NCBI GenBank assembly: GCA_022843225.1
Contig: JALHOC010000006.1
Coordinates: forward strand, 20,441-84,440
Direction of reading: 5' to 3'
Source: Hyphomonadaceae bacterium
Lineage (GTDB): Bacteria > Pseudomonadota > Alphaproteobacteria > Caulobacterales > Aquidulcibacteraceae
Length of the DNA stretch: 64,000 nt
Shown here: one piece after another, positions 1-64,000 of the stretch
Numbering within the stretch: the stretch's first letter is position 1
Layout: each line of letters starts with the position of its first letter
The notes under the pieces: generated by a model
What the model saw: the letters and a program-made list of their open reading frames with translations, nothing else
Databases searched by the model: none
Told to the model about the DNA's origin: nothing
Position numbers and translations under genes: made by a program

Positions 1-1253
1 ATCCCTTCGATGGACTCCTCGCTCGGCTCGACAGTGCACACCCCTCCTTCCAGCGGGCGTTTGTTCAAGTCAAAGCACAGCACCTCAATCTTTCGAATGC
101 GTCGTTGGCCGACCGAAAAAACGAACTTGAGCTTCGCTGCGGCGGCATCCTTTCTCACAATCGCCGATTTCGGCGTAACCGCTTGGCGCAAATAAGTACG
201 GCAAACCTCTTGGAGATAGGATACGTGCGTGACATCGCTTAGGACTGAGCCACGGAGCTGATTGCGCTGCTCCCTGGCGTCTTCATCCGGGATTACGTAG
301 TAGGCTATCGCTGAGTCCCTATCGACATAGTAGTGCTCGAAATTTACGCGTGAAGAGTACCACACCAAGCCGAAGTCCTGATCGAGATTACTGCTAAGCT
401 GGTCGGACGACTCGCGAATCTCCCGGCAGCGATTGCGTCGAGCGTCCGCGTCCATGGCGGGGCCCACGGCTTTCACCACCATTGATTCAATTGCCTCCTC
501 CATCGGCCCCAACTTGGCGCCGTCAATGAGAGAGTCCGAATGATGCTCCTCCGCGCTGCGCCGTTTCGATGCGAGAAAAATGAAGTGAGAGATCGAGTCT
601 TCCCTTCTGGCCAATTTCTGGAGCGTATTCCCGATACGGATGTGCGAGTCTTTGGCGGAGACGATCCCCACAGCAGGCACGAAATCGATAAAGAAGGTCT
701 CGTTCCACGCCGCACCACGCGGGGCAGGACCGTCCTCAATGTCACGTTCCAATGCGTCAGCAAGCGCCGGAAAGCTGTATATCTCCTGTGAACGCCGCTG
801 AAGGAGGCACATGGTGTTGAGCACACTCGCGACACCAAGGAGACCGGTCACGAACACAAACACAACACCCGGAAACGCAAATGCTTCCTCGGTTAGGTTA
901 TGTGGCTCCGCATGGTCGCAGAAGATCCGAAAAGCGACAATCAACAGCAGCGACAGAAACATCGCGGCAGCCGTGTACACGCCCGACGCTACAAGCAGCA
1001 ATTTCCACCTGCTGGAAAAAGGCACGAGATTGCGGGGCGTCAGCCACAACCACGCGGCCTTATCGCTTCGCCGCGTCCGAGCGCGCAGCCAGACCCCTAC
1101 TAAGTAGAGTCCGACGGAAAGCAAAAAGAGACCGACAAGCATACCCTCTCCAAATTCGGTCAACTGGAGCGCGCCACCCGCGCCCTCGGCTAGCATTGGT
1201 TGCATGGGAAGTTGAGGCGAAGGCCCCGGTATCTGAGCGATGGCGTGTTGCAT
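1..1253 (-). CDS. Membrane protein of unknown function, partial (runs off the left window edge); last gene of the ABC-transporter operon
   Basis: Manual reverse translation gives an uninterrupted frame starting MQHAIAQIPGPSPQ...GMLVGLFLLSVGLYLVGVWLRAR...LLLVASGVYTAAAMFLSLLLIVAF..., open to base 1. Absent from the ORF track because it has no stop in the window. It starts 2 bp after the permease stop. About three hydrophobic segments precede a soluble C-terminal part. Confidence 0.75.
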   Translation of the reverse strand, partial: MQHAIAQIPGPSPQLPMQPMLAEGAGGALQLTEFGEGMLVGLFLLSVGLYLVGVWLRARTRRSDKAAWLWLTPRNLVPFSSRWKLLLVASGVYTAAAMFLSLLLIVAFRIFCDHAEPHNLTEEAFAFPGVVFVFVTGLLGVASVLNTMCLLQRRSQEIYSFPALADALERDIEDGPAPRGAAWNETFFIDFVPAVGIVSAKDSHIRIGNTLQKLARREDSISHFIFLASKRRSAEEHHSDSLIDGAKLGPMEEAIESMVVKAVGPAMDADARRNRCREIRESSDQLSSNLDQDFGLVWYSSRVNFEHYYVDRDSAIAYYVIPDEDAREQRNQLRGSVLSDVTHVSYLQEVCRTYLRQAVTPKSAIVRKDAAAAKLKFVFSVGQRRIRKIEVLCFDLNKRPLEGGVCTVEPSEESIEG

Positions 1254-1255
1254 GC

Positions 1256-2011
1256 TTACTCGAACTCAGAAAAGCGTCGGCGAAGGGTGCTCTGGGCTGC
1301 AGCAAAGGCAAGGTTCAGCCCCAAACCTGTCACCGCCAACAATGCCAACGCGGCGTACATCTCCGGATAACGGAACGCGCGTTCATAATCCAACAACCGA
1401 TAACCAATGCCGTTCTGCCCAGCGAGCATCTCCGCGGTCACCGCAAGAATTAGCGCAATAGAAAGAGCTACTCGCGCGCCCGCAAGCACATGCGGCACGG
1501 CAGAAGGCAGCACTACTAGTGAGAAGTACTCTCGCGTGTTGAGCCGCAACAGCTTTGCTAGTTCTTTATGGCGGGAATCGACGCCCCTCGCGCCGTATAT
1601 TGCGTTGACCAACAGGGGCCAGAGAGTACCAAACCAGATCACAAACAAAATCATCCCGGTTCCAAGCCCCAGGAAGAGAATGGCGATTGGCACCATCGCT
1701 GACGAAGGGATTGGTCTCAGGATCTCGATCAACGGCGTAAACGTCGCCCGAAGGGATTCTGAGACGCCGAGGACGAGTCCGATCGGTAGCGCAACACAAG
1801 CCGCCAAGGCAAAGCCGATACCGGCGCGCAATAGAGTGATCCCGAGTTGCTCGAACAACTGAGCCCGGACGGCGCCCTCAGCGAAGACCGCCACTAGCTG
1901 GCTTGGTCGCGGGAATAGAATCGGATTTATCGCGCCTAGCCCCGCCGCGACTTCAACGGCAATGAGAAGCGCGATGAGCAGCGCCATTCCAGGGAATGCT
2001 TTCCTAAACAT
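1256..2011 (-). CDS. ABC transporter permease (NitT/TauT/SsuC-like)
   Basis: Hydrophobic protein with the EAA-type loop region ('ELAKLLRLNTREYFSLVVLPSAVPHVLAGARVALSIALILAV'); likely start MFRKAFPGMALL at 2011, overlapping the ATPase stop. Confidence 0.85.
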   Translation of the reverse strand: MFRKAFPGMALLIALLIAVEVAAGLGAINPILFPRPSQLVAVFAEGAVRAQLFEQLGITLLRAGIGFALAACVALPIGLVLGVSESLRATFTPLIEILRPIPSSAMVPIAILFLGLGTGMILFVIWFGTLWPLLVNAIYGARGVDSRHKELAKLLRLNTREYFSLVVLPSAVPHVLAGARVALSIALILAVTAEMLAGQNGIGYRLLDYERAFRYPEMYAALALLAVTGLGLNLAFAAAQSTLRRRFSEFE

Positions 2012-2750
2012 AGCCAAGCTTTTCAAACAGCCGGCGACGCAGGTGCAGGAAGTCTGGCGATTCCCGGCTCTCCAACCGTCGTCTCGGGTGTGCCAGCGTG
2101 TTTTCAATCGTCTCAGTCGTACGACCCATGTTTGTGACAATAATGGAGTCCGCCAAGAAGCACGCTTCATCCAAATCGTGGGTAACGTGCATGACGGTGA
2201 ACCCCATCAGGCCTTTCAGGCGAAGCATCTCTTCTTGCAAGTCGAGCTTAGTCGGCGTGTCGAGCGCGCCGAAAGGCTCGTCCAGTAACAAGACGCTGGG
2301 TTTGCTAGCTAACGCGCGCGCCAAGGCCACCCGCTGTTGCATACCGCCAGAAAGTTCGCGCGGAAACCTATCCTCCAAACCACTCAGCCCTACAGCGGTC
2401 AGCATCTCCGCAACCCGATCTTGTCGCCGGTTGGGACTCAGAATTTCTCGGCTCAGGGCGAGCGCTACGTTTGCACCGACGGTCAACCAAGGAAGCAGCG
2501 AACGGGAGTAGTCTTGAAACACCATCTGCACGCTAGGCTGGTGGCCGTTCGCAGTGTGCAGCCTCACTTCGCCGGAGACGGGAGTCTCAAGTCCGGCGAC
2601 TAGGCGCAATAGCGTGGTCTTCCCCGAGCCACTCTTACCCACAACGCAGACGTACCCGTTTGCGGGCACCTCCATACTGACGTTGCAAAGAATTGGCTGC
2701 GAAGAAGTGTAATTGAAATTCACGTCCACGAACGCGACCGACGTCGTCAT
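2004..2750 (-). CDS. ABC transporter ATP-binding protein (NitT/TauT family)
   Basis: Walker A GKSGSGKTTL, signature LSGGMQQRVALARAL, Walker B VLLLDEPFGALD; start MTTSVAFVD at 2750 gives a 4-bp overlap with the upstream substrate-binding protein. Confidence 0.9.
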   Translation of the reverse strand: MTTSVAFVDVNFNYTSSQPILCNVSMEVPANGYVCVVGKSGSGKTTLLRLVAGLETPVSGEVRLHTANGHQPSVQMVFQDYSRSLLPWLTVGANVALALSREILSPNRRQDRVAEMLTAVGLSGLEDRFPRELSGGMQQRVALARALASKPSVLLLDEPFGALDTPTKLDLQEEMLRLKGLMGFTVMHVTHDLDEACFLADSIIVTNMGRTTETIENTLAHPRRRLESRESPDFLHLRRRLFEKLGYV

Positions 2751-3706
2751 CGCAGGAGATAGTTGGCGGGGTCTGTCGCGCCTTCCGATATCCATCCCGC
2801 GCGCCGCACGCGTTCCAGCAGAGATCCAAACTGTTCAGGAGGAGTAGCGGTATTGAACGTTGGCAACGGCACAGCCGCAGCATCCGTAGCGGAGAGGCTC
2901 GTGAAGGTTGTGAGTGCCGCGCGCGCGCGTTCTTCGTCGGCCCCGACATCCGCCGCTGCCTGCTGCAGAGCGCGACGGAAGCGATTCACAACGTCGCCAT
3001 TCCGCTGAGCATAATTGCCAGTGGTCATCCAGCCCGTGATCGGAACATTGTTCTCCACGTCAACCACATGACGCCCTATGGCGCGAACCAAGTTCTCCCG
3101 GAGCCCAAAAGTCACGAAAGGCTCTATCGCACCGGCAGCATCCACTGAATTGCTCTGAAGAGCCGTCAGCATTCTCGGAAAAGGCACTTCTACGAGTGCG
3201 ACAGAGCTAGGATCGACACCGACGCTTGTGAGCCACGCACTCACATAGAGTTCGTTGATATTACGGCGTGTGTTGACAGCAATGCGTTTCCCGGAGAGCT
3301 GTTGTGGCGTTAGAGTCGAGTCCGCGCGCACGAGCATCGCATGCTGCGGATTGTCACTAGTCTCGGCCGTCGCCCCAGACACCAGCTTGAAGTCGAGCCC
3401 AGCTTCTCTTGCCAACATAAGCGAGACGTAGTTGCTCACCCCAAATGCCAGATCTCCTGACGTCATCGCCTCAAGAATTCGGGCGCCGCCATCCAGCATC
3501 ACGGGCTCAACGGCCAGTCCTTCGCGCTCAAACGCCCCGGACTGCAGCCCGACATAGAGCGGCAGGCTCTCGGAGATTGGCAAAACCCCGACACGAACGG
3601 TCGAGGAGCGCCCAGTGCATCCACTGGCGGCAAGCGCACCCGCCAGCAAAAGAGTTCGCCTTGTCAGCATTCCCTCGCCCCTTTCCTGCCGTTTCACTCT
3701 ATTCAT
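2747..3706 (-). CDS. ABC transporter substrate-binding lipoprotein (NMT1/SsuA/TauA-like)
   Basis: Lipobox LAASGC; periplasmic binding protein pattern VRVGVLPISESLPLYVGLQSGAFEREGLAVEPVMLDGG; genomic context with permease and ATPase. Confidence 0.85.
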   Translation of the reverse strand: MNRVKRQERGEGMLTRRTLLLAGALAASGCTGRSSTVRVGVLPISESLPLYVGLQSGAFEREGLAVEPVMLDGGARILEAMTSGDLAFGVSNYVSLMLAREAGLDFKLVSGATAETSDNPQHAMLVRADSTLTPQQLSGKRIAVNTRRNINELYVSAWLTSVGVDPSSVALVEVPFPRMLTALQSNSVDAAGAIEPFVTFGLRENLVRAIGRHVVDVENNVPITGWMTTGNYAQRNGDVVNRFRRALQQAAADVGADEERARAALTTFTSLSATDAAAVPLPTFNTATPPEQFGSLLERVRRAGWISEGATDPANYLLR

Positions 3707-3832
3707 TCCCGCCTAGCGTGCAAGTGTGTAGGGATAATCTCGCCGATCCAATGCCTTGTGGACAGCCGAGGCCCTGCGACTATGAGAGCTCACAATCGGC
3801 GTGCGCCTAGCCCAAGCAAAGTGACCTCACGC

Positions 3833-4561
3833 CTAGCCTTCAGAAAATGCGATCGATTCGAGGATGCCGCTTGCATCAGCGCGAGAGCCGTAACATCCGA
3901 TGAGGAAGCCTCCATCCTCGATGCTCGCGATACGATGAAGCAAGTGCCTTTTCCGCGCATCCCTCGTGAGCCGGAACGCGCGTCCGTTCACGCGGCAATA
4001 GAGACCTTCATGGCCCGTGACCGGCGTCCATTTGCAATCAGCGCCTGAAAGGAAGCGCGCCTCCATTGCGGCGGCGGCCTCAGCGAGTTCACGCTTGCGC
4101 CGGTCGCGGCGCTCTTCATAGTTGCGCATCTCCTCTTCGGCGCAACGATCGGTGATGCGCTGGACGATGGCGGCGAGCTCGGTGCCCCTCGCCTTCTCTT
4201 CGTTATAGATCGCGAGACAGAAGCCCTTCTTGGCCGGGCTCGGATAGGTCTCGAAGCGATCCTCGCACATCATGTCCATGCGGGATTGCACATCGGTGGT
4301 GGTGAGGATGGGGCCCTCGATCTCGTTCAAGAATGCTGTGAGATCGTCGATCGGAATCCAGCAAGGAATCGCGCGGCGCAGGAAGGTCTCACGGGTCAGA
4401 TCCCATTTGCGCCAGATCGGATCGCCGCGGAACAGTTCGGTCACGATCTCCGCCGCGAGCCGATCGAGCATGGCGGCGTCGCGGATGTGATCGAGCGACG
4501 GCGAGGCGACGTACTTGTCGAGCGCCTCGCGCACGATGCGGATGCGGAAATCGTCACTCAT
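3833..4561 (-). CDS. Hypothetical protein, first gene of the island
   Basis: Intact ORF; likely start MSDDFRIRIVREALDKY, overlapping the stop of the next upstream gene (8 bp). Confidence 0.6.
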   Translation of the reverse strand: MSDDFRIRIVREALDKYVASPSLDHIRDAAMLDRLAAEIVTELFRGDPIWRKWDLTRETFLRRAIPCWIPIDDLTAFLNEIEGPILTTTDVQSRMDMMCEDRFETYPSPAKKGFCLAIYNEEKARGTELAAIVQRITDRCAEEEMRNYEERRDRRKRELAEAAAAMEARFLSGADCKWTPVTGHEGLYCRVNGRAFRLTRDARKRHLLHRIASIEDGGFLIGCYGSRADASGILESIAFSEG

Positions 4562-5825
4562 CGAAGTCATCATCCTCGTCGTCGGGCCCGGCATCGGAGT
4601 CGTAGTGAAAGCGCCCCGCTCCTGCCGTCTCGGCGAGTGGATCGGGATCGGGGAAGAGGTCAGCATGGCTGTCCGTGAGCAGCGCGATCACGGTCTGGGG
4701 ATCGGCTTGAGCGTGAAGTGCGGCGAGTCGTCGATGCGCCCAGGCGATGAGGTCGGGCCAAGGTTGCGGGGCGGCCTGTGCGGGCGGCGCGCGGGCGAGC
4801 CAGGCTTCGAGGCGGCTGGCTTCGTCCTCGCCGGCGATGAGCTCTGACAAAAAGCGTGCGCGCTTGGCGTCGCGCGCCTGGCGGGCCTCGGCGCGAGCTT
4901 CGCGCGCTGCCGCTTCCTCTTCGCGGCGCCAACGCGCTTCGCGCTCTTCGCGCAGCGCCTTGTGCGCCAAGAGACACGCATCGAGACCGGCGGCGATCTC
5001 GTGCAGCATCGCCTCAAGCGACTGGCGCTTGGAATCGGACCAAGTCTTTCGAACGCCCGGCGTCCAGGTCTCGACGAAAAGCGCGTAGCGGCCGTTGAAG
5101 ACGACATGGGTGTCGGGATAGGCGCGCTTTTCGTCGCGGCTGAATCCCAGCGCGATACGGCGTTCGCGCCCCTTGTCGGCGGCGCGTTCGGCTTCGGTCG
5201 GCCGGTAGATGCGCTCCTCGGTCTTGCCGGCAATGCGGAACTCGATGTCATCGGGACCGCGGCGGACGATCATGCGTGTGCCGTTGGCCGAGATGTCGAT
5301 GTTGCGGGCGGTGAGCTCGCGGAAGAGCGCGTCGAGCAAGGCAATGACGCGTTCGCGGTGCTCGATGCCGATCCAGAGGCCGCAGAGGCTCTCCCCTCTC
5401 GCCATGATCGCGCCGTCGCGATCGGGCGTGGCGGTGCGGAACTTCTGCGCGGTGGCGATCAGAGCCGGGTGAAGCTCGGCTGTGGCACGGGAGGGAAAGA
5501 ACGGCGTTGTCTCGCGATTTGCCCGAGCCTCTGTCTTCAGCGCTTGGATATCGGCGCGGGCGGCCTTGGGCGTGAGCGTGGCGGCAAAGCCGATGCGAAA
5601 GTGGGGATCGTCGTCTTCAGGCTTGGGCGGGAGCGGGATGGTGGGGCGGGACTTGCCGTGATGGATGGAGATCCAATGGCCCTGGGGCGGGGTGGGGATG
5701 TCGTGGCGCGTGCAGAGCTTCTTGAGGCCCACATCGGAAAGGCCGAGGTCAGCAGCGACTTTGTTCAAGGGCTTCGACCAGATGAGGGCGTGAAGCTCTG
5801 GTCTGGTGAAGGAAGCGCGGACCAT
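4554..5825 (-). CDS. Hypothetical protein with N-terminal HTH-like motif
   Basis: 423-aa ORF; N-terminus 'ELHALIWSKPLNKVAADLGLSDVGLKKLCTRHDIPTPPQGHW' resembles an HTH motif in proteins commonly seen on proteobacterial integrative elements. Confidence 0.65.
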   Translation of the reverse strand: MVRASFTRPELHALIWSKPLNKVAADLGLSDVGLKKLCTRHDIPTPPQGHWISIHHGKSRPTIPLPPKPEDDDPHFRIGFAATLTPKAARADIQALKTEARANRETTPFFPSRATAELHPALIATAQKFRTATPDRDGAIMARGESLCGLWIGIEHRERVIALLDALFRELTARNIDISANGTRMIVRRGPDDIEFRIAGKTEERIYRPTEAERAADKGRERRIALGFSRDEKRAYPDTHVVFNGRYALFVETWTPGVRKTWSDSKRQSLEAMLHEIAAGLDACLLAHKALREEREARWRREEEAAAREARAEARQARDAKRARFLSELIAGEDEASRLEAWLARAPPAQAAPQPWPDLIAWAHRRLAALHAQADPQTVIALLTDSHADLFPDPDPLAETAGAGRFHYDSDAGPDDEDDDFDE

Positions 5826-6030
5826 CGTCTGATCGAAAGACCGTCGAGCTTCGAAAACTCCGCAATATTTCCGCCGCCGCCGATCTCCGTGCGCGCCGAC
5901 GGCCCCCGGCGCGCCCGTTCTTGCGAGCGCGATCTGGTCTGAGACCTACGCGGGGCATTGGCGCCCATACCGATTAGCCCCTGGACGAAGGCCATCCAGC
6001 GCCGCAAACCTCGTTCCGGGGAGCTGAAAC

Positions 6031-6477
6031 ATGACGGCCAAGCTGACGCCGAAAGAGAAGGAGTGCCTGTATCTCGCTGGACGCCGGTTGAGCGATGCCG
6101 AGATCGCTCAACGCCTTGAAATGTCACCGAGAACAGTCAGCAATCATTTGGCGCGCGCCTACACCAAACTTGGCGTGCACGACCGCATTCGCGCCGCCGC
6201 GAAGCTGAGCAATCTGCACCCTGAGTATCCTTTGCCGATAGGCTACGAGGGCGGCGACACCTCTCTTTCGCCCCCGTCGGCGCAACGAAGCGACGCCAAC
6301 GCCGGGGGACTCGCAGCCGCTTTTGCGATGCTCCCTCGCCCGCCATCGAAGGTGATGAGGCTCATCCTCATCCTCGTGGTGGCCGCGTTGGTGGCGTTCG
6401 TGTTCGCCGGGGTGACTGTGATCATGAGCGTCTCGACAGATAGAGCCGCCATCTACGCCCCGGAAAACGCGCGCTGA
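6031..6477 (+). CDS. LuxR-type HTH protein with C-terminal transmembrane segment
   Basis: LTPKEKECLYLAGRRLSDAEIAQRLEMSPRTVSNHLARAYTKLGVHDR is a LuxR/GerE HTH; C-terminus MRLILILVVAALVAFVFAGVTVIM is a TM helix. Confidence 0.8.
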   Translation: MTAKLTPKEKECLYLAGRRLSDAEIAQRLEMSPRTVSNHLARAYTKLGVHDRIRAAAKLSNLHPEYPLPIGYEGGDTSLSPPSAQRSDANAGGLAAAFAMLPRPPSKVMRLILILVVAALVAFVFAGVTVIMSVSTDRAAIYAPENAR

Positions 6478-6505
6478 CGCTGGAACGGCTTTTAGGGGCG
6501 TACAC

Positions 6506-6844
6506 ATGAAGCAAATCAGGTCGGCGGCGCGTATCGCCCGTCAAATTCAACAAACCGAAAAGAAGATGGATGAAACCATCCTTGAGGCCAACGCACTCGT
6601 CAGCGCCCTGATCGAGGCGCGCTTTGAAGGCAGGTTCGCCGCCGAAGTCGGCCATGAGGCTCTCGACGACATCGTCCGGGGCCTCAAGGCGATGACGGAC
6701 GCACGCGGCGCCATCGCCAGCGGTCACGGCAATTTGGCCAAGGTCGCCAAAGATCTGGCGATCGAGTGGCGCATGGATGGCCCGCTCGACGAGAAAATTA
6801 GAGAGATGCCGTCGTTCAGCGCACAGGAACAAGACGCCGCTTGA
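6506..6844 (+). CDS. Hypothetical protein (112 aa)
   Basis: Intact ORF in + operon context, 4-bp overlap with the next ORF. Confidence 0.55.
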   Translation: MKQIRSAARIARQIQQTEKKMDETILEANALVSALIEARFEGRFAAEVGHEALDDIVRGLKAMTDARGAIASGHGNLAKVAKDLAIEWRMDGPLDEKIREMPSFSAQEQDAA

Positions 6845-7284
6845 GCTTAGCCCTCACTCTCACCATCGCTCAGTACGGCTTTCTCGCCGTCAGCATCTTT
6901 GCGCTTGCACTGCTGTTGGCGGCGGGAAAGACGCCGGAGCGGGTCGCGGCGACGACGCTCACCTGCCTGATGTTCATCTCTCCCTACCTCACCCGAGAGG
7001 GGCCGATCTGGCCCGCATTAGCGTCTGGACTCACGCTGGTGACCCTTGTCTTGCTGGCGCTCCGATACGAGCGATGGTGGTTGATTGGCGCATCCGGCTT
7101 TCAACTCGTCATCTTCTCCACCCATTTCGCACCGCTGATCAGCCCGCAACAGTACATCTGGCCGAGCATAACCCTTCGCTTGATCCTCTGGGGCGGCCTT
7201 ATGGCGCTTTGCTTGTTCGCCATCGGTGAAAGCCGATGGGCGCCATACGCGCAAGCGCAGCGGCCGACAAAGCAAACGGACTAA
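6841..7284 (+). CDS. Small multi-TM membrane protein (TTG start)
   Basis: Hydrophobic 147-aa ORF overlapping the upstream gene. Confidence 0.55.
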   Translation: MSLALTLTIAQYGFLAVSIFALALLLAAGKTPERVAATTLTCLMFISPYLTREGPIWPALASGLTLVTLVLLALRYERWWLIGASGFQLVIFSTHFAPLISPQQYIWPSITLRLILWGGLMALCLFAIGESRWAPYAQAQRPTKQTD

Positions 7285-7289
7285 ATCTC

Positions 7290-7526
7290 ATGTCTTGGAC
7301 ATCGATCCCGCACGCGCATGAATACTGGAAGAGCTGTCAGCGTCGGGCTGAGCCGCCTCCGAATCTGGAAGATGCGGAGACATTTATCCTCACCACGCGC
7401 CCGGCCACCGCGCAGGATGCGGCCTGTATTCTCGACGTCATCTACGCCAATGGCGGCGATCCGCGTTGCGACGGTCTCGACCACGCAGCGCTCGGACGAA
7501 TCAAGGGCTTCTTAGCTGCGGCTTGA
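7290..7526 (+). CDS. Hypothetical small protein
   Basis: Internal ATG of the 7236..7526 ORF (MSWTSIPHAHEYWKSCQRRAEPPPN...), immediately after the upstream stop. Confidence 0.45.
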   Translation: MSWTSIPHAHEYWKSCQRRAEPPPNLEDAETFILTTRPATAQDAACILDVIYANGGDPRCDGLDHAALGRIKGFLAAA

Positions 7527-7543
7527 GCCGGCGGCGCGTGACG

Positions 7544-7933
7544 TCAGGACTTCTCTTCCGCCGTGGCGCGTACGAGTTCCAGCACGCGCCGCCGCACCTT
7601 GATGCTGCCGATGGATGCAAACAGGCGCACCAATTCCGCGACACCCGGTATCGCGAAGAAATCCTCTTTGCTGGGCTCGCTCTTGGCGCCGCGCCGGGCG
7701 CCGCCCAGCCCCTCGAAGAAGCGCTCCACCGGCATCTCAAGCGCGTACGCGATATCGTAGAGGCGGCTGGCGGCGATGCGATTGACGCCCTTCTCGTATT
7801 TTTGCACCTGCTGGAAAGTGACGCCCAAGAGATCGGCCAGCTTCTCTTGGCTCATGCCGATTTCGAGACGGCGCGCGCGCACGCGCTCGCCCAATTTGCG
7901 GTCCACGCTGGTGGGCCCCCGCTCGTCACTCAC
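7544..7933 (-). CDS. XRE-family HTH transcriptional regulator
   Basis: LGERVRARRLEIGMSQEKLADLLGVTFQQVQKYEKGVNRIAASRLYDIAYAL is a canonical Cro/C1 HTH; probable GTG start at 7933. Confidence 0.85.
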   Translation of the reverse strand: MSDERGPTSVDRKLGERVRARRLEIGMSQEKLADLLGVTFQQVQKYEKGVNRIAASRLYDIAYALEMPVERFFEGLGGARRGAKSEPSKEDFFAIPGVAELVRLFASIGSIKVRRRVLELVRATAEEKS

Positions 7934-8126
7934 TGGACACTCCACTTTCGGCCAGCGTCCAACATGCGGGGCCAGATGCTGCCGGGCAAGCGCTGTCCCC
8001 CGCCTGGACACACAACTTGCGCGCGTGGCATGGGTTGTGGGGGCGGGATGACAAGCGCTTAAGACGCCAGTCCCGCCCCAGCGAAAGCGGGGGGCGAAAA
8101 TCACAGGCATTGAAGACTTCATCTGC

Positions 8127-9632
8127 GTGCCCGAATGGACCGAGACGCCGAAAAAGCGCGGGCTCGACCCGCTGGGCATGCAAAATAGCGGCGTCCTGCT
8201 CTACCAAAATTTGCTGCCGGGCGTCTCCAATGTGACGCTGCGCATGCGCTATTACGGCTTCTATTGCTGGCTCATTGACCTCTACGCGCGCAGACACGGA
8301 TCGACCGCCGCCGACGACTGGCGCCAATGGATCAGACGCGGCGAAGCTTTGTTCGCGCTCGCCGCCGCCAAGAAGGGCGGCGATGCGGCCTTGGGGGTTG
8401 GCGGCGTTGAATGGGCGCTTGAGACGCTGCAGACGAGCGACGACCCGATCGATTTCGGACGTGCGGCTGGGCATGAAGGCCGGGTCTACCTTGCGCAAGC
8501 GCTCGGCGTCTTTGGCGGCGCCTATGCAAGCCAAATGGTCGAAGCCGGGTTCTTCTCGCAAGGCGACAATCACGATCTCGTCGTGCCGAGCAAGATCTTG
8601 GGCGCTGACGCCGCCTTGGCCTTCAAACAGGCCGTGGGCGAGAACGCAGCCGCCATTTTCTCAGTTGCGCTTGGCGCGGGCGTCATTACGCGCGCAGCAC
8701 TCGACGAACTTGCACGCTTTGCTCCCGACGCCATTGCTGCGGACTCGACGGAATCAGCACTCTATCGGGATGCGCTTTTCGCGCGGCGTAATGATCTGAC
8801 ACAGAGCGCGCCGCGACGGCGCGATACGCTCAATCTGATTTTGCGGACGGCCAAGGAATTGGGCCGGCGGCCTAGCGTCGACGATCTGCGCTGGACATTG
8901 TTCACGCCAGCAACGGACGCTGACCCCCTCTCGGCACAGCGTTTGCGTTGGGAGGCCTATCAGCTCCAAGACCTGTTCCAGGTCGCCGCGGCGGGATTGC
9001 TGCGCTGGGCGCTCGATCTCTTGCGCGACCGCACCGACGGGGCGCCGCTCAGCGAGCTGCTCGACCTTTGCCTTGATCCGCTCTTGCCGTCCCTCCTTGG
9101 CCCGACCTGGCGCACGCATGTGCTCGCGCTGAGGGCCACCGCGCCTGACGCCCGAGACTTGTCGCGCCGCGTGACCCAGGTCCGCGGCGAGCAGCGCATG
9201 ACTTCAGAGCAAGCCATAGCTGCGCTCACATTGATCGGGGCACTTGATGCGCGCGTGCGCGAGCGCGGCGATCTTGAAGACGAAATCACGCGCTCCTTTA
9301 GCTTTGGCGATGGCTTTCGCTCGATCACAAGCGAACGCGCCTTTCTCTCGGCGCGTGAGGACGACCCCATTGCGCTGACGCTTCGACGCTTCTTCCAGGA
9401 TCGTATTCTCAATCGTCACGCGCGGGTCGCGCTCCAGAAATTCCGCACGCAGCGCGACTACACCTATCTCTTCGAGATCGAAGATGGACGCTTTCATTGG
9501 CGCGCATCCTATGCGCCGGTGTTCACGACCCCGCGGCTCGCGCCCGCGCTCACCTTCCTGACCGATATCGGCCTTCTCGATGCGCACGGTCTAACACCAG
9601 CGGGTCACACGCTGCTTGAGGAGGCGTCGTGA
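8127..9632 (+). CDS. Protein of unknown function (501 aa), first gene of putative defence operon
   Basis: Intact ORF with 4-bp overlap to the PLD gene; no recognisable catalytic motif. Confidence 0.75.
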   Translation: MPEWTETPKKRGLDPLGMQNSGVLLYQNLLPGVSNVTLRMRYYGFYCWLIDLYARRHGSTAADDWRQWIRRGEALFALAAAKKGGDAALGVGGVEWALETLQTSDDPIDFGRAAGHEGRVYLAQALGVFGGAYASQMVEAGFFSQGDNHDLVVPSKILGADAALAFKQAVGENAAAIFSVALGAGVITRAALDELARFAPDAIAADSTESALYRDALFARRNDLTQSAPRRRDTLNLILRTAKELGRRPSVDDLRWTLFTPATDADPLSAQRLRWEAYQLQDLFQVAAAGLLRWALDLLRDRTDGAPLSELLDLCLDPLLPSLLGPTWRTHVLALRATAPDARDLSRRVTQVRGEQRMTSEQAIAALTLIGALDARVRERGDLEDEITRSFSFGDGFRSITSERAFLSAREDDPIALTLRRFFQDRILNRHARVALQKFRTQRDYTYLFEIEDGRFHWRASYAPVFTTPRLAPALTFLTDIGLLDAHGLTPAGHTLLEEAS

Positions 9633-12013
9633 AACTGTTCGACGTCTTCAATCGCGGCGGCGGCACGCGCGGCTTTCACACCGCGATTGTCGCCACGTTC
9701 GGCGTTGATTTCGGCGCCTTCGAGCACGTGCTCTTGCCCCAATTCGAGGGTGCGGGGGCTGCCAATATCGTCCTCATGGGCGACGAGCGCATGCTCGCGC
9801 TCGCCGCCAATGAAGGCGCGATGCGTCCGCTTCGCGCTGGCGCGCACTATCTTGTTCACCCGCTGCGGGCGCCGATGGGCGGCGTATTTCATTCCAAGAT
9901 CGTGCTGCAATTGGGCCGGCAAGGCGCGCGCCTCATCGTCGGTTCGGCAAACGCAACAGGTCCAGGACTTGGCGGCAATCGCGAGCTCGTCGCCGAACTC
10001 AGATGCGACGAAAAACAAAGCGCCGACCAAATTATCATCGCCGATGCCTGGCGCTATTTGGAGCGGCTTGCGCGCCAAGGTGAACATGCCGACCTCGCGC
10101 AGGAGGCCTTCGCTTGGACGCGGGCGCGCACGCCTTGGCTCGCACGCGTCGAAGCCGCGCCCTCACCCGTCACGCTCTCCGATGGCACGCAATCGGCCTT
10201 CATCGCTGAGGAGGGTGATGGCGCACCCTCCATCATGGCGCGCTATTTGGATCTGATTGGCCCCGGTCCAATCGACCGGCTTATCGTCATGAGCCCTTAT
10301 TGGGACGATGGACTGGACGCCTGCCGTGAACTGATTGCCGGTCTTTCGCCCGCGCATACGCAGATTCTCATCCAACCGGGACAAAAGCTCTTTCCCACCC
10401 AGGCGCGCGGGGCTCTCAACGCCGATCTGCACGATGTCGATGCGGGAGAGGCGCAGGTCCGGCGCTTCACCCACGCCAAGCTGATCATCGCGCGCCGCGG
10501 CGACACGGATCACGTCCTGATCGGCAGCGCCAATTGCACGCGCGCGGCGTTGGGCGGACGCAATAGCTCCGGCGCCGTCAATTGCGAAGCTTGTCTCTAT
10601 CGCGCCTTGCCGGCGGGCTTGATCGAGCGTCACCTCGAATTGAGCGCGACGCTTGCCGGCGCGCCACTTGCGCCCGATGCCCTCAAGCCGCAAGATCTGG
10701 GTGAAGAGATCCCGCTTGCCGAGACAGCCGCGCGTCTCCCGGGCGCGTTTCACCTCGACGGCGCGCAATTGAGATGGCGCCCAAACGCGGCCTTCAGGGA
10801 TGCCGAGGTCCAGCTTCTCGACAAGAATGGCGACGTCGTCGGGCAGCTCGCGTTCCACACTTGGCGCACGACCGAGGATCATTGGTTTTTGTGCGATCTC
10901 GACATGGATTGTGAGGCGATCCGCTTTGCGCGCGCGGTTTCATCGACCGGCGTTTCGCTCGACGCAATTGTCGCCCACCCCGCCCATCTCGCCGGCCGCC
11001 GCAAAGAGCGCGCGACGCAGAAGGCCGCGCGCGCCAGCGCCCTGCTCGAAGACTTAGAAGATTTCGATCTCACTATGCTCGAAGCGATGGCCGAACTTGA
11101 GCGGGAAGACGACAATGAGGACGGCGCCGGTTCGCGACGGTCGCGGACTAAGCCCGCCGATGGCGCCGACGGCGCCCGGCAGCTCTCTTATGAGGATTTC
11201 ATCAAGGCGCGAGATGCGCATGCAGATGCAAAGCAAAAGGCGCGCAATACGCTTGCCGGACAGAATATCGATTCCGTGCGAGCAGCCTTAAACCGGATTT
11301 TGTTCGACGAAGACGATTCCAAGCTCTCCGGCGTCGACCCGCAGGATCTCGGTGACGATCTTGGCGAAACGGACGAAGATGGCGACGGCGGCGGTGGTGG
11401 CGCCCCGCCGCTCGGCGCTGAGCCACGATCGCCGCTCAAATCACCGCAAGAGCTAACGACCCGATCTTTCGATCCACATGACTATTCCGCCGCTGTGAAG
11501 GCGTTCCGCGAGACACTCGCCGCCCGGGCTAAGGCCAACGCAATTCGTTCGCGCGAGGCGCTACGCCTTCGGCTCATGCTCATGATCCTACTTGGCAAGG
11601 CCGATGCGCCGCTTGCGCCTTTTGGCGCGCGTAGGCTCGCCTGTGACGACACCGATACGGGATGGCCTCGGCTCGTTCTCAATCTCTGCGCCGGCTTCTT
11701 TCATGACAGGCCTTCACCGATTTCAGTGATGGCGATGGATGAGCGCTATGAAACGCTTCCCGACGATCTGCTTGAAGCCTGGGCGACGTCACTCTGGGCG
11801 CTTTCCTTGGCGCAGCATTGCTTGAAGCGCGCCCGCCCAGATGCGCGCTTGCTTCCACACTTTAGCCGTCTCATCGACGACGTGCGGGCTAAGACCGGCC
11901 TTCGCCGCGCGGATTTGGAAACCGCCCACGGACGACGTGTGCTCGAACGTCTTGGCCAAATCTTTCAGCCGCGCCTGGGCGTCAAACAATTTACTATCAA
12001 CGCGCCCTCATGA
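9629..12013 (+). CDS. Phospholipase D-like (HKD) nuclease-family protein
   Basis: Two HxK...GSxN motifs: 'FHSKIVLQLGRQGARLIVGSANATGPGLGGNREL' and 'FTHAKLIIARRGDTDHVLIGSANCTRAALGGRNSSGAVNCE'. Confidence 0.85.
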   Translation: MKLFDVFNRGGGTRGFHTAIVATFGVDFGAFEHVLLPQFEGAGAANIVLMGDERMLALAANEGAMRPLRAGAHYLVHPLRAPMGGVFHSKIVLQLGRQGARLIVGSANATGPGLGGNRELVAELRCDEKQSADQIIIADAWRYLERLARQGEHADLAQEAFAWTRARTPWLARVEAAPSPVTLSDGTQSAFIAEEGDGAPSIMARYLDLIGPGPIDRLIVMSPYWDDGLDACRELIAGLSPAHTQILIQPGQKLFPTQARGALNADLHDVDAGEAQVRRFTHAKLIIARRGDTDHVLIGSANCTRAALGGRNSSGAVNCEACLYRALPAGLIERHLELSATLAGAPLAPDALKPQDLGEEIPLAETAARLPGAFHLDGAQLRWRPNAAFRDAEVQLLDKNGDVVGQLAFHTWRTTEDHWFLCDLDMDCEAIRFARAVSSTGVSLDAIVAHPAHLAGRRKERATQKAARASALLEDLEDFDLTMLEAMAELEREDDNEDGAGSRRSRTKPADGADGARQLSYEDFIKARDAHADAKQKARNTLAGQNIDSVRAALNRILFDEDDSKLSGVDPQDLGDDLGETDEDGDGGGGGAPPLGAEPRSPLKSPQELTTRSFDPHDYSAAVKAFRETLAARAKANAIRSREALRLRLMLMILLGKADAPLAPFGARRLACDDTDTGWPRLVLNLCAGFFHDRPSPISVMAMDERYETLPDDLLEAWATSLWALSLAQHCLKRARPDARLLPHFSRLIDDVRAKTGLRRADLETAHGRRVLERLGQIFQPRLGVKQFTINAPS

Positions 12014-12032
12014 TTTAGTTTGCGAGAACACC

Positions 12033-15000
12033 ATGTTCAAACAAGCCCAAGACTACATCCTAAGCGCGGGAGACCTCACCGCGCATCTGGCCTGCGCGCA
12101 CCGGACCAATCTCGATCGCGCTGTCGCGGACGGCGTCGAACAATCGCCTCCCGTCTATAAAGATGCGATGCTCGAAGCTTTAATGGAACGCGGCAGGCGC
12201 CACGAAGCCGCCTATGTTCAGCGTCTCCGCGATCAAGGCTTGAACGTTGTGAGCATCGACGCGGTCGGCGTCAGCGACGCGGCGGTCGCGGCGACTCTGG
12301 CGGCAATGGGCGACGGCGTGGACGTGATCGTCCAGGGCGCGCTGCGTCACGGACCATGGACGGGCCGGCCTGACATTCTGCAACGGATTGATCGGCCCAG
12401 TCCGCTCGGATCATGGTCCTATCAGGTCAAGGACACCAAGCTTGCGCGCGAAACGACAGGCGCCACGGTGCTCCAACTCTGTCTTTATTCCGATCTGCTC
12501 GGCCATACCCAAGGGCTCGCCCCCGAATTCGCCTTCGCTGTCACGCCAGCGGAGAGCGGCGCCCTGGAAGAAGCTTATCGTGTCGCCGCTTATAGCGCCT
12601 TTTATCGCCGCGTAAGGCGTGCGCTTGAATCGAGCCTCGAGCAGCAGCCGCTGGCGACTTACCCAGAGCCGGTGGGCGCTTGTGATATCTGCCGCTGGTT
12701 TCAAATCTGCGACGCCAAACGCCGTAGCGACGATCATCCCTCCTTCGTTGCGGGGCTCAGTCGCACGCATATTGCCGAACTGCGCGACCATAATCTGACG
12801 ACGCTGACAGCTTTTGCCACGGCCGCCGCACCGCTGCCGTGGAAGCCAAAACGCGGCGCGCGCGAAACCTATGCGGCGCTGCAGAGACAAGCCAAGATTC
12901 AACTCGACGGCAAGCGCAGCGGGACGCCCACCTATGAACTGATTAGCTATCGCGAGGGCTTAGGGCTGGCGCGACTGCCTGCACCGTCCAAGGGCGACAT
13001 CTTTCTCGATTTTGAGGGCGACGCCTATGTCGGCGCCAGCGGCCTTGAATACTTGCTGGGCTATGTGTGCGAGGACGAGACCGGCGCACCGGTCTATCGC
13101 GGGCTCTGGGCGCGCAATCCGGTCGAAGAGAAGCAGGCCTTCGAGGCCTTCATCGATTTTGTGCTTGAGCGCCAAAAACTTTATCCCGACCTCCACATCT
13201 ACCATTATGCGCCCTACGAGCCCTCGGCGCTGAAGCGGCTCATGGGCCGCTATGTGACGCGCGAAGATGAGCTCGACGCACTGTTGCGATCGGAATGCTT
13301 TGTCGATCTCTTAAGCGTCGTCCGCAACGGCGTGCGCGCCAGCGTCGAAAGCTATTCGATCAAAAAGCTTGAGGACTTCTATGGCTATAAGCGCAAGGCC
13401 GCGCTGACCGACGCCAATCGCGCGCTAACGCGCGTGCAAGCCGCGCTCGAACTCGGCGTCACGCTCGCCGATCTCGCGGAGGATTGCGAGGTCGTGGAGC
13501 GCTACAATGAAGACGATTGCCGCTCGACGCTTGCCTTGAGAGACTGGCTTGAAACGCTCCGCCTTGAACTCATCGCTGGCGGCGCGCCCGATGCGCGGCC
13601 CGCGCCAAAATCAACGGAAGCGTCCGAGAAAGTCACCCAACGCGCGGCGCGCGAGCGCGCGCTGGTCGATGCCCTCACAGCGGGGCTTCCGGTCGATCCA
13701 GAGGCCCGGAGCGAAGCCGAGAGCGCGCATTGGCTCTTGGCTCAGCTCGTGGGTTGGCATCGGCGCGAAGATAAATCCTCCTTCCATGAGAATTATCGTC
13801 TGCAGGCGCTCTCGCCCGAAGAATTGATGGATGAACGCTGTGCGCTCGCTGGCCTTCAATTCGAGGCGGAGATCGAGCCGGGCCCAACGCCGGTGCATCG
13901 CTATCGTTTTCCCCCGCAGGAGACTGAACTGCGCGAAGGCGACAGTGTCAAAGCCGCGGGCGGCGGCAGTTTCGGCAGCGTGCGCGCGATATCAGCGGCG
14001 GAGCATTGGATCGACATAAAGAAGCAGAAAGCCACCGCGCAGACCCATGTTGCAGCCATCTATGAATTCGAGCACGTCGATTCCGAATCCGTCGCCAAAG
14101 CGATCTCGCGCATTGGCGAGCATGTCGCAACGCACGGACTCGATGACGCCTATGCGCCCGCGCGCGACCTTCTGCTGAGGCGACCGCCGCAGCCGAGCTC
14201 CGGCGTCGTGAGGCAAGCGAGCGAAGCCTTGGACGCGACCGCGGTGCGCATCATCGGCGATATGAGCGAAGGCGTGCTGCCCATTCAAGGCCCGCCTGGC
14301 GCCGGCAAGACGTTCACCGGCGCGCGCATGATCGCAAGCCTCGTGGCCGCGGGGAAGAAGGTCGGCGTCACCGCCACCAGCCACAAGGTGGTCCTGCATT
14401 TGCTGGAAGAAGCAGCGAAGGCGGCCATTTCACAAGGCGCGAAGATTCGCTGCGTCCATAAGGGCAATAAGGATCTAACTTCCCCGCATCCTGACATCGT
14501 CATCGACACCACCAGCAGCAAAGGCGCAAACAAGAAGGTGCTCGACCGCCTGGGGGTGGACGCCGATGTCATCGGCGGCACAGCGTGGCTGTGGGCCGAT
14601 GCCGATGCGCGCGATGGCGTCGATGTGCTCTTTGTTGACGAAGCCGCGCAGATGTCGCTCGCCAATGTGATCGCGGTCTCGCAAGCCGCCAAGAGCCTCG
14701 TCCTGTTGGGTGATCCGCGTCAGCTTGAGCAACCCTCGAAAGGCAGCCATCCGGACGGCGCCGATGCTTCCGCGCTCGATCACATTCTGGGCGGCGCAAA
14801 GACAATCGGCGCGAGCCAAGGTCTCTTTCTGGCTGAGACCTGGCGGCTCCATCCCAAGATTTGCGATTTTACGTCAGAGCTCTTCTATGAGGAGCGGCTT
14901 GAGCCGCGCACTGGACTTGAAGTTCAACGTGTGACCACGAGCGGGCGGCTCAATGGCGCGGGACTGCGCTATCTGCCGGTGGCGCATAGCGGCAATCAGA

Positions 15001-15440
15001 ATTCTTCAATTGAAGAAGTCGCCGCTATCTCGGCTTTGGTCAACGAGACGCTTGCTGGCTCGCCGACATGGATCGATCGCGACGGCGACGAGCACCCGCT
15101 TGACCTTGAGCACATCCTGATCGTAGCGCCCTACAATTCCCAGGTCTTCGCCTTACGCGAGCTCATGCCCAACGCGCGGATTGGCACCGTCGATAAATTC
15201 CAAGGCCAGGAGGCGCCGATCGTCATCTATTCGATGGCCAGCTCGTCGAGCGCCGATGCGCCGCGCGGGATGGAGTTTCTCTATAGCCTCAATCGCCTCA
15301 ATGTCGCGACGTCGCGCGCTAAGGCGATCTGCGTTCTGGTCGCCTCGCCTGCGCTGTTCGAGGCTGAGTGCCGCACACCCCGCCAGATGGAGCTTGCCAA
15401 CGCGCTCTGCCGCTATAAGGAGCTCGCCGAGGAGATTTGA
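12033..15440 (+). CDS. RecB/Cas4-like nuclease + DEDD-type exonuclease-like region + SF1 helicase fusion (TM0106-like family)
   Basis: N-terminal RecB-like region (GRPDILQRID...YQVKDTKLA) with possible FeS cysteines (CAHR...CDICRWFQIC); GDIFLDFEGD exonuclease-like motif; Walker A LPIQGPPGAGKTFTGA; Walker B VDVLFVDEAAQM; helicase motifs LLGDPRQLEQ and VDKFQGQEAPIVI...LNVATSRAK. Probable ATG at 12033. Confidence 0.88.
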   Translation: MFKQAQDYILSAGDLTAHLACAHRTNLDRAVADGVEQSPPVYKDAMLEALMERGRRHEAAYVQRLRDQGLNVVSIDAVGVSDAAVAATLAAMGDGVDVIVQGALRHGPWTGRPDILQRIDRPSPLGSWSYQVKDTKLARETTGATVLQLCLYSDLLGHTQGLAPEFAFAVTPAESGALEEAYRVAAYSAFYRRVRRALESSLEQQPLATYPEPVGACDICRWFQICDAKRRSDDHPSFVAGLSRTHIAELRDHNLTTLTAFATAAAPLPWKPKRGARETYAALQRQAKIQLDGKRSGTPTYELISYREGLGLARLPAPSKGDIFLDFEGDAYVGASGLEYLLGYVCEDETGAPVYRGLWARNPVEEKQAFEAFIDFVLERQKLYPDLHIYHYAPYEPSALKRLMGRYVTREDELDALLRSECFVDLLSVVRNGVRASVESYSIKKLEDFYGYKRKAALTDANRALTRVQAALELGVTLADLAEDCEVVERYNEDDCRSTLALRDWLETLRLELIAGGAPDARPAPKSTEASEKVTQRAARERALVDALTAGLPVDPEARSEAESAHWLLAQLVGWHRREDKSSFHENYRLQALSPEELMDERCALAGLQFEAEIEPGPTPVHRYRFPPQETELREGDSVKAAGGGSFGSVRAISAAEHWIDIKKQKATAQTHVAAIYEFEHVDSESVAKAISRIGEHVATHGLDDAYAPARDLLLRRPPQPSSGVVRQASEALDATAVRIIGDMSEGVLPIQGPPGAGKTFTGARMIASLVAAGKKVGVTATSHKVVLHLLEEAAKAAISQGAKIRCVHKGNKDLTSPHPDIVIDTTSSKGANKKVLDRLGVDADVIGGTAWLWADADARDGVDVLFVDEAAQMSLANVIAVSQAAKSLVLLGDPRQLEQPSKGSHPDGADASALDHILGGAKTIGASQGLFLAETWRLHPKICDFTSELFYEERLEPRTGLEVQRVTTSGRLNGAGLRYLPVAHSGNQNSSIEEVAAISALVNETLAGSPTWIDRDGDEHPLDLEHILIVAPYNSQVFALRELMPNARIGTVDKFQGQEAPIVIYSMASSSSADAPRGMEFLYSLNRLNVATSRAKAICVLVASPALFEAECRTPRQMELANALCRYKELAEEI

Positions 15441-16078
15441 GGCTTATGTTCCTCAAGCCTGCGAAGCGGCGCGAATTGCCCGTCGAGCCAAGTACTGTAT
15501 CGCCAAGCAATGATGTCTGATGCGATCCCGCCGCGTTGGCCGATCAAGAGAAGATGCCGCTCGGCATTGGCGGCATCGATGTGACGCACGATGTCCGATA
15601 GGCGTTCGCATTTCTGGATGAGCCAATCGCGCTTTGTCACGCCCGGCAGCCATTTGTCGCCGCAGAGTGCGTCGCTTGCGCATTCTCTCTCGGAGAAGTC
15701 ATAGAAGACCAGAACGGAGAGATCTGCGCGCCAATGCGCGAGCTTCCACATCTCAGTTTCGACGTCGCTATCGTTCTCGTGCTCGATAGCGAGCACTGTC
15801 CGAGAATTCCAATAATCGCCAGCGCCTAGATAGGCCGGCGTCACCACACAAAGATCGAGCGTGTACCATTGCGCATGGAGCGACACGTCGGATTGGCTAT
15901 ACCCGCAAGCTTCGATCCACCGCCGCGCCGCGACGCGGAGCACGCCGGGCGGCGCATCGCCCAACATGAAGGGCGTCCACGACCGCGCATGCGCGTATTG
16001 AGCAAGCAGGTCCGGCGCTTGGTCCAGGGCTTGCGAGAACGCGTCTGCAAAGGCATCAAGAAAAGCTTCCACACGCAT
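15413..16078 (-). CDS. Hypothetical protein (221 aa)
   Basis: Intact ORF, convergent and overlapping the helicase C-terminus by 28 bp; contains 'TVLAIEHENDSDVETEMWKLAHWRADLSVLVFYD', possibly nuclease-like. Confidence 0.6.
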   Translation of the reverse strand: MRVEAFLDAFADAFSQALDQAPDLLAQYAHARSWTPFMLGDAPPGVLRVAARRWIEACGYSQSDVSLHAQWYTLDLCVVTPAYLGAGDYWNSRTVLAIEHENDSDVETEMWKLAHWRADLSVLVFYDFSERECASDALCGDKWLPGVTKRDWLIQKCERLSDIVRHIDAANAERHLLLIGQRGGIASDIIAWRYSTWLDGQFAPLRRLEEHKPQISSASSL

Positions 16079-16382
16079 TGCATTGCCCCAGCCCAGTTCG
16101 ACGATTTTGTCGCCCGGGCCTTGGCCTTCGTCAAATCAACCCGGCCAGATTCACGATACCGCGTCCGACAGCTTGACGGTCCGCGTAAGCAGCCCCATCT
16201 CCGCCGCATCCAGGGCCGTCGCCGCAGATCTCAGGCGACAAGAGCCGCCTGCTTTGTGCAGGGTCTGATGCGCCGAACCCACCGAGCGCCGCTGGCCAAA
16301 CCCTCACAAGGGCAAGGCGACAGCATGTTTGGCTCCCTGGCGTCTCGTCATCTCTTTTCTCGGAGCCAAGGGGTATTTTCCC

Positions 16383-17396
16383 ATGCCGCTTCGATGCCTT
16401 GATGGTCAAACAAGCATTCACGCATTCGATCTGACGCCGGAGGCGTGGAAGGCGCTCGCGGATGACAACCGGCGACGGCGTCATCTCGTGATGCCCTGCT
16501 GTGCGGCGTCCGTGGCTTTGCGGACATCGCGGCAAGGCACGCAACATTTCGCGCACAAGGCAATCGGCGCATGCACGACAGCGCCTGAAACCGAAGAGCA
16601 TCTTCGCTTGAAGCGCATCGCGGTGGAAGTCGCGCGCGACCACGGATGGGCGGCGGAAACCGAAGTCAGTCATGGCGTCCACTGGCGCGCGGACGTGATG
16701 GCGACAAAGGGTGAGGCCAAGGTCGCGATCGAAATCCAATGGTCTCAGCAAACCGATGAGGAGACGCTGCGCCGCCAGGCGCGCTACGCGGCCTTTGGCG
16801 TACGCGGTATTTGGCTGCTGCGCCAACGAAGCTTCGCACGCGATAGCGCATTGCCGGCCGCGCGTGTCTGTTTGGAGGACGGCGCCTTTCAGGCCCTGGT
16901 ACCGGCTGGCTTTGACGATCAGCGGCTTGATGTTCAAGACTTTGTGGGCGCGGCTTTGACGGGACGGCTCCATTATGGGCTACCGCTCAATTTCCCGGCC
17001 AGAATCGCGCTCAATGCCGGCGCGCTCTTTTGCTGGAAGTGTGGGGCTGAGACGCCGATCCTATCCAGCATCGCGATTGCATATGGCCCCCATCACCACC
17101 GCTTCAGCGTGGCGGATTTCACCGAGCTGCCAGAACTCTTTGCGATTGTGCGCGGGCGCCTGCCTGAAGATGCTGGGCTCGGCATTATCAAAGCGCGCTT
17201 CAGCCGAACTCAAGAGCGCGCCTATCTTTCAAATGGATGTGCGCATTGCGACGCTTTGATCGGCGAATTTCATGAGCATGAGGCTTGGGACAGCGAGCGC
17301 GTCATCGCTTCGTTTTCGATCGTTGTCGATGAAGCTTGGCGGGGAATGCTTGCGGCGCGCTCTTCGGCAGGGTGGGGCGTCTATGCCGAAATGTGA
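16383..17396 (+). CDS. CoiA-like competence/nuclease family protein
   Basis: HFAHKAIGACTTAPETEEHLRLKRIAVEVARDHGWAAETEV....HWRADVMATKGEAKVAIEIQWSQQTDEETLRRQARYAAFGVRGIWLLR matches the CoiA-type pattern (predicted endonuclease core RADV...AIEIQ). Confidence 0.7.
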   Translation: MPLRCLDGQTSIHAFDLTPEAWKALADDNRRRRHLVMPCCAASVALRTSRQGTQHFAHKAIGACTTAPETEEHLRLKRIAVEVARDHGWAAETEVSHGVHWRADVMATKGEAKVAIEIQWSQQTDEETLRRQARYAAFGVRGIWLLRQRSFARDSALPAARVCLEDGAFQALVPAGFDDQRLDVQDFVGAALTGRLHYGLPLNFPARIALNAGALFCWKCGAETPILSSIAIAYGPHHHRFSVADFTELPELFAIVRGRLPEDAGLGIIKARFSRTQERAYLSNGCAHCDALIGEFHEHEAWDSERVIASFSIVVDEAWRGMLAARSSAGWGVYAEM

Positions 17397-17423
17397 GATG
17401 CTTTAGCAAAGCTCAGGCGTAGA

Positions 17424-17519
17424 GGGCGTCGCCGCCTTCGGCGGCCGGGCTCTTGCGCGTACCGCGCTGAACCGGCGCATAGCGCCGTCTCAGCCCTTTC
17501 GGGCGGCGACCCCTGACGC
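17424..17519 (+). repeat. Copy 1 of a 96-nt intergenic structured repeat
   Basis: gggcgtcgccgccttcggcggccgggctcttgcgcgtaccgcgc...cagccctttcgggcggcgacccctgacgc; near-identical to 27593-27688. Confidence 0.75.
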
Positions 17520-17624
17520 AATCAGCGGCGCCATCAGCGCTGAAGCCGGATGGCCTGTTCGACCTCTATTTTGGGTTGCACACCGAAGCCGGCGGGCGCA
17601 GATTGCGCGCGACGGGGGTTGCCG

Positions 17625-18677
17625 ATGACAGTCGGAGCAAATTGCATTCCTGTTCGCGCTTATTGGGCAATGCTCGGCGCACTGATTGTGCTCTCGCTGG
17701 GCGCGCCCTCATCTGTTGCGCAGACCGAGCTTGCGCCTGCGACAGAGCCCTTTGCGCAGTTCGACATTGGTGTCGCAAGCGCCGGGCCTAACGAGATTGC
17801 CGGCGAATGGATTCCGCTGGCGGACTCGGGCCTGTGGCTCGAAGCAGAAGCCGTCGAGTTCGGCCGCGATCAATCCCTCGATACGCTGCTTCGCCAGCGC
17901 GGCGTTAGACCCGATCATGCGTCCCGTCAGCTCGTGTCGCTGCTCAACCCTGACCTCGGCCCGCTTGATGCGCTCGGCTCCGGCGAGCGCCTCGTCCTGT
18001 TTCGCGTGCATGGCTCGCTGCCGGAGCAGAATGGAAAGCCCGTAGCGTTGGTTCTCTACTTGGCCGAGTTCCAGCGCTTGCAGGCGTCATTTGCGATGCT
18101 GCAACAACGCGTCGCCCAATTCGAAGTGCGCTACGGCAATCGAACGCAAGGTCTGCAATCGCGCTTCAGCGAACTTCAGACGGCCTATGAGCCCGAGCAG
18201 TTGTTCTCCGAACCTCAGATCCGCATCGCCGCCAACGCTCTCGAACTCAGCGACTACCGTTTAGCCTCCGTCGATCAGCAGCCGGGCTTCTTCAATGACC
18301 GGTACCAGCAGGCACTGCGCCAGATGCGCTCGACAACGATCGTGGTGCGGGAAGTCTCGATGATCCCCATTTCCACTGGTGACGGGCGCGCCAATCTTTC
18401 TGTTTCGCTCGCTTATCGGGGTCAGACCGCCAACGCCAATCCCGGCCGTTGCCGGCTCGCCTGGGCGGTCAATGGGCTTCAGAACATCCGCACTCTCTAT
18501 GAAGACCTGCCGCCTCTCCCGCAGACATTGCGGATACTTCCCTCACCCATCTTGATCTGGGTGGTCCGCGACGGGCGCACGATTTCAGAGCCGCTGCCGG
18601 CGCCGCTCAGCCAGCAGCAATTGCTTGCCGCCAGTCCTTCGGTCACGCTCAATCTTCGCGAACCGTGCAGTCCATGA
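17625..18677 (+). CDS. Exported hypothetical protein
   Basis: Likely start MTVGANCIPVRAYWAMLGALIVLSLGAPSSVAQ (signal peptide-like). Confidence 0.55.
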   Translation: MTVGANCIPVRAYWAMLGALIVLSLGAPSSVAQTELAPATEPFAQFDIGVASAGPNEIAGEWIPLADSGLWLEAEAVEFGRDQSLDTLLRQRGVRPDHASRQLVSLLNPDLGPLDALGSGERLVLFRVHGSLPEQNGKPVALVLYLAEFQRLQASFAMLQQRVAQFEVRYGNRTQGLQSRFSELQTAYEPEQLFSEPQIRIAANALELSDYRLASVDQQPGFFNDRYQQALRQMRSTTIVVREVSMIPISTGDGRANLSVSLAYRGQTANANPGRCRLAWAVNGLQNIRTLYEDLPPLPQTLRILPSPILIWVVRDGRTISEPLPAPLSQQQLLAASPSVTLNLREPCSP

Positions 18678-19306
18678 ACGCCGCGCGCGATCTCCTCTCG
18701 ACATTGGGCGCGACCTTCAGTGCGGTGGCTCTGTTCTTCTTCGCGCAGACAACGGTGTTCGCGCCGCCCGATCCAGACGGCATGGTCGTGCTGCAGGCGG
18801 TTTGCGCCTTCGTCGGCATCTTGCTCGGCGCAGGGTTTCTATTCTGGCGTCGCCACGCTTCGTTCCGCCCCGCCTACGTGTTCTGGGCTGCGGGGATCGC
18901 CGCTCTCATCGGTCTGATCTCGATCTTCGTCTATGAAGGCGAGCGCAACAATCGCACCGAAGCTGTGACGCTCGCGGGTCAGACGCAAATGTTCATCATC
19001 GCCAACCGGGTGACGCCCAACGGCGAACGCGTCGCGCGCGCTAACGAGATCGTCGAATGCGAGGGTGCGGCCTATCCAGAGGTGAGTTGGCCCTGCGCGG
19101 CGGCGATCGTCACCCAGGCGCCGGCAGCCTACGCCGACGCCTTCTTCCGCGGCGACATCGAAGCCTCGCGCTCGACCCTCACCCTCTGGTATCGCATCAC
19201 GGCGTTTGGGCTGATGCTGGCGCTCTATCTGCTGATAAGCCAGATCCTTTACGAACGCACTGGCGCACGCGCGCCCACACCGCCGCCGGCGAACGAACCC
19301 GTTTAG
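18674..19306 (+). CDS. Membrane protein of unknown function
   Basis: Several TM segments; start MNAARDLLSTLG overlaps the upstream gene end. Confidence 0.6.
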   Translation: MNAARDLLSTLGATFSAVALFFFAQTTVFAPPDPDGMVVLQAVCAFVGILLGAGFLFWRRHASFRPAYVFWAAGIAALIGLISIFVYEGERNNRTEAVTLAGQTQMFIIANRVTPNGERVARANEIVECEGAAYPEVSWPCAAAIVTQAPAAYADAFFRGDIEASRSTLTLWYRITAFGLMLALYLLISQILYERTGARAPTPPPANEPV

Positions 19307-20010
19307 ATCGACGGGATCGGCAATTCGTTGAGCTCGCGCCGCGCCTCGGCCCAGTTCGGGTAGAGCTCGCTCAGAAGCTTGGTGAAGCGGGCGCTATGTG
19401 TGGGTTCAAGTATGTGCACGATCTCGTGGACGATCACATATTCCAAGAGATCACGGGGCTTCTTCACTAGTTCCGTATTGAGCCGGATGGTTTTGCGGGC
19501 GGTGTTGCAGCTGCCCCATTTGGTTTTCATGCGCTGGAGGAAATAGGCTCTGACCTTCACGCCGGCGCGGACTTCCCACTTCTTGATCAGCGTGGGCACA
19601 AGCGCGTGCAGCTGGCGCAAATGCCACGCGTGGAGCACGCGCGCGCGGTCGTCTCGCGTACTTCCGGGCCGCACCTGCAAGTGGATTGTCCGGTGATCGA
19701 GACGCACAGCGGGCTTGGCGTCGCGCTCGGTGACTTTGAGCAGATAGCGGCGGCCCCAGAGATAATGGGATTCTCGGGTGACGAATTTGCGCGGGGTCTC
19801 GCGCGCTTGCGCCGCCAAGCGCGCGCGCTGCTGCTTGATCCAGCCGATCCGGGTGATGGCGTAAGCGCGGGCGACATCGAGCCTGGTCGATCGCGGCGCG
19901 ACAAGGGTCACACTTCCATCGGGCGGATGAACGGAGAGATGGACGTTCTTCACGTCCTTGCGCGTCACGGCGATGCTGATGTCGCCGATTTTGATGGCGA
20001 CGCTCATCAA
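19303..20010 (-). CDS. YgjP/DUF45-type metallopeptidase (RM-associated)
   Basis: VIVHEIVHILEPTHSARF...YPNW motif; 4-bp overlap with hsdR. Confidence 0.88.
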   Translation of the reverse strand: MMSVAIKIGDISIAVTRKDVKNVHLSVHPPDGSVTLVAPRSTRLDVARAYAITRIGWIKQQRARLAAQARETPRKFVTRESHYLWGRRYLLKVTERDAKPAVRLDHRTIHLQVRPGSTRDDRARVLHAWHLRQLHALVPTLIKKWEVRAGVKVRAYFLQRMKTKWGSCNTARKTIRLNTELVKKPRDLLEYVIVHEIVHILEPTHSARFTKLLSELYPNWAEARRELNELPIPSI

Positions 20011-23000
20011 TAGCCCGGCTGGTTCTTGACGATCTCAAACATAGCAAGCGTTGCTTCGCGGTCGCGATCGAACAGCGGAAAGAGCACGTTCTTCACTTCC
20101 TTCTGACGCACGCTGTCGCTCTTCCAGCCCGCCGGCGCATATTCGCGGACGGCGCGATCGATGCGCAGCGCAAGTTCGGCTTTGGCGCCGTCATCGGGTG
20201 GGCACACGAAAGTGGTCGCCGGCAGACTTGCGAGATTGTTGTAGATCACCGCCGCCTCCCGTTTGCCGTGCAGGCTTGGCGGCAGACCCGCATCGGGCTC
20301 GCGCGCGCTCATGCGGCGGATGAGAGCTTCGGCTTGCCGCAAGAAATTCTCGTAGGCCTGGGCGTCGGCGCGGCTTTGACGAATGAGATCATCCAGAAGA
20401 TCTGACATTTCATCGTAGAATTTGGGATCGGTCAGCTGATCGCGAATGATGGTCTTGCGGATATTGTTGATGATGCCTTCGGCGACAGCGTTGGCGGAAA
20501 GCTTGCCCTTATTATTCAATTGCCGGGCAATGTCGTCATGGATGCCGGTTTCGACAATCGCTTGGGTCAGCGACACATCGCTCAGCGTGCCCAGAATTTG
20601 CGGCGCGTCAGCCTGGATATAGGTGTTGAGCAAGTGGCGCATATCCGCCTCGTAGGGCTTGATGTCGAGCTCTTCACCGGAATGACGTTTGATCGCCGCA
20701 CGTAGGTCCGCATAGAGTTCGGCCTCACCCTTGATGCGAGCGGCCTCGTCGGCGCTGTAGCCCGCCTCTTCCAAATGTTGCGCGATCGCCGAATAAGCGC
20801 GCACGAAACTTGCAACCGCCTTGTAGAAGGCGATGCGCAAGGGCTCGGTTTCGTTGAGTGCATTTGGATTGGCGGCAGGCCCGCAGAAATAGCTCAGATA
20901 TTGTTCGACTTCGCGCGGCGGCGGCACCGGCTCACACAAATAATGGAGCACTTCACGCGCGCCATCGAGCCGCGCCTTGCCCTCTTCCAGCCAATTCTTG
21001 ATCTCGACAATGTTGGAGCCGCCGCTGCCTTCATCGGTGTCGAGTTCATCGGAGGTATAGACCGCGATCGCGTGCTGGACGTGGCCGAACAGCTCCTGGA
21101 AGTCGACGATATAGCCATAATCCTTGTCGTCCCCGTCCAAGCGATTGGTGCGGCAGATGGCTTGGAAAAGGGTGTGATCGCGCAGCGTGTCGTCGATATA
21201 GATGTAAGTGCAGCTCGGCGCGTCAAAGCCGGTCAAGAGCTTTGAGACCACAATGAGGAGCTTGGTATTGGCCGGCTCCTCAATGAAGCGGCGCTTGATC
21301 TCAGCCTCATACGCCGTCGTGCTTTGTCCGCCTGTGAGCACGAACCTTGTATAGGTGTCGTATTTGTAGCGCTCGTCGCTATTGGCCGGCTCGCGCGAGA
21401 TGGCGTTGTGATTGGGTTCGTAGGACGTGACGATGCCGACATGGGCGCCGAGGCGCGTGTTCTGAAACTCGCGGAAATATTCGCAGGCGTCGCGAATGGA
21501 GGCCGCGACCAGGATTGCTGTGCCGCGGTCGTCGCTGAGGCGGGGTTTGAGATCAAAGTCCTGAACCACTTCCGCCACCACCCGGCGTTTGCGTTCAGTG
21601 GCGCTGAGCAATTCTTCCATCGTCGCCCAGCGGGCGCGCAGCACGGCCTTCTGGTAGGAATTGAGCCCCCTCGTCTTGCGATCGAACCAGGCATCGATCG
21701 CGGTGGGGCTGGTCAGACGCTGCGGCACGTCGCGGGCTTCATATTTGAGATCCAGCACGACCTTGTCGCGCACCGCTTCCTGAAGCTTGTAGGTGTGAAT
21801 ATACGTGCCAAAGACTTCGCGGGTCGTTTCGCGGTCCTTGCGCAACAGCGGCGTGCCGGTGAAGCCGACAAAGATCGCCCCTTCCAGCCATCTCTTCATC
21901 TGCTTGTTCATCGCCCCGCCCTGGGTGCGATGGCATTCATCGACCAGCACATAAAAGCGCCCGGTCACTTTGGGGGGCGGGCCTGAAAAATCGGCGGTGT
22001 CGAACTTGTGCAGGAGCGCGCAAATGAGCCTTGGCGCTGGCGCGCCGAGCCAGCTTACGAATTCGGCGCGGGAGGCGACACGCGGCGAACGCGCTTCGGG
22101 ACCGATGACGCCCGCATTGCGCATGACGCCCTCGATCTGCTTATCGAGTTCGTCGCGGTCAGTGACAATGAGGACGCGCGCATCGGCTTCGCGCTCCAAG
22201 ATCCACTTGGCCAAGAGCACCATCAGAATGCTCTTGCCGCTGCCTTGGGTGTGCCAGATCACCCCGCCTTCGCGCTTGGCCAAGCGCTCCTGCGCCAGCT
22301 TGATGCCGACGAATTGATGCTGGCGAGGGACTTTCTTGCGGCCTGCATCGAAGACAACGAAATTGCGGATGAAGTCGAGCAAACGCTCCTTGCGCAACAT
22401 CTGGCCGATCGGCCGGTCGAGCAGCGCGCCCGCGGGCAGCTCCCCCGCCAACGGCGCCTCGTCGCGCCACTCGGCATAGAAGGTCTCGTCGGTGCTCACC
22501 GTGCCGTAGCGCACGCCTTGGGCGTCGCTGCCGGCGATCAGGAGCTGCGCTGTGGCAAAGAACGCTGCGTTGAAGAGTTCCTCTTGATTGGTGATGAGCT
22601 GGCGCACGCCGTCGCCGATCTCGACTGCCGCCCGCTTCAATTCGATCACCGCAACGGCAAGACCATTGAGATAGACGACAAGATCGGGCCGGCGTTCGTG
22701 GCCACCCTTAAGCGTGACTTCCTCGGCCAAAGCGAAATCATTGGCCTCGGGATTGTCCCAATCGATCAGGTGGACGGTCTTGAACGGTGCGCCGACTGCG
22801 GTCTGCACGCGGACGCCGTAGCGCAGCAGCGTGTAGGTCCTGAGATTGGCTTGATAGAGCGTCGTGCCTGTGACTTCGATCGCCTGAATCAAGCGCGTAA
22901 GCGCGGCATCGATCTCGGGCTTGGCATAGCCGCGCGCGCTTAGATTGGCGCGCAACAGCTCAGCCTCGACGCAGCGATTGTTGTTTCGTCCCGACCAGTC

Positions 23001-23102
23001 GCCCGCCGCACGATAGCCAAGACCACCCTCCTCCGCGGGCGCGGTGATGAAGGCCGCGAGACGATCTTGGGTGACGCGTTCGCTGCGCGGGCGTTCAGCC
23101 AT
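20007..23102 (-). CDS. hsdR: Type I restriction endonuclease subunit R
   Basis: N-terminal nuclease (RPDLVVYLNGLAVAVIELKRA), Walker A VIWHTQGSGKSILMV, DECHRTQGG, FTGTPL, KLLTGFDAP. Confidence 0.95.
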   Translation of the reverse strand: MAERPRSERVTQDRLAAFITAPAEEGGLGYRAAGDWSGRNNNRCVEAELLRANLSARGYAKPEIDAALTRLIQAIEVTGTTLYQANLRTYTLLRYGVRVQTAVGAPFKTVHLIDWDNPEANDFALAEEVTLKGGHERRPDLVVYLNGLAVAVIELKRAAVEIGDGVRQLITNQEELFNAAFFATAQLLIAGSDAQGVRYGTVSTDETFYAEWRDEAPLAGELPAGALLDRPIGQMLRKERLLDFIRNFVVFDAGRKKVPRQHQFVGIKLAQERLAKREGGVIWHTQGSGKSILMVLLAKWILEREADARVLIVTDRDELDKQIEGVMRNAGVIGPEARSPRVASRAEFVSWLGAPAPRLICALLHKFDTADFSGPPPKVTGRFYVLVDECHRTQGGAMNKQMKRWLEGAIFVGFTGTPLLRKDRETTREVFGTYIHTYKLQEAVRDKVVLDLKYEARDVPQRLTSPTAIDAWFDRKTRGLNSYQKAVLRARWATMEELLSATERKRRVVAEVVQDFDLKPRLSDDRGTAILVAASIRDACEYFREFQNTRLGAHVGIVTSYEPNHNAISREPANSDERYKYDTYTRFVLTGGQSTTAYEAEIKRRFIEEPANTKLLIVVSKLLTGFDAPSCTYIYIDDTLRDHTLFQAICRTNRLDGDDKDYGYIVDFQELFGHVQHAIAVYTSDELDTDEGSGGSNIVEIKNWLEEGKARLDGAREVLHYLCEPVPPPREVEQYLSYFCGPAANPNALNETEPLRIAFYKAVASFVRAYSAIAQHLEEAGYSADEAARIKGEAELYADLRAAIKRHSGEELDIKPYEADMRHLLNTYIQADAPQILGTLSDVSLTQAIVETGIHDDIARQLNNKGKLSANAVAEGIINNIRKTIIRDQLTDPKFYDEMSDLLDDLIRQSRADAQAYENFLRQAEALIRRMSAREPDAGLPPSLHGKREAAVIYNNLASLPATTFVCPPDDGAKAELALRIDRAVREYAPAGWKSDSVRQKEVKNVLFPLFDRDREATLAMFEIVKNQPGY

Positions 23103-24393
23103 AAGCGGCCTCCTTCATCTTCGGCGCAGCCTCCCGCGCAATTGGAAGGCGCACGCGGCCCGTGAGCAAGGAGTGCATCATGGCTTGCTTGAGTGCGCGG
23201 GTCTTTTCGAGACGGGCCTCCGTCGCGAAGAGGTCAGAGTTCCAATCGGAGATGACGCGGCCAATTGCTCTCTGCTCGTCTACCCTTGGGAGCTTCACAC
23301 TTATCGCGCCAAGCGCGGCCGCGCTGATATGCACAACCGCGTCGCCCTGGCCCCTATTGGCCTTTTGGCGAGCTATCTCTGGTATGTTTAGGAGGTTTCC
23401 AAGAAACACAGGGTCTCCGCTGGCGGGCCTTAAGATGATGATATCTCCGCCGGCATAGGCCTCAACATCCTCCGCAATCGCGACGCACTTCCCGATTTCT
23501 TCCTTGGTCTCGCCGGAAGCAGCAAAGAGCAAGTCTCCGCGCTGAATCCGCGTGGCTGCGTCAGCAACCGCGCGCGAGACGTGTGAAGTGAATTTGCATA
23601 CGACGTTGTGATGGGTCGTGTAGATTTCACCATATCGCACACATGGAAGGTCCCCCGACTGCGCATCATCGCGGCGCACGCCTCCACCCTTCAAGAACCG
23701 GCCGAGGTCACTGAGCTTTGTTTCGATCCATTGAGCGGTGAAGCCGGGGAGACGCGTCTCGCCGGTGAGGAGACGCTGAGTCACGCCCTGTCGCAGGTTG
23801 CGCTTCTTGCCGATGAATCGCGAAAGCGCTGCGATCGAAGCATCCACATCTAACAGCGCTGCAGCTATCGCCCGTTGTTCATGAACCGGGGGCCTGGGAA
23901 TCCGAAGCTGGCCGATTAGATCGGTGTTCAAATTTGGTTGGCCATTTCCTGTTGCCACAGTTTCCCGAAGAAACTTGGTCATCGAGTTTATGCAATAGAC
24001 CACAAACTCGGGGCACACTTCGCGGTCCAGCTGAAGCAACGCAGCTACCCCGTCGTTCGCGCAGCAATCTATTGCCAACAGCTTAGCCACACCTAACGTG
24101 GCGCCGCTGTTTGCGATTATAACCGTTCCGGACGGGAGCTCGCGGCTATGCTTCGCGCCCAGTTCGGTCAGCGACGTGTCTGTAACACGGACGTAAATAT
24201 CTTCGTCCGCAAGATTCGTCAGCGCCGCGACGGTGAGCCACGGCTTGAAAGATCCGTTGAAGTAACGAGGATCACCCGCGGGACGCGGAGACGCCCCGCG
24301 AACGGGATTTGCCAGCGCCCCGATGGTGGCCACTCCCCACTCCACCGGCAATATGCCGATCTCGGTCGCCTTATAGCCGGGACTCGACTTCAT
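23095..24393 (-). CDS. hsdS: Type I restriction specificity subunit S
   Basis: Two target-recognition half-domains with repeated 'RIPRPPVHEQRAIAAALLDVDASI' and 'KLPRVDEQRAIGRVISDWNSDL' conserved regions. Confidence 0.93.
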   Translation of the reverse strand: MKSSPGYKATEIGILPVEWGVATIGALANPVRGASPRPAGDPRYFNGSFKPWLTVAALTNLADEDIYVRVTDTSLTELGAKHSRELPSGTVIIANSGATLGVAKLLAIDCCANDGVAALLQLDREVCPEFVVYCINSMTKFLRETVATGNGQPNLNTDLIGQLRIPRPPVHEQRAIAAALLDVDASIAALSRFIGKKRNLRQGVTQRLLTGETRLPGFTAQWIETKLSDLGRFLKGGGVRRDDAQSGDLPCVRYGEIYTTHHNVVCKFTSHVSRAVADAATRIQRGDLLFAASGETKEEIGKCVAIAEDVEAYAGGDIIILRPASGDPVFLGNLLNIPEIARQKANRGQGDAVVHISAAALGAISVKLPRVDEQRAIGRVISDWNSDLFATEARLEKTRALKQAMMHSLLTGRVRLPIAREAAPKMKEAAYG

Positions 24394-26879
24394 ATCACAC
24401 CCATCGCCTTCAGGTGCGTTGTTATACGGGCCCCAAGCACATCAGCATCTTTTTCAAGTTGTGGAAGCGAAATCGCGTAGCGCTCGACAAGGGTGCTGAC
24501 TCGACGTGTTAGAGCTTGCGACAGTCGCGCGATCTCGCTGTCAATACGCGCATTGATGACGCTGAGCCACTTGGCATTGATGACAATCGCCTTCACTTCG
24601 CTGCCTTTGAGCGTGCCATATCGGGCGTGGACTTTGGCGATGAGGCTCTCCTCCGCCGCCTTTCGCTTCTTTTTTGTTTCGTCGAGCGCATCGATCAGAA
24701 CTTGATAGCCAAGCAGGGCTTCGCGTTCGTCGGCGAGATCGGGATCGCCATTGATCTCCTTCAATCGGGCTTTGAGGGTTTTGGAATTGATCTTCTGCTT
24801 GTCGCCGTCGCCCTCGATCACTTCGCTGAGCAGTCCGTCTTCGCCGCCGCCCTCTTCGAGCTTTTCCGCCATTTTCTGTTCGAGTTCGGTCATACGCGCT
24901 TCGAGCGCGTCGATCGCGGCTTGTTCGGTTGAGAAATAGCGGGCGATGATGAGCCTTGAGGGGACAAGGTCGGAGGCGAAGCGCCGTTTGCCGATTTGGT
25001 AGTCACCCGGCTCGGGCCAAACGAGCTTGTTGTCTTTGTTTTTGCGTTTGATGATTTCGCGGGGGCGTACGGCCTCGGCCCAGCCTGCGGCGGCAATCAG
25101 ATAGCAATCGTCCTGCATCGCCTCGGCCCAATAATCCATCAGCTGCTGATAGACATCGTAGGGGTCGACCAAAGGCGCCTTACGAAAGGTGTCGAGCAAG
25201 TCATCCGAGATCGCTTCGATGAAATCCTTGGGGTGGCTGTCGATACCGAAGCCGCGGGCGGCTTTCTCGGTGCGCGTGCGCCAGGCGGCGAACGTATCGC
25301 CGGCGGCTTTGGTGAAAGCTTGAAACTCGGGATCGGTCTCGATCGCTTGCTTCACCTCGCTTGCTTGCAGGGTGAGCGCCAGATAACCCGGACGCAGATC
25401 GGCGAAGAGCTTGCCGCGTAGATTGGGCATCACCTTCCACCAGGATTCGAGCGCGTCGATGTCTCTCTTCGGGATGCCGCCATTCAGATGCGCGTCGATG
25501 TCGTGGATGTCTTCGACATCGGTGCTGTCGATGTAGCGCGGCAGATTGAGATTATAATCGTTCTTGGGATCGGCGATCTCGTCGGTTGCGACCATGCGCG
25601 CATAGCCGGGCACATCAGCGCCGCGGGCGAAGCTATCGACAATGCGATGGATGTCTTGTTCGCGCAGGCGGTTTTTGGGGCCGTCTTTGCGGAAGCCTTT
25701 CGAGGCGTCGATCATGAAGACGCCGCGGCGCGCATTGGCGTTCTCTTTGTCGAGCACGACGATGCAGGCGGGAATGCCGGTGCCGAAAAAGAGGTTGGCG
25801 GGGAGCCCGATAATGCCCTTGAGATAACCCGATTTGACCAGGGCTTGGCGGATCTCGGCTTCGGCATTGCCGCGGAAGAGCACGCCATGTGGGAGAATGC
25901 AGGCAGCTTTCCCATTCGATTTCATCGAGCGGATGATGTGCAAGAGATAGGCGTAATCGCCCTGCTTTGGCGGCGGCGCGCCCCAACCGAAACGCGCGTG
26001 CGGATCGCGTTCGATATTGATGCCGTTCGACCAGGCTTTGTCCGAGAATGGCGGATTGGCGACGACGTAATCGTAGGTGCGCAGGCGATCGCCATCCAAG
26101 AATTTGGGATTGGCGAGCGTGTTGCCGGGCATGATCCGCGCGGTCGGGAAATCGTGCAAGATCATGTTCATGCGGGCAAGGCCCGCCGTGGTCACGTCCT
26201 TCTCTTGCCCTTCAAGCGTGATGCGCTTGCCGGATTCGGCCGCGACCTTCAGCAGCAACGATCCCGATCCGCAGGTGGGATCGTACACCGTCGTGCCGGC
26301 CACCGTGTTCTTTGGCGAAATGCCGATGACTTTAGCGATGATGCGGCTGACCTCCGACGGGGTATAGAATTGGCCTTTGCTCTTGCCGCTCTGCGTCGCG
26401 AAGTGACGCATCAGATATTCGTAGGCGTCGCCCAGAATGTCGTCGTGATCGGCGCGGTTCTTCGAGAAATCGAGATCGGGGTTTTCGAAGATGGCGATGA
26501 GATTGCTGAGCGTTGCAACCTGCTCATCGCCCTCGCCCAATTTGTTGGGATCGTTGAAATCGGGGAAGTCGGTGCGCGCTAGGCTCTCATTGGCGTTCAC
26601 CAGCGGCTGGATCACGTCGGTGTTGATGAGGTTGCCGATGTCGGCCTTGCCCTTGAGCGCGACCATATCGGCGAAGCTTGCGCCTTTAGGGATGATGATC
26701 GGCGGCTCTAAGGCGTCACTGTTCGCGTATTTGTCCGATACGTATTTGATGAACAGCATGAAGAGGACGTAGTCTTTGTATTGACTAGCATCCATGCCGC
26801 CGCGGAGCTCGTCGCACGACGCCCACAGCGACGAATAGAGATCTGATTTCTTGACGGCCACCCCAGCCCCTTTATCCAC
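24390..26879 (-). CDS. hsdM: Type I DNA methyltransferase subunit M
   Basis: GQFYTPSEVSRIIAKVIG, VYDPTCGSGSLLLK, VVANPPFSDKAW (NPPF motif). Confidence 0.95.
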   Translation of the reverse strand: MDKGAGVAVKKSDLYSSLWASCDELRGGMDASQYKDYVLFMLFIKYVSDKYANSDALEPPIIIPKGASFADMVALKGKADIGNLINTDVIQPLVNANESLARTDFPDFNDPNKLGEGDEQVATLSNLIAIFENPDLDFSKNRADHDDILGDAYEYLMRHFATQSGKSKGQFYTPSEVSRIIAKVIGISPKNTVAGTTVYDPTCGSGSLLLKVAAESGKRITLEGQEKDVTTAGLARMNMILHDFPTARIMPGNTLANPKFLDGDRLRTYDYVVANPPFSDKAWSNGINIERDPHARFGWGAPPPKQGDYAYLLHIIRSMKSNGKAACILPHGVLFRGNAEAEIRQALVKSGYLKGIIGLPANLFFGTGIPACIVVLDKENANARRGVFMIDASKGFRKDGPKNRLREQDIHRIVDSFARGADVPGYARMVATDEIADPKNDYNLNLPRYIDSTDVEDIHDIDAHLNGGIPKRDIDALESWWKVMPNLRGKLFADLRPGYLALTLQASEVKQAIETDPEFQAFTKAAGDTFAAWRTRTEKAARGFGIDSHPKDFIEAISDDLLDTFRKAPLVDPYDVYQQLMDYWAEAMQDDCYLIAAAGWAEAVRPREIIKRKNKDNKLVWPEPGDYQIGKRRFASDLVPSRLIIARYFSTEQAAIDALEARMTELEQKMAEKLEEGGGEDGLLSEVIEGDGDKQKINSKTLKARLKEINGDPDLADEREALLGYQVLIDALDETKKKRKAAEESLIAKVHARYGTLKGSEVKAIVINAKWLSVINARIDSEIARLSQALTRRVSTLVERYAISLPQLEKDADVLGARITTHLKAMGVI

Positions 26880-27077
26880 AGACGCGCGCGCACGCTAATC
26901 TGTCTTTGTTGGCTATCCAAACCGAGCGATTCGCGCAGCCTTCCTGGACCGGTCAATGCCAAGATTGCTGCGTTGGCGGGATTAGATGAGGTAGCGTGCG
27001 GCGTTGGCGGCGGCGGGTCCGGCCGCTAGGTTTGCCCTGGGTGGCGTGGCGGTGCGCGCCGTGAGGGATTGAGTGCC

Positions 27078-27572
27078 ATGCGAGTGGTCCTTTTGGCTTG
27101 CGTCTGGGTATTGACCGCATGCCAGCCGATTTCTGTCGCCGAAGCGCCCGCAGCGGCACCGTCATCGGGAGCGGCCCACGAGGGTGCGGCGCCAACGGAA
27201 TGGATCATCACCGCGATCGATTGGGACGATGCCGATAGCGGCGATATCAATGGCGTGCGGTTCCGCTTGAGTGATGTCGATGCACCCGAAACCGGCGGCG
27301 TCGGCGCTGCTGTCGGGGCAGCACTGTGTGAGCGTGAGCGCGAACGTGGTCTTGCGGCGCGCGCATGGGTGGAAGAGCTCACGCGCGACACAAGCAGACT
27401 GCGGATCACCAGCGCTGCCGGTTATGATCGGATGGAGCGGCCGCGCTTATTGATCGAGCTCTCGGTCGATGGCGTTGATGTCGGGGGCGCGGGCATCGAC
27501 GCGGGTCATTTGGCGGCTTGGCCGCATGATGGCGCGCGGGCTTTGGCGGCAAAACCGAACTGGTGTGCCTAG
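27078..27572 (+). CDS. SNase-like (thermonuclease family) lipoprotein
   Basis: Lipobox LTAC; WIITAIDWDDADSGDINGVRFRLSDVDAPE resembles the thermonuclease core D-GD-...-R-R-L--(I/V)DAPE. Confidence 0.65.
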   Translation: MRVVLLACVWVLTACQPISVAEAPAAAPSSGAAHEGAAPTEWIITAIDWDDADSGDINGVRFRLSDVDAPETGGVGAAVGAALCERERERGLAARAWVEELTRDTSRLRITSAAGYDRMERPRLLIELSVDGVDVGGAGIDAGHLAAWPHDGARALAAKPNWCA

Positions 27573-27592
27573 CTTGAGCCTGCGAAAGAATT

Positions 27593-27688
27593 GGGCGTCG
27601 CCGCGCCAAGCGCGGCCGGGCTCTTGCGCGTTCCGCGCTGAGCCGGCGTTCAGCCGTCTCAGCCCTGCCGGGCGGCGATCCCTGACGC
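27593..27688 (+). repeat. Copy 2 of the 96-nt intergenic structured repeat
   Basis: gggcgtcgccgcgccaagcgcggccgggctcttgcgcgttccgcgc...cagccctgccgggcggcgatccctgacgc. Confidence 0.75.
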
Positions 27689-27713
27689 GGGCTTCGCTGG
27701 GCGCTCTCGTGGG

Positions 27714-28313
27714 TTAGCGAAGGTGCAGCTCCCACAACATCGGAAAGCTCTGCGTCGTGAGCAGAAAAATAGCGCCGACAATTCCGTAGAATATCGGAAA
27801 CGCAAACTCGCCGATGACGACCAGCCACCGTCCTTGCTGCCGAAAGGCTCTGACGCCGGTTAAGTCTTTAATCTGTCTGAGCGCCGTCGCCTTATGGCGC
27901 TGCGCGACCTGTTGATCCGCCTCACTGGATTCCTCATAGGTCCGGCCAATGGTTTGCTGCGTTGCCGGGTCCATGAGGTGATGCTTCGTCTCTCCCGAAA
28001 TGAAGGCGTTCACTTGCGCTAATTCCTTGTTCGCCTGGTCGAGCCGCTGCATCCGGTCAAACTGGTCGGCGTCCGCCGCTTCGCGAACAAGCCTCTCATG
28101 GAAGCGCGCTCTAACGAGAAGCACGCCGGTGTAGAAAACCAGCCCGTGGAACAAGCCGAACATGACGACGTCACTGGAGAGCCGCGCGCCAAGGAAAGCC
28201 ATCTGATCGGTCTCGATGACGAAGAACGATGCCAGATAAGCGAGCGTCGCCAACAGGATCACGTTGCGCCGTACCTTCTCGATCGGCGTCAGCTCTTGAA
28301 TCAGCCATTCCAT
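27714..28313 (-). CDS. Membrane protein of unknown function
   Basis: TM segments at both ends flanking a soluble helical region; probable start MEWLIQELTPIEK. Confidence 0.55.
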   Translation of the reverse strand: MEWLIQELTPIEKVRRNVILLATLAYLASFFVIETDQMAFLGARLSSDVVMFGLFHGLVFYTGVLLVRARFHERLVREAADADQFDRMQRLDQANKELAQVNAFISGETKHHLMDPATQQTIGRTYEESSEADQQVAQRHKATALRQIKDLTGVRAFRQQGRWLVVIGEFAFPIFYGIVGAIFLLTTQSFPMLWELHLR

Positions 28314-28548
28314 TGCGCGCCTCGACGGTCGGGATTCGAGTTCCGACCAAGTATTGCGCCGATTCGCCATCCCCGCTCGTCTTTGCGTCGCGCGCAGTCG
28401 GACAGGCGCAAGGTCGAGCCTCCGGCGGTAACGCGCACCTTCGCGGCTTCGAGGCCGTCGATCTGACAGGCCTTGACCCTACCGGGGCAATGTTGTTCGC
28501 GGAAAAACTATCGTTGCGCGCGGGTCGATGCTGGGCTTGTGATCAAGC

Positions 28549-29445
28549 ATGAATATCTCCGAAGCCGCCCGCCTGATCGAAGCCAGCCCCGATTTTCGCT
28601 TATTGCGGCGCGTGCCCGCGCCGAGCGACTGGGCGCTGAACAGCCCTCGCGGTGAGACGCGACGCGGCGTGTTCGTGGACACCGAGACGACGGGATTGGA
28701 TCTCGACACGGACGAAGTAATCGAACTGGCGCTGCTGCCTTTCGAGTACGAGCGCGAGAGTGGCGCGATCGTACGTGTCGATCACGATACTGCGCTCTCC
28801 GCATTCAGGCAGCCCTCCTTTCCGATCCCACCCGAGAGCAGTAAGATCCACGGCATCACCGATGAGATGGTGGTGGGCCAAAACATCGATCCTGAACTCA
28901 TACGATCCCTGATCGAGCCCGCCCATATTGTGATTGCGCACAACGCAGCGTTCGATCGCCCGATGGTCGAAAAGCACTGGCAGCTCTTTGAAGCCAAGCA
29001 TTGGGCCTGCTCGTTCGCGGAAATTGATTGGAAGAGCGAAGGATTGGGCTCCGCCAAGCTCGACTATCTGCTTTGGGCGCGCGGCTGGTTTCACGATGGA
29101 CACCGTGCGCTGTCCGATGCCGAGGCGGCGCTCTTTCTGCTTACATTGCTGCTCCCCGCGTCTGGCAGGCTTGGCCTCAACGCGCTGCTCGAATGCGCGC
29201 GCCGGCAGCTTTGGGTGGTGCGCGCCGAAGACACCGCGTTCGAACAACGCGCGTCGCTCAAAGCGCGCGGTTATCGCTGGGATGACGGCGAGGGTAAGAG
29301 AGTGAAAGCCTGGTGGATCATGACCAATGACCCGCAAGTCGAGCTCGATTGGCTGCACGCCGATATCTATGGCGACGATCGCGACGTGACCGTGATCAAG
29401 GCGCCGGCGACACGCCGGTATTCGTCGCGATTGTGGGCAGAGTGA
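28549..29445 (+). CDS. DnaQ-like 3'-5' exonuclease
   Basis: GVFVDTETTGLDLDTDEVIELALLPFEYE, HNAAFDRPMVEKH, HRALSDAEAALFLL (DEDDh motifs). Confidence 0.85.
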   Translation: MNISEAARLIEASPDFRLLRRVPAPSDWALNSPRGETRRGVFVDTETTGLDLDTDEVIELALLPFEYERESGAIVRVDHDTALSAFRQPSFPIPPESSKIHGITDEMVVGQNIDPELIRSLIEPAHIVIAHNAAFDRPMVEKHWQLFEAKHWACSFAEIDWKSEGLGSAKLDYLLWARGWFHDGHRALSDAEAALFLLTLLLPASGRLGLNALLECARRQLWVVRAEDTAFEQRASLKARGYRWDDGEGKRVKAWWIMTNDPQVELDWLHADIYGDDRDVTVIKAPATRRYSSRLWAE

Positions 29446-29638
29446 GCGACGTACTCTTTGACTTCCAAGAAGCTACGCCGCGAGCGTGTTGACGGAAAGC
29501 ACACGTACAAGCTCGTAGAGCGCAGCGACGCCATCGCGCAGCCAACGAAGCACGACGTACGCTGGCGCGGCTCGCGCCATAGTTGTATCGAAATGAACTC
29601 TGCGCTATGGAAGCCTTGATGGCAGCTCGATCGGGCCT

Positions 29639-30847
29639 TTGTGGAAGAGCGCTGTGAACACACCTGAGCAGACACATAACGTCAGCAAAGTAATCGGTGA
29701 TCTACGCGACCACTTGGCAAGACACGACAAACCGATCGCGTTCCTGATGGGCGCTGGCGCCTCATGCGCAGTAAGAATCGACGACGGAAAGGGCGGCTCC
29801 AAGCCAATTATCCCCGCCGTGCCCGGGCTGACTGCCCATTGTCGCGCAAATGGAGCGGGACTTGGGCAGCAGTTCGCATCAGCATGGGACGCGATCGAGG
29901 AGCATTGCAGAGCCTCGGGCCAGGTTTCCAACATCGAGAGCATCTTGTCTCGCTTACGCATGATGCTGGGTGCAGTTGGAGATGGCGATACACTCGCGGG
30001 ACTGAATCGCGAGGAAATCAAACGTCTCGAAGAAAACGTTCTCAAATCCATCGCGACAATGGTGACTCCCAATCTTGATGCGTTGGACCCCAATTACCCG
30101 CATAGGCAATTCGCGCGCTGGCTCGCAAAGACAGTCCGGAGGCAGCCCCTCGAAGTCTTCACGCTCAACTACGATGTGTTGATAGAAAATGCGCTCGAAT
30201 GTGAACGCGTCCCCTTCTTCGACGGATTCGTCGGCGGGTATCGCCCATTTTTCCATGCTGACAGCCTGCGTCGACCGGAAGCAGCACCCGGCGCTGCTTG
30301 GACAAGACTATGGAAGATGCACGGCTCGGTGACGTGGCGTCGGATTGTGGCGCCCATTGGTTCGCGCATCGTGCGCGGAGCCCCGGATCCGCAAGGAGAG
30401 ATGATTTATCCGTCACATCAGAAGTATGACGACTCTCGCCAGCAACCTTATGCCGCGTTTACCGATCGACTCTCGCGCTTTCTGGATCAAGATGACGCAT
30501 TGCTTATCGTAGTCGGGTTTTCATTCGGCGATGAGCACATCAACAACATTATTTTCGGCGCACTGGACAATCGCCCCCGTACGCACGTCTACGCACTACA
30601 GTTTGACGAGCAAAGCGATGATCAACCACTCGCTACCCGCGCACTGCAACGCGCCAATGTCATAGCCATTGGCCCCGACACTGGGATCATCGGCTGCAAG
30701 CGGGCGCCATGGACCGGTGGCACCGGTCTTGAAGACGGAATCATCAGCGGCGAAACCGGAGCCAAACAGCGGCTTCATATTGGCGACTTCGCTGTCTTTA
30801 GCACTTTCCTTCAGAACATGGCGGCGCGCAACGATGCCAATAACTGA
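29639..30847 (+). CDS. SIR2-domain defence effector
   Basis: FLMGAGASCAV, VFTLNYDVLIENALE, LWKMHGSVTW, LIVVGFSFGDEHINNIIF: SIR2-like motifs; directly overlaps a HerA ATPase. Confidence 0.85.
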   Translation: MWKSAVNTPEQTHNVSKVIGDLRDHLARHDKPIAFLMGAGASCAVRIDDGKGGSKPIIPAVPGLTAHCRANGAGLGQQFASAWDAIEEHCRASGQVSNIESILSRLRMMLGAVGDGDTLAGLNREEIKRLEENVLKSIATMVTPNLDALDPNYPHRQFARWLAKTVRRQPLEVFTLNYDVLIENALECERVPFFDGFVGGYRPFFHADSLRRPEAAPGAAWTRLWKMHGSVTWRRIVAPIGSRIVRGAPDPQGEMIYPSHQKYDDSRQQPYAAFTDRLSRFLDQDDALLIVVGFSFGDEHINNIIFGALDNRPRTHVYALQFDEQSDDQPLATRALQRANVIAIGPDTGIIGCKRAPWTGGTGLEDGIISGETGAKQRLHIGDFAVFSTFLQNMAARNDANN

Positions 30848-32687
30848 CGCCACCTATGTCGGCCAAATCGCGTCGGTCACCGGTGGCGTCATCCGTGTGC
30901 GACTTCGCGATGACATGCCATCAACACTGGTGCTGATCGAGGGCGAGTCATATCGAGTGGGACAGATAGGCGCCTTCTTTCGCGTGCCTCTTGGTTACAC
31001 CCACCTCTACGCAGTTTGCACACAAGTCGGCGCTGATGCAGCCCCTCCGAACGAGACCGCTCAGCTATTGACGGCTCCTCTCGACGAAGACACCCGGCTA
31101 AAGCTCTCCGGCTATCGCTGGATGACGATCGTTCTCTTTGGTGAAGCGCTCGGTGGACGCTTCGAACGCGGCGTCGGTCAATATCCCACAGTCGGGGACG
31201 AGGTTCATATTGTGACGAACTTCGACCTAAGAGTGGTGTATGGCGCGGGAAGTTCGACGCGCTCCATCTCGGTGGGCCAGATCGCGGCCGCCTCGGGAAT
31301 TTCCGCCGACATTAGCGTGGGCGGCCTCGTGAGTCGGCATAGCGCGGTGGTGGGTTCCACGGGTGCCGGAAAGAGCAATCTCGTGACCGTGCTTCTGGAA
31401 GCTGTATCAGACGGAAGCCTTCCCAACGCGCGCGCTGTCGTTATTGACCCTCACGGCGAGTATGCGAGTGCACTTGACGATAGAGCCCGCGTCTTTCGGG
31501 TACGCCCAGACCCCAAGAAGGGAGAGCGACCACTCGTCGTGCCATTTTGGGCTCTTCCATTTCACGAACTGCAGCAGATCGTGCTGGGCAGTCTGCAGCC
31601 CAATCATGAAGCGACTATACGTGACATCGTCCTTGATATGAAGGCAGCTGCAGCGCCGAAGCTCAAGAATGCTCCCGCGATCGAAACTCTGACTGCGGAC
31701 TCTCCCGTGCCGTTTAGCCTGAAGCAGCTTTGGCACGATTTGGATAGATTCGAGCGCATGACCTTCTCAGTGAGCGGCACCGGGCAGAACGCCACAACGC
31801 TCAACAAAGAAACGGAAACCGGCGACCCCGCCAACCTTATCCCAACGCGATTTCCGCCGGAGGATCCCTACAACCGCGAGCCCTACAAGAACAACAAGAA
31901 ACGCAATATCGAGCGCCAGCTCGATCTCATGCGCAGCCGACTAAAGGATGCGCGCTATTCGTTTCTGCTAGCTCCCGACCAGTATGAGCCAAACCTCGAT
32001 GGAGAAGTCGTTCGCGACCTCGATATGCTCGTTGCTGATTGGATTGGTCACGACAAGCCCCTCACTATTTTCGACGTGTCCGGCTTACCATCCGAAATTC
32101 TGCCCACGGTGGTCGGCACAATGCTTCGCGTCGTTTATGATGTGTTGTTCTGGGCTCAAGACCTTCCGGTTGGCGGACGCAAGCAGCCATTGCTTATCGT
32201 CATCGACGAAGCACATCGGTTCGTCGCCGAAGGCGGCGATTCCGCAGCACATCGCACGCTTTCAACTATCGCCAAGGAAGGGCGCAAGTACGGCACGGGT
32301 CTCATGCTCGTTAGCCAACGACCGTCCGAGATTGACTCTACCATTCTGAGTCAATGCGGCTCGATGATTGCGTTGAGGTTGACGAACGGGGCCGATCGCG
32401 CACGCGTCGCCGCCGCCGCGCCGGATGAGCTTGGCGGGCTTATCGAACAACTGCCTTCCCTCCGCACTGGCGAGGGAATCTTTCTTGGTGAGGTGATGGC
32501 CATACCTTCGCGCGTACGTGTGCGTAAAGCGACGAAACGCGCCTTGGGTGACGATCCCCAATTGCCAGAGAGCTGGAAAACCACACCTCGTCCCGATGTA
32601 AAACTCTACACCCAGGCACTGAGGAATTGGCGCGCTCAGTCTACGGTTGGCCCCGAAAGTGAACCTGCTCCAACGAAGAAGGGCTGA
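30834..32687 (+). CDS. HerA-family ATPase
   Basis: VVGSTGAGKSNLVTVLLEA Walker A, LLIVIDEAHRFVAEGG Walker B, GLMLVSQRPSEIDSTILSQC; start ATG at 30834 (14-bp overlap with the SIR2 gene). Confidence 0.88.
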   Translation: MPITDATYVGQIASVTGGVIRVRLRDDMPSTLVLIEGESYRVGQIGAFFRVPLGYTHLYAVCTQVGADAAPPNETAQLLTAPLDEDTRLKLSGYRWMTIVLFGEALGGRFERGVGQYPTVGDEVHIVTNFDLRVVYGAGSSTRSISVGQIAAASGISADISVGGLVSRHSAVVGSTGAGKSNLVTVLLEAVSDGSLPNARAVVIDPHGEYASALDDRARVFRVRPDPKKGERPLVVPFWALPFHELQQIVLGSLQPNHEATIRDIVLDMKAAAAPKLKNAPAIETLTADSPVPFSLKQLWHDLDRFERMTFSVSGTGQNATTLNKETETGDPANLIPTRFPPEDPYNREPYKNNKKRNIERQLDLMRSRLKDARYSFLLAPDQYEPNLDGEVVRDLDMLVADWIGHDKPLTIFDVSGLPSEILPTVVGTMLRVVYDVLFWAQDLPVGGRKQPLLIVIDEAHRFVAEGGDSAAHRTLSTIAKEGRKYGTGLMLVSQRPSEIDSTILSQCGSMIALRLTNGADRARVAAAAPDELGGLIEQLPSLRTGEGIFLGEVMAIPSRVRVRKATKRALGDDPQLPESWKTTPRPDVKLYTQALRNWRAQSTVGPESEPAPTKKG

Positions 32688-32690
32688 CAT

Positions 32691-32906
32691 ATGCCAGATA
32701 TGGTCATGGTGAGTTCGACCAACATTGAAGCCGTCGGCTACGACGAGGGCACGCAAGAACTACATGTTCGCTTCGCGCGGTCGGGTGAAACTTACGTTTA
32801 TACTAACGTCGAGCAGTGGCGCTTCGACGAACTGCTGCGCGCCGATTCAAAAGGCGGGTACATCAACGGCGAGATTAAGCCGAACTACAATTTCTATAAG
32901 CTTTAA
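32691..32906 (+). CDS. KTSC-domain small protein
   Basis: MVSSTNIEAVGYDEGTQELHVRFARSGETYVYTNVEQWRFDELLRADSKGGYINGEIKPNYNFYKL; starts 3 bp after HerA stop. Confidence 0.8.
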   Translation: MPDMVMVSSTNIEAVGYDEGTQELHVRFARSGETYVYTNVEQWRFDELLRADSKGGYINGEIKPNYNFYKL

Positions 32907-33116
32907 CACGGCCGACACGTTCTGCGCTTGACGCAGAAATTTTGCGGCCTTGCCGTATCTTGCCAAGATCGCGCCTGAACTGCCGCGGGCGCCAGCTCGC
33001 GCTATGGCACAGCCACGCATGTCTTGGCTCTGCTTCGATGCGAAGAAGAACAGCTCTTCCTACGAGGCCGCCCTTCATCGACTCGGCGTACCCCTATTCG
33101 CACTTCTTGGTGGCTG

Positions 33117-33377
33117 CTAGCGCCTCTTCTTGCCCGCAGGTATGTCCTTCAGCATTTCGGAGAAGAATTTCCGCTCGTCTACGTCTAACGCGCGCAACCA
33201 TTCGACGAGCTGGATAATGTCCAACCTGCGTTCGTGAAGTTCGACTTTAGCCACATATGACTGCGTCTTTCCCAGTGCCTCTGCCAATTCACGCTGATTC
33301 AGCTCGGCCGCTTTGCGCAATGCGACAAGCCGAGCGACTATCGACCGATAGCGCGGATCTCGCAAAGTAGTGGCCAA
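33117..33377 (-). CDS. XRE-family HTH regulator
   Basis: LVALRKAAELNQRELAEALGKTQSYVAKVELHERRLDIIQLVEWLRAL. Confidence 0.85.
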   Translation of the reverse strand: MATTLRDPRYRSIVARLVALRKAAELNQRELAEALGKTQSYVAKVELHERRLDIIQLVEWLRALDVDERKFFSEMLKDIPAGKKRR

Positions 33378-33466
33378 TCTGCCCTCCCCGCAATCCGGCG
33401 GTGGGCATCTCGGGTAAGCAACTTTCGGTTTGATCCCGAAGAGGGATCAACTAGACTGCGGACTGT

Positions 33467-33817
33467 ATGGAGATTTTGGTCCTCTCCGCTGCGGTGTCCG
33501 CCACCTGCAATGCTCTTCACTCGGCACAATTGATGACGATTGCGCACGTCCTAGTGGATTCGGACGGCGCGTCGGACCTAGCCGTTGACCTCGGCGGACG
33601 CCGCCTTGCCGCAGTTCGGTGCGTGCGATGCGCCGCCATTCCAGATCATGCCGCCCTCGCAACAATGGTGGCCGAGGGCGACTTTGTCTGGGCGGGCCTC
33701 GTTTCCTCTGAGGAACTGAACGCTGACTGGCCCGGAGATATCCAAGCATTTCACGTGTCGGAGTTGCCACGCCTTGTCGAACGTCTTCGTGAGCTTCAGC
33801 GACAGGCCGCGCCATGA
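33467..33817 (+). CDS. Hypothetical protein (116 aa), coupled to the sigma-factor gene
   Basis: Intact ORF; 4-bp overlap with the following sigma-factor ORF. Confidence 0.5.
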   Translation: MEILVLSAAVSATCNALHSAQLMTIAHVLVDSDGASDLAVDLGGRRLAAVRCVRCAAIPDHAALATMVAEGDFVWAGLVSSEELNADWPGDIQAFHVSELPRLVERLRELQRQAAP

Positions 33818-34320
33818 GGCAGCAGGACCTCATCCGGCTCTTTGAGGAGATGGCGCCTGGATTGCGGCGCTATCTCTCGCGCTTTGGTCCTGCGATTTCC
33901 GCGGACGACATTACCCAGGACGCCTTTGCGCGACTGGCTGCTGCCGAGCCCGGCACTATTGAGGCGCCGCGCGCCTGGCTCTTTCGCACCGCCCACAATA
34001 TCGCCCTCAAAGAACTGAAGCGCCTGAAGGTCGCCGCCACCGATCCGGTTGGAGACATCTCCGCGCTTGAGCAGCCTTGCGATGCGCCCTCGCCGGAAGA
34101 CCTCGTCGAACTGACCGACGAAGTCGAACGGCTGCGCGCCATCTTGGAACTCTTGCCCGAACGCCAGCGCGTTTCCCTGATCCTCTTCAAGGTCGAGGGA
34201 TTATCGCATAAGGAGATTGGCTGGCGTCTGGGCGTTTCGCACCGCACGGTCGAACGCTATGTCGCCGATGCTATTGCCCATTGCCACGAATACCTGAGCG
34301 CCTTCCGCGCTGAGGACTGA
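33814..34320 (+). CDS. ECF-type RNA polymerase sigma factor (FecI-like)
   Basis: Sigma2 (DDITQDAFARL...APRAWLFRTAHNIA) and sigma4 (LLPERQRVSLILFKVEGLSHKEIGWRLGVSHRTVERYVADAI) regions. Confidence 0.92.
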   Translation: MRQQDLIRLFEEMAPGLRRYLSRFGPAISADDITQDAFARLAAAEPGTIEAPRAWLFRTAHNIALKELKRLKVAATDPVGDISALEQPCDAPSPEDLVELTDEVERLRAILELLPERQRVSLILFKVEGLSHKEIGWRLGVSHRTVERYVADAIAHCHEYLSAFRAED

Positions 34321-34342
34321 GCGAAGATCGGATCTAGGGCGG

Positions 34343-35284
34343 ATGAAGAAGCGTCGACTGACCGACGCCGAGCTGGAAGCGAGCCGTTGGATCGCGCGGC
34401 TTGAGGCTTCCGATGTCAGCCTTGCGGATCATGACGCGTTCCGCGCCTGGCTTGATTCCTCGCCCGAGAACCGCGCTGCGCATGAAGCCGTGAGCCGGAG
34501 CTGGGACCAACTTGACGCGCTGAAGGTGTTGGCGGCCGACGTCTCGGCGTCGCCCTCGCCCGCGAAGCCTTCGCGCCGGGCGCTGCTCCTCGCTGGCGGC
34601 GCTGGCGCGGCGACCGTCGCCGCGGCCGGACTGATTTGGCTTGCAATCCCCGCTCCGACGTTCGCCGCGACGTACGAAACTTCCATCGGCGAACGTGAGC
34701 GCGCGACCTTGCAGGATGGATCGGAGCTCGAACTCAATGCCGTCACATCAATCAAAGTCGCGTTCACCGAACGTGCACGCTTGGTGACGCTGGAGCGCGG
34801 CGAAGCGCTCTTCACAATCGTCTCGGATCAACGCCTGTTTCAAGTTCGCGCGGGCGGCAAAGTCGTCACCGTCTCCCCCGGCGCCTATTTAGTCAGATCT
34901 CATTCAGAGGGGGTTCGGCTTACGGTGATCTCGGGCGCCGCCAATGTGCGCGGCATGCCCGCGCCACTCAATTCCGGCAGCGAAGCCGTGCTCGGCTCCG
35001 GCGCGGCCGCAATCCATGAAATCGGCCTGGAAAACGCTTCGCGTCGTCTTGCTTGGCGCGATCACATGCTGGCGCTCGATGGCGACAGTCTGGCTGATGC
35101 GGCGGCTGAAGTGGAACGCCAAACCGGCGCACGTTTTGTGTTTGCTGACGCCTCGCTTGGAGACCTTGTCGTGAGCGGCTACATCGATGCGCGCGATCCT
35201 CGCGCCTTCATCGCGCTGCTTGAAACCAACCTTGGCGTCTCCGCGCGCGAACGCGCCGACGGTGCCGTAGAGCTTTCTCGCTAA
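34343..35284 (+). CDS. FecR-like anti-sigma/transmembrane sensor
   Basis: DHDAFRAWLDSSPENRAAHEAVSRSWDQL, single TM, FecR domain (TSIGERERATLQDGSELELNAVTSIKVAF...); follows the ECF gene. Confidence 0.9.
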   Translation: MKKRRLTDAELEASRWIARLEASDVSLADHDAFRAWLDSSPENRAAHEAVSRSWDQLDALKVLAADVSASPSPAKPSRRALLLAGGAGAATVAAAGLIWLAIPAPTFAATYETSIGERERATLQDGSELELNAVTSIKVAFTERARLVTLERGEALFTIVSDQRLFQVRAGGKVVTVSPGAYLVRSHSEGVRLTVISGAANVRGMPAPLNSGSEAVLGSGAAAIHEIGLENASRRLAWRDHMLALDGDSLADAAAEVERQTGARFVFADASLGDLVVSGYIDARDPRAFIALLETNLGVSARERADGAVELSR

Positions 35285-35344
35285 CATTGCGCATCGCGTG
35301 GGGCGCCTGCGCTCTCGCGCGCCTCGCCCGCGATTTCGCTGATC

Positions 35345-35423
35345 GCACACGGGCGAGCGCGCGCAAGGGCAAGCCTTCGGGCGCGTGATGCGCCCCTTGC
35401 GCGCGCTCTCAATGCCCGTGTGC
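35345..35423 (+). promoter_or_regulatory. Long inverted repeat (leader of the DUF2958 gene)
   Basis: gcacacgggc-gagcgcgcgcaaggg pairs with cccttgcgcgcgctc-(tcaat)-gcccgtgtgc. Confidence 0.65.
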
Positions 35424-35492
35424 AACCTCACATGACCGTCGCCGGCGAGGCTCGCGATGGCCGCCGGCCGCTCCGGCGCAAGGCATTGCATC

Positions 35493-35852
35493 ATGTCTCC
35501 AAACCATCATCCGCTGCTCACCTATGAACAACACGTCCTCATGCTCTCGAATGGTCTTGCCTCCTCAGCTGGCGACGACACCGATCGCATGCCAGTTGTG
35601 AAGCTCTTCACGCCGGATGCGCAGTGCGTGTGGCTCTTGAGCGAGCTTGATCCGCATGATCCCGACATCGCCTTTGGTCTCTGCGACCTCGGCATGGGCT
35701 CTCCCGAACTTGGCTCCGTTCGTTTGAGCGAGATCGGCGCCGTCAAAGGCCCGCTCGGTCTTGCTGTCGAACGCGACCTCTACTTCCGACCTGACAAGAC
35801 GCTCGGCGCTTATGCGGATCTCGCCCGCAAGCACGGAAGTGTACGCGCATGA
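35493..35852 (+). CDS. DUF2958 family protein (typical ICE/plasmid gene)
   Basis: LLTYEQHVLMLSNG...MPVVKLFTPDAQCVWLLSELDPHDPDIAFGLCDLGMGSPELGSVRLSEI...LAVERDLYFRPDKTLGAYADLARKHG. Confidence 0.85.
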   Translation: MSPNHHPLLTYEQHVLMLSNGLASSAGDDTDRMPVVKLFTPDAQCVWLLSELDPHDPDIAFGLCDLGMGSPELGSVRLSEIGAVKGPLGLAVERDLYFRPDKTLGAYADLARKHGSVRA

Positions 35853-36105
35853 CTTGATTTGGCGACCGAACCAGCTTCGCCGCCGGTTCGGTCGCCTCTT
35901 TGCAGGCAACGTCCCTCCCCGCTCCTGGCCGTACGGGAGCGGCGCGCCCGTTTTCCTTCGCAAGCGCAACGACGATCTCAATCAGGGCGATTGAAGCCGC
36001 ACAGGCGAGACTCTGGACCATTACACTCGCGTGCGGGGTGAAAATCGCTTCCAGATTGCACTTTTGGTGTAAACTCGCGCGTGGGTTAGGTCTTGGGAGG
36101 GCGAG

Positions 36106-37374
36106 ATGTATCTGCGCCAGTACGCCGCTTTGCTCGGTGTTGTCGTCCTATCGGCGTGCGCAACCATTCGACCGTCAGACACACAGCCGTTGCTCACCTC
36201 GGCCACGGCGCTGCGCGCCAATCTTCACAACGAGGCCGCAGCCGTGGACGCCGCCTATCAGACGATTTCCGACGCGACGGATGCGGTCTGCGCTCATCCG
36301 AGGATTGGCCAGGAATTCGCCACCTGGTGTCAAGAGTGGAAGCCGCCCGCTTCCGGCGCCGCGCCCGGCGCGCAGCGCACCGAGGCTGACGTCGCCCGCA
36401 AAGGTCTTGCCTCAGCGGCGGACGCTGGGATGGACCGCGTCCTCGCATACATTCGCGCCGTGCACGCTATGGCCGAGGCGGGCGAGCGCAACGTTGCGGC
36501 CGCGGACTCGGTGAACCAGCGCCTCGGCGCGCTCTCAGGCTTGCTTGGCGCGGCTGATGGGCCGTTGTCTTTCGTGGGCGGAGAAGCGTTTGGAGCAGCC
36601 CTGAAAGCACTCGCCCAAGCAAACACAGCCTACCAAGTGCGAAGAACATTGCGAGCGGCGACCACTGAGGCGCAATTCACTTTAGATCTCTACGCGCTCG
36701 CCATGCGCAATGCTCTGGCAGCCTGCGATGTGGTGCCCCCGCCTGCGCTGCTTTCCCGTGTTAGGGACGCGCTGCCTACGCGCATGGCAGGTGTCGAAAA
36801 TCGCGACGCGCTGATCGCAGATGCGCGAAGAGCGCTCGACAATGTGAGCCCAGGAAACATCGGCACCTCGGCAGATCCGTGCAGCCAGTCAACGTATGAC
36901 GAGGTTGTCGCGCGTGAAGGCGACGCGCTTTTGGTCGCCGAGCAGTTTCGCACAAGCTTTAGCTTCATGGCGCTACAAGGCCTCCATGATCAAATGGACG
37001 CCCATGCCAACAGCTTGGACGACATTCTTGCAGATCTTGATCGGGCCGGCGCGTTTCGCGGAGGCTCTAGGAGCGCCCAACAGCAAGAGCAGATCGATTC
37101 CCTACTAACACGTCTTCGCGCACTCACCGCGGCGCAGGCCGCGATCGAACCCTTCAGACCCCAAATCAACACGCTGACGGAGCGCGAAATGGCCGCGCGG
37201 CGGTTCACGCGCGATCGGCGGGAGGGCGCCACCCGGCTCGCGCGCGCGTTCTTTGCCCTCGCGCAGGAACACCGTGCCTTTGCAGAGGTCGTCGAGGAGC
37301 GCCGCGGCTTTGATCTCTCATCCTTGTTGGGCGCCAAGCCGGCGTCCAGCGCCGAACCAACGGAGGCAAATTAG
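36106..37374 (+). CDS. Helical lipoprotein of unknown function
   Basis: Lipobox VVLSAC at N-terminus; alanine-rich helical protein; +1 spacing to the next ORF. Confidence 0.6.
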   Translation: MYLRQYAALLGVVVLSACATIRPSDTQPLLTSATALRANLHNEAAAVDAAYQTISDATDAVCAHPRIGQEFATWCQEWKPPASGAAPGAQRTEADVARKGLASAADAGMDRVLAYIRAVHAMAEAGERNVAAADSVNQRLGALSGLLGAADGPLSFVGGEAFGAALKALAQANTAYQVRRTLRAATTEAQFTLDLYALAMRNALAACDVVPPPALLSRVRDALPTRMAGVENRDALIADARRALDNVSPGNIGTSADPCSQSTYDEVVAREGDALLVAEQFRTSFSFMALQGLHDQMDAHANSLDDILADLDRAGAFRGGSRSAQQQEQIDSLLTRLRALTAAQAAIEPFRPQINTLTEREMAARRFTRDRREGATRLARAFFALAQEHRAFAEVVEERRGFDLSSLLGAKPASSAEPTEAN

Positions 37375-37376
37375 CC

Positions 37377-37913
37377 ATGCCCGTTCTGACTGAGCGCGAA
37401 ATTATCCGCATTGACCTTGAAGGTCGTCTTCAGAGTATCAAGGCTAAGGCCATTGAGCGCAAAACAGCCGCGCCTACATCCGAGACCTCTTCCACGTCTC
37501 TCATCCGCGATCAATTGGTCGAGCTCATCGCCGACGCGCGCGCCGATCGCATTGCCGATGTCGGCACCCGCGCAAGCGCGTTTCTGCTCGTCCTCGAAGC
37601 GATACGGTTGAAATCCGACTTGACCACATTGCGAGCAGAATTCGCCGAGGCCGCCACTGTGTCAGCCGGCATAAGCAAAGCAAAAGAGATCGCGACCGAC
37701 GGCGTCAGCGGTCTCGTCTTCTTGGAGATCGACAAGGGGCTCGCAAAACTCTTCGACGCGCTTGGCAGCTTAAAGGCCGGACTGGACGCATTGGCGGCAG
37801 TCGGCGTCGGCGGCGAAGACTTTGAGAAGGCGCGCGTGGCGCTCGACAAGGCGATCAAGGCTGCCGAAGTGAAGGCCCAGGAGAAAAACAAGGATAAGTC
37901 CAAAGAGAAGTGA
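37377..37913 (+). CDS. Small helical/coiled-coil protein, lysine-rich C-terminus
   Basis: Intact ORF between the lipoprotein and TM genes, overlapping/abutting both. Confidence 0.55.
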   Translation: MPVLTEREIIRIDLEGRLQSIKAKAIERKTAAPTSETSSTSLIRDQLVELIADARADRIADVGTRASAFLLVLEAIRLKSDLTTLRAEFAEAATVSAGISKAKEIATDGVSGLVFLEIDKGLAKLFDALGSLKAGLDALAAVGVGGEDFEKARVALDKAIKAAEVKAQEKNKDKSKEK

Positions 37914-37939
37914 ACGACCTAATCGCCGGGAGCTTTGCG

Positions 37940-38869
37940 ATGACCGATACGGCTGCGTCCAACAAAGATCCGCGTGGCGCAATGGCGCTCTATCAGGTCT
38001 ACCGCGCGGGATTGAGGGTTCTGCACGACACTGAAGGCGTCGGCGCCAATGGCGCCTCGAAAGACGCCAAGGTCGTCGAGTTGCTCGACAAGACGCCGGA
38101 GCAATGGGTCAATCTCTACGAAGCCGAGCAACGGCTTGTTGCGGGCCTTTCCGACACCCGCGTCGTCGCCGAAGCCATCCGCCGCTTCGTCGAAGCCGAC
38201 AAACTCGGCGTAAAGACAGCAACTGACCTCAAGATCGCTTTCAACGACACCAATGCCGATGCCGCAAAGCGCAAGGCCGTGCTCGCCACTTTGCTCGATG
38301 ATCTTCATTTCCGCTATGAGAAGCGGCGGCTTGACCGCATCGCATTGCAGGATGCAACGCTCCGCATCAATTGGACTGGGGTTATCCTCTTAGCGTTCGT
38401 GGCTCTTCCCACAATCTACGTCATTCTCTTCAACCTGCCGCAGACGGCGGCGATCTATCACCAAGTGTGGGTCGTCTATTTCGGACTGCTGGGCGCCTAT
38501 TTTTCGCGATCGATCCATTTCGCGGCCAACGCGAGTACGCTCGATTATGATGCGTCGGTCACGGAATTCTCTTGGTGGGCCATCTGCCGCCGCTTGTTGG
38601 CCGGGGCGATCGGTGCGCTCGTGCTTTATTGTCTGGTGCGCGGCAATCTCGTCGGCGGCGATCTCTTCCCCGAACACGACTTCACCGAGCTTATGAAGAA
38701 CGCCACGCTTTACGCAGGGCCGCGCAACGCTCAGCAATTGCCTTTGCCAACCGAGAACTTCGCCAAGCTCTTGGTGTGGTCAACGATAGCCGGCTTTTCC
38801 GAACGCCTCATCCCAGATCAATTCGCGGCGCTTGAGAAGAAAGTGAACGATCGCGCCAACCAGGCCTGA
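37940..38869 (+). CDS. Membrane protein of unknown function (about 4 TM)
   Basis: WTGVILLAFVALPTIYVILFNL, VWVVYFGLLGAYF, LLAGAIGALVLYCLV, and C-terminal WSTIAGFSERLIPDQFAALEKK. Confidence 0.6.
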   Translation: MTDTAASNKDPRGAMALYQVYRAGLRVLHDTEGVGANGASKDAKVVELLDKTPEQWVNLYEAEQRLVAGLSDTRVVAEAIRRFVEADKLGVKTATDLKIAFNDTNADAAKRKAVLATLLDDLHFRYEKRRLDRIALQDATLRINWTGVILLAFVALPTIYVILFNLPQTAAIYHQVWVVYFGLLGAYFSRSIHFAANASTLDYDASVTEFSWWAICRRLLAGAIGALVLYCLVRGNLVGGDLFPEHDFTELMKNATLYAGPRNAQQLPLPTENFAKLLVWSTIAGFSERLIPDQFAALEKKVNDRANQA

Positions 38870-38894
38870 ACGCTGACCGCCTGTTTGCGGACGA

Positions 38895-40202
38895 TTATTG
38901 AACGATGGGCAATTGGCACGTCCCCCCGCATGGCGGCGTGCCGGAGATCGGCCCATGAATTCCTGGCGCTGCGACCAGAATGTGGCCCAGATCACCCAAT
39001 GGGTGTGGCTGGCGATGTGTGGTGTCGCGCAGATTCGCGGGCGACCAACCAGCGCTCCAATGCGCACTCAGCGCGCTGCGTTTGGGATGATCGTAGGAAT
39101 TGCCGGCGCCATAGGAGAGATACCACGGCGCATTCGGTGAGGCTGGCGCCAGAGGCGGACTTCCGCCTGACAAGCCGCCGTGGTGGGAAACCACCAACGC
39201 ATCGGCGCGCGCGCCGGCGAATGATTGGGGAAGCGCGGAATAAGCGCAATCGCCGGTGAAAAAGACCCCGTCATGTGTGCACCAATCGGGCCTGTAGCGC
39301 ATAGCAAGCCCAGAATCATTGCGCGAGGCGCCCTGGCATTTGGCGATCTCGATCGCGTTGTATGTGATCGACGTCTTGGAATCGTCCCAAAACTCAACCC
39401 GCGCGCCGCCCGCGATCAGTCGCATCAAGAACGCTTTGTGCACCGGCCCAATCTTCTGGCGCGGTACGATCCAAGTCGTCCCTTCAAGATTGGCGGCAAG
39501 TGCTGCGCCTTGCGAGCGCATAGCGCTCGACCAATGATCCCAATCCCAATGCGACATGATAATCGTCGGCTTTCGCGTCATGCACAGATGCCGCAGCGCG
39601 TCGGGATAAGTCCGCGTGTTTTGCAGCACGCCGCCGCCGAAGTCGAAATAGAGGCAGGGGTTGGCGCTCGCCTCCAAGATAGCGCTGCAGCTGCCCTGCC
39701 CCACATCATAGATCGCGGCCATGTCGGCGTGTGCGTCCGTTCTGGCAAGCGCCTCTTCGATGCGATGCTCTGAAGCCGACGGGAAGGCGTCTTCGGGCGG
39801 CGACGCCAGAATGCGTCGCCCAGTCCCAGCATCAACAGGAACCGCATGGGCGACGCCGCGCAGCGCCGCTGCGCCGAAGAGATTAAAGTATTGCCTCAGT
39901 GCGACATCGCGCAGCGCATCATCGAATCGAATATCGAGCACGACGCCTTCGGGCGCGGTGGCCAGCAAATGCGGATCGCCCTGCCGTGCTTCATATTCCA
40001 GCACCGACAAAGGCATGCCTTCGGGCGCGGACCAAGCATATCCATAGGCTTGTTCGAGAACGAACTCGGCGTCGATCGCCTCAAAATGACGGAGCGCTGG
40101 CCCTTCATCCGGCCGCTCCTCGCCGGCCAGCACTGCAAGGACGCGCCGCGGAGGACGCTCCTCCCATCCGCGCTCGGGATCGAAGTCGAAGAAGTCACGC
40201 AT
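38895..40202 (-). CDS. MBL-fold hydrolase-like protein, variant metal motif
   Basis: YDVGQGSCSAILEA..., IIMSHWDWDHWSS (HxDxDH variant), FFTGDCAY, LVVSHHGG. Confidence 0.78.
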   Translation of the reverse strand: MRDFFDFDPERGWEERPPRRVLAVLAGEERPDEGPALRHFEAIDAEFVLEQAYGYAWSAPEGMPLSVLEYEARQGDPHLLATAPEGVVLDIRFDDALRDVALRQYFNLFGAAALRGVAHAVPVDAGTGRRILASPPEDAFPSASEHRIEEALARTDAHADMAAIYDVGQGSCSAILEASANPCLYFDFGGGVLQNTRTYPDALRHLCMTRKPTIIMSHWDWDHWSSAMRSQGAALAANLEGTTWIVPRQKIGPVHKAFLMRLIAGGARVEFWDDSKTSITYNAIEIAKCQGASRNDSGLAMRYRPDWCTHDGVFFTGDCAYSALPQSFAGARADALVVSHHGGLSGGSPPLAPASPNAPWYLSYGAGNSYDHPKRSALSAHWSAGWSPANLRDTTHRQPHPLGDLGHILVAAPGIHGPISGTPPCGGTCQLPIVQ

Positions 40203-40222
40203 CGGCCCTCACCGGAGTTGGC

Positions 40223-41698
40223 TTAGATCGGAATATCCCACCAGAGTCCGTTGGGGTCAGCGACGACACCGGAGCCGCGCGGCGCTTCTTCGTCGGTTCT
40301 GAGCACGAACTTCGAGGCGCGATTTTCGAGGTCTTCGAGAAGACTCGGCAACGGCATCTTCCCCCACTTCTTCTTCATCGCCATCGCCTTATCGACCGGC
40401 AGCAACGCGATTTCGAGATTTTGCATCATCTCCAATCCGCGTTCGCGCAATGTCGCATTGTGACTGCCGTGGTGACCGACTTTGTAGAGAATTGTCCGTT
40501 CGATGAGTGAGGGTCCGGTCACTTTGTCATCGTCATCGATTTCCCATTCCAAATCATGCCAACTGAGCCAATTGCCGACCTGCGCATCGGCTGCGAACAA
40601 CAGCACATCGCCGTCGTCGAGCTCGATGGCGATCGCAAGGCTCGTATTGTTGGTTGCGGAATCGAGCTTCAGCGCCATTTCAGGCGAGGCTTCGAGCCAA
40701 GCGCTGTCAATGCGCCGGCGCGCATTGTCGAAGCGATCAAGCACTTCGCCGCAGATCTGCTCAGGCGTTGGAGGCGGTGACGCTTCCCAATAGCGGCGCT
40801 GGAAGAAAGGTTCGCCGCGCGAAGCGTCCAACGCCAGAGCATATCGATCGTCGAAGGGCTGAAAGCCCCCGCCCGCGCCGGTCTCAAACGCCGCGGCAAA
40901 GGTGGCGTTGCGCGCAATCTCATAGGTCTCCGGATTGCTCTTTGATGGCGCGTAGCGGCGGATCATCGCTGTGTCGATAGGCGGTCCCAACGTGAAAATA
41001 CGCGCCTTCGTACCCTCGGGCGTGGTCGGCGCGTCGGTTGGCTTCTTGTAATGCAAATTCTTCGACTTCTTGCGCACGGCGTCGAGCGCATCCGCCGTCG
41101 AGCCAGCCGCGCCAAAGAAGCTCAACAATTCCTGCACCTCTTCGGCGCGCTCGCCATCGCCGGCGAGGCGGAGCCTTGGCTCGGCAAGACGAAGTGCTGC
41201 GACCAGCGCCTGGCGCTCCTTGACGAGGCTCCGCGCCTTGGCGTCGCGCGGGTTCTCGGTCCAGCCAAGCCAAACCTCCGCGACGTCGATTTGTCCAAAC
41301 TCGTCAGCTGCCTGCACAAAGCCGGACAAATGATCGTAGTGCTCGTGCGTGCCAATCAAGAGATCGATCACGCCGCCAGTCGCCTCAGCGATGTCCGCCA
41401 TGATCGCTTGCATCCGCGCCTTGGCGTCGCTTGTCCCAAGGATCACACCGCAATCGATAAGGATTTTGTAGTCGCCGCCGTCCTCCTTCGGCAAAAAAAC
41501 CAGGAAGCAATCGCCGAGACCTGGCCGATACATGCGCACGCGCGCACGCGCGCCGCCGGCGGCGCCGCGTGCGCGGCGTGCCGAAGGGCGCGATCGGTTA
41601 TTGGCGACTTTGGCTTTGGGCGCGCGCTTGGCCGCCTTGGCCGTCTTTGCGCTCTTTCTGGTCTTGCTTTTGGCTTTGGCTTTCTTGGCCATCTTCAT
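40223..41698 (-). CDS. MBL-fold (ComEC-like) hydrolase with Lys/Ala/Arg-rich N-terminal tail
   Basis: GLGDCFLVFLPK..., LLIGTHEHYDHLSGF (HxHxDH), LLFAADAQVGN, YKVGHHGSHNATLRERG; N-terminus MKMAKKAKAKSKTRKSAKTAKAAKRAPKAK. Confidence 0.85.
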   Translation of the reverse strand: MKMAKKAKAKSKTRKSAKTAKAAKRAPKAKVANNRSRPSARRARGAAGGARARVRMYRPGLGDCFLVFLPKEDGGDYKILIDCGVILGTSDAKARMQAIMADIAEATGGVIDLLIGTHEHYDHLSGFVQAADEFGQIDVAEVWLGWTENPRDAKARSLVKERQALVAALRLAEPRLRLAGDGERAEEVQELLSFFGAAGSTADALDAVRKKSKNLHYKKPTDAPTTPEGTKARIFTLGPPIDTAMIRRYAPSKSNPETYEIARNATFAAAFETGAGGGFQPFDDRYALALDASRGEPFFQRRYWEASPPPTPEQICGEVLDRFDNARRRIDSAWLEASPEMALKLDSATNNTSLAIAIELDDGDVLLFAADAQVGNWLSWHDLEWEIDDDDKVTGPSLIERTILYKVGHHGSHNATLRERGLEMMQNLEIALLPVDKAMAMKKKWGKMPLPSLLEDLENRASKFVLRTDEEAPRGSGVVADPNGLWWDIPI

Positions 41699-44600
41699 CC
41701 CTCCCGATGGCAAAGCGCAAACGGTTCGTCACGTTCACGGGGCCGGGGCGTGTAGGGCGAGAGCGGATCACCCGCTTCACTCTCGATCCGCATGGCGGTC
41801 TCTGTGTCGGCAATACGCTGGGGATTGGCGACGCGCTTGCGCACCACGTAGCGCAATTGACCGTCCTGACCGATCAGGATCGTGCAGCCGCCACGATGCT
41901 TGACGCTCTTATCATCATCGGGCGTCCACGATTGTGTGATCTCCACGACCAGATCGACCCGAGATTGCCCGTCAGGTCCAACTTTTCGCGACGGCCGCAG
42001 CGAATGCACTTCGATGGCTGAGAGTTTGCCTTTGCGGCCGTTCACGGCCCACACTCTGCGAGCGTGTTCGCGGTTGAGGCCCAGGCAGCGAATCTGATCT
42101 TCGCTGACACGGCTCTTGTCCATCAGCCATTTGTGGAAGATCGCTGCGTTCGAGCGCGACGCCATGAAGGCCTCAAGCCGATCCGCCCCGATGCCCCAGG
42201 TGAGTTTGATATGGGGCAACAGTTCCGTTCGGATCTGGGCGGGATCAAAAGCCACGTCCGGCCCTTGCCAGCAGACGCTCTCGATCGAGAGATTGCGAAC
42301 GCCCGCAGGATAGATGCCGCGACTACGGCAGGCATCGATGAAGGCCACGCGGTAGGTGCGCCGATCGTCAGGCACCACGTCTCTGTCCGCCGTGATGAGC
42401 GCCCGCAGATATTCACCAAAGCTCAGATCAACGGGGGGACAATAATCGAGCGCGCGTATACAGATATTGAGAATCTGGCCCGCGATCTTCGCGGCTTCCC
42501 CTGCCAGGACATTGACGAGGTCCGCAGGGATCGCGCCGGGTGGCAACACGCCCGTGCCATTGGTGGCAAGGCGCATATATTCCGCGACACGCTTCTCGTA
42601 GATCTTGATGTAGGCGTCGAAGATAGCGCTCACGAGTACGGCGCCGCGTTTATGCGAGCCCGTGGCGTTGGCGTAATCGTTGCGGCTGACAGGATTTGCG
42701 CGCCACACGCCCTCGGCGTCATATTCGCCAATGGCCGAACGGAGCGCTCCGTAACGGCCAATCCCTTGCCCGAACTGAACCGCAAGGCGCCCAAGGTCGC
42801 TTGCGGCGCGGAGATCGCCGCGTGTCTTGGCGACAGCGGCGCGCACCGCCTCTGGCATGGAAAAATGCTGGAACAGCGCAACGATGTCCGCGAACGCTTC
42901 ATGAAAGGCGAGGACGTCCGGATTGGTCGCTTCCCGGAAGCGGCTGTGCAGACCATCAAGTAGAGCGTGCGTGGTCTCATGGGCGATGATGTCGTGCGAG
43001 AGGCAGGTGAAGACGGTCCCGCCTGGCATATTGTCGCCGACATCGTCGCCTTGCGCTGAGAAATAGCCAAACAGCAACGATTTCCGCGCCGGACTATAAT
43101 AGGCGTTCTGTTCGCGCAACGCGTGCGGATAGACGCGCAGGCGCCGCACGAACGCCGTCGTGTTGGACTGGCGATCGAACTCAGACGCCCAGAGCGCGCT
43201 TCGACCGAGCGCCTTCTCGAAATGGCCGATCGTCTTCATCGCCACCGCATAGACCATCTGCTGATGGAAATGCGGATCGGCCTCGCTGGGAGCGAGACCA
43301 TTCTGCACCAAGAGGTGCGGATGGTTGAGATCGACCGGCGGATAGACGCGTCCGCTCGCCGGATCGACATCCACCACTTCCAGATACTCGCCGACGGGGC
43401 CAGGTTCGAGGCTGGGCTCCCACGGGACCTGCACGAGCGCTTCATTCGTCGCCAAAGTTTCGAGCTTGGTTCCAGCCAACGGATCACGTGCAAACACACG
43501 CAAACTGCGCATGTGTGGCGCAGGCGGCGCGCGCTCCAAGGCTGGCGGACGGGCGACGACATCCATCCGCGACCCCGGCGCCGCTTGACTTGTCTTGAGC
43601 GCACTTGCAGCGCCCTGCGCAGGCGCGCCATGCCCCAGAGCATTCTCAAGACGCGCACGCAGCGCGCGCGAGGCACGCGGCTGCGCCAACAACCATTCAG
43701 CGACCCGCCGCGCTTGCCCAGGCGTCAGATCATCGCCTGCCGGATCCTCCACGCCGATTTCATCGGTGGCGCCAACGCTCGCCAATTGCAGCGCCTCAAG
43801 CTCAAGCATCTCCTGGCGAGGGTCATCGCCAGCGATTCCCAAACCAGTGAGCACACGCAACGCCGCGAATGAAACAGTGTCGCGCTCCTCTTGGGCAAGA
43901 GCGGACGCCGCCGCCGGCTTTTGCGCGAGCGCACGCGCTGCGCGCAACATTCCGCGGCCCAGGCGCTTCGCATCGAAGCTCCCACCATGTTCGGAGGTCT
44001 CGAACAGAGCTTGGCGCACCGCTTCCACCCGCATCCAGGCTTCGGGAAGAGCCGCGAGTTGCGTTTCGTACTTGGCCATATAGAGCGCCGCGGCCGCCGC
44101 AATTTGCGGTGTGGCCGAAGAGGTGCCCGCGCCATCAAGGTCGATTGTGCTGGCGCAGCCGATGCGCGCCCAAGGAAGATTGGGCGTATAGGCGGCCATC
44201 GCCGTCTTCATCTTCTTCGACGGACCGTAATTGCCCGCCATCATGGTGAGCGGCAGGTCTGCATAGGCGCGACCGTCCGCCATCACGCCGCAAGCAGCGA
44301 CGACACGGCGGAAACGCGCTGGATAGACAATATTCCGCGTTGGCAGATTGCCGTAATTATTGCCCGCCGCTGTGACGATGAAGACGCCCTGCTCATAAAG
44401 CGCGTTGATCGCTTCGGCCCAGGCTTTGGATGCAAGCCCACCCATGCTCATGGTGATGACGTGAACCGGCGTCGCGCCAGCGACGTTCAACGCGTGCACA
44501 TAATTAAGCGCCTTCGCGATCGCGCTATTCTTGAATAAGACCACCGCGTCGGCGACACGCAGCGGCACGACATGCACGCCGGGCGCCCCCCCTAGATCAC

Positions 44601-45255
44601 CTGCACCTGGCCATTTGCCGGCCAGAATGCCGATTGTGCCGGTGCCATGGCCCAAATTGGCGAGAAGACCGTCCTTTCGATCGGTGACATCGCCTTCTGG
44701 CTGATCGTCGAGAAAGTTTCGCGCCAGCGTGAGATCGAGCAACGCAGGCAAGCTCGCGTGCTCTAGATCAAGCCCGGTATCAAGCTGCGCGATGCGGACC
44801 TTGGCCTGGGTCGTGCGCGACAGTGCGCGCGCGCTCGCGAGATCGGTGTACGCGGCGGAAGTGAACCAATTGGCGTCGCCGCCGTTTGGATATCGGGAAT
44901 CGAACGGATCGTGTTGGGCGCAGTCCTTCGCCAACGAGAAGCCGCTTTCCAGCGATTCTCCTGTAATCCATTGCTGGTCGAGATCGGGTTCGACAAAGCT
45001 CGGACGCTCCGTTCCGGCGACGCCAAACCCTTCGGTGGTCAAAGCGTGCGCAATGTCCCAGAGCTCGCCGACACTGCGCTCCCCGTCGAGTTCCAATCGG
45101 CTCCATGCCTCTCGCCGCGTCTTCGGTTCGATGCTGGGCATGAGCCGCTCGCTCGACACCTCGGCGCTGTGTGCGCCGAACGATACGCGTCCCGCCAATG
45201 TCGGTGATTTCGACTTCACCAAGAACGCCGCGTGACGCCCGCGTTGATCGGCCAT
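41695..45255 (-). CDS. Two-protease protein: S8 subtilase domain plus gluzincin (M4-like) metallopeptidase domain
   Basis: S8 triad contexts AQLDTGLDLEHAS (Asp), NLGHGTGTIGILAG (His), AGTSSATPQIAAAAALY (Ser); C-terminal HDIIAHETTHALLDGLHSRF...HEAFADIVALFQHF zincin motif. Confidence 0.85.
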   Translation of the reverse strand: MADQRGRHAAFLVKSKSPTLAGRVSFGAHSAEVSSERLMPSIEPKTRREAWSRLELDGERSVGELWDIAHALTTEGFGVAGTERPSFVEPDLDQQWITGESLESGFSLAKDCAQHDPFDSRYPNGGDANWFTSAAYTDLASARALSRTTQAKVRIAQLDTGLDLEHASLPALLDLTLARNFLDDQPEGDVTDRKDGLLANLGHGTGTIGILAGKWPGAGDLGGAPGVHVVPLRVADAVVLFKNSAIAKALNYVHALNVAGATPVHVITMSMGGLASKAWAEAINALYEQGVFIVTAAGNNYGNLPTRNIVYPARFRRVVAACGVMADGRAYADLPLTMMAGNYGPSKKMKTAMAAYTPNLPWARIGCASTIDLDGAGTSSATPQIAAAAALYMAKYETQLAALPEAWMRVEAVRQALFETSEHGGSFDAKRLGRGMLRAARALAQKPAAASALAQEERDTVSFAALRVLTGLGIAGDDPRQEMLELEALQLASVGATDEIGVEDPAGDDLTPGQARRVAEWLLAQPRASRALRARLENALGHGAPAQGAASALKTSQAAPGSRMDVVARPPALERAPPAPHMRSLRVFARDPLAGTKLETLATNEALVQVPWEPSLEPGPVGEYLEVVDVDPASGRVYPPVDLNHPHLLVQNGLAPSEADPHFHQQMVYAVAMKTIGHFEKALGRSALWASEFDRQSNTTAFVRRLRVYPHALREQNAYYSPARKSLLFGYFSAQGDDVGDNMPGGTVFTCLSHDIIAHETTHALLDGLHSRFREATNPDVLAFHEAFADIVALFQHFSMPEAVRAAVAKTRGDLRAASDLGRLAVQFGQGIGRYGALRSAIGEYDAEGVWRANPVSRNDYANATGSHKRGAVLVSAIFDAYIKIYEKRVAEYMRLATNGTGVLPPGAIPADLVNVLAGEAAKIAGQILNICIRALDYCPPVDLSFGEYLRALITADRDVVPDDRRTYRVAFIDACRSRGIYPAGVRNLSIESVCWQGPDVAFDPAQIRTELLPHIKLTWGIGADRLEAFMASRSNAAIFHKWLMDKSRVSEDQIRCLGLNREHARRVWAVNGRKGKLSAIEVHSLRPSRKVGPDGQSRVDLVVEITQSWTPDDDKSVKHRGGCTILIGQDGQLRYVVRKRVANPQRIADTETAMRIESEAGDPLSPYTPRPRERDEPFALCHREG

Positions 45256-45264
45256 CGCCCGCTC

Positions 45265-45381
45265 CTACACAAAACTATCGCTGGCTTGGGTGAAGCGCTT
45301 GGCGCGCGGCGCGATGAGAAGCGCATCTTCCGGTTTGGAGATGACGTTCTTGTTCGCCTCGACGAATGACACGCGACGCAT
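45265..45381 (-). CDS. Possible 38-aa small protein upstream of the protease gene
   Basis: MRRVSFVEANKNVISKPEDALLIAPRAKRFTQASDSFV; stop 10 bp upstream of the protease start. Confidence 0.35.
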   Translation of the reverse strand: MRRVSFVEANKNVISKPEDALLIAPRAKRFTQASDSFV

Positions 45382-45614
45382 GGTCGGGCCCGCCCGCAGC
45401 CTCGCGCCCACTATAGGACGCGCACGCGCCCGGGCAATACCCCTGGTTGTAGGCCGCTGAACGCTGTTTCCCCAAAGAGGCGACCGCGCGTCTTCATCGG
45501 CTGGCGCCGCTCGCATCCCCTCCTTGAACGGCCGCCGGCGCGCCTGCGGGGTTTTGGCGGCTCGACGGTCTTTCTCCCTGCGACGGCGCGATCAGACGCC
45601 GAAAGGGGAGTATA

Positions 45615-48581
45615 ATGGGGACCAACAATCACAACACACGCGGCCATGGCGCCCGCTCGGCGCTGGCTCTTGCGCTGGCGTCTGTCTCTGGATTTGCGTT
45701 GACAAGCGTCGCGCAAGCGCAAACGCCCGCGCGCGCGGAGCGTGAGAGCAGCGCAGCGGCAACGTACGATATTCCCGCCCAGCCGCTTGGCGCGGCGCTC
45801 ATGCGTTTCGCCGAACAATCAAGACTGCAGGTCCTCTTCGCTGAGCATGACGTCTCCGGACTCACCTCACGTCCGCTCCATGGACGCTTCACCGCGGAGG
45901 CGGCCTTGGCGCAAATACTGCCGCCTGGCGCGCCAAGGATCGAGATCATTGGCGACCAGATCGTACTGGCGGAGCCTCCCCGCCCCCAGTACGCCGAAGA
46001 TGAGAGTGCGTTGGACGAGGAAATTATCGTGACCGGGACGCGGATTCGCGGCGCGGTCCCGGCAGGTTCGAACCTCTTCACATTGGACCGTGAGAGCATC
46101 GAGGAGACCGGTCGTTCAACCGTCGCCGATGTCGTTTCGACACTGCCGCAGAACTTTCCAGGGTCGCAAGGAGAGGCGACACAGCTCGGCGCATCGGACT
46201 CGCGGCGCAATGTCAGCTTTGGCTCGACCGTCGATCTGCGTGGTTTGGGCTCGGATGCGACGCTGACCTTGGTCAATGGCCGCCGCTTGGCCCCTGCCGG
46301 TTTCGGCAATTTTGTGGATGTCAGCGCCATTCCGGTCTCCGCCGTTGAGCGCGTCGAGATTTTGGCCGATGGCGCGTCAGCTACGTACGGCGCCGATGCC
46401 GTCGCCGGCGTCGTCAACATCATCCTACGCGACGATTTCGAGGGCGCTGAAACGGCGCTCCGTTATGGTGGCGCGACGCAAGGCGGGCCTGAAGACATCG
46501 GCGTCTCGCAATTGCTCGGCGCCTCATGGCGCGGCGGCTCGATCATGGCTGGCTACGAGTATCGCCATCGCAGCGATCTTCTGGCGGCCGATCGGTGGTT
46601 TACCTCAGATTCCGATCTGCGCCCCTGGGGTGGGACCAATTTCTCCAGCACATCTTCCAATCCAGGCAACATCACGCGCATTGGCGCAACCAATGTCGTG
46701 CTGGCGATCCCGGAAGGCCAGGACGGCACATCGCTGTCGCAGACTGACCTCTTGGTCGGGGTGCGCAATTTTCAGAATAGCACCGAAGGTCAATCGCTCC
46801 TGCCCGATCAGGAAAGCCATTCTGTGTTCGCGGCGGCGCGCCAGGAGCTTGGCGCACTTACCTTGAGCGCGGAACTCTTGGCCAGCGAGCGCACGGCCTT
46901 CGCCTATTCGCGCCAACTCAACGCCAATCTTACCGTGCCAGAGAGCAATTATTATCGTCAGCTCAACGGGCTTTTTCCGGGCCAAGGCAATCTCATCATC
47001 GCCTACAATCTCGACGCGGACCTCGGACCCACTTGGTACGACACGCGGGCGCGCGCTTTGAGTTCTGTGCTCGGCGCGCAATACCCATTGCCGCGCGACT
47101 GGCAGATCGAAGCCAATTTCGGCTTCGCCCAACACGCCGACGACAGCGTTCAAGGAAACATCTATGATTCCGGCACGCTCAACGCCGCGCTCGCCAGCTC
47201 CAACGTGGCGACCGCGTTCAATCCGTTTGCCGATGGCTCGAACAGCGCCCCAGGCGTGCTCGAAGGCATCACCTATGAATCTCTAAACGGCAGCCGCACC
47301 GACATCACGACGTTCTCGATGCGCGCCGATGGCCCACTTTGGACATTGTGGGGCGGCGCGTTGCGGGCCGCTGTCGGGATTGAGCGCCGGCGCGAGACGT
47401 TCGAATATTACAGCCGCCAGCGCCGACCGAGCGGAATCACCAGCACGGCGCCCTTCCTGCCTGGAGATCGAACGACCGACGCGGTGTTCGCGGAACTGTT
47501 CGCGCCGATCATCGGCGCCGAGAACGGCGTGCCGCTTGTGCGTGATTTCACGCTGTCGTTCTCCCTGCGGCACGAGGCGCCCAGCGACTTCGAGGCGACC
47601 ACCGTACCGAAGATTGGCGTACGCTGGAGTTGGTCGGAAGATTTTGCGCTGCGTGCAACTTGGGGCGAAAGCTTCAAGGCGCCCCAATTCCAGCAAATGC
47701 TCGGCAATACGGTCGGCACGCTCTCTACAGCGACGCCGACGCAAGACCCGTTCGCGACGAACGGTTCAACCGGCGTGCTGCTTCTGGGCGGCTCGAATCG
47801 GTTTCTCGAACCCGAGCAAGCGACGACGTGGACCGCAGGCTTCGACTATAATCCATCTTGGCTTACCGGGCTTGAGCTCGGCGCCACCTATTTCGACATC
47901 GATTTCGTCGATCGCATCGGCAACGCCGGGAGCGTGCTGGCGGCGCTCGCGAATCCTGCTGGCTTTGAGGGCGTCTTCATCCGCAATCCGACGGCGGACC
48001 AGATCGCCGCCTATCTCGGCTTCGCCAATCAAGTCGTCGGCGCGATGCCGCCCGATGGCATCGAGGTCATCTGGGACGGCCGATTGGTCAACCTAGCGAC
48101 GCAACGCACGCGCGGCATCGATCTCAACGCCGCCTACACGCACGACACGGCATTTGGGCAATTGCGCTGGTTCGCCAACGCGTCATTCCTGCTTCAGCAT
48201 GAACGGCGCGCCACGCCCGCCGCGGCGCCGCTCGATTTGCGCGATACGATCTTCAATCCTGTTGATCTGCGCGGCCGCGCTGGCGTGTCGTGGAGCCACG
48301 AAGGCTGGTCGGCGCTCGCGGCCGTCAACTACGTTGATGATTATCGCGACAACATCAGCACCCCCAATCGCGAGATCGATGAATGGGTGACGTGGGACGC
48401 GCGACTTGCGCATACATGGCGCGAGGACGGCGCGCCTGGGCTGCAGATCGCACTCAATGTGCAGAACCTGTTCGATGAAGATCCGCCGTTCGCGAACAAC
48501 CCGATCGGCTACGCCTTCGATTCTCAAAACGCCTCTGGCATCGGCCGCTTCGTCAGCATCGAGCTGCGTAGGACATGGTGA
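45615..48581 (+). CDS. TonB-dependent receptor with N-terminal STN signalling domain (lasso-peptide-associated)
   Basis: STN domain YDIPAQPLGAALMRFAEQSRLQVLFAEHDVSGL; plug EEIIVTGTRIRGAVP; C-terminal ...GIGRFVSIELRRTW; overlaps the isopeptidase gene by 7 bp. Confidence 0.93.
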   Translation: MGTNNHNTRGHGARSALALALASVSGFALTSVAQAQTPARAERESSAAATYDIPAQPLGAALMRFAEQSRLQVLFAEHDVSGLTSRPLHGRFTAEAALAQILPPGAPRIEIIGDQIVLAEPPRPQYAEDESALDEEIIVTGTRIRGAVPAGSNLFTLDRESIEETGRSTVADVVSTLPQNFPGSQGEATQLGASDSRRNVSFGSTVDLRGLGSDATLTLVNGRRLAPAGFGNFVDVSAIPVSAVERVEILADGASATYGADAVAGVVNIILRDDFEGAETALRYGGATQGGPEDIGVSQLLGASWRGGSIMAGYEYRHRSDLLAADRWFTSDSDLRPWGGTNFSSTSSNPGNITRIGATNVVLAIPEGQDGTSLSQTDLLVGVRNFQNSTEGQSLLPDQESHSVFAAARQELGALTLSAELLASERTAFAYSRQLNANLTVPESNYYRQLNGLFPGQGNLIIAYNLDADLGPTWYDTRARALSSVLGAQYPLPRDWQIEANFGFAQHADDSVQGNIYDSGTLNAALASSNVATAFNPFADGSNSAPGVLEGITYESLNGSRTDITTFSMRADGPLWTLWGGALRAAVGIERRRETFEYYSRQRRPSGITSTAPFLPGDRTTDAVFAELFAPIIGAENGVPLVRDFTLSFSLRHEAPSDFEATTVPKIGVRWSWSEDFALRATWGESFKAPQFQQMLGNTVGTLSTATPTQDPFATNGSTGVLLLGGSNRFLEPEQATTWTAGFDYNPSWLTGLELGATYFDIDFVDRIGNAGSVLAALANPAGFEGVFIRNPTADQIAAYLGFANQVVGAMPPDGIEVIWDGRLVNLATQRTRGIDLNAAYTHDTAFGQLRWFANASFLLQHERRATPAAAPLDLRDTIFNPVDLRGRAGVSWSHEGWSALAAVNYVDDYRDNISTPNREIDEWVTWDARLAHTWREDGAPGLQIALNVQNLFDEDPPFANNPIGYAFDSQNASGIGRFVSIELRRTW

Positions 48582-50560
48582 GGCGTCTCGTCCTTGTCGC
48601 GGCCCTGTTGGCTTGCGTCTCCCCCGCCGGCCACGCGCATCCCCCAGGGCGCGTGGCCGGTCCCACCATCGAGGATCTGATCGGCCTCGTCGATTTGGGA
48701 ACCGTGCACGGCGAATTGGCGCTGTCGCCCGACGGCGCCAGCATCGCCGTGTTTGAGCGACGCGCCAATCTTGCGCGCAATGATTACGACTACACGCTCG
48801 TGATCGTTCCAACGCGAGGCGGCCAGCCGCGCCCAATCGCCGACGGCGGCGGCTTCATACGTCACGCCTCGGATGGGCGGCGCACTGGCGGCCCTGCCGA
48901 CCGAACGCCCGTCTGGTCGCCCGACTCAGAATGGGTGGCCTTCATCGCCGAGCGTGAGGGCCGCGCGGAAGTCTGGCGTGCGCACATCGATAGCGGCCGC
49001 GCCGAACAATTGACGCCGCTCGATGGCGACGTCACCAATCTGAAGTGGCTCTCCGACGGTCGACTCCTTGTCGATATGGGCCCGCCGCGCGCCGCTTTGG
49101 CGCATGAAGAAGAGCAAGACGCCGATTTCGGCTATCGCGCCGACGATCGGTTCTCTCCGATCTTCAGTTTGAATCGCATGCCGCGCGGCGATGTGCGGAG
49201 CGTGGTGGTCGATGCTTCAGGCGGTGTTGAGGCGGTTGACGCGACCGTGCGGGCAGCACTCGTTGCTACAGAAAACGCGCTTCTGCCCGTGATTGCGCCT
49301 CAGCCGGGAGCGCCGGCCGTGCAAGCGCCGCCGCGCGAAGTGCGCGTCAATCGCGATGGCCAGACTTTGCGCTGTTCGACAGGTCTGTGCGAGGGCGACA
49401 TTCGCAGCCCCATGTTGCTGGCGAATGGCGATGTCGCGTTCCTGCGCTTCTCCGGTTTCGCGCGCACTGAGACCGGCATCGTCATTTGGACCCCTGAGAC
49501 GGGCGCCCTGCGCCACTTGCCGCTCGATCAGGACCGGCTTGCCTGTGTTGCTGGGCGAGAAATCTATTGCCTGCGCGAATCTACTTGGCGGCCGCGTGAG
49601 CTCATCGCCGTCGATCCAAGCACTGGGGCGAGACGCGTTCTCTATAACGCCAATCCGTCCTGGTCGCGCTTCCCGCGGCCCCGGGTAGAGCGGATCGACT
49701 TCACCGATCAGCGCGGCCTCGAATCCTATGCCCACCTCGTCTATCCAGCCGGATACCGCCGCGGGCGACGCTACCCTCTCGTTATCGTTCAATATCGCTC
49801 GCACGGCTTCTTGCGCGGCGGCACTGGGGGCGATTATCCGATCTACCCGTATGCGGCGCGCGGCTATTTCGTGTTGAGCGTCGAGCGGCCGGACGATCTC
49901 GTCCGTCAAACGCAGGTGGATGCAGATACCTACTTCGTCGAACAGAATTTGAGCGACGAAGAAGACCGGATGAAGCGAGAGGCGCTCGACGCGTTTCTCT
50001 CAGGTCTTGAGCGCCGCGGATTGATCGACCCGCAGCGTATCGCCATCACGGGCTTGAGCGATGGCTCGGAAACGCTCTACCGTGCGCTCTTGCGCCGTCA
50101 TTTCGCCGCCGCGATTGTCTCGACGCATCCGTCAGAGCGTTCGGCTTGGTGGCTCCAATCCGAGACGCTTCGTGCGTATCTTCGCCGCTACGGCGATATT
50201 GTCCCATGGACACAATCGGAGCCCTGGCGCTCATGGTGGAGCGCCAACGCCATTAGCGAACAATCGTCCGCCATCGACACGCCGCTGCTCTTCAATATCG
50301 GCCACAGCGAGGCGATGGGCGCTATGGAGCTCTACGTTCGCTTGCGCGAACAACGCACGCCGACGGAGATGTATCTCTATCCGGACGCCTATCATTTGAA
50401 ATGGCGCCCACTTCAGGTGGTCGCATCGCAAGAACGCGGCATGGCCTGGATCGATTTTTGGCTGCGCGGCGTGGAGGTCGAGGATCCGCGTGACGGCGAA
50501 CGCATCGCCCGCTGGCGCGCGCTCAGACAAGCTGCTCCGACGGCGGAGGCAGCGCCTTGA
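48575..50560 (+). CDS. AtxE2-like lasso peptide isopeptidase (prolyl-oligopeptidase fold)
   Basis: Signal peptide MVRRLVLVAALLACVSPAGHA; beta-propeller repeats; nucleophile elbow ITGLSDGSETLYRALLRR; acid/His region YPDAYHLKWRP; genomic pairing with TonB receptor and lasso B/C genes. Confidence 0.88.
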   Translation: MVRRLVLVAALLACVSPAGHAHPPGRVAGPTIEDLIGLVDLGTVHGELALSPDGASIAVFERRANLARNDYDYTLVIVPTRGGQPRPIADGGGFIRHASDGRRTGGPADRTPVWSPDSEWVAFIAEREGRAEVWRAHIDSGRAEQLTPLDGDVTNLKWLSDGRLLVDMGPPRAALAHEEEQDADFGYRADDRFSPIFSLNRMPRGDVRSVVVDASGGVEAVDATVRAALVATENALLPVIAPQPGAPAVQAPPREVRVNRDGQTLRCSTGLCEGDIRSPMLLANGDVAFLRFSGFARTETGIVIWTPETGALRHLPLDQDRLACVAGREIYCLRESTWRPRELIAVDPSTGARRVLYNANPSWSRFPRPRVERIDFTDQRGLESYAHLVYPAGYRRGRRYPLVIVQYRSHGFLRGGTGGDYPIYPYAARGYFVLSVERPDDLVRQTQVDADTYFVEQNLSDEEDRMKREALDAFLSGLERRGLIDPQRIAITGLSDGSETLYRALLRRHFAAAIVSTHPSERSAWWLQSETLRAYLRRYGDIVPWTQSEPWRSWWSANAISEQSSAIDTPLLFNIGHSEAMGAMELYVRLREQRTPTEMYLYPDAYHLKWRPLQVVASQERGMAWIDFWLRGVEVEDPRDGERIARWRALRQAAPTAEAAP

Positions 50561-52325
50561 TGCGCGCGATCCAGGACTCAGCGATAAGCGCGGCCGAGAG
50601 ACGAAACAACGCCCGCCCCTCCGGCGCTTTGAGATCTTCCTCCAACACGCTACGATCCAGAATGCCGCGGCGCACCAACTCGCCATCGGGCAAAAACGCG
50701 CGGAGATAGTCGAGGTTGTTGTCGAGCGCGCGGCGAAAGTGGCGCGTCGTGTCACCCTTGCGGGTTCTCCCCAATGTCGCAGGCGGCAGGAGGTCGGCAA
50801 ACGCAGCGCGCGCAAGCGCGCGGGTCATTCCTCCATGCTGCATCACGTACGGAGGTATGCGCAGAATTGTCTCCACAACGGGCTGCGACGCGAAAACGGG
50901 CGCCGCAACGCTGTGCGCCGACGCGGGCGTCGGCCGCTGATAGAAGGCGAGATCCAACAGATTGAGCGCGCGATAGGTGCGCGCTGGGCCACGATGATCG
51001 ATGTCGCTGAGCCAAGGATGCGTAAGCTGATACGCAAGCGCAGCTTTTGGGTCGCCGTCCTTAGCATCCGTGTGCGTGTTCAACAGCGCAATGACACGCC
51101 GGCCTTGAGGTTGCACCAGCCCCAGCCAGGATTTGCCGGCAATCTCTGAGAGCGGCTTGCCGCTGAGACGAGCCTCTTCCCAAAGGATGCGTCTGATCTC
51201 AGACCACGGCCTGCCATCGCGAAGGGCGTCGGTGGCGCCATCCGTCAAGGGACGCCGCGAGAACACTTGGTCGCCGCCCTGCCCCGATGTCAGCGCCGAG
51301 ACCCGCTCTTGGTCGAGCGCGCTGGCGATCTCATTACTAGCGAACGCCATGTCGGCCGGCGAAGGCTTCGCGGTCGCCGGCGCGCGCTGGATCGCGGCAT
51401 AGTCAGCGGCGGCGGCGTCAAATGTCAGACCATGGAGCCTAACGCCCACATGCGCGGCCGTACGCGACGCGGCGTCGAACTCGTCTCCCTCAGGCACATT
51501 GAACGGGCGCTCATTGACGCAAACGATGTCGGTTGCGCCACATCGCACCAAGCACGCGAGGGCCGCGCTCGAATCGAAGCCGCCGGAGAGCCGGTGAACA
51601 ATCGGCAGGTCGGCATGCGCCCATGCGCTGGCGGCCGCTTCCGCGCTTCTGCGCAGCGCAGCGCGCGCTTCGTCGAAATCGAAGATAGCGGCTTCTCGCG
51701 CCGGCGGCCACGGCGCCCACGCCACCGATTGCGCCGGCCCGCTGCGCTCCCAATGATAGAGCACGCCGGGTATCGCCTCAGGCACACCACGGAGCCCAGT
51801 GCGCGCGCCTTCAATGCGGGTGTGGCGCAAGAAGAGCGCGATATAGGCGTCATCGATCGTGAGTGAGCTCAATTTCGCCCAATCGGCGACGTCCGTGAAC
51901 ATCACATGCACACCGGGCAATTCCGCGAAATAGCATGCGCGCGCGCCGAGCGGATCGCGCAAGATCAGGACGCGGTCGCGCTCAGAATCGCTGACGACGG
52001 CAAGGTACGGCCCCCAATAATTCTCGACGAGCGCTTGGCCATCGCTGGCGGCCCACGCGCTGACCGCAGCGCTATCAACTTCGTACACACGGCGATCGCC
52101 CCCTTCCCGGCGCTCGAAAAGGATGCCGCTCACAAGGCCTTTGTCGCCGGGCAGCACGATTGCATCGACGTCGCGTGCATCAGAACGAGCAAGCAGGCGA
52201 AGACCGCGGTAATTCACCGCCATCGTCCATGCGCCATCCCGCGTCATGACATCGACGCAGCGCTCCGCGAGCTTGCGGCCATTGTAATCGCCCACTGTGT
52301 ATTTGAAGGCGATGAGCGCGGTCAT
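50523..52325 (-). CDS. Lasso peptide macrolactam synthetase (asparagine-synthase-like, C protein)
   Basis: VHRLSGGFDSSAALACLVRCGATDIVCVN (SGGxDS PP-loop), asparagine synthase fold; start MTALIAFKYTVGDYNG gives a 4-bp overlap with B. Confidence 0.9.
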   Translation of the reverse strand: MTALIAFKYTVGDYNGRKLAERCVDVMTRDGAWTMAVNYRGLRLLARSDARDVDAIVLPGDKGLVSGILFERREGGDRRVYEVDSAAVSAWAASDGQALVENYWGPYLAVVSDSERDRVLILRDPLGARACYFAELPGVHVMFTDVADWAKLSSLTIDDAYIALFLRHTRIEGARTGLRGVPEAIPGVLYHWERSGPAQSVAWAPWPPAREAAIFDFDEARAALRRSAEAAASAWAHADLPIVHRLSGGFDSSAALACLVRCGATDIVCVNERPFNVPEGDEFDAASRTAAHVGVRLHGLTFDAAAADYAAIQRAPATAKPSPADMAFASNEIASALDQERVSALTSGQGGDQVFSRRPLTDGATDALRDGRPWSEIRRILWEEARLSGKPLSEIAGKSWLGLVQPQGRRVIALLNTHTDAKDGDPKAALAYQLTHPWLSDIDHRGPARTYRALNLLDLAFYQRPTPASAHSVAAPVFASQPVVETILRIPPYVMQHGGMTRALARAAFADLLPPATLGRTRKGDTTRHFRRALDNNLDYLRAFLPDGELVRRGILDRSVLEEDLKAPEGRALFRLSAALIAESWIARIKALPPPSEQLV

Positions 52326-52930
52326 GCGCCGCGCATCGGCGTAAACCCCGCACAATATTCGGGATCGTCGTTTATGATGACGCCGCCGATCTCAAGCCAG
52401 GCATGGGCTGAGAACGGTCCGCCGCGCACGGCGTAGATGAGATTGCTCCGCACGCCCGCGCTCCACAGAAATCGGCCGAGCGCCAGCGAATCAAACAGGC
52501 ACGACGCCGCGCGCGGATAGAGCGGACGCCATCTTTGAAATCGGACGACGAGTTCGCGTGCGCCAGCGGCAGCGGCGTCATCAGCGCCTTGGAGCAAAGT
52601 CGTCGCGCGATCGAGCGTACGCCGCTTCATGACGTTGCGGGCCCAAAGCGCGGCGCGCCAGAAAGACCAAAGCCCTTTCCCGTCTCGACTGGGCATGCGT
52701 CTGAGTTCGGGAAGTGACGGATCGCCTGCAGGTCGAAGCAATCCGCGCTCGTCCAGCTGACGCGCCAAACCTGGCGTCTCCAGCTTGGCCATCGGCACGG
52801 AGAGATATGCGTCAGAGCGCAGGTCCAACACGAAGAGCACATCGTTCTCGACCGCCCAACGCACATGCGCGGCCCAGTGTAAAAGTTCGGGCGCTGTGCG
52901 GCGCCCGAACTCGACGGCGTCATGCATCAT
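52322..52930 (-). CDS. Lasso peptide B protein (RRE/PqqD-like B1 fused to transglutaminase-like B2 protease)
   Basis: PqqD-like DVLFVLDLRSDAYLSVPMAKLE...; B2 catalytic Cys/His/Asp pattern RAASCLFDSLALGRFL ... PFSAHAWLEIGGVIINDDPEY; start overlaps the A1 stop. Confidence 0.88.
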   Translation of the reverse strand: MMHDAVEFGRRTAPELLHWAAHVRWAVENDVLFVLDLRSDAYLSVPMAKLETPGLARQLDERGLLRPAGDPSLPELRRMPSRDGKGLWSFWRAALWARNVMKRRTLDRATTLLQGADDAAAAGARELVVRFQRWRPLYPRAASCLFDSLALGRFLWSAGVRSNLIYAVRGGPFSAHAWLEIGGVIINDDPEYCAGFTPMRGA

Positions 52931-53042
52931 AGAAGTCGGGATGCACGAAACCTTCCATGCCGCCCGGCATCCATTCGCCAAGGGTGAGAGCGGTCGCGTC
53001 GCCGAGAACGACCAAGTCCTCGGTCTCGTCACGTTCGTTCAT
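52920..53042 (-). CDS. Lasso peptide precursor A1 (40 aa)
   Basis: MNERDETEDLVVLGDATALTL|GEWMPGGMEGFVHPDFYDA: Thr at -2, Gly1, Glu9 for a 9-residue macrolactam ring; directly upstream of B. In-frame inside the longer 52920..53234 ORF. Confidence 0.9.
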   Translation of the reverse strand: MNERDETEDLVVLGDATALTLGEWMPGGMEGFVHPDFYDA

Positions 53043-53091
53043 GATGTGGTGTCCTGATTGAAGGAGACAAAATTGCGGGCGTCGATCACGC

Positions 53092-53117
53092 CCGGCCGCA
53101 CGGCCTCGTGCGGCCGG
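53092..53117 (-). promoter_or_regulatory. Strong hairpin between the two lasso precursor genes
   Basis: ccggccgcacg-gcct-cgtgcggccgg: perfect 11-bp arms, 4-nt loop. Confidence 0.7.
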
Positions 53118-53131
53118 ACAGACAGCGTCGC

Positions 53132-53260
53132 TCAGCCGACGTCGTATTTGTCGGGGACCGTGAGCGCTTCGATCGATTGTTCGAGCCGTTCGCCCTTGGT
53201 CAGCGCGGTCGCGTCGCCGAGTTCGGTGATGCATTCATCGCGAGTTTGGTCTTCACGCAT
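53132..53260 (-). CDS. Lasso peptide precursor A2 (42 aa)
   Basis: MREDQTRDECITELGDATALTK|GERLEQSIEALTVPDKYDVG: same GDATALTx leader end, Gly1, Glu9; AAGGAG ribosome-binding site upstream. Confidence 0.9.
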   Translation of the reverse strand: MREDQTRDECITELGDATALTKGERLEQSIEALTVPDKYDVG

Positions 53261-53355
53261 TGCTTTACTCCTTGCATGTTCGGAAAGCCGAACGACGAGA
53301 AGCATGACAGCGGCGCTGCAGATCAGGTGGACTATCTCTGTGAATATCTTGAAGG

Positions 53356-53967
53356 CTATTCGCCGTTGCGCGGCAGAGCGGCCAAGCCGGCGCGGGCGCG
53401 AATGCGGCCCGCTTCGCGCACACGCATTTTGAAATGACGGCGAAGTGCTGCCTGAAGCTTCGCCCTACTCTGTTGCGACGCGCCGATGAGATCGTTCAAA
53501 TGCGCGCTTATCCGCTCCAGCACTTCGGGCTCCGCGGCCCGCGCCAAAGTGAGGCGCGCGTCCGCTGCCGCGATCGCGCGCGCCAGTTCGCCGTGGCGGC
53601 CTTCTTCAATGTGCGTAAAGACACCCGCCAGCGCTTCCACATAGGGGCGCTTGTTCAGATTGCTTGGTAACGGACGCACCTCGTAGGCCGCACTCGCCAA
53701 GGCCGCGAGCTGACCGCGCCACAGATAAAGCACCGAAAGCTCCCGTTCGCTCCAGAACGCGACCGAATAGCCTTTGCCCGGCGTCAGCTTCACCAATCTT
53801 TCAACGGTGAGCACAGCGAGCGCATGCCGCACGGGCGTTGCGCTCGCCTGCAAGCGCGCGGCAAGGGTCTCGATGTCCAGATGCTCCCGCGCGCGCAATG
53901 ACCCACTAAGTATGGCCTCTCGCAACGTCGCATAGACGCGTTCGGTGACGCCTGTTTCTCCCGCCAT
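53356..53967 (-). CDS. GntR-family (FadR/FCD-like) transcriptional regulator
   Basis: VTERVYATLREAILSGSLRAREHLDIETLAARLQASATPVRHALAVLTVERLVKLTPGKGYSV wHTH. Confidence 0.9.
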   Translation of the reverse strand: MAGETGVTERVYATLREAILSGSLRAREHLDIETLAARLQASATPVRHALAVLTVERLVKLTPGKGYSVAFWSERELSVLYLWRGQLAALASAAYEVRPLPSNLNKRPYVEALAGVFTHIEEGRHGELARAIAAADARLTLARAAEPEVLERISAHLNDLIGASQQSRAKLQAALRRHFKMRVREAGRIRARAGLAALPRNGE

Positions 53968-54863
53968 CAGCCGCCGGCGCTCTCCTGCTCTTGATAGAGC
54001 GCACGCAATTGCTCGGCGATCTCCGGCGTCAGCGCATCGATGTGCGGCGAAGGCGTGCGATCGTCATCGAGATAACGGATCGGATCCTGGCCCTCCCAGC
54101 CGCCCAGATTTGGCCGGTGCATCTGATAGCCGAGGAGACGCTGCAGCCGCTCGGGAAAGCAGCGCGCGACGTCACGGGGATAGGCGAGAAATTGGTTCTC
54201 GTAGGTTTTCAGCCAACCGAGGCAATAGCTGACGATGACTCCAGTGCGCGCAGCAAGGCTTCGATTGGCGCCAGCGCCGTGGGTCAGCGAGCCGAGGAAG
54301 AGAAGCGCCGAGCCCGCCGGCATCGCCGCGGCGATCGCATTCTTCGGGTCAACATTGCGGTCAAGCTCGCTTAAGTGCGATCCGGGCCAAATGCGGGTAG
54401 CACCATTCTCTTCGGTGAAGTCGTCGACCGCCCACATCACATTCAAAAGCCATTCCATCCCCTGCTTGTCGGCAGGCCACATCTCTTCATCGCGGTGCGG
54501 CGCCTGGGCGCGCTCACCCGGATGCACCCTGGTCGCTTGGGTGAGATTGAGTTGGATACAATCGCATTGCGCGGAGAGCAGCGCCTCGGCGATGGCCAGA
54601 ATGCGCGGCTCCAGCACCAAGTGCTGCACCGATGGCGCCTTCGACAAGAGCCCGCCGACGCGCGTCGTTTTCCAGCCGTAGAAATCACCTTCGCAGCGCG
54701 GCGTTGTACGCAGCCAAGGCTCCAATTCTTGGACGAGCTGGCGAACCTGCGACGGCGTCAGCACATTCTCCAGAATGAGATAACCATCACGCTCAAGCCG
54801 ATCGACGTCGCCGCGCACTGGCGAGTGCGCACTCTGGCGAGAAGGCAGATCAATCACGTTCAT
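53967..54863 (-). CDS. Phytanoyl-CoA dioxygenase (PhyH)-like Fe(II)/2OG oxygenase
   Basis: LERDGYLILENVLTPSQVRQL, APHRDEEMW (HxD), FTEENGATRIWPGSH, FLGSLTHGAGANRS (His...Arg). Confidence 0.88.
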   Translation of the reverse strand: MNVIDLPSRQSAHSPVRGDVDRLERDGYLILENVLTPSQVRQLVQELEPWLRTTPRCEGDFYGWKTTRVGGLLSKAPSVQHLVLEPRILAIAEALLSAQCDCIQLNLTQATRVHPGERAQAPHRDEEMWPADKQGMEWLLNVMWAVDDFTEENGATRIWPGSHLSELDRNVDPKNAIAAAMPAGSALLFLGSLTHGAGANRSLAARTGVIVSYCLGWLKTYENQFLAYPRDVARCFPERLQRLLGYQMHRPNLGGWEGQDPIRYLDDDRTPSPHIDALTPEIAEQLRALYQEQESAGG

Positions 54864-54878
54864 GGGTGTTCTCCTTCG

Positions 54879-55508
54879 CTAGGCTGCGCGCGCCAGCGCG
54901 CCAGGGGTAAAGCGCGTCAAAGGCGCTGTTGCGCCAAGCGCTTCGCGGACGCGCTTCAAGCCGCTGGAATCGATGTCGGCGACATAGGCGCGCAGCTTCT
55001 CACGACCGACGCGTTTCTCGGCGCCAAGCGGCGCGACGCTCCAACCCGCGCCTTCAGCTAGCGGTGCGAGGGCTGCGCTTGCGACATAGGTGATGCGCTC
55101 GATCCCAAAGAGCAGGCCCGTCTCCATGATCGCGCCGATCATGCGCAGCAGGAGTTCGTGGCGCGCGGGTCCGCGCGGTGTTCCCGGCGCGGGGCAAAAC
55201 CTGGTCGCTTCCCAAACGCGCGGGCCGCTCGGCGGCGGCTCCTCGCATAGACAAGAGAACACTTCGTTCAAAAGGTGCGGCCGAACCGTCGGCAGAAGGC
55301 GCGCCGAGGCGGTGACCGCCGCACGCGCATCGTCGGCCTCGATCAGATAGACGACATCTTCGGCGTCGTAGGAATCGATCTCGATCCCCATTTCGTCATT
55401 GAGCCGCCAGCCGAGCTCATCGATGAACACCCGCTTCCGTTGCACGTGCATCTCCATCAGCGCGTGGCGGAAGAGGTGGCGGTTCTCAGCGGTGACGATG
55501 TGGATCAT
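54879..55508 (-). CDS. LuxI-family acyl-homoserine-lactone synthase
   Basis: MIHIVTAENRHLFRHALMEMHVQRKRVFIDELGWRLNDEMGIEIDSYDAEDVVYLIEADDARAAVTASARLLPTVRPHLLNEVF...VWEATRFCP: LuxI motif; start codon at 55508. Confidence 0.88.
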   Translation of the reverse strand: MIHIVTAENRHLFRHALMEMHVQRKRVFIDELGWRLNDEMGIEIDSYDAEDVVYLIEADDARAAVTASARLLPTVRPHLLNEVFSCLCEEPPPSGPRVWEATRFCPAPGTPRGPARHELLLRMIGAIMETGLLFGIERITYVASAALAPLAEGAGWSVAPLGAEKRVGREKLRAYVADIDSSGLKRVREALGATAPLTRFTPGALARAA

Positions 55509-55566
55509 GGCGCAACTCCTCGGTCTCAAAGCGCCGCGAGGATTTGCGCGTTCTCGTTCCAGGCGA

Positions 55567-55588
55567 AAGAGGCACGTCCGTGCCTCTT
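55567..55588 (-). promoter_or_regulatory. 22-bp palindrome in the luxR-luxI intergenic region
   Basis: aagaggcacg-tc-cgtgcctctt: perfect 10-bp arms. Confidence 0.65.
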
Positions 55589-55618
55589 GACGGGTCCGTC
55601 CAACCGTGACTCGGCGCG

Positions 55619-56353
55619 TCAGTCGGCCACGTCTTCGATCAGGATTTCGCGGTCGCGGAGCGCGCGCGCGAACATCTGAATCCGGCTGACGACGCCATAC
55701 TTGCGCATGATGCGGCGAACCGTGTTGTGCACCGTGTGTTGGCTGATGCCCAAGATAACGCCGATTTCGAAATCGCCTTTGCCGCGTGCGATCAGTTCGA
55801 TGCATTGGCGTTCGCGCTTGGTGAGCAAGCGTGGGCGCGTAACCGCGAGCTTGAGCAACAGACGCCGCACCGTCTCGTGCGCATAAACCGCATACCAATG
55901 AGCTTGGCCTGGGCTGAGCGGATCAATGTCGTCAGGACCGATCACCAGCGAACACGACGCTGGTAAAGCATTCGGCGCATGAATTGGGATCGTAAAGCCA
56001 TCGCGAAGCCCCGCTTCAGCAGCGGCGTTCAGGATCGCGATCTGATCGGGCGCCAATCTACGCCGAAACTTCTTATCGCTCCATCGAAACGGCAAGGCTT
56101 GAATGCGCGCCGTGAAGAAGATGGGATCGCGAGCGGCTAAGCCCTCGTTGCTGAAATGCTCGACCCAAGGGCGGGGATAATCGAGCATCATCACCGCCCC
56201 CTCTGGAGGGTTCAACGGATCAACGTGCGAGGCGCAAGCGGCGTAGGAGAAGCCTAGCCTTCGCACCTCGCGCATGAAGATCTCTTGTACCTCATCGACC
56301 GATTGAGCGCGTTCGCACATTTCCGCGAACGACCAATTGAGTCGCGCTTGCAT
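55619..56353 (-). CDS. LuxR-family quorum-sensing regulator (autoinducer-binding + GerE HTH)
   Basis: Autoinducer domain DYPRPWVEHFSNEGLAARDPIFFTARIQALPFRWSD; HTH LTKRERQCIELIARGKGDFEIGVILGISQHTVHNTVRRIMRKYGV. Confidence 0.9.
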   Translation of the reverse strand: MQARLNWSFAEMCERAQSVDEVQEIFMREVRRLGFSYAACASHVDPLNPPEGAVMMLDYPRPWVEHFSNEGLAARDPIFFTARIQALPFRWSDKKFRRRLAPDQIAILNAAAEAGLRDGFTIPIHAPNALPASCSLVIGPDDIDPLSPGQAHWYAVYAHETVRRLLLKLAVTRPRLLTKRERQCIELIARGKGDFEIGVILGISQHTVHNTVRRIMRKYGVVSRIQMFARALRDREILIEDVAD

Positions 56354-56382
56354 CGCCTTTCTCCCGCCTCACACCTACCACC

Positions 56383-56402
56383 ACCTGTAGTTGCTACTAC
56401 CG
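56383..56402 (-). promoter_or_regulatory. lux-box-like element upstream of luxR
   Basis: ACCTGTAGTTGCTACTACCG: ACCTGTAG/CTAC dyad 30 bp upstream of the luxR start codon. Confidence 0.4.
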
Positions 56403-56508
56403 CCGTAGAATTGCCGCGCTGGCAAGCGCTCGCGGCCGCTCATTGCGGATATTTTCCAGAATATTTTCCGATGCTTTGACGCTCACGCTTTTGAGGCGAG
56501 AGCCAGCG

Positions 56509-56656
56509 CCCACGCTTTGGCGCGGGACATGAAGATCGCCCGCGCGGGACCTCGCGTCCAGGGGCGCGTGCGCTCGCCTCTAACGAGGCGCCCTGGACCC
56601 AAGGCCCCTCATGCGCGGGCGGAACGACGAGCACGCCGCCCGCGCCAAAGCGTGGG
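56509..56656 (+). promoter_or_regulatory. Nested long inverted repeat, leader of parB
   Basis: Perfect 18-bp arms cccacgctttggcgcggg (56509-56526) / cccgcgccaaagcgtggg (56639-56656), with further nested arms (cccgcgc/gcgcggg; gtccaggggcgc/gcgccctggac; ctcg/cgag). Confidence 0.75.
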
Positions 56657-56701
56657 CCCCGGCGGCATTCGCCGCCGGGCCTCCTTCCAAGGAATGCCCA
56701 A

Positions 56702-58621
56702 ATGTCGTTTCAACTCATTCCACTCAATCAGCTCGTCGCATCGTCCGCCAATGTGCGGCGCACCGATCGCAAAGCCGATGTCGACGCATTGTCAGCCTCG
56801 ATCCTCGCGCACGGGCTCTTGCAGAATCTTTCCGTGCAAGCGCGCGGTGAGCAGCGATTTGAAGTCGTCGCCGGCGCGCGCCGTCACGCGGCGCTGAAGC
56901 GCCTCGCCAAGGAAGGCAAGATCGCCCGCGACTTCGCGGTGCCGTGCAATCTCGTCGCGCCTGATGGCGCCTCAGAGACTTCTCTCGCCGAGAACGTCCA
57001 CCGCGTCCCGATGAATGCGATGGACGAAGCCGACGCATTTGCGGCCTTAATCGACCAGGGTTTCGACACTGACGCGATCGCCGCTCGCTTTGGCGTCGCC
57101 ACGCGGCATGTCGAGCAACGCATCGCATTGGCGCAGCTCTCGCCTAAGCTGAAAGCCAGCTATTGGCGCGGTGAGATCAATCTCGACGCCGCGCGCGCCT
57201 TCACAATCGAACCCGACCACGCCAAGCAGGACGCGGTGTTGCGCGCCCTGGGAAAGCCCATCCTGCAAGCAAGCCAAGTGCGCGCCCTCCTCACCCAGGG
57301 CGCAATGAAGGCGAGCGATCGCATCCCCCGCTTCGTCGGACTTGAATCATATGAGGAAGCTGGCGGCGCCCTCATCCGCGATCTCTTCGATCCTGATACC
57401 GTTTTTGTCGCCGATCCCGGTTTGATGACGCGGCTCGCCGACGCGCGGATGGAAGCGATTCGCGAAGAGCTCATCGCCCAAGGCTGGGGTTGGGTCGATG
57501 TCGATCTGGGCCTTGGCCGGCTCACAGCGCAATCTGGTCAGCGTATCCAACCAACACGCCGACCGATGACGCGCGGCGAGCGGCGTGCGCTTGCCGCACT
57601 CGATGCAGAGATCGCGGCCAGCGAAACCAAACTCAACGATCCGGAGATTGAAGACGATGGGCTCTGGCCCCAACACCAAGCGCTCGAAGCCAAGCGCCAA
57701 GCGCTCATCGCCGCGACTGACCAATGGGACAAGGAGCTCATCGCCCATGCAGGGACCATCGTGCGCCTCGACCATGAAGGCCGCGCACATTTCACGCATG
57801 GGATTGTCGCTAAAGCAGATGCGGGCCAACTCAAGCGCGTTCTGGCCGCGCGCGCGCCAGAGGGCCAAGCGCCCGATGCGGAAGCCGCCGATCGCGGCGA
57901 TCAAACGCCCGCGTCAACTGGACCAAAGCTCTCCAAAGCGCTGGCGCGAGAGCTAACCACCGCCCGGTCGATCGCGTTGCGCGAAGCCGTATCTCAGTCA
58001 CCGGATCTGGCCCTCGGCATCATCGTCTATGCCGGCGTCAAAACCGCGCTGCAGAACGCTCGTGCGCACGGCGTCGAATTGACCATGCTCGCCGTGGCCG
58101 CGGCAGATGCCGACACCCTTGAAAACGCGCGCATGCGTCTCACGTCCACGCTCCCGAGCAGCGACGCGGAGCTTCTCGATTGGTGCCTTGCCCAGAGCCG
58201 CGAGCGTTTGCTCGAAGCCCTGGCTATTCTCCTCGCCGGCGCGCTCGATCTGGCGCACGAAGCGCACACGAGCGCCGATACCGCGCTCCAAGGCTTTGCC
58301 GATCGCCTTGCGGGTGCGGTCAATCTCGACATTCGTTCGCATTGGTCCGCCGATGTCGGCTTCTTGTCGCGGCTGCCGAAATCGATGCTGATGCAGATCG
58401 CAGCGGATGCGCCGTCAATCGCGGCAAAGACGCCGAAGCGGCGCGAACTTCAGCTCAAAGCCTGGGCCAAGATGAAGCGCGACGATCTTGCAAAGGCGGT
58501 CGCCAAAGTGATCGGCGGCGCCGGTTGGCTGCCGGACCTCTTGATCACGCCTGTTCCGGCAGGCGCTCTTGTCGTCACAGACGAAGGCCAAGCCGCGGCT
58601 GCATCGATCGCGGCTGAATGA
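56702..58621 (+). CDS. parB: ParB/RepB/Spo0J-family protein
   Basis: LIPLNQLVASSANVRRTDRKADVDALSASILAHGLLQNLSVQARG..FEVVAGARRHAALKRLAKEG...SLAENVHRVPMNAMDEADAFAALIDQG. Confidence 0.9.
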   Translation: MSFQLIPLNQLVASSANVRRTDRKADVDALSASILAHGLLQNLSVQARGEQRFEVVAGARRHAALKRLAKEGKIARDFAVPCNLVAPDGASETSLAENVHRVPMNAMDEADAFAALIDQGFDTDAIAARFGVATRHVEQRIALAQLSPKLKASYWRGEINLDAARAFTIEPDHAKQDAVLRALGKPILQASQVRALLTQGAMKASDRIPRFVGLESYEEAGGALIRDLFDPDTVFVADPGLMTRLADARMEAIREELIAQGWGWVDVDLGLGRLTAQSGQRIQPTRRPMTRGERRALAALDAEIAASETKLNDPEIEDDGLWPQHQALEAKRQALIAATDQWDKELIAHAGTIVRLDHEGRAHFTHGIVAKADAGQLKRVLAARAPEGQAPDAEAADRGDQTPASTGPKLSKALARELTTARSIALREAVSQSPDLALGIIVYAGVKTALQNARAHGVELTMLAVAAADADTLENARMRLTSTLPSSDAELLDWCLAQSRERLLEALAILLAGALDLAHEAHTSADTALQGFADRLAGAVNLDIRSHWSADVGFLSRLPKSMLMQIAADAPSIAAKTPKRRELQLKAWAKMKRDDLAKAVAKVIGGAGWLPDLLITPVPAGALVVTDEGQAAAASIAAE

Positions 58622-58818
58622 CTTCCCCGAGGCGCGCTGCGTTGGCTGCGGTCGATGCAGCGCGTTCTTCATGCGGTCTTCTGTTTTCTCACCTGCGAGC
58701 TGCGCCTCGAAGCGCTAGCGCAAGGAATGCGATCTTCCGCCGCCGCCGTCGTGATCGCCCGCCATCCCGACCGGTTATTTGCGAACACGCACGTCCATGC
58801 TTGCGCTCCCCTCTGATG

Positions 58819-59001
58819 CATTTCGCCGGGTCGCATTCGCTTGTCCGCCTGACGCCATGCGTCCGTCAGGTCGTGGGCGCAAGGGGCCGTGTGCTCGGCT
58901 AAGCCTGCGCGCCGCACCAAGCCCCCTTGCGTCCACGCACGCTCGCGCTCCTTCGACGGCCGCCCGTGCTGAGGCGTCGCGAACGCGACCCCGGCGGAAT
59001 G
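58819..59001 (+). promoter_or_regulatory. Nested inverted repeats, leader of ssb
   Basis: Imperfect arms cattTCGCCGGGTCGCATTCGC (58819-58840) / GCGAACGCGACCCCGGCGGAATG (58979-59001); inner arms cgtgggcgcaaggggc / gcccccttgcgtccacg. Confidence 0.6.
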
Positions 59002-59026
59002 AACCGCAGGCATTGGAGCACAAGCA

Positions 59027-59440
59027 ATGGACAAGGCATCATTTGAAATCATCGGCAACGTGGGCAAAGTCGAGATCAAGGGCGTGAAGGGGGACAAGAA
59101 GATCGCCATCCTCTCGATCGCCACCTCCGAGCGCTGGAAGCGCGACAATGGCGAGTGGAACGAAAAGACTTACTGGCATCGCGTCGCCGTCTTCGCCCCC
59201 GCCAAGGTGGAGCGCATCGAAGCGCAGGTCCAGAAAGGCACGCGTCTTCGTCTCGTCGGTCAGATTCGTCCTGGCTCCTACGAAGACAATCGAGGCCAGA
59301 CCAAATACGTGGTCGAGTTCGTGGTCGGCCCCTTCGGCGACGTCGAAATTCTGGCGCGCGGCAAGGCGCGAGAAGAGACCGCTGAGTCCAAGCCCAGCCG
59401 ACGCAAGGCCAATAGCGCCGATACGAGCGCGAACGCGTAA
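59027..59440 (+). CDS. ssb: Single-stranded DNA-binding protein
   Basis: FEIIGNVGKVEIKGVKGDKKIAILSIATSERWKRDNGEWNEKTYWHRVAVFAPAKVERIEAQVQKGTRLRLVGQIRPGSYEDNRGQTKYVVEFVV OB-fold. Confidence 0.92.
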   Translation: MDKASFEIIGNVGKVEIKGVKGDKKIAILSIATSERWKRDNGEWNEKTYWHRVAVFAPAKVERIEAQVQKGTRLRLVGQIRPGSYEDNRGQTKYVVEFVVGPFGDVEILARGKAREETAESKPSRRKANSADTSANA

Positions 59441-59490
59441 TCGGTAACGCTCGGGCGGGCTTCGGCTCGCCCGAGTATCTTGTGCGTCTA

Positions 59491-59667
59491 CTCCGCTTGG
59501 CCGGGCGGCCCCCAGCGCCGTCTGAGTGAATGCGGCGAGCGCGGCCGCCGCGCAACGGCTCGATTGCGAGCCGTCCTCCACTGACGTTGCGGGCCAAGGC
59601 TGCGCGGCGCCCGCGCACGCCGTCTTTGAACGAACTCCGTCGCCGGGCGCCGCCCGGCCAAACGGAG
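59491..59667 (+). promoter_or_regulatory. Nested long inverted repeat, leader of ardC
   Basis: Arms ctccgcttggccgggcggc (59491-59509) / gccgcccggccaaacggag (59649-59667), 18/19 complementary; apical acggctcg-attg-cgagccgt. Confidence 0.72.
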
Positions 59668-59675
59668 CGAGTCTC

Positions 59676-60587
59676 ATGTCCATTCTCGAAAAATTCTCAC
59701 CCGCGCAACGCGTCACCCAAGCCATCGAAAGCGCCTTACGTCAGGGCGTTCGCCCCTGGGCCAAACCCTGGCGCGACGAGGCGTGCGGCGCGCCACTCAT
59801 CTTGCCGCGCCGCGCCAATGGCGAACCCTATCGCGGTATGAATGTCGTGGCGCTCTGGGCCGCTTCTGAACAAGCGGGCTTTACCTCCCCCTATTGGCTC
59901 ACCTTCAAGCAAGCGCTGGCGCTCGGCGGGCAAGTCCGCAAAGGCGAGCGCGGTTCGTTCGTTGTCTTCTACAAGGAACTGAAATCCGAAGATCAAGCGA
60001 CTGGAGCGGCTGAGGACGCGGAAATGAAACTGCGCCGTATTCTGCGCGGCTATGTCGTGTTCAATCGCGTGCAGATCGACGGCCTGGACGGACGTTACGA
60101 CCCGCCCGCGCCCACCGCGCCGCAGACGCCGGACGCGTTCGCCGCGCGGTTCGCCAAAGTACCGGCCCACATCCGCTATGGCGGCGCGCGCGCCTTCTAC
60201 GCACCCTCCTCCGACCACGTACAATTGCCGCCAAAGGCGGCCTTTATCGACACGACCCAATTCTACGCCACGCTCGCGCACGAGCTCGGGCATTGGACCC
60301 GTCATCCTTCAAGACTCGATCGCGACTTCGGCCAGAAGCGGTTTGGCGATCATGGCTATGCGCTTGAAGAATTGGTCGCCGAATTGTGCGCCGCCTTCGT
60401 TGGCGCCGTCATCGATTTGCCGAGCGAGCATATCGAAGATCACGCTGCTTACATCCACCACTGGCTTGGCGTGCTGAAGGAAAATCCCTCTGCATTCCTC
60501 ACTGCCGCCGGCAAGGCGCAAGCAGCTGCCGATTACCTCTTGCGCCTTATGGGCGAGAGCACGGCGAGCTCACCGCCACCAGAATGA
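59676..60587 (+). CDS. ardC: ArdC-like antirestriction protein (ssDNA-binding + zincin)
   Basis: RVTQAIESALRQGVRPWAKPWR...YRGMNVVALW...YWLTFKQALALGGQVRKGERGSFVVFYK...TLAHELGHWTRHPSRLDR...YALEELVAELCAAF. Confidence 0.92.
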   Translation: MSILEKFSPAQRVTQAIESALRQGVRPWAKPWRDEACGAPLILPRRANGEPYRGMNVVALWAASEQAGFTSPYWLTFKQALALGGQVRKGERGSFVVFYKELKSEDQATGAAEDAEMKLRRILRGYVVFNRVQIDGLDGRYDPPAPTAPQTPDAFAARFAKVPAHIRYGGARAFYAPSSDHVQLPPKAAFIDTTQFYATLAHELGHWTRHPSRLDRDFGQKRFGDHGYALEELVAELCAAFVGAVIDLPSEHIEDHAAYIHHWLGVLKENPSAFLTAAGKAQAAADYLLRLMGESTASSPPPE

Positions 60588-60628
60588 GGAAGGTCGAGTG
60601 TGCCCAGACAACGTCGCACACTGCGCCC

Positions 60629-61135
60629 ATGCGACACGTCTGGCTCATTGCATGTACGTTGCTCGCGGCCGCCGCCTGCGCCGCGAGCTTCACGCGTGTC
60701 CGAGATGTGGTGCTGTACAATTCCTCGCCCAGCGTCCCGGTCGGGTTCTACTGGCGCACCGATGAGCCCCCGGAGCTTGGAGATTACGTCACCGTGCGCG
60801 CTGCCGATGTCGCGCCTCGCTATGCGGCGATCCGCGACTTTGCCGACGCCGACGACCGTTTCATCAAGCGCGTGGCCGCGCGTGGAGGAACACGCGTCTG
60901 TGCGTCACCCACATTGGTTCACGTCGGCGCGGACATAACGCTCACCAGACGTACTACTGACGGCGCCAATCGACCGCTTCCCTCGTGGTCTGGTTGCCGC
61001 GTGCTAGCAGCGGATGAGGTCTTCCTCGTGGGCGACACGGACGACAGCTTCGATAGCCGCTATTGGGGCCCGGTTCGCGCCCAGAGGATCGAAGGGGTCT
61101 GGAGACGCTTGCAGCGCTGGGGCCACGGCGCCTAG
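60629..61135 (+). CDS. TraF-like S26 family signal peptidase (conjugation-associated)
   Basis: LYNSSPSVPVGFYWRTDEPPELGDYVTVRA...FIKRVAARGGTRVC...VFLVGDTDDSFDSRYWGPVRAQRIEGV. Confidence 0.88.
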   Translation: MRHVWLIACTLLAAAACAASFTRVRDVVLYNSSPSVPVGFYWRTDEPPELGDYVTVRAADVAPRYAAIRDFADADDRFIKRVAARGGTRVCASPTLVHVGADITLTRRTTDGANRPLPSWSGCRVLAADEVFLVGDTDDSFDSRYWGPVRAQRIEGVWRRLQRWGHGA

Positions 61136-61144
61136 AATCTCCCT

Positions 61145-61531
61145 ATGCTCGCGCCCATCATCCTTGCCATCGGAGCGCTTCTCCTCTTCCCGCTGCTCGG
61201 CTCGTGCGTGCGGCGCGCCATTCCGCTTGCACTCGCAGGCGTCTCAGGCTGGTTCGCCTTCACGCTTTCAGGGGAGGTCGGCATAGCGCTGCTCGCGAGC
61301 TTTTGTGTCCTCTGCTGCGCCATGCTGGTGCTCGATGACCTGGCTCAGACACGGCGGTCTCGTCCGATCCTGATCGCCGCTGAAGTCTTGGCTGGCGCCG
61401 GATTGGTGATGACACTCGCTTTTGCGGTGCTGCACTCGGCCGACGCGGAAGGCATCACTGTGGCAATCGCCATCCTCGTCAGCGGCATGCTTGCGGCGAG
61501 CGTAAGTCTGCGTTTCCGAGGCGCGGCCTGA
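61145..61531 (+). CDS. Small membrane protein
   Basis: Hydrophobic 128-aa ORF following traF-like gene. Confidence 0.5.
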   Translation: MLAPIILAIGALLLFPLLGSCVRRAIPLALAGVSGWFAFTLSGEVGIALLASFCVLCCAMLVLDDLAQTRRSRPILIAAEVLAGAGLVMTLAFAVLHSADAEGITVAIAILVSGMLAASVSLRFRGAA

Positions 61532-61748
61532 GGTCGAAGGTCTACAACACTGACTTCTCCCGACGCGCGCGAACGGAAAACATCTGCGCGACAGAGATGA
61601 TTCAAAACAAAAGAAAAAGTTCGAACGCAAGATAAAGCGCGCTGCGCGCGTCTCTCCAGGCGCCTGAATGCGCTTGAGAAAAACCAATGTGATGGCTTCA
61701 CTGATAATGTGGCGCCACATTGGCCGATGACGCGGAGAGCAGCCGCTC

Positions 61749-62963
61749 ATGAGCAGTTCGAGTTTCAATGAATTGTTTCGCGGCGGCGCGCTCCAGCGGC
61801 CAGGCGACGCAATTCCACACCTTGCTCCGCATCGGGTGATGAAGCTCGACGCGGGACAGCGCGAGGACGAATTGCGCGGCCGCGTTCAGAAGTCGCGCGC
61901 CGGCGCCAACGGCGGCGCGAAGCTCTCACACGGGCTCGATCAGCGCCTGGGCCTTGCACGGCGCTTCGGCTTTCGCGAGGCGAAGGCGAGCAAGAACGGC
62001 ATGTTCGATTCGCGCCAGCGGGCCGTCGTAAAGGTGCACTTCTTCGGTCATGGCGGAGGCGGCGGGACGGCGCTGAAAGCGCATATGCGCTATGTCGCGC
62101 GCGACGGGGCGCGGCGCGATGTGGCGGCGGAAAGCGCATTGGACCGCAACCGCGAACGCGAGGAGAACAAGCGCGAGCGCGCACCGGAACAGCATTTGCG
62201 CACTCACGCTGACTATCTGGAGCGCACGCGATCTGGGAGACGTGAGGTCTTCTATGATGCGTTCGAAGAAGGCGTCGATGGCGCCGCGCGTGCCGCGGTC
62301 TGGGCGCGCGAGGACAAGCGCCACTTCCGCATCATTCTTGCCGTGGAGAATGGGGGCCAGCTCAAAGACCTAAAGCCCTATGTGCGAGAGGTGATGGACC
62401 GCGCCGAGGACGCCCTTGGAACCCGGCTCGAATGGCTAGCGGTCGATCATTGGGACACCGACAAGCCGCACACTCACATTGTACTTCGGGGCCGGCGGGC
62501 GAACGGGAGGCCGTTGGTGCTGCCGCGGGACTTCGTGAAGCATGGTCTGCGCAACCTGGCCCGCGACCTCGCGACCGAGCGCCTCGGCGACCGCACGCGC
62601 GATGACGAGCGCCGAGCGCTGGAGCGCGAAGCCCGGGCGCACCGGCCTACACGGCTCGATGCGCTGATCGAGCGGGAGCTCGATGCCGAGCGGCACCTCC
62701 ACATGGCGCAGCTGGAGAGGCTCAGTCGCGACCCTCACCTCAACAGCGCATTGAAGGCGCGGGCGCGCGAGTTGCGCCGGCTTGGGCTTGCGACTGAAGT
62801 GCGACGCAACACGCTCCTGTTCCAACAGGGCTGGCGATCGGAGCTCTCAGCCATGGAGCTTCATCTCGACACTCGGAAACGCATCATGCAGGAGCGCGCA
62901 TTAAGCCGGCGATTACCAACCAAGGCCTTACCCCTTCCAGGCATAAACGGACCGCACTTCTGA
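61749..62963 (+). CDS. VirD2-like relaxase (DUF3363-type), apparently 3'-truncated
   Basis: HMRYVARDGA...HFRIILAVENGGQLKDLKPYVREVMDRAEDALGTRLEWLAVDHWDTDKPHTHIVLRGRRANGRPLVLPRDFVKHGLRNLA (HxH relaxase motif); ends soon after LGLATEVRRNTLLFQQGWRSELS. Confidence 0.85.
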   Translation: MSSSSFNELFRGGALQRPGDAIPHLAPHRVMKLDAGQREDELRGRVQKSRAGANGGAKLSHGLDQRLGLARRFGFREAKASKNGMFDSRQRAVVKVHFFGHGGGGGTALKAHMRYVARDGARRDVAAESALDRNREREENKRERAPEQHLRTHADYLERTRSGRREVFYDAFEEGVDGAARAAVWAREDKRHFRIILAVENGGQLKDLKPYVREVMDRAEDALGTRLEWLAVDHWDTDKPHTHIVLRGRRANGRPLVLPRDFVKHGLRNLARDLATERLGDRTRDDERRALEREARAHRPTRLDALIERELDAERHLHMAQLERLSRDPHLNSALKARARELRRLGLATEVRRNTLLFQQGWRSELSAMELHLDTRKRIMQERALSRRLPTKALPLPGINGPHF

Positions 62964-63128
62964 ATTGGCCAAGGCTGCCTGCACCAGGCGTTACGAGCTG
63001 CCGCTCAATCCTGGACATTTCTTGGTCAGATCCCCCTGAAATCCGCGAGCGGTCGTTGGCTGGAATGCAGCACACAGCGGACGTTTGAACCCGCGACGCG
63101 ACCGGCAAGAAATCGCCGAAAGTTGCCG

Positions 63129-63773
63129 TCAGTTTGCCCGCCAAGCCGCCCACAAGATATGCCACCAAAGATAGTAGGTCAGCCGAAACGCATACATTGC
63201 GAGGAAACCAAACCTACGCAGTAGGTAAAGCTCGGCGATACCAAATCCCAAAAGATGCACCGCCACGAGGGCCGCGATGACGCTGTCACCACCCCATATT
63301 TGAAGTGCAGCCTCCGGCGTGGACGCCGCCGCCATCGTCGTCCACGGCCGCGCACGTGCGAAGCCCGGAGCTAACCACACGATCGCGACGAGAGGCGCCA
63401 AGTGCAAAGCCACCTGCGCCGCGAAACCCATCGCGGGATAGTAGAGCAAGGACCATGGCAGCGGCGCGTTCAAGTCAGGCGGAAAGCCAAACAGCAGGTC
63501 CATTGCCGTGATCAAAGCGACGAAACCGAGGACAATGGGCGAGCCCACGAGCACGGCGCGAAACTGCGGCGCGCCCCACCAACCGTGCCGTTTCAGCAGC
63601 GGCGCCGCCGACAGCGCGATGACACCCAACCCAGCAATGCACAGCGGCGGCCAGACCGGTCCAAAATATCGGGCGAACCACTCTCTCAAGTGTGGCTCGG
63701 CAAGCAGTGTTGCTCCGATAGCAAACGAGGCGACAACTGCAACGCCTAGGTCCAGACCGACAGCCCTCCGCAC
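63129..63773 (-). CDS. Multi-TM membrane protein
   Basis: Strongly hydrophobic 214-aa ORF; different context from island backbone. Confidence 0.6.
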   Translation of the reverse strand: MRRAVGLDLGVAVVASFAIGATLLAEPHLREWFARYFGPVWPPLCIAGLGVIALSAAPLLKRHGWWGAPQFRAVLVGSPIVLGFVALITAMDLLFGFPPDLNAPLPWSLLYYPAMGFAAQVALHLAPLVAIVWLAPGFARARPWTTMAAASTPEAALQIWGGDSVIAALVAVHLLGFGIAELYLLRRFGFLAMYAFRLTYYLWWHILWAAWRAN

Positions 63774-63903
63774 GCCTACCCTCCAAGCAGCCGCAACGGG
63801 CCAGCCGATGGGCTACAATATGCGACCGGCAGACCTGCTCCAATCAAGCCCTAAGCAGTTGCAACGCGGGGCGGCCTGGAATCGCCGAACGTTGCCGGTC
63901 GGC

Positions 63904-64000
63904 CTAAGCCGTGGGCCGTACAAATCGGCTGGCGAATTTGACGTTGTACGCGTGAAACTCGCCTTCCGGCGTAATGACCACCCCCGTGATATTGGCGCGC
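63904..64000 (-). CDS. C-terminal end of a CDS running off the right window edge
   Basis: Open minus frame RANITGVVITPEGEFHAYNVKFASRFVRPTA*; not in ORF track because truncated. Confidence 0.4.
   Translation of the reverse strand, partial: RANITGVVITPEGEFHAYNVKFASRFVRPTA

Follow-up and report, generated by a model that had tools for sequence, protein, structure and literature searches.

The three genes described here, A, B and H, appear, on balance, to represent a divergent and mostly stand-alone ZacAB-like defence pair (A and B) accompanied by a facultative helicase partner (H), with a putative anti-phage role. They lie in a window of 64,000 nucleotides from a Hyphomonadaceae bacterium (contig JALHOC010000006.1), the term window denoting the whole stretch of DNA that was analysed (Table 1). 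The ORF calls agree with the sequence-only reading, according to which three intact and tightly linked genes are present, with a 4-bp overlap between A and B followed by a 19-bp gap between B and H. That reading had, moreover, regarded the three genes as one conserved system. This part was not borne out: the conserved unit consists of A and B only, and the three genes do occur together elsewhere, but only rarely, namely at two other loci in the order H-A-B.

Table 1. Features of the A-B-H locus and its surroundings, given as positions in the window.
Feature	Position	Strand	Evidence
A: ZacA-like, predicted all-helical subunit, 501 aa, GTG start	8127-9632	+	ORF call, ZacA model, hhalign, AlphaFold
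B: ZacB-like PLD nuclease (predicted), 794 aa, GTG start, two active-site motifs, C-terminal helical region	9629-12013	+	ORF call, ZacB model, hhalign, structure model
A/B stop-start overlap, 4 bp	9629-9632	+	also seen in 84 of the 92 other loci with a measured A-B junction
H: TM0106-family RecB-like nuclease + DEDD-like RNase H fold + SF1 (UPF1/DNA2-like) helicase, 1135 aa, ATG start	12033-15440	+	ORF call, TIGR03491, AAA_12
H: RecB/Cas4-type nuclease motifs (GRPD, D-x-K, Q-x3-Y) and C-x2-C-x5-C cluster	12363-12710	+	residue positions, conservation
H: Walker A GPPGAGKT	14289-14312	+	motif position
XRE-type regulator ORF, divergent	7544-8179	-	HTH_3 E=1.4e-11
Type I restriction-modification operon, complete (HsdM, HsdS, HsdR)	20007-26879	-	
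SIR2 (402 aa) + HerA (672 aa) defence pair	29639-32687	+	SIR2 E=8e-130, HerA E=7e-155

A scan of the A alignment against 85,462 genomes yielded 96 relatives; 80 of these were retained, and plasmids and viral contigs added further loci. A few loci in this set are duplicates from one contig. Clustering at 85% identity leaves at least 64 distinct A proteins. A and B are adjacent and co-directional in all 92 other loci with a measurable junction, and a stop/start overlap of the form xTGA is found in 84 of these. Such pairs occur in Alpha-, Beta- and Gammaproteobacteria, in an Opitutia MAG, on Bacteroidota plasmids and on putative viral contigs (six matches to A, of which two are short), whereas no homologue of B was found in the phage records searched for it. 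Many pairs reside on conjugative plasmids, and the overall distribution is patchy, with variable defence neighbours. B is interrupted at two loci (L109 and L131) and A is in fragments at another (L142), owing to either decay or sequencing error. The divergent XRE regulator noticed in the sequence-only reading is indeed present, its real start probably lying inside the ORF as called, but no homologue of it was found beside other A-B pairs. The XRE gene was therefore rejected as part of the conserved unit and is a local feature. A scan for sigma-70 promoters found none.

Judged by profile comparison, B is a clear homologue of ZacB, yet a distant one which belongs to another subfamily than ZacB itself. 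The PADLOC ZacB model matches B with E=1.1e-18 and all 42 members of the B family, and an hhalign comparison with true ZacB gave a probability of 98% (E=1.4e-13). B had been proposed to be a PLD protein with two HKD-like motifs. A Pfam match to PLDc_2 (E=4e-8) and two motifs which are invariant in all 42 aligned sequences, H88-x-K90-x17-N108-x10-E119 and H282-x-K284-x17-N302-x17-E320, support this, but the Asp found in true HKD motifs is missing, and the motifs are of the Tdp1/BfiI type. Tdp1 likewise lacks the HKD Asp. A search of the PDB with the structure model of B (pLDDT 83.9) returned Tdp1 as the top match (E=6e-9), followed by phosphatidylserine synthase, SauUSI, NgoAVII R and BfiI, and B is predicted to adopt a Tdp1-like single-chain double-PLD fold containing both BfiI-type active sites. 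In BfiI, a metal-independent nuclease that forms a covalent phosphohistidine intermediate, the active site is composed of H105, K107, N125 and E136 (PMC4081073), and the spacing of these residues is identical to that of the first motif of B. As two half-sites are present in a single chain, B would be a self-contained nuclease.

The relationship of A is more distant. No Pfam family matched A above the cutoff, and the PADLOC ZacA model matched it weakly (E=6.7e-4), spanning 62 of 396 positions. Among the members of the A family, 32 of 44 were matched by this model, the best with 8e-8. Comparison of A with true ZacA by hhalign gave a probability of 69% (E=4.5e-5) over 83 columns at the N-terminus only, where the profiles have a motif of the form L-P-G-x-S-x-x-T-x-R-x-R-Y in common. 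A may thus be regarded as a distant relative of ZacA, with a weak link that is limited to the N-terminus. As the models split true ZacAs, which score below 1e-88, sharply from the A family, A-B represents a distinct branch; with its at least 64 clusters it is a widespread ZacAB-like branch to which the 2023 PADLOC models give only weak matches. The AlphaFold model of A is all-helical (pLDDT 92.6, pTM 0.90) and had no match at E<=0.001 in a structure search of the PDB, in which A also has no relatives by sequence. The predicted fold of this subunit thus lacks a significant counterpart in the PDB. That A has a role in regulation or targeting is our guess, based on the strictness with which it is paired with B.

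Azaca, with the subunits ZacA, ZacB and ZacC, was reportedly described by Millman et al. in 2022; a literature search on the three subunit names returned unrelated papers only. Passages on Azaca in two articles mention a PLD subunit and a helicase subunit (PMC10952713, PMC12278908). In the four true Azaca loci that were found, the order is A, B and an SNF2-type helicase. The window resembles this arrangement in its order A-B-helicase and its combination of a PLD effector with a helicase, in addition to the distant homology of B to ZacB and the probable one of A to ZacA. However, with 501 and 794 aa, A and B differ in size from ZacA (about 390 aa) and ZacB (about 620 aa), A resembles ZacA at the N-terminus only, H is an SF1 TM0106 helicase-nuclease whereas ZacC is of the SNF2 type, and most members of the A-B family of the window lack a helicase. 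H is not matched by the ZacC model, and a ZacC hidden elsewhere in the genome was dismissed, as the sole match of this model in the whole genome was a weak fragment on another contig. As ZacC is missing, the locus is filed as Azaca-like and not as Azaca. The proposal of an unnamed system therefore stands insofar as no full named system covers the locus, but it has to be qualified by the match to Azaca, to which B, and probably also A, is distantly homologous. The comparison suggests that the core of Azaca consists of A and B, whereas the helicase would be exchangeable.

Mokosh and DISARM, too, combine a PLD protein with a helicase, but the earlier view that the locus belongs to neither was confirmed: the three proteins include no kinase, no DrmA, no DrmB and no methylase. 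Mokosh consists of the kinase/RNA-helicase MkoA with MkoB, or of MkoC, a helicase-PLD fusion. In the window, only the SF1 C-terminal part of H matches MkoA and MkoC, no kinase domain was found and the PLD domain resides on a separate ZacB-like protein. As for DISARM, B has only short matches to DrmC (26.8 bits against an NCBIfam cutoff of 133 bits). A further parallel is provided by the ATP-dependent restriction systems CglI and NgoAVII, which comprise a PLD R-protein, a helicase-like N-protein and a methylase, and in which the PLD nucleases R.CglI and R.NgoAVII are inert without their ATPase partner (PMC4267653). There, too, a PLD nuclease gene adjoins that of an ATP-driven helicase-type protein, and NgoAVII R is among the structural matches of B. 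In contrast to these systems, Pfam identified neither a methylase nor a B3 recognition domain in A, B and H, B has two half-sites in one chain and H belongs to SF1 and not to SF2.

For H, the earlier assignment of a Cas4/RecB-like nuclease with cysteines, a DEDD-like exonuclease part and an SF1 helicase was corroborated. The RecB-like nuclease model TIGR03491 matches with E=1e-69 (235.7 bits, cutoff 97.45), and Pfam identifies RNase_H_2 (E=2.3e-16), AAA_12 (E=3.1e-22) and AAA_11. An alignment of 15 sequences shows no variation in the RecB residues D114, D134, K136, Q148 and Y152, in the cysteines 21, 217, 220 and 226 or, within the helicase, in Walker A K759, motif II DE869-870 and motif VI R1095. 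With its TIGR03491 domain, intact motifs and C-terminal SF1 helicase, H is a full-length member of the TM0106 family (TIGR03491 with AAA_11/AAA_12), which no more than a few percent of genomes encode; the nearest relative found shares 58% identity. What sets H apart is that members of this family nearly always lack A-B alongside.

In the survey, H adjoins A-B in only two other loci, in both cases upstream of the pair: in Ruegeria conchae (L074) with a gap of 31 bp and in a Rhodobacteraceae strain (L101) with a 4-bp overlap. Neither A nor B lies alongside H at 34 further loci of its family, roughly half of which include several kilobases of flanking sequence; here, H relatives are found beside SIR2-HerA, CBASS or SbcCD-like genes or without an evident partner. 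In L058 (4986-11372), for example, a TM0106 helicase directly follows a CBASS operon with a phospholipase effector, a cyclase and an E2. A SIR2-HerA pair, which the window also carries, lies near the TM0106 helicase on a plasmid of R. johnstonii (L051), where the helicase is split into two overlapping ORFs (7977-11373; decay or sequencing error), and a SIR2 plus ATP-binding pair does so in Mesorhizobium (L053). In the tree of H, the sister of the window protein is an unlinked H from the same genus, whereas the two A-B-linked proteins from Rhodobacterales are sister to each other. The linkage label thus needs two changes, which indicates that the association arose at least twice independently, yet is rare. 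As most A-B loci are without a close helicase, H cannot be essential to the A-B family and is a facultative partner; an obligate three-gene operon was ruled out by the neighbourhood surveys from both the A-B side and the H side.

As for a mechanism, B may act as the effector: with its two half-sites in a single chain, it would be a PLD nuclease that needs no metal and cuts invading DNA via a phosphohistidine intermediate, while A, as a large helical protein, would restrain B or direct it to its target. H would move along foreign DNA, unwinding and trimming it and thereby feeding or licensing B, which is probably also the task of the SNF2-type ZacC in Azaca. DNA as the target, a complex of A and B, cooperation of H with this complex and an anti-phage outcome are thus what we infer. 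Since the PLD nucleases of CglI and NgoAVII are inert without their ATPase partner, a helicase partner for A-B is reasonable; as most A-B pairs lack a helicase, they must be capable of working on their own or of recruiting enzymes from the host or from neighbouring genes.

It is possible, but in our view less probable, that A-B is a complete two-gene system, with H as a stand-alone helicase for defence or repair, unrelated to the pair, which came to lie downstream by chance in the same island. The H-family loci without A or B, the close relatives of H that stand alone or beside SIR2-HerA, CBASS and SbcCD-like genes, the lack of H at most A-B pairs and the sister relationship with an unlinked H of the same genus would all be in line with such a coincidence. 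Yet tight co-directional linkage is observed three times, with 19 bp, 31 bp and a 4-bp overlap, with two different gene orders and no fewer than two independent origins. As H is present in so few genomes, repeated adjacency appears unlikely without coupling, even though clustering in islands raises the odds. The opposite extreme, a strict three-gene new defence system in which every subunit is required, is very unlikely: the operon-like spacing in the window and the recurrence of A, B and H in R. conchae and the Rhodobacteraceae strain fit with it, but H is missing from about 90 A-B loci, A-B is missing from H loci and the gene order varies. Even less credible is a unit for DNA repair or element maintenance, in which a Tdp1-like B clears protein-DNA adducts and H processes the ends. 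Although Tdp1 is the top structural match of B, shares its lack of the HKD Asp and many A-B pairs are plasmid-borne, the patchy distribution with changing defence neighbours, the homology of B to ZacB and its matches to the restriction nucleases SauUSI, NgoAVII and BfiI speak against this idea.

The neighbours of A-B pairs elsewhere include type I RM, Zorya (L009), a DrmD-like SNF2 protein (L010), MmeI, Hma-type genes and UvrD-like helicases (L092 and L018). On the Myroides plasmid pFM-G13 (L011, 9935-14052), a type I restriction operon has A-B inserted between its hsdS and hsdR genes; elsewhere, A-B pairs overlap or abut HsdR (L107; an overlap with hsdR in Roseococcus) or MmeI (L136). In L083 (3864-13869), the HmaB methylase (E=0) and the Swt1-HEPN/DUF499 ATPase of an Hma-type operon lie directly 5' of A-B, 3 bp from A. 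A tally of 94 near neighbours revealed no single dominant partner of A-B, with even the commonest Pfam families reaching counts of only three or four. It is conceivable, if rather doubtful, that A-B is a portable PLD-nuclease cassette docking on whichever DNA translocase or restriction system is adjacent and turning translocation into a second cut; for the pair of the window and its H-linked relatives the partner might then be the SF1 helicase-nuclease, for Azaca the SNF2-type ZacC and for other pairs HsdR of type I RM or Hma, Zorya or DrmD-like proteins.

The earlier description of an island rich in defence genes was correct, as the window also contains the type I restriction-modification operon and the SIR2-HerA pair. 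Shortly 3' of A-B-H, a CoiA-like nuclease-domain protein is encoded (16329-17396, plus strand; PF06054 E=1.6e-9). Farther downstream (38895-45255, minus strand), genes for a metallo-beta-lactamase protein (LmuA 4.6e-14, Avs1a 1.2e-7), a 1186-aa subtilase and a 435-aa orphan lie side by side and possibly form a candidate MBL-protease defence operon.

Follow-up and report, generated by a model that had tools for sequence, protein, structure and literature searches.

A luxR-luxI-phyH-gntR set joined to lasso peptide genes in a Hyphomonadaceae bacterium, with GntR as a probable relay

We found a complete cell-to-cell signalling circuit joined to lasso peptide genes; this combination is repeated in dozens of other bacteria, close relatives as well as unrelated ones, a linkage that goes beyond chance. 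Population signals therefore probably switch lasso peptide synthesis by way of a relay regulator: LuxR and an acyl-homoserine lactone (AHL) would drive luxI-phyH-gntR, and GntR would in turn control the lasso promoter. We give this model as a whole a probability of roughly 0.6. It builds on what can be read directly from the DNA, namely gene content, order, overlaps, conservation and two unique DNA elements, each of which tracks a regulator. The window, the whole stretch of DNA analysed (64,000 nucleotides of contig JALHOC010000006.1), contains the following features of the locus:

55619-56353, minus strand: luxR, AHL-binding LuxR-type regulator, 244 aa (PF03472, 1.3e-26; PF00196, 3.1e-12)
55568-55587, no strand: lux box AGAGGCACGGACGTGCCTCT, a palindrome 59 bp upstream of the luxI start codon
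54879-55508, minus strand: luxI, AHL synthase, 209 aa (PF00765, 4.4e-21)
53967-54863, minus strand: phyH, Fe(II)/2-oxoglutarate dioxygenase of the PhyH family, 298 aa (PF05721, 2.4e-32, 113 bits)
53356-53967, minus strand: gntR, FadR-like GntR regulator, 203 aa (PF00392, 2.5e-12)
53321-53348, minus strand: candidate GntR operator before A2, 28 bp, GATATTCACAGA GATAGTCCACCT GATC
53132-53260, minus strand: lasso precursor A2, 42 aa, predicted core GERLEQSIEALTVPDKYDVG (sequence reading, lasso leader motif)
53090-53119, minus strand: strong hairpin between A2 and A1 (folding of 53043-53131)
52920-53042, minus strand: lasso precursor A1, 40 aa, predicted core GEWMPGGMEGFVHPDFYDA (sequence reading, lasso leader motif)
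52322-52930, minus strand: lasso B leader peptidase, transglutaminase-like (NF033537, 6.6e-16; PF13471)
50523-52325, minus strand: lasso C macrolactam cyclase, asparagine synthase-like (PF00733, 3.1e-22, 80 bits)
48575-50560, plus strand: lasso isopeptidase, AtxE2 family, convergent with C (NF033523, 2.9e-162)
45615-48581, plus strand: TonB-dependent receptor (PF00593, 9e-34; PF07715, 4.5e-16)

Re-checking the window gave the minus-strand order luxR, luxI, phyH, gntR, A2, A1, B, C, and every detail of content, order, strand, gaps and overlaps that we checked in the earlier sequence-only reading was correct. The luxI-phyH gap is 15 bp, the phyH stop and gntR start share 1 bp (TGATG), A1 and B overlap by 8-11 bp depending on the choice of start codon, and B and C overlap by 4 bp. 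The gap between gntR and A2 is 95 bp. Scanning 52900-56700 for consensus sigma-70 promoters gave no hit, and no convincing terminator was found between luxI and A2. The isopeptidase and TonB receptor, which face the lasso strand, were absent from that reading.

The LuxR domains scored 93.3 bits (PF03472) and 46.4 bits (PF00196), both above cut-off, and LuxI scored 75.7 bits with PF00765 (cut-off 24), its catalytic residues R24, F28, W34, D45, D48, R70, E100 and R103 being invariant among 14 sequences. PhyH is part of the signalling half; its Fe/2OG site is intact (H123, D125, H195 and R206 invariant among 16 sequences), and it would most likely oxidise the signal or another small molecule. The winged helix-turn-helix of GntR scored 46.7 bits with PF00392 (cut-off 27). 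A Pfam search gave no FCD match, while the predicted fold resembles FCD regulators (TM 0.71-0.74): the model, computed without rows from plasmid records (pLDDT 89), resembles PmiR (7xp0, TM 0.74) and TM0439 (3sxy, TM 0.71).

On the biosynthetic side, both precursors show the features that we looked for, namely T at -2, G as the first core residue and an acidic side chain at core position 8 or 9, which is E at position 9 in each (leader/core junctions ALTK/GERLEQSIE in A2 and ALTL/GEWMPGGME in A1). The two precursors scored 20.9 and 24.1 bits with the benenodin precursor family NF033522, under its curated cut-off of 33, which rules out membership, and they also fall below the curated cut-off for the albusnodin family; in this they differ from both. 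Lasso B scored 58.9 bits with NF033537 (cut-off 33), and the isopeptidase adjoining the cyclase 541.7 bits with NF033523 (cut-off 400). The segment between the two precursors (53043-53131) folds at -41.2 kcal/mol (z = -3.6), and 0 of 200 shuffles were equally stable.

How widely are the two halves joined? Among 30 genomes of the genus to which this bacterium belongs (Terricaulis-like Hyphomonadaceae), lasso-type LuxI and isopeptidase occurred together in 18 and were both lacking in 12, an agreement of 30/30 (Fisher p = 1e-8). The set luxR-luxI-phyH-gntR was present in 21 of the 22 complete genus lasso clusters with sufficient flank, so the neighbourhood survey suggested by the sequence-only reading found that the blocks are not consistently separate within the genus. 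One genome carries both a quorum-sensing (QS) operon that stands free of lasso genes (L050) and a lasso locus that lacks the QS operon (L065), and up to three cassettes occur within one genome (G018, G019). No lasso genes were seen beside the LuxI relatives without gntR (L058-L062). Sphingomonad plasmids showed the linkage in 5 of 13 loci, the other 8 being without luxI; carriers of the joined architecture belong to Novosphingobium, Sphingomonas and Sphingobium. The four-gene set flanks isopeptidase clusters in Sphingomonas paeninsulae, with identical gene order, and in Novosphingobium PP1Y, ES2-1 and THN1. Sphingomonads also contain gntR-A-B-C clusters without luxRI, which indicates that quorum control is dispensable for the biosynthetic part. 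In gammaproteobacteria, including Povalibacter uvarum, four loci have luxR-luxI before lasso B-C with gntR absent (phyH is present in three), so the relay cannot be general. An isopeptidase survey across the class was positive in 2 of 395 genomes, too sparse for a rate.

With as many as 3 mismatches allowed, the lux box occurs once in the genome (2.86 Mb searched); since no second one was found in the locus or genome at this threshold, we rejected the lasso genes as direct LuxR targets. All linked relatives have a counterpart with altered sequence and a retained palindrome: its 18 distinct versions are 75% complementary about the centre versus 16-28% when shifted, and single positions use up to four pair types, compensating changes that preserve the palindrome. 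Its identity tracks LuxR (r = 0.56) and does not track B or C. We also considered whether the palindrome was a terminator of luxR; this was ruled out, as no loop separates the arms at several of the loci and sites of the L049 type lack a T run.

The second element, the candidate GntR operator, consists of GAT words spaced in 12-bp steps and occurs once in the genome. Its pattern, derived from the same related loci on which matches were counted, gave 27 matches in 511 kb, every one upstream of A; of the 28 loci that contain gene B, 26 have the element. In locus L034 it is repeated before the second precursor. Operator identity tracks GntR (r = 0.83; 0.73 given LuxR), versus r = 0.08 for B and 0.04 for C, although this tracking could arise from shared inheritance alone, since the operator adjoins gntR.

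From these features we infer AHL production, binding by LuxR and GntR, co-transcription, a sign of GntR action and a role for PhyH, arranged as follows. LuxI would make an AHL; LuxR with the AHL would bind the single lux box and, in a positive feedback loop, drive a single, translationally tight operon, luxI-phyH-gntR. Produced under quorum control, GntR would be the relay, binding the 28-bp element and setting the activity of the A2-A1-B-C promoter by activation or repression. Activation is slightly favoured because no consensus promoter was found before the lasso genes, so theirs probably needs help. Some read-through from luxI into the lasso genes may occur, given the lack of a convincing terminator. 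A, B and C would make two lasso peptides, which the TonB receptor, a probable lasso uptake protein, would import and the isopeptidase open. We propose that the locus as a whole forms a mobile cassette, conserved among its carriers, in which regulation and biosynthesis are combined.

The alternative that survives best, although we consider it unlikely, is that LuxR and LuxI control transfer of a mobile element, as TraR/TraI do for rhizobial plasmids, and that the lasso genes are cargo with their own GntR control. The pair does lie beside mobile-element genes, as in TraR/TraI systems; a block that begins just past luxR recurs beside many relatives:

56702-62963, plus strand: mobile-element backbone, comprising ParB, SSB, ArdC, signal peptidase S26 and a relaxase-like gene (Pfam; context only)

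Moreover, PP1Y has its luxR close to traG, on a plasmid of the conjugative kind, and a sphingomonad luxR-luxR-luxI-phyH locus adjoins virB genes (PMC4288048, in excerpt). However, the TraI and TraR models scored 64.6 and 44.7 bits, far under their cut-offs of 250, and the sole lux box in the genome, with as many as 3 mismatches allowed, precedes luxI, with no second one before the transfer genes. Five loci (L033, L036, L037, L042, L047) keep luxRI-phyH-gntR-lasso without an adjoining ParB, and the lasso-free LuxI group is without gntR. The ParB backbone as the reason for the linkage was ruled out, as it is not constant across relatives.

Next comes simple co-transcription, in which LuxR drives a single luxI-phyH-gntR-A2-A1-B-C transcript and GntR is minor or unrelated. 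The shared direction, tight junctions and terminator-free luxI-A2 interval would suit it, but a unique conserved element stands in the gntR-A2 gap and is repeated in L034, GntR accompanies A-B-C in the clusters without luxRI, and a single transcript is ruled out in PP1Y, ES2-1 and THN1, where A-B-C lies on the strand opposite luxR-luxI-phyH-gntR, about 10 kb away. We regard it as improbable here. The sequence-only reading had proposed one regulon under AHL control. Conservation strongly favours such control (21/22 clusters, 30/30 genomes), while the simple operon gives way to the likelier relay, in which the only lux box precedes luxI and A2 has an element of its own that tracks GntR.

The histories of LuxR, LuxI and PhyH correlate mutually at 0.80-0.91 and those of B and C at 0.93, versus 0.01-0.16 between QS genes and B/C; synteny is nevertheless kept. 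These independent histories point to lasso cargo exchanged beneath a conserved circuit. They would also fit accessory genes gathered without regulatory coupling at one mobile-element insertion spot, as would the mobile-element genes beside both halves, but the 18/12/0/0 presence pattern, the order and gntR junction retained despite repeated B/C exchange, and a pairing repeated in three lineages with different backbones make this very improbable. A broader extension of the relay model is tentative: a mobile cassette family, in which every member has a separate AHL synthase, receptor and diversified lux box and gates lasso peptides through GntR, with signal and peptide parts reshuffled among cassettes, might form insulated, kin-restricted private channels.

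Co-directional luxR, luxI, then phyH is shared with known sphingomonad loci (Novosphingobium NovR/NovI; PMC3704786, PMC4288048, both in excerpt), and PhyH is 45-48% identical to that of sphingomonad plasmids. The excerpts of PMC4288048 mention neither gntR nor lasso, and those of PMC3704786 no lasso genes; PP1Y, a strain from these papers, carries lasso genes and gntR beside luxR-luxI-phyH. Unlike sphingomonad topology T (luxR-luxR-luxI-phyH-X-virB, virB1-3), our locus has a single luxR, and gntR and lasso genes follow phyH. It resembles isopeptidase-type alphaproteobacterial clusters (AtxE/benenodin, astexin-like) in its T at -2 and in an A-B-C block that converges on genes for an isopeptidase and a TonB receptor, but differs in embedding luxR-luxI-phyH upstream. 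The sequence-only reading placed this outside the commonly described architecture. The arrangement is not unique, however: it recurs in Povalibacter and on plasmids from Novosphingobium, Sphingomonas and Sphingobium, and a 2022 paper (PMC9318849, in excerpt) lists an antiSMASH hserlactone/lassopeptide hybrid in Qipengyuania pacifica NZ-96T and Citromicrobium sp. JL477. Compared by description, that hybrid shares the AHL synthase, B2 protein, asparagine synthetase, Atxe2 isopeptidase and TonB receptor; as excerpted, it carries the antiSMASH label only, without regulatory model, operator or survey.

If the relay model is true, an AHL circuit with a GntR relay supplies an inducer for isopeptidase-type lasso peptides and ties them to population density, and gntR and phyH beside sphingomonad luxI gain a testable function. 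Cultured carriers include Povalibacter uvarum DSM 26723, Novosphingobium PP1Y and ES2-1, and Sphingomonas paeninsulae YZ-8.

The sequence-only reading had contrasted the locus with ECF/FecR/TonB regulation; this contrast probably does not hold for the uptake arm, for which two further genes bear on control:

33814-34320, plus strand: ECF-like sigma factor, 168 aa ORF directly before FecR (sequence reading alone)
34343-35284, plus strand: FecR regulator (PF04773, 2.5e-12)

The sigma factor may belong to the uptake arm. FecR lies 10 kb from TonB in this window and adjoins it in relatives, and ECF/FecR control is therefore probably retained for this arm.

Family searches and sequence reading confirmed the minus-strand order luxR, luxI, phyH, gntR, A2, A1, B, C proposed in the sequence-only reading, with its 15-bp luxI-phyH gap, 1-bp phyH/gntR overlap (TGATG) and A1/B and B/C overlaps. 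The locus lies on contig C6 of a 2.86-Mb genome that is 99.5% complete. Its genes are listed by window position.

55619-56353, minus strand, luxR
54879-55508, minus strand, luxI
53967-54863, minus strand, phyH
53356-53967, minus strand, gntR
53132-53260, minus strand, A2 (lasso precursor)
52920-53042, minus strand, A1 (lasso precursor)
52322-52930, minus strand, B (leader peptidase)
50523-52325, minus strand, C (macrolactam cyclase)
48575-50560, convergent with C, AtxE2-family isopeptidase (541.7 bits; cut-off 400)
45615-48581, on the convergent side with the isopeptidase, TonB receptor

A1 and A2 each carry a leader with the lasso threonine at -2, and in both the predicted core has G at position 1 and E at position 9. 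The catalytic residues of LuxI and the iron/2-oxoglutarate site of PhyH (H-x-D...H...R) are intact, and in solved-structure searches PhyH was nearer by far to biosynthetic dioxygenases than to human phytanoyl-CoA hydroxylase. A strong hairpin (z = -3.6) lies between A2 and A1, a layout found in other lasso operons.

We searched 60 relatives, mostly metagenome assemblies, for LuxI, the isopeptidase and the cyclase, and mapped the regions with iterated profiles. Within the genus (Terricaulis-like Hyphomonadaceae, judged by neighbours), 18 of 30 genomes have both a LuxI of the close group (57-100% identity) and the isopeptidase, and the other 12 have neither (Fisher p = 1.2e-8, although these genomes are kin and therefore not 30 independent events). 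One isopeptidase split over two frames (G001) was scored present and fragments in G005 and G020 absent. Twenty-one of the 28 close-group LuxI loci continue into phyH, gntR, B, C, isopeptidase and TonB, six stop at a contig edge, and one (L050) is a quorum-sensing (QS) operon without lasso genes. The neighbourhood survey suggested by the earlier reading likewise found luxI/luxR beside B and C in 21 of 22 complete lasso clusters with sufficient flank, the exception being L065. The join of luxI-phyH to lasso genes is nearly fixed in the genus.

Some loci depart from this layout. A second LuxI group (47-52% identity) has luxR-luxI-phyH and, where flanks permit checking, neither gntR nor lasso genes. 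Its member in this genome (L060, G000:C81:5862-6479), on a short contig without gntR or lasso genes, indicates that phyH beside luxI is not tied to lasso genes; a different near-palindrome, ACAACCTATGATTGTA, lies upstream of its luxI. One genome, G008, splits the parts: L050 (contig C12) holds the QS operon with gntR, and L065 (C7) has lasso genes, preceded at A by the A operator described below, with no gntR nearby. This natural split could test trans action. At L036 a 1.7-kb insertion, resembling by reading only mercury-resistance and MerR-like coding sequence, parts luxR from luxI and leaves the lux box next to luxI. Four loci (L042, L043, L044, L047) have a tandem luxR pair ahead of luxI.

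Every linked locus has a palindrome, the lux box, about 50-62 bp before luxI. Around the centre its 18 distinct versions show 75% complementarity, vs 16-28% around shifted centres, with as many as four complementary pair types at one position; such compensating change points to an operator of the LuxR type and not to a sequence relic. Allowing up to 3 mismatches, a scan of this genome returns the box a single time. Between gntR and A lies a second element of 28 bp, named the A operator here, in which AT words recur every 12 bp; it too is single-copy in this genome. A pattern drawn from its alignment, and tuned on the loci counted here, gave 27 matches in 511 kb of related loci. These fall in 26 of the 28 loci that have gene B, each one ahead of a precursor gene, and nowhere else in the 511 kb. 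We propose a relay in which LuxR/AHL at the lux box would drive luxI-phyH-gntR, and GntR would then act on the A operator. The predicted model of GntR, a FadR-like winged-helix protein, resembles FCD-type regulators, so a small-molecule ligand is possible. If it represses A, quorum would shut the peptide off.

Across 16 non-redundant loci, A-operator identity tracked that of GntR (r = 0.83; 0.73 with LuxR removed) and not that of B (0.08) or C (0.04), and lux-box identity tracked LuxR (0.56) and neither B nor C. Because the operator adjoins gntR, inheritance as one block confounds the first correlation; its sharp drop at B, ~400 bp further, points to frequent exchange nearby and leaves the confounder in place.

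One common history joins LuxR, LuxI and PhyH (r = 0.80-0.91) and another joins B and C (0.93), while the two sets are unrelated (0.01-0.16) and GntR is intermediate. DNA identity to L033 is mostly 0.67-0.79 through the end of phyH and ~0.5 beyond; to L036 it mostly stays at 0.6-0.75 across luxI and the first part of phyH, then rises to 0.76-0.95 from the last part of phyH on. The junction between histories in this locus is near phyH/gntR. That gene order is kept despite swapped parts is the strongest argument for function.

Outside the genus, a Sphingomonas paeninsulae YZ-8 plasmid has the identical gene order adjoining ECF-FecR-TonB-isopeptidase. Novosphingobium PP1Y, ES2-1 and THN1 (the last an unannotated record with some genes partly split between frames) place luxR-luxI-phyH-gntR ahead of this block and carry A-B-C on the other strand, a layout that cannot work by read-through and favours a trans-acting relay. 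In Sphingobium indicum UT26S pCHQ1, luxI-phyH lies ~5 kb from the block and gntR precedes A. Eight of 13 distinct plasmid loci have no luxI nearby, and seven of these keep gntR directly before A. Among gammaproteobacteria, Povalibacter uvarum DSM 26723 (L101), two MAGs (L104, L106) and L177 have luxR-luxI 2-7 kb before B-C, with phyH in the first three and gntR in none. This survey places gntR on the lasso side in many bacteria, joined by luxI-phyH in some. Gammaproteobacterial luxR-luxI-phyH-gntR sets also occur at L175, L176 and L179; at L175, repeated ECF/FecR pairs and a TonB receptor follow, and lasso B and C were not found within the 20 kb covered.

Earlier reports establish luxR-luxI-phyH in sphingomonads (PMC3704786, PMC4288048) and list an hserlactone/lassopeptide hybrid for Qipengyuania pacifica and Citromicrobium (PMC9318849). 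A literature search covering few subscription papers returned none combining lasso peptide with LuxR and isopeptidase, or with Novosphingobium and quorum sensing. The parts are known, and the conserved coupling, relay operator, diversified boxes and cargo exchange appear undescribed.

Elsewhere in the window, 56702-62963 encodes a mobile-element backbone (ParB, SSB, ArdC anti-restriction, S26 signal peptidase, relaxase-like protein) that recurs next to many relatives' loci. A defence-like region spans 8127-32687, with these PADLOC model matches.

8127-15440, Zac/Mko-like proteins
20007-26879, type I restriction-modification
30669-32687, HerA-like ATPase

A sigma-factor-like ORF and FecR (33814-35284) are separated from the TonB receptor by 10 kb, with a subtilase of 1186 aa and a protein of metallo-beta-lactamase fold among the intervening genes; in relatives FecR adjoins TonB.

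Follow-up and report, generated by a model that had tools for sequence, protein, structure and literature searches.

The 64 kb window, by which we mean the whole stretch of 64,000 nucleotides that was analysed, carries an isopeptidase-type cluster predicted to make two paralogous lasso peptides which, with a probability of about 0.7, serves as the output arm of an acyl-homoserine-lactone quorum-sensing unit. Gene content and order, the conserved precursors, the candidate control sites and the statistical linkage of LuxI with the isopeptidase were all read directly from DNA. The best reading of them is a lasso pair that is controlled by cell density and imported by its own producers, of which we infer the production, threading and regulation.

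Both precursor genes lie on the minus strand, each preceded by a Shine-Dalgarno-like match. A1 (53260..53132) encodes 42 aa with a leader of 22 aa (MREDQTRDECITELGDATALTK/GERLEQSIEALTVPDKYDVG, the core being GERLEQSIEALTVPDKYDVG) and is conserved in the loci L032 and L033 of two other species-level genomes; A2 (53042..52920) encodes 40 aa with a leader of 21 aa (MNERDETEDLVVLGDATALTL/GEWMPGGMEGFVHPDFYDA, the core being GEWMPGGMEGFVHPDFYDA), and its core is unchanged in L032 and differs by one residue in L033. These are exactly the two minus-strand ORFs which the first-pass annotation had quoted at 52920-53260, with the leader end LGDATALTx, Thr at -2, Gly1 and Glu9 that it had described in both; its remark that they were not separate entries in the ORF track was mistaken, as both genes are listed there as parts of longer ORFs (57 and 104 aa) that start further upstream. 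A1 and A2 show the marks of a lasso precursor, namely Thr(-2), a small residue 1 and an acid at positions 7-9, and since Glu9 is the sole acid at 7-9 in both cores, Gly1-Glu9 is the only conventional choice of ring. When all six frames of the window were searched with a strict leader and core pattern having an ATG in range, A1 and A2 were the only matches, and the same pattern gave a mean of 0.2 matches (maximum 1) in 40 Markov-simulated windows. Leader and core start resemble the benenodin and subterisin families, with scores below threshold: A1 and A2 both matched the NCBIfam lasso models benenodin and albusnodin at E 2e-5 to 7e-4, under the curated cut-offs (20.9 and 24.1 bits against a cut-off of 33 for benenodin, NF033522), and A2 matched Pfam Subterisin (PF24178) at 21.1, under the cut-off of 27. 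Comparison with the orthologues in L032 and L033 gave dN/dS of 0.07-0.39 for A1 and 0.06-0.14 for A2, which denotes purifying selection on each. The earlier assignment of A1 and A2 as lasso precursors upstream of B and C gained support from the family matches of B, C and an Atxe2-type isopeptidase and from homologous clusters, in which a search for a different precursor ORF led to the same small ORFs at the same place. Sequence evidence establishes A1 and A2 as genuine lasso-peptide precursors; that they are produced, ringed and threaded accordingly is what we would expect of them.

LasB (52322..52930, minus), the start of which overlaps the 3' end of A2 by 11 bp, was recognized by lasso_biosyn_B2 (NF033537) at 58.8 bits against a cut-off of 33 and also by PF13471, with Cys147 and His179 of the B2 cysteine protease invariant in the alignment. 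Its N-terminal part is likely an RRE domain fused to the protease. The alignment retains an LDLxxDRY segment there, typical of the RRE strand pair, and the best PDB profile match of this domain was the lasso B1 protein TfuB1, a weak one (E 0.25). With the predicted structure (pLDDT 85.9) Foldseek returned nothing under E 0.05, TbiB1 having a probability of 0.85 and being weak by E-value (E 0.6). LasC (50523..52325, minus), whose start was placed at the ATGA by which the B and C genes overlap, is an asparagine-synthase-like lasso cyclase with an SGGFDSS motif, matching PF00733 at 3.3e-22 and the NCBIfam lasso and macrolactam-cyclase models only under their cut-offs.

Convergent with the lasso genes, on the plus strand, is an Atxe2-type lasso isopeptidase of the S9 family (48575..50560) with an N-terminal signal-like sequence, which scored 541.7 bits with the Atxe2 model NF033523 (cut-off 400) and 258.6 bits with the AtxE2 structure 5txc, the Ser, Glu and His residues aligning with those of AtxE2. 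It is accompanied by a TonB-dependent receptor (45615..48581, plus) having an STN-like signalling domain, and, as presumed partners of the receptor, by a FecI-like ECF sigma factor (33814..34320, plus) and a FecR-like anti-sigma factor (34343..35284, plus). In homologous loci FecR adjoins the receptor; in the window about 10 kb of other genes stand between the two. The layout of GntR, precursor, isopeptidase, TonB receptor and sigma/anti-sigma pair is constant in the isopeptidase lasso clade (PMC9266682) and is present here with the pair displaced by about 10 kb. As this layout has already been described, the lasso part belongs to the known isopeptidase-type family, of which A1 and A2 are, as judged from their genes, new members. 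The astexin-2/-3 and AtxE2 clusters of Asticcacaulis excentricus are alike in T(-2), Gly1, the ring acid, B and C, in the convergent isopeptidase and TonB receptor, in GntR before the precursor and in the sigma/anti-sigma pair (PMC9266682). The differences are that the cores found here have no sequence relation to theirs, that the isopeptidase is only distantly homologous to AtxE2, and that LuxR-LuxI-PhyH adjoins the present cluster, which goes beyond the astexin/AtxE2 architecture as described. The sphingocin cluster of Sphingomonas BPH likewise joins a lasso operon to an adjacent isopeptidase and TonB receptor, and its report does not mention a LuxI, quorum or GntR link (PMC11006600). The insert between fecR and the receptor (36106-45255), missing from L032 and L033, encodes an S8 subtilase, a protein of metallo-beta-lactamase fold that weakly matches the LmuA/Avs1a defence models, and more proteins without a Pfam match, and is possibly a defence-like island.

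Upstream of A1 and in the same direction as the lasso genes are luxR (55619..56353, minus; PF03472 and PF00196), luxI for an acyl-homoserine-lactone synthase (54879..55508, minus; PF00765, 4.5e-21), phyH for a PhyH-type Fe(II)/2-oxoglutarate dioxygenase (53967..54863, minus; PF05721) and gntR (53356..53967, minus; PF00392), the last overlapping phyH by one base. The first-pass annotation had taken in neither this quorum-sensing module nor the FecI/FecR pair nor the wider conservation of the cluster. When 60 genomes from the window's own family were searched with LasC, 29 further loci turned up in 20 of them, and the order LuxR-LuxI-PhyH-GntR-precursors-B-C, convergent with the isopeptidase and receptor, is kept in these 29, GntR again preceding the precursors. 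LuxI was present in 23 of the 24 family loci with enough flank, the exception being L048; the other five end at contig edges. On the far side of luxR lie plus-strand genes (56702-60587) for a ParB-like protein, an SSB and an ArdC-like antirestriction protein, and a ParB homologue stands beside luxR in many homologous loci too; these genes point to an element that is mobile or integrated. The window's own genome holds a second LuxR-LuxI-PhyH locus (L091, contig C81) without GntR, on a contig that ends soon after phyH.

Two candidate control sites accompany these genes. Between luxR and luxI we noticed a 20 bp lux-box-like palindrome (AGAGGCACGGACGTGCCTCT, 55568..55587, minus), the sole strong site of its type in the window, which together with the LuxR/LuxI pair makes up the sequence signature of a quorum-sensing cluster. 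It occupies the same position in most homologous loci, where the bases vary and stay paired; in some (L040, L051) it is weak or absent, and in L032, where luxR is farther from luxI, it is just 5' of luxI. Upstream of A1 there is an operator-like motif (CAAGATATTCACAGAGATAG, 53332..53351, minus) which reached 16.1 bits over 30 loci against 9.4-9.7 in shuffles and lies about 75 to 115 bp 5' of A1 in nearly all of them, sphingomonads included. Trained without the window, the motif scored 23.1 at 53332-53351, the next site in the window scoring 14.2. As it sits just after gntR, a GntR operator is the natural guess. Upstream of the TonB receptor neither a lux-box-like nor a GntR-like site was found. 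A strong hairpin (53090..53119, minus) directly follows the A1 stop, its structure being retained in most loci with unrelated sequence, and it is possibly a stabiliser of the transcript or an attenuator.

Put together, these features suggest the following course. LuxR with its acyl-homoserine lactone would act at the palindrome before luxI and drive luxI-phyH-gntR-A1-A2-B-C, GntR at the motif before A1 would provide a second control point, and the hairpin may favour the A1 transcript relative to the downstream genes. LasB would then cleave two residues after Thr(-2), freeing the core from its leader, and LasC would close the ring between Gly1 and Glu9 with the tail inside. Once released, the peptides may re-enter producers or their kin by way of the cognate TonB receptor, which would signal through FecR/FecI, and the re-imported peptides would be opened by the isopeptidase.

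A scan of named genomes with the PhyH alignment disclosed LuxI-PhyH/lasso linkage also in Sphingomonas, Sphingopyxis and Marinicaulis (divergent in the last), and in Steroidobacteraceae such as Povalibacter the lasso genes follow 2 to 7 kb beyond LuxI-PhyH. In the Steroidobacteraceae-like loci L137-L139, L144 and L141, where LuxR-LuxI-PhyH likewise precedes the lasso genes by 2 to 7 kb, no GntR was detected. Lasso-linked PhyH loci were thus found in Hyphomonadaceae, Parvularculaceae, Sphingomonas, Sphingopyxis and Steroidobacteraceae, in differing arrangements; in a PhyH tree 41 of the 79 loci bore the lasso label, which changed at least five times (parsimony 9), so the lasso linkage must have been gained or lost repeatedly. 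Since a class-wide search found the isopeptidase in only 3 of 396 genomes, the converse test was run on 251 genomes of the sphingomonad-containing family, which from its named loci we take to be the sphingomonads. Here 48 isopeptidase loci were counted, one of them in a genome from outside the family; luxI was no more than 8 kb away in 21, where 0.29 would be expected by a Poisson estimate that ignores relatedness, and over half had no luxI at that distance. LuxI was encoded in 33 of the 36 genomes with the isopeptidase and in 41 of the 215 others (Fisher p 2e-17, again ignoring relatedness, the effect being large), and LuxI was still present in 13 of the 16 isopeptidase genomes without close luxI linkage.

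The foremost alternative holds that the lasso cluster is real and ordinary, that LuxR-LuxI-PhyH merely adjoins it, one mobile or hot-spot region carrying both, and that the lasso genes are under GntR alone. It draws on the wide occurrence of LuxI-PhyH without lasso genes (about half of the PhyH loci, including L091), on the ParB, SSB and ArdC genes beside this cluster and ParB beside many others, and on the separate operator-like motif before A1. We consider it unlikely, as the linkage recurs in several lineages with differing arrangements, LuxI and the isopeptidase co-occur even when unlinked (in the 13 of 16 genomes above), and the genes are spaced like an operon. In one locus, L092, no lasso genes could be detected after LuxR-LuxI-PhyH-GntR, and its lasso operon has perhaps been lost.

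The lasso-free loci also bear on PhyH, which could be a lasso tailoring enzyme that hydroxylates the core in the way known from iron/2-oxoglutarate enzymes of certain other ribosomal peptides; phyH is beside gntR and shares its direction, and the fold family includes natural-product dioxygenases. PhyH beside luxI is known from Novosphingobium and other sphingomonads, where the same three genes LuxR-LuxI-PhyH occur, and the relevant passages of those reports do not mention the lasso genes which, together with GntR, come next here (PMC3704786, PMC4288048). As PhyH goes with LuxI in lasso-free loci, both our own and those of the cited reports (PMC3704786, PMC4288048), and is more conserved than LasB though the cores vary widely, a tailoring role is quite improbable. 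Given that PhyH is found with LuxI whether lasso genes are present or absent, a role in the quorum signal is more probable for it than one on the peptide.

By the search pattern, 24 of the 29 homologous loci have two precursors at the corresponding place, three have one (L040, L051, L055) and two have none; L093 also has one. In a comparison of 15 representative loci with 20000 permutations, the similarity of the A1 and A2 cores was 0.47 within a locus and 0.11 across loci or when permuted, the observed value being reached in none of the permutations, and within loci it was 0.53 from position 9 onward against 0.43 in the ring. Leader starts are position-specific, MRED often opening A1 leaders and not A2 leaders (p 0.005). 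The likeness of cores within a locus together with these leader starts indicates that A1 and A2 are old paralogues which keep their positions while their cores change together. In the window, both cores share the segment EA/EG..xPDxYD after the ring, hence the first-pass statement that the cores differ strongly needs this qualification and does not stand as simply put. Known isopeptidases recognize their peptides chiefly by the loop (PMC9266682), so a loop and tail common to both cores would fit a single isopeptidase and receptor, and one of each may serve both peptides. That just one ORF is matured, its partner being a decoy or a duplicate that has decayed, as the single-precursor loci (three of 29, and L093) could suggest, is the least probable of the alternatives in view of the purifying selection on both genes across the three closest loci, the two precursors in most loci and the position-specific leader starts.

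A review regards the function of isopeptidase-containing lasso peptides as an enigma to this day and also states that the known ones, except astexin-1, lack antimicrobial activity (PMC9266682), and in the open-licence literature we found no report tying acyl-homoserine-lactone quorum sensing to isopeptidase lasso clusters. The recurrent physical and genome-wide link with LuxI suggests density-dependent communication or use of shared resources, not antibiosis, and its presence in many soil and water bacteria is a testable clue to the role of such peptides without known function. For genome mining it implies that expression of isopeptidase-type lasso peptides may depend on added lactone. Tentatively, and with considerable doubt, these peptides might even constitute a private second layer of the quorum circuit, in which the lactone would switch on the pair and the shared loop and tail would be read by the cognate TonB receptor and isopeptidase; if so, each cluster type would define a self-recognition group, several per genus and even per genome. 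Core length also varies among the loci: in L057, L058, L059, L060, L053 and L055 the cores have 14 residues (GGVDHLMEDRDPLM, GGVDTEIEDREPLF), leaving a tail of 5-6 residues, which is unusually short if threaded.
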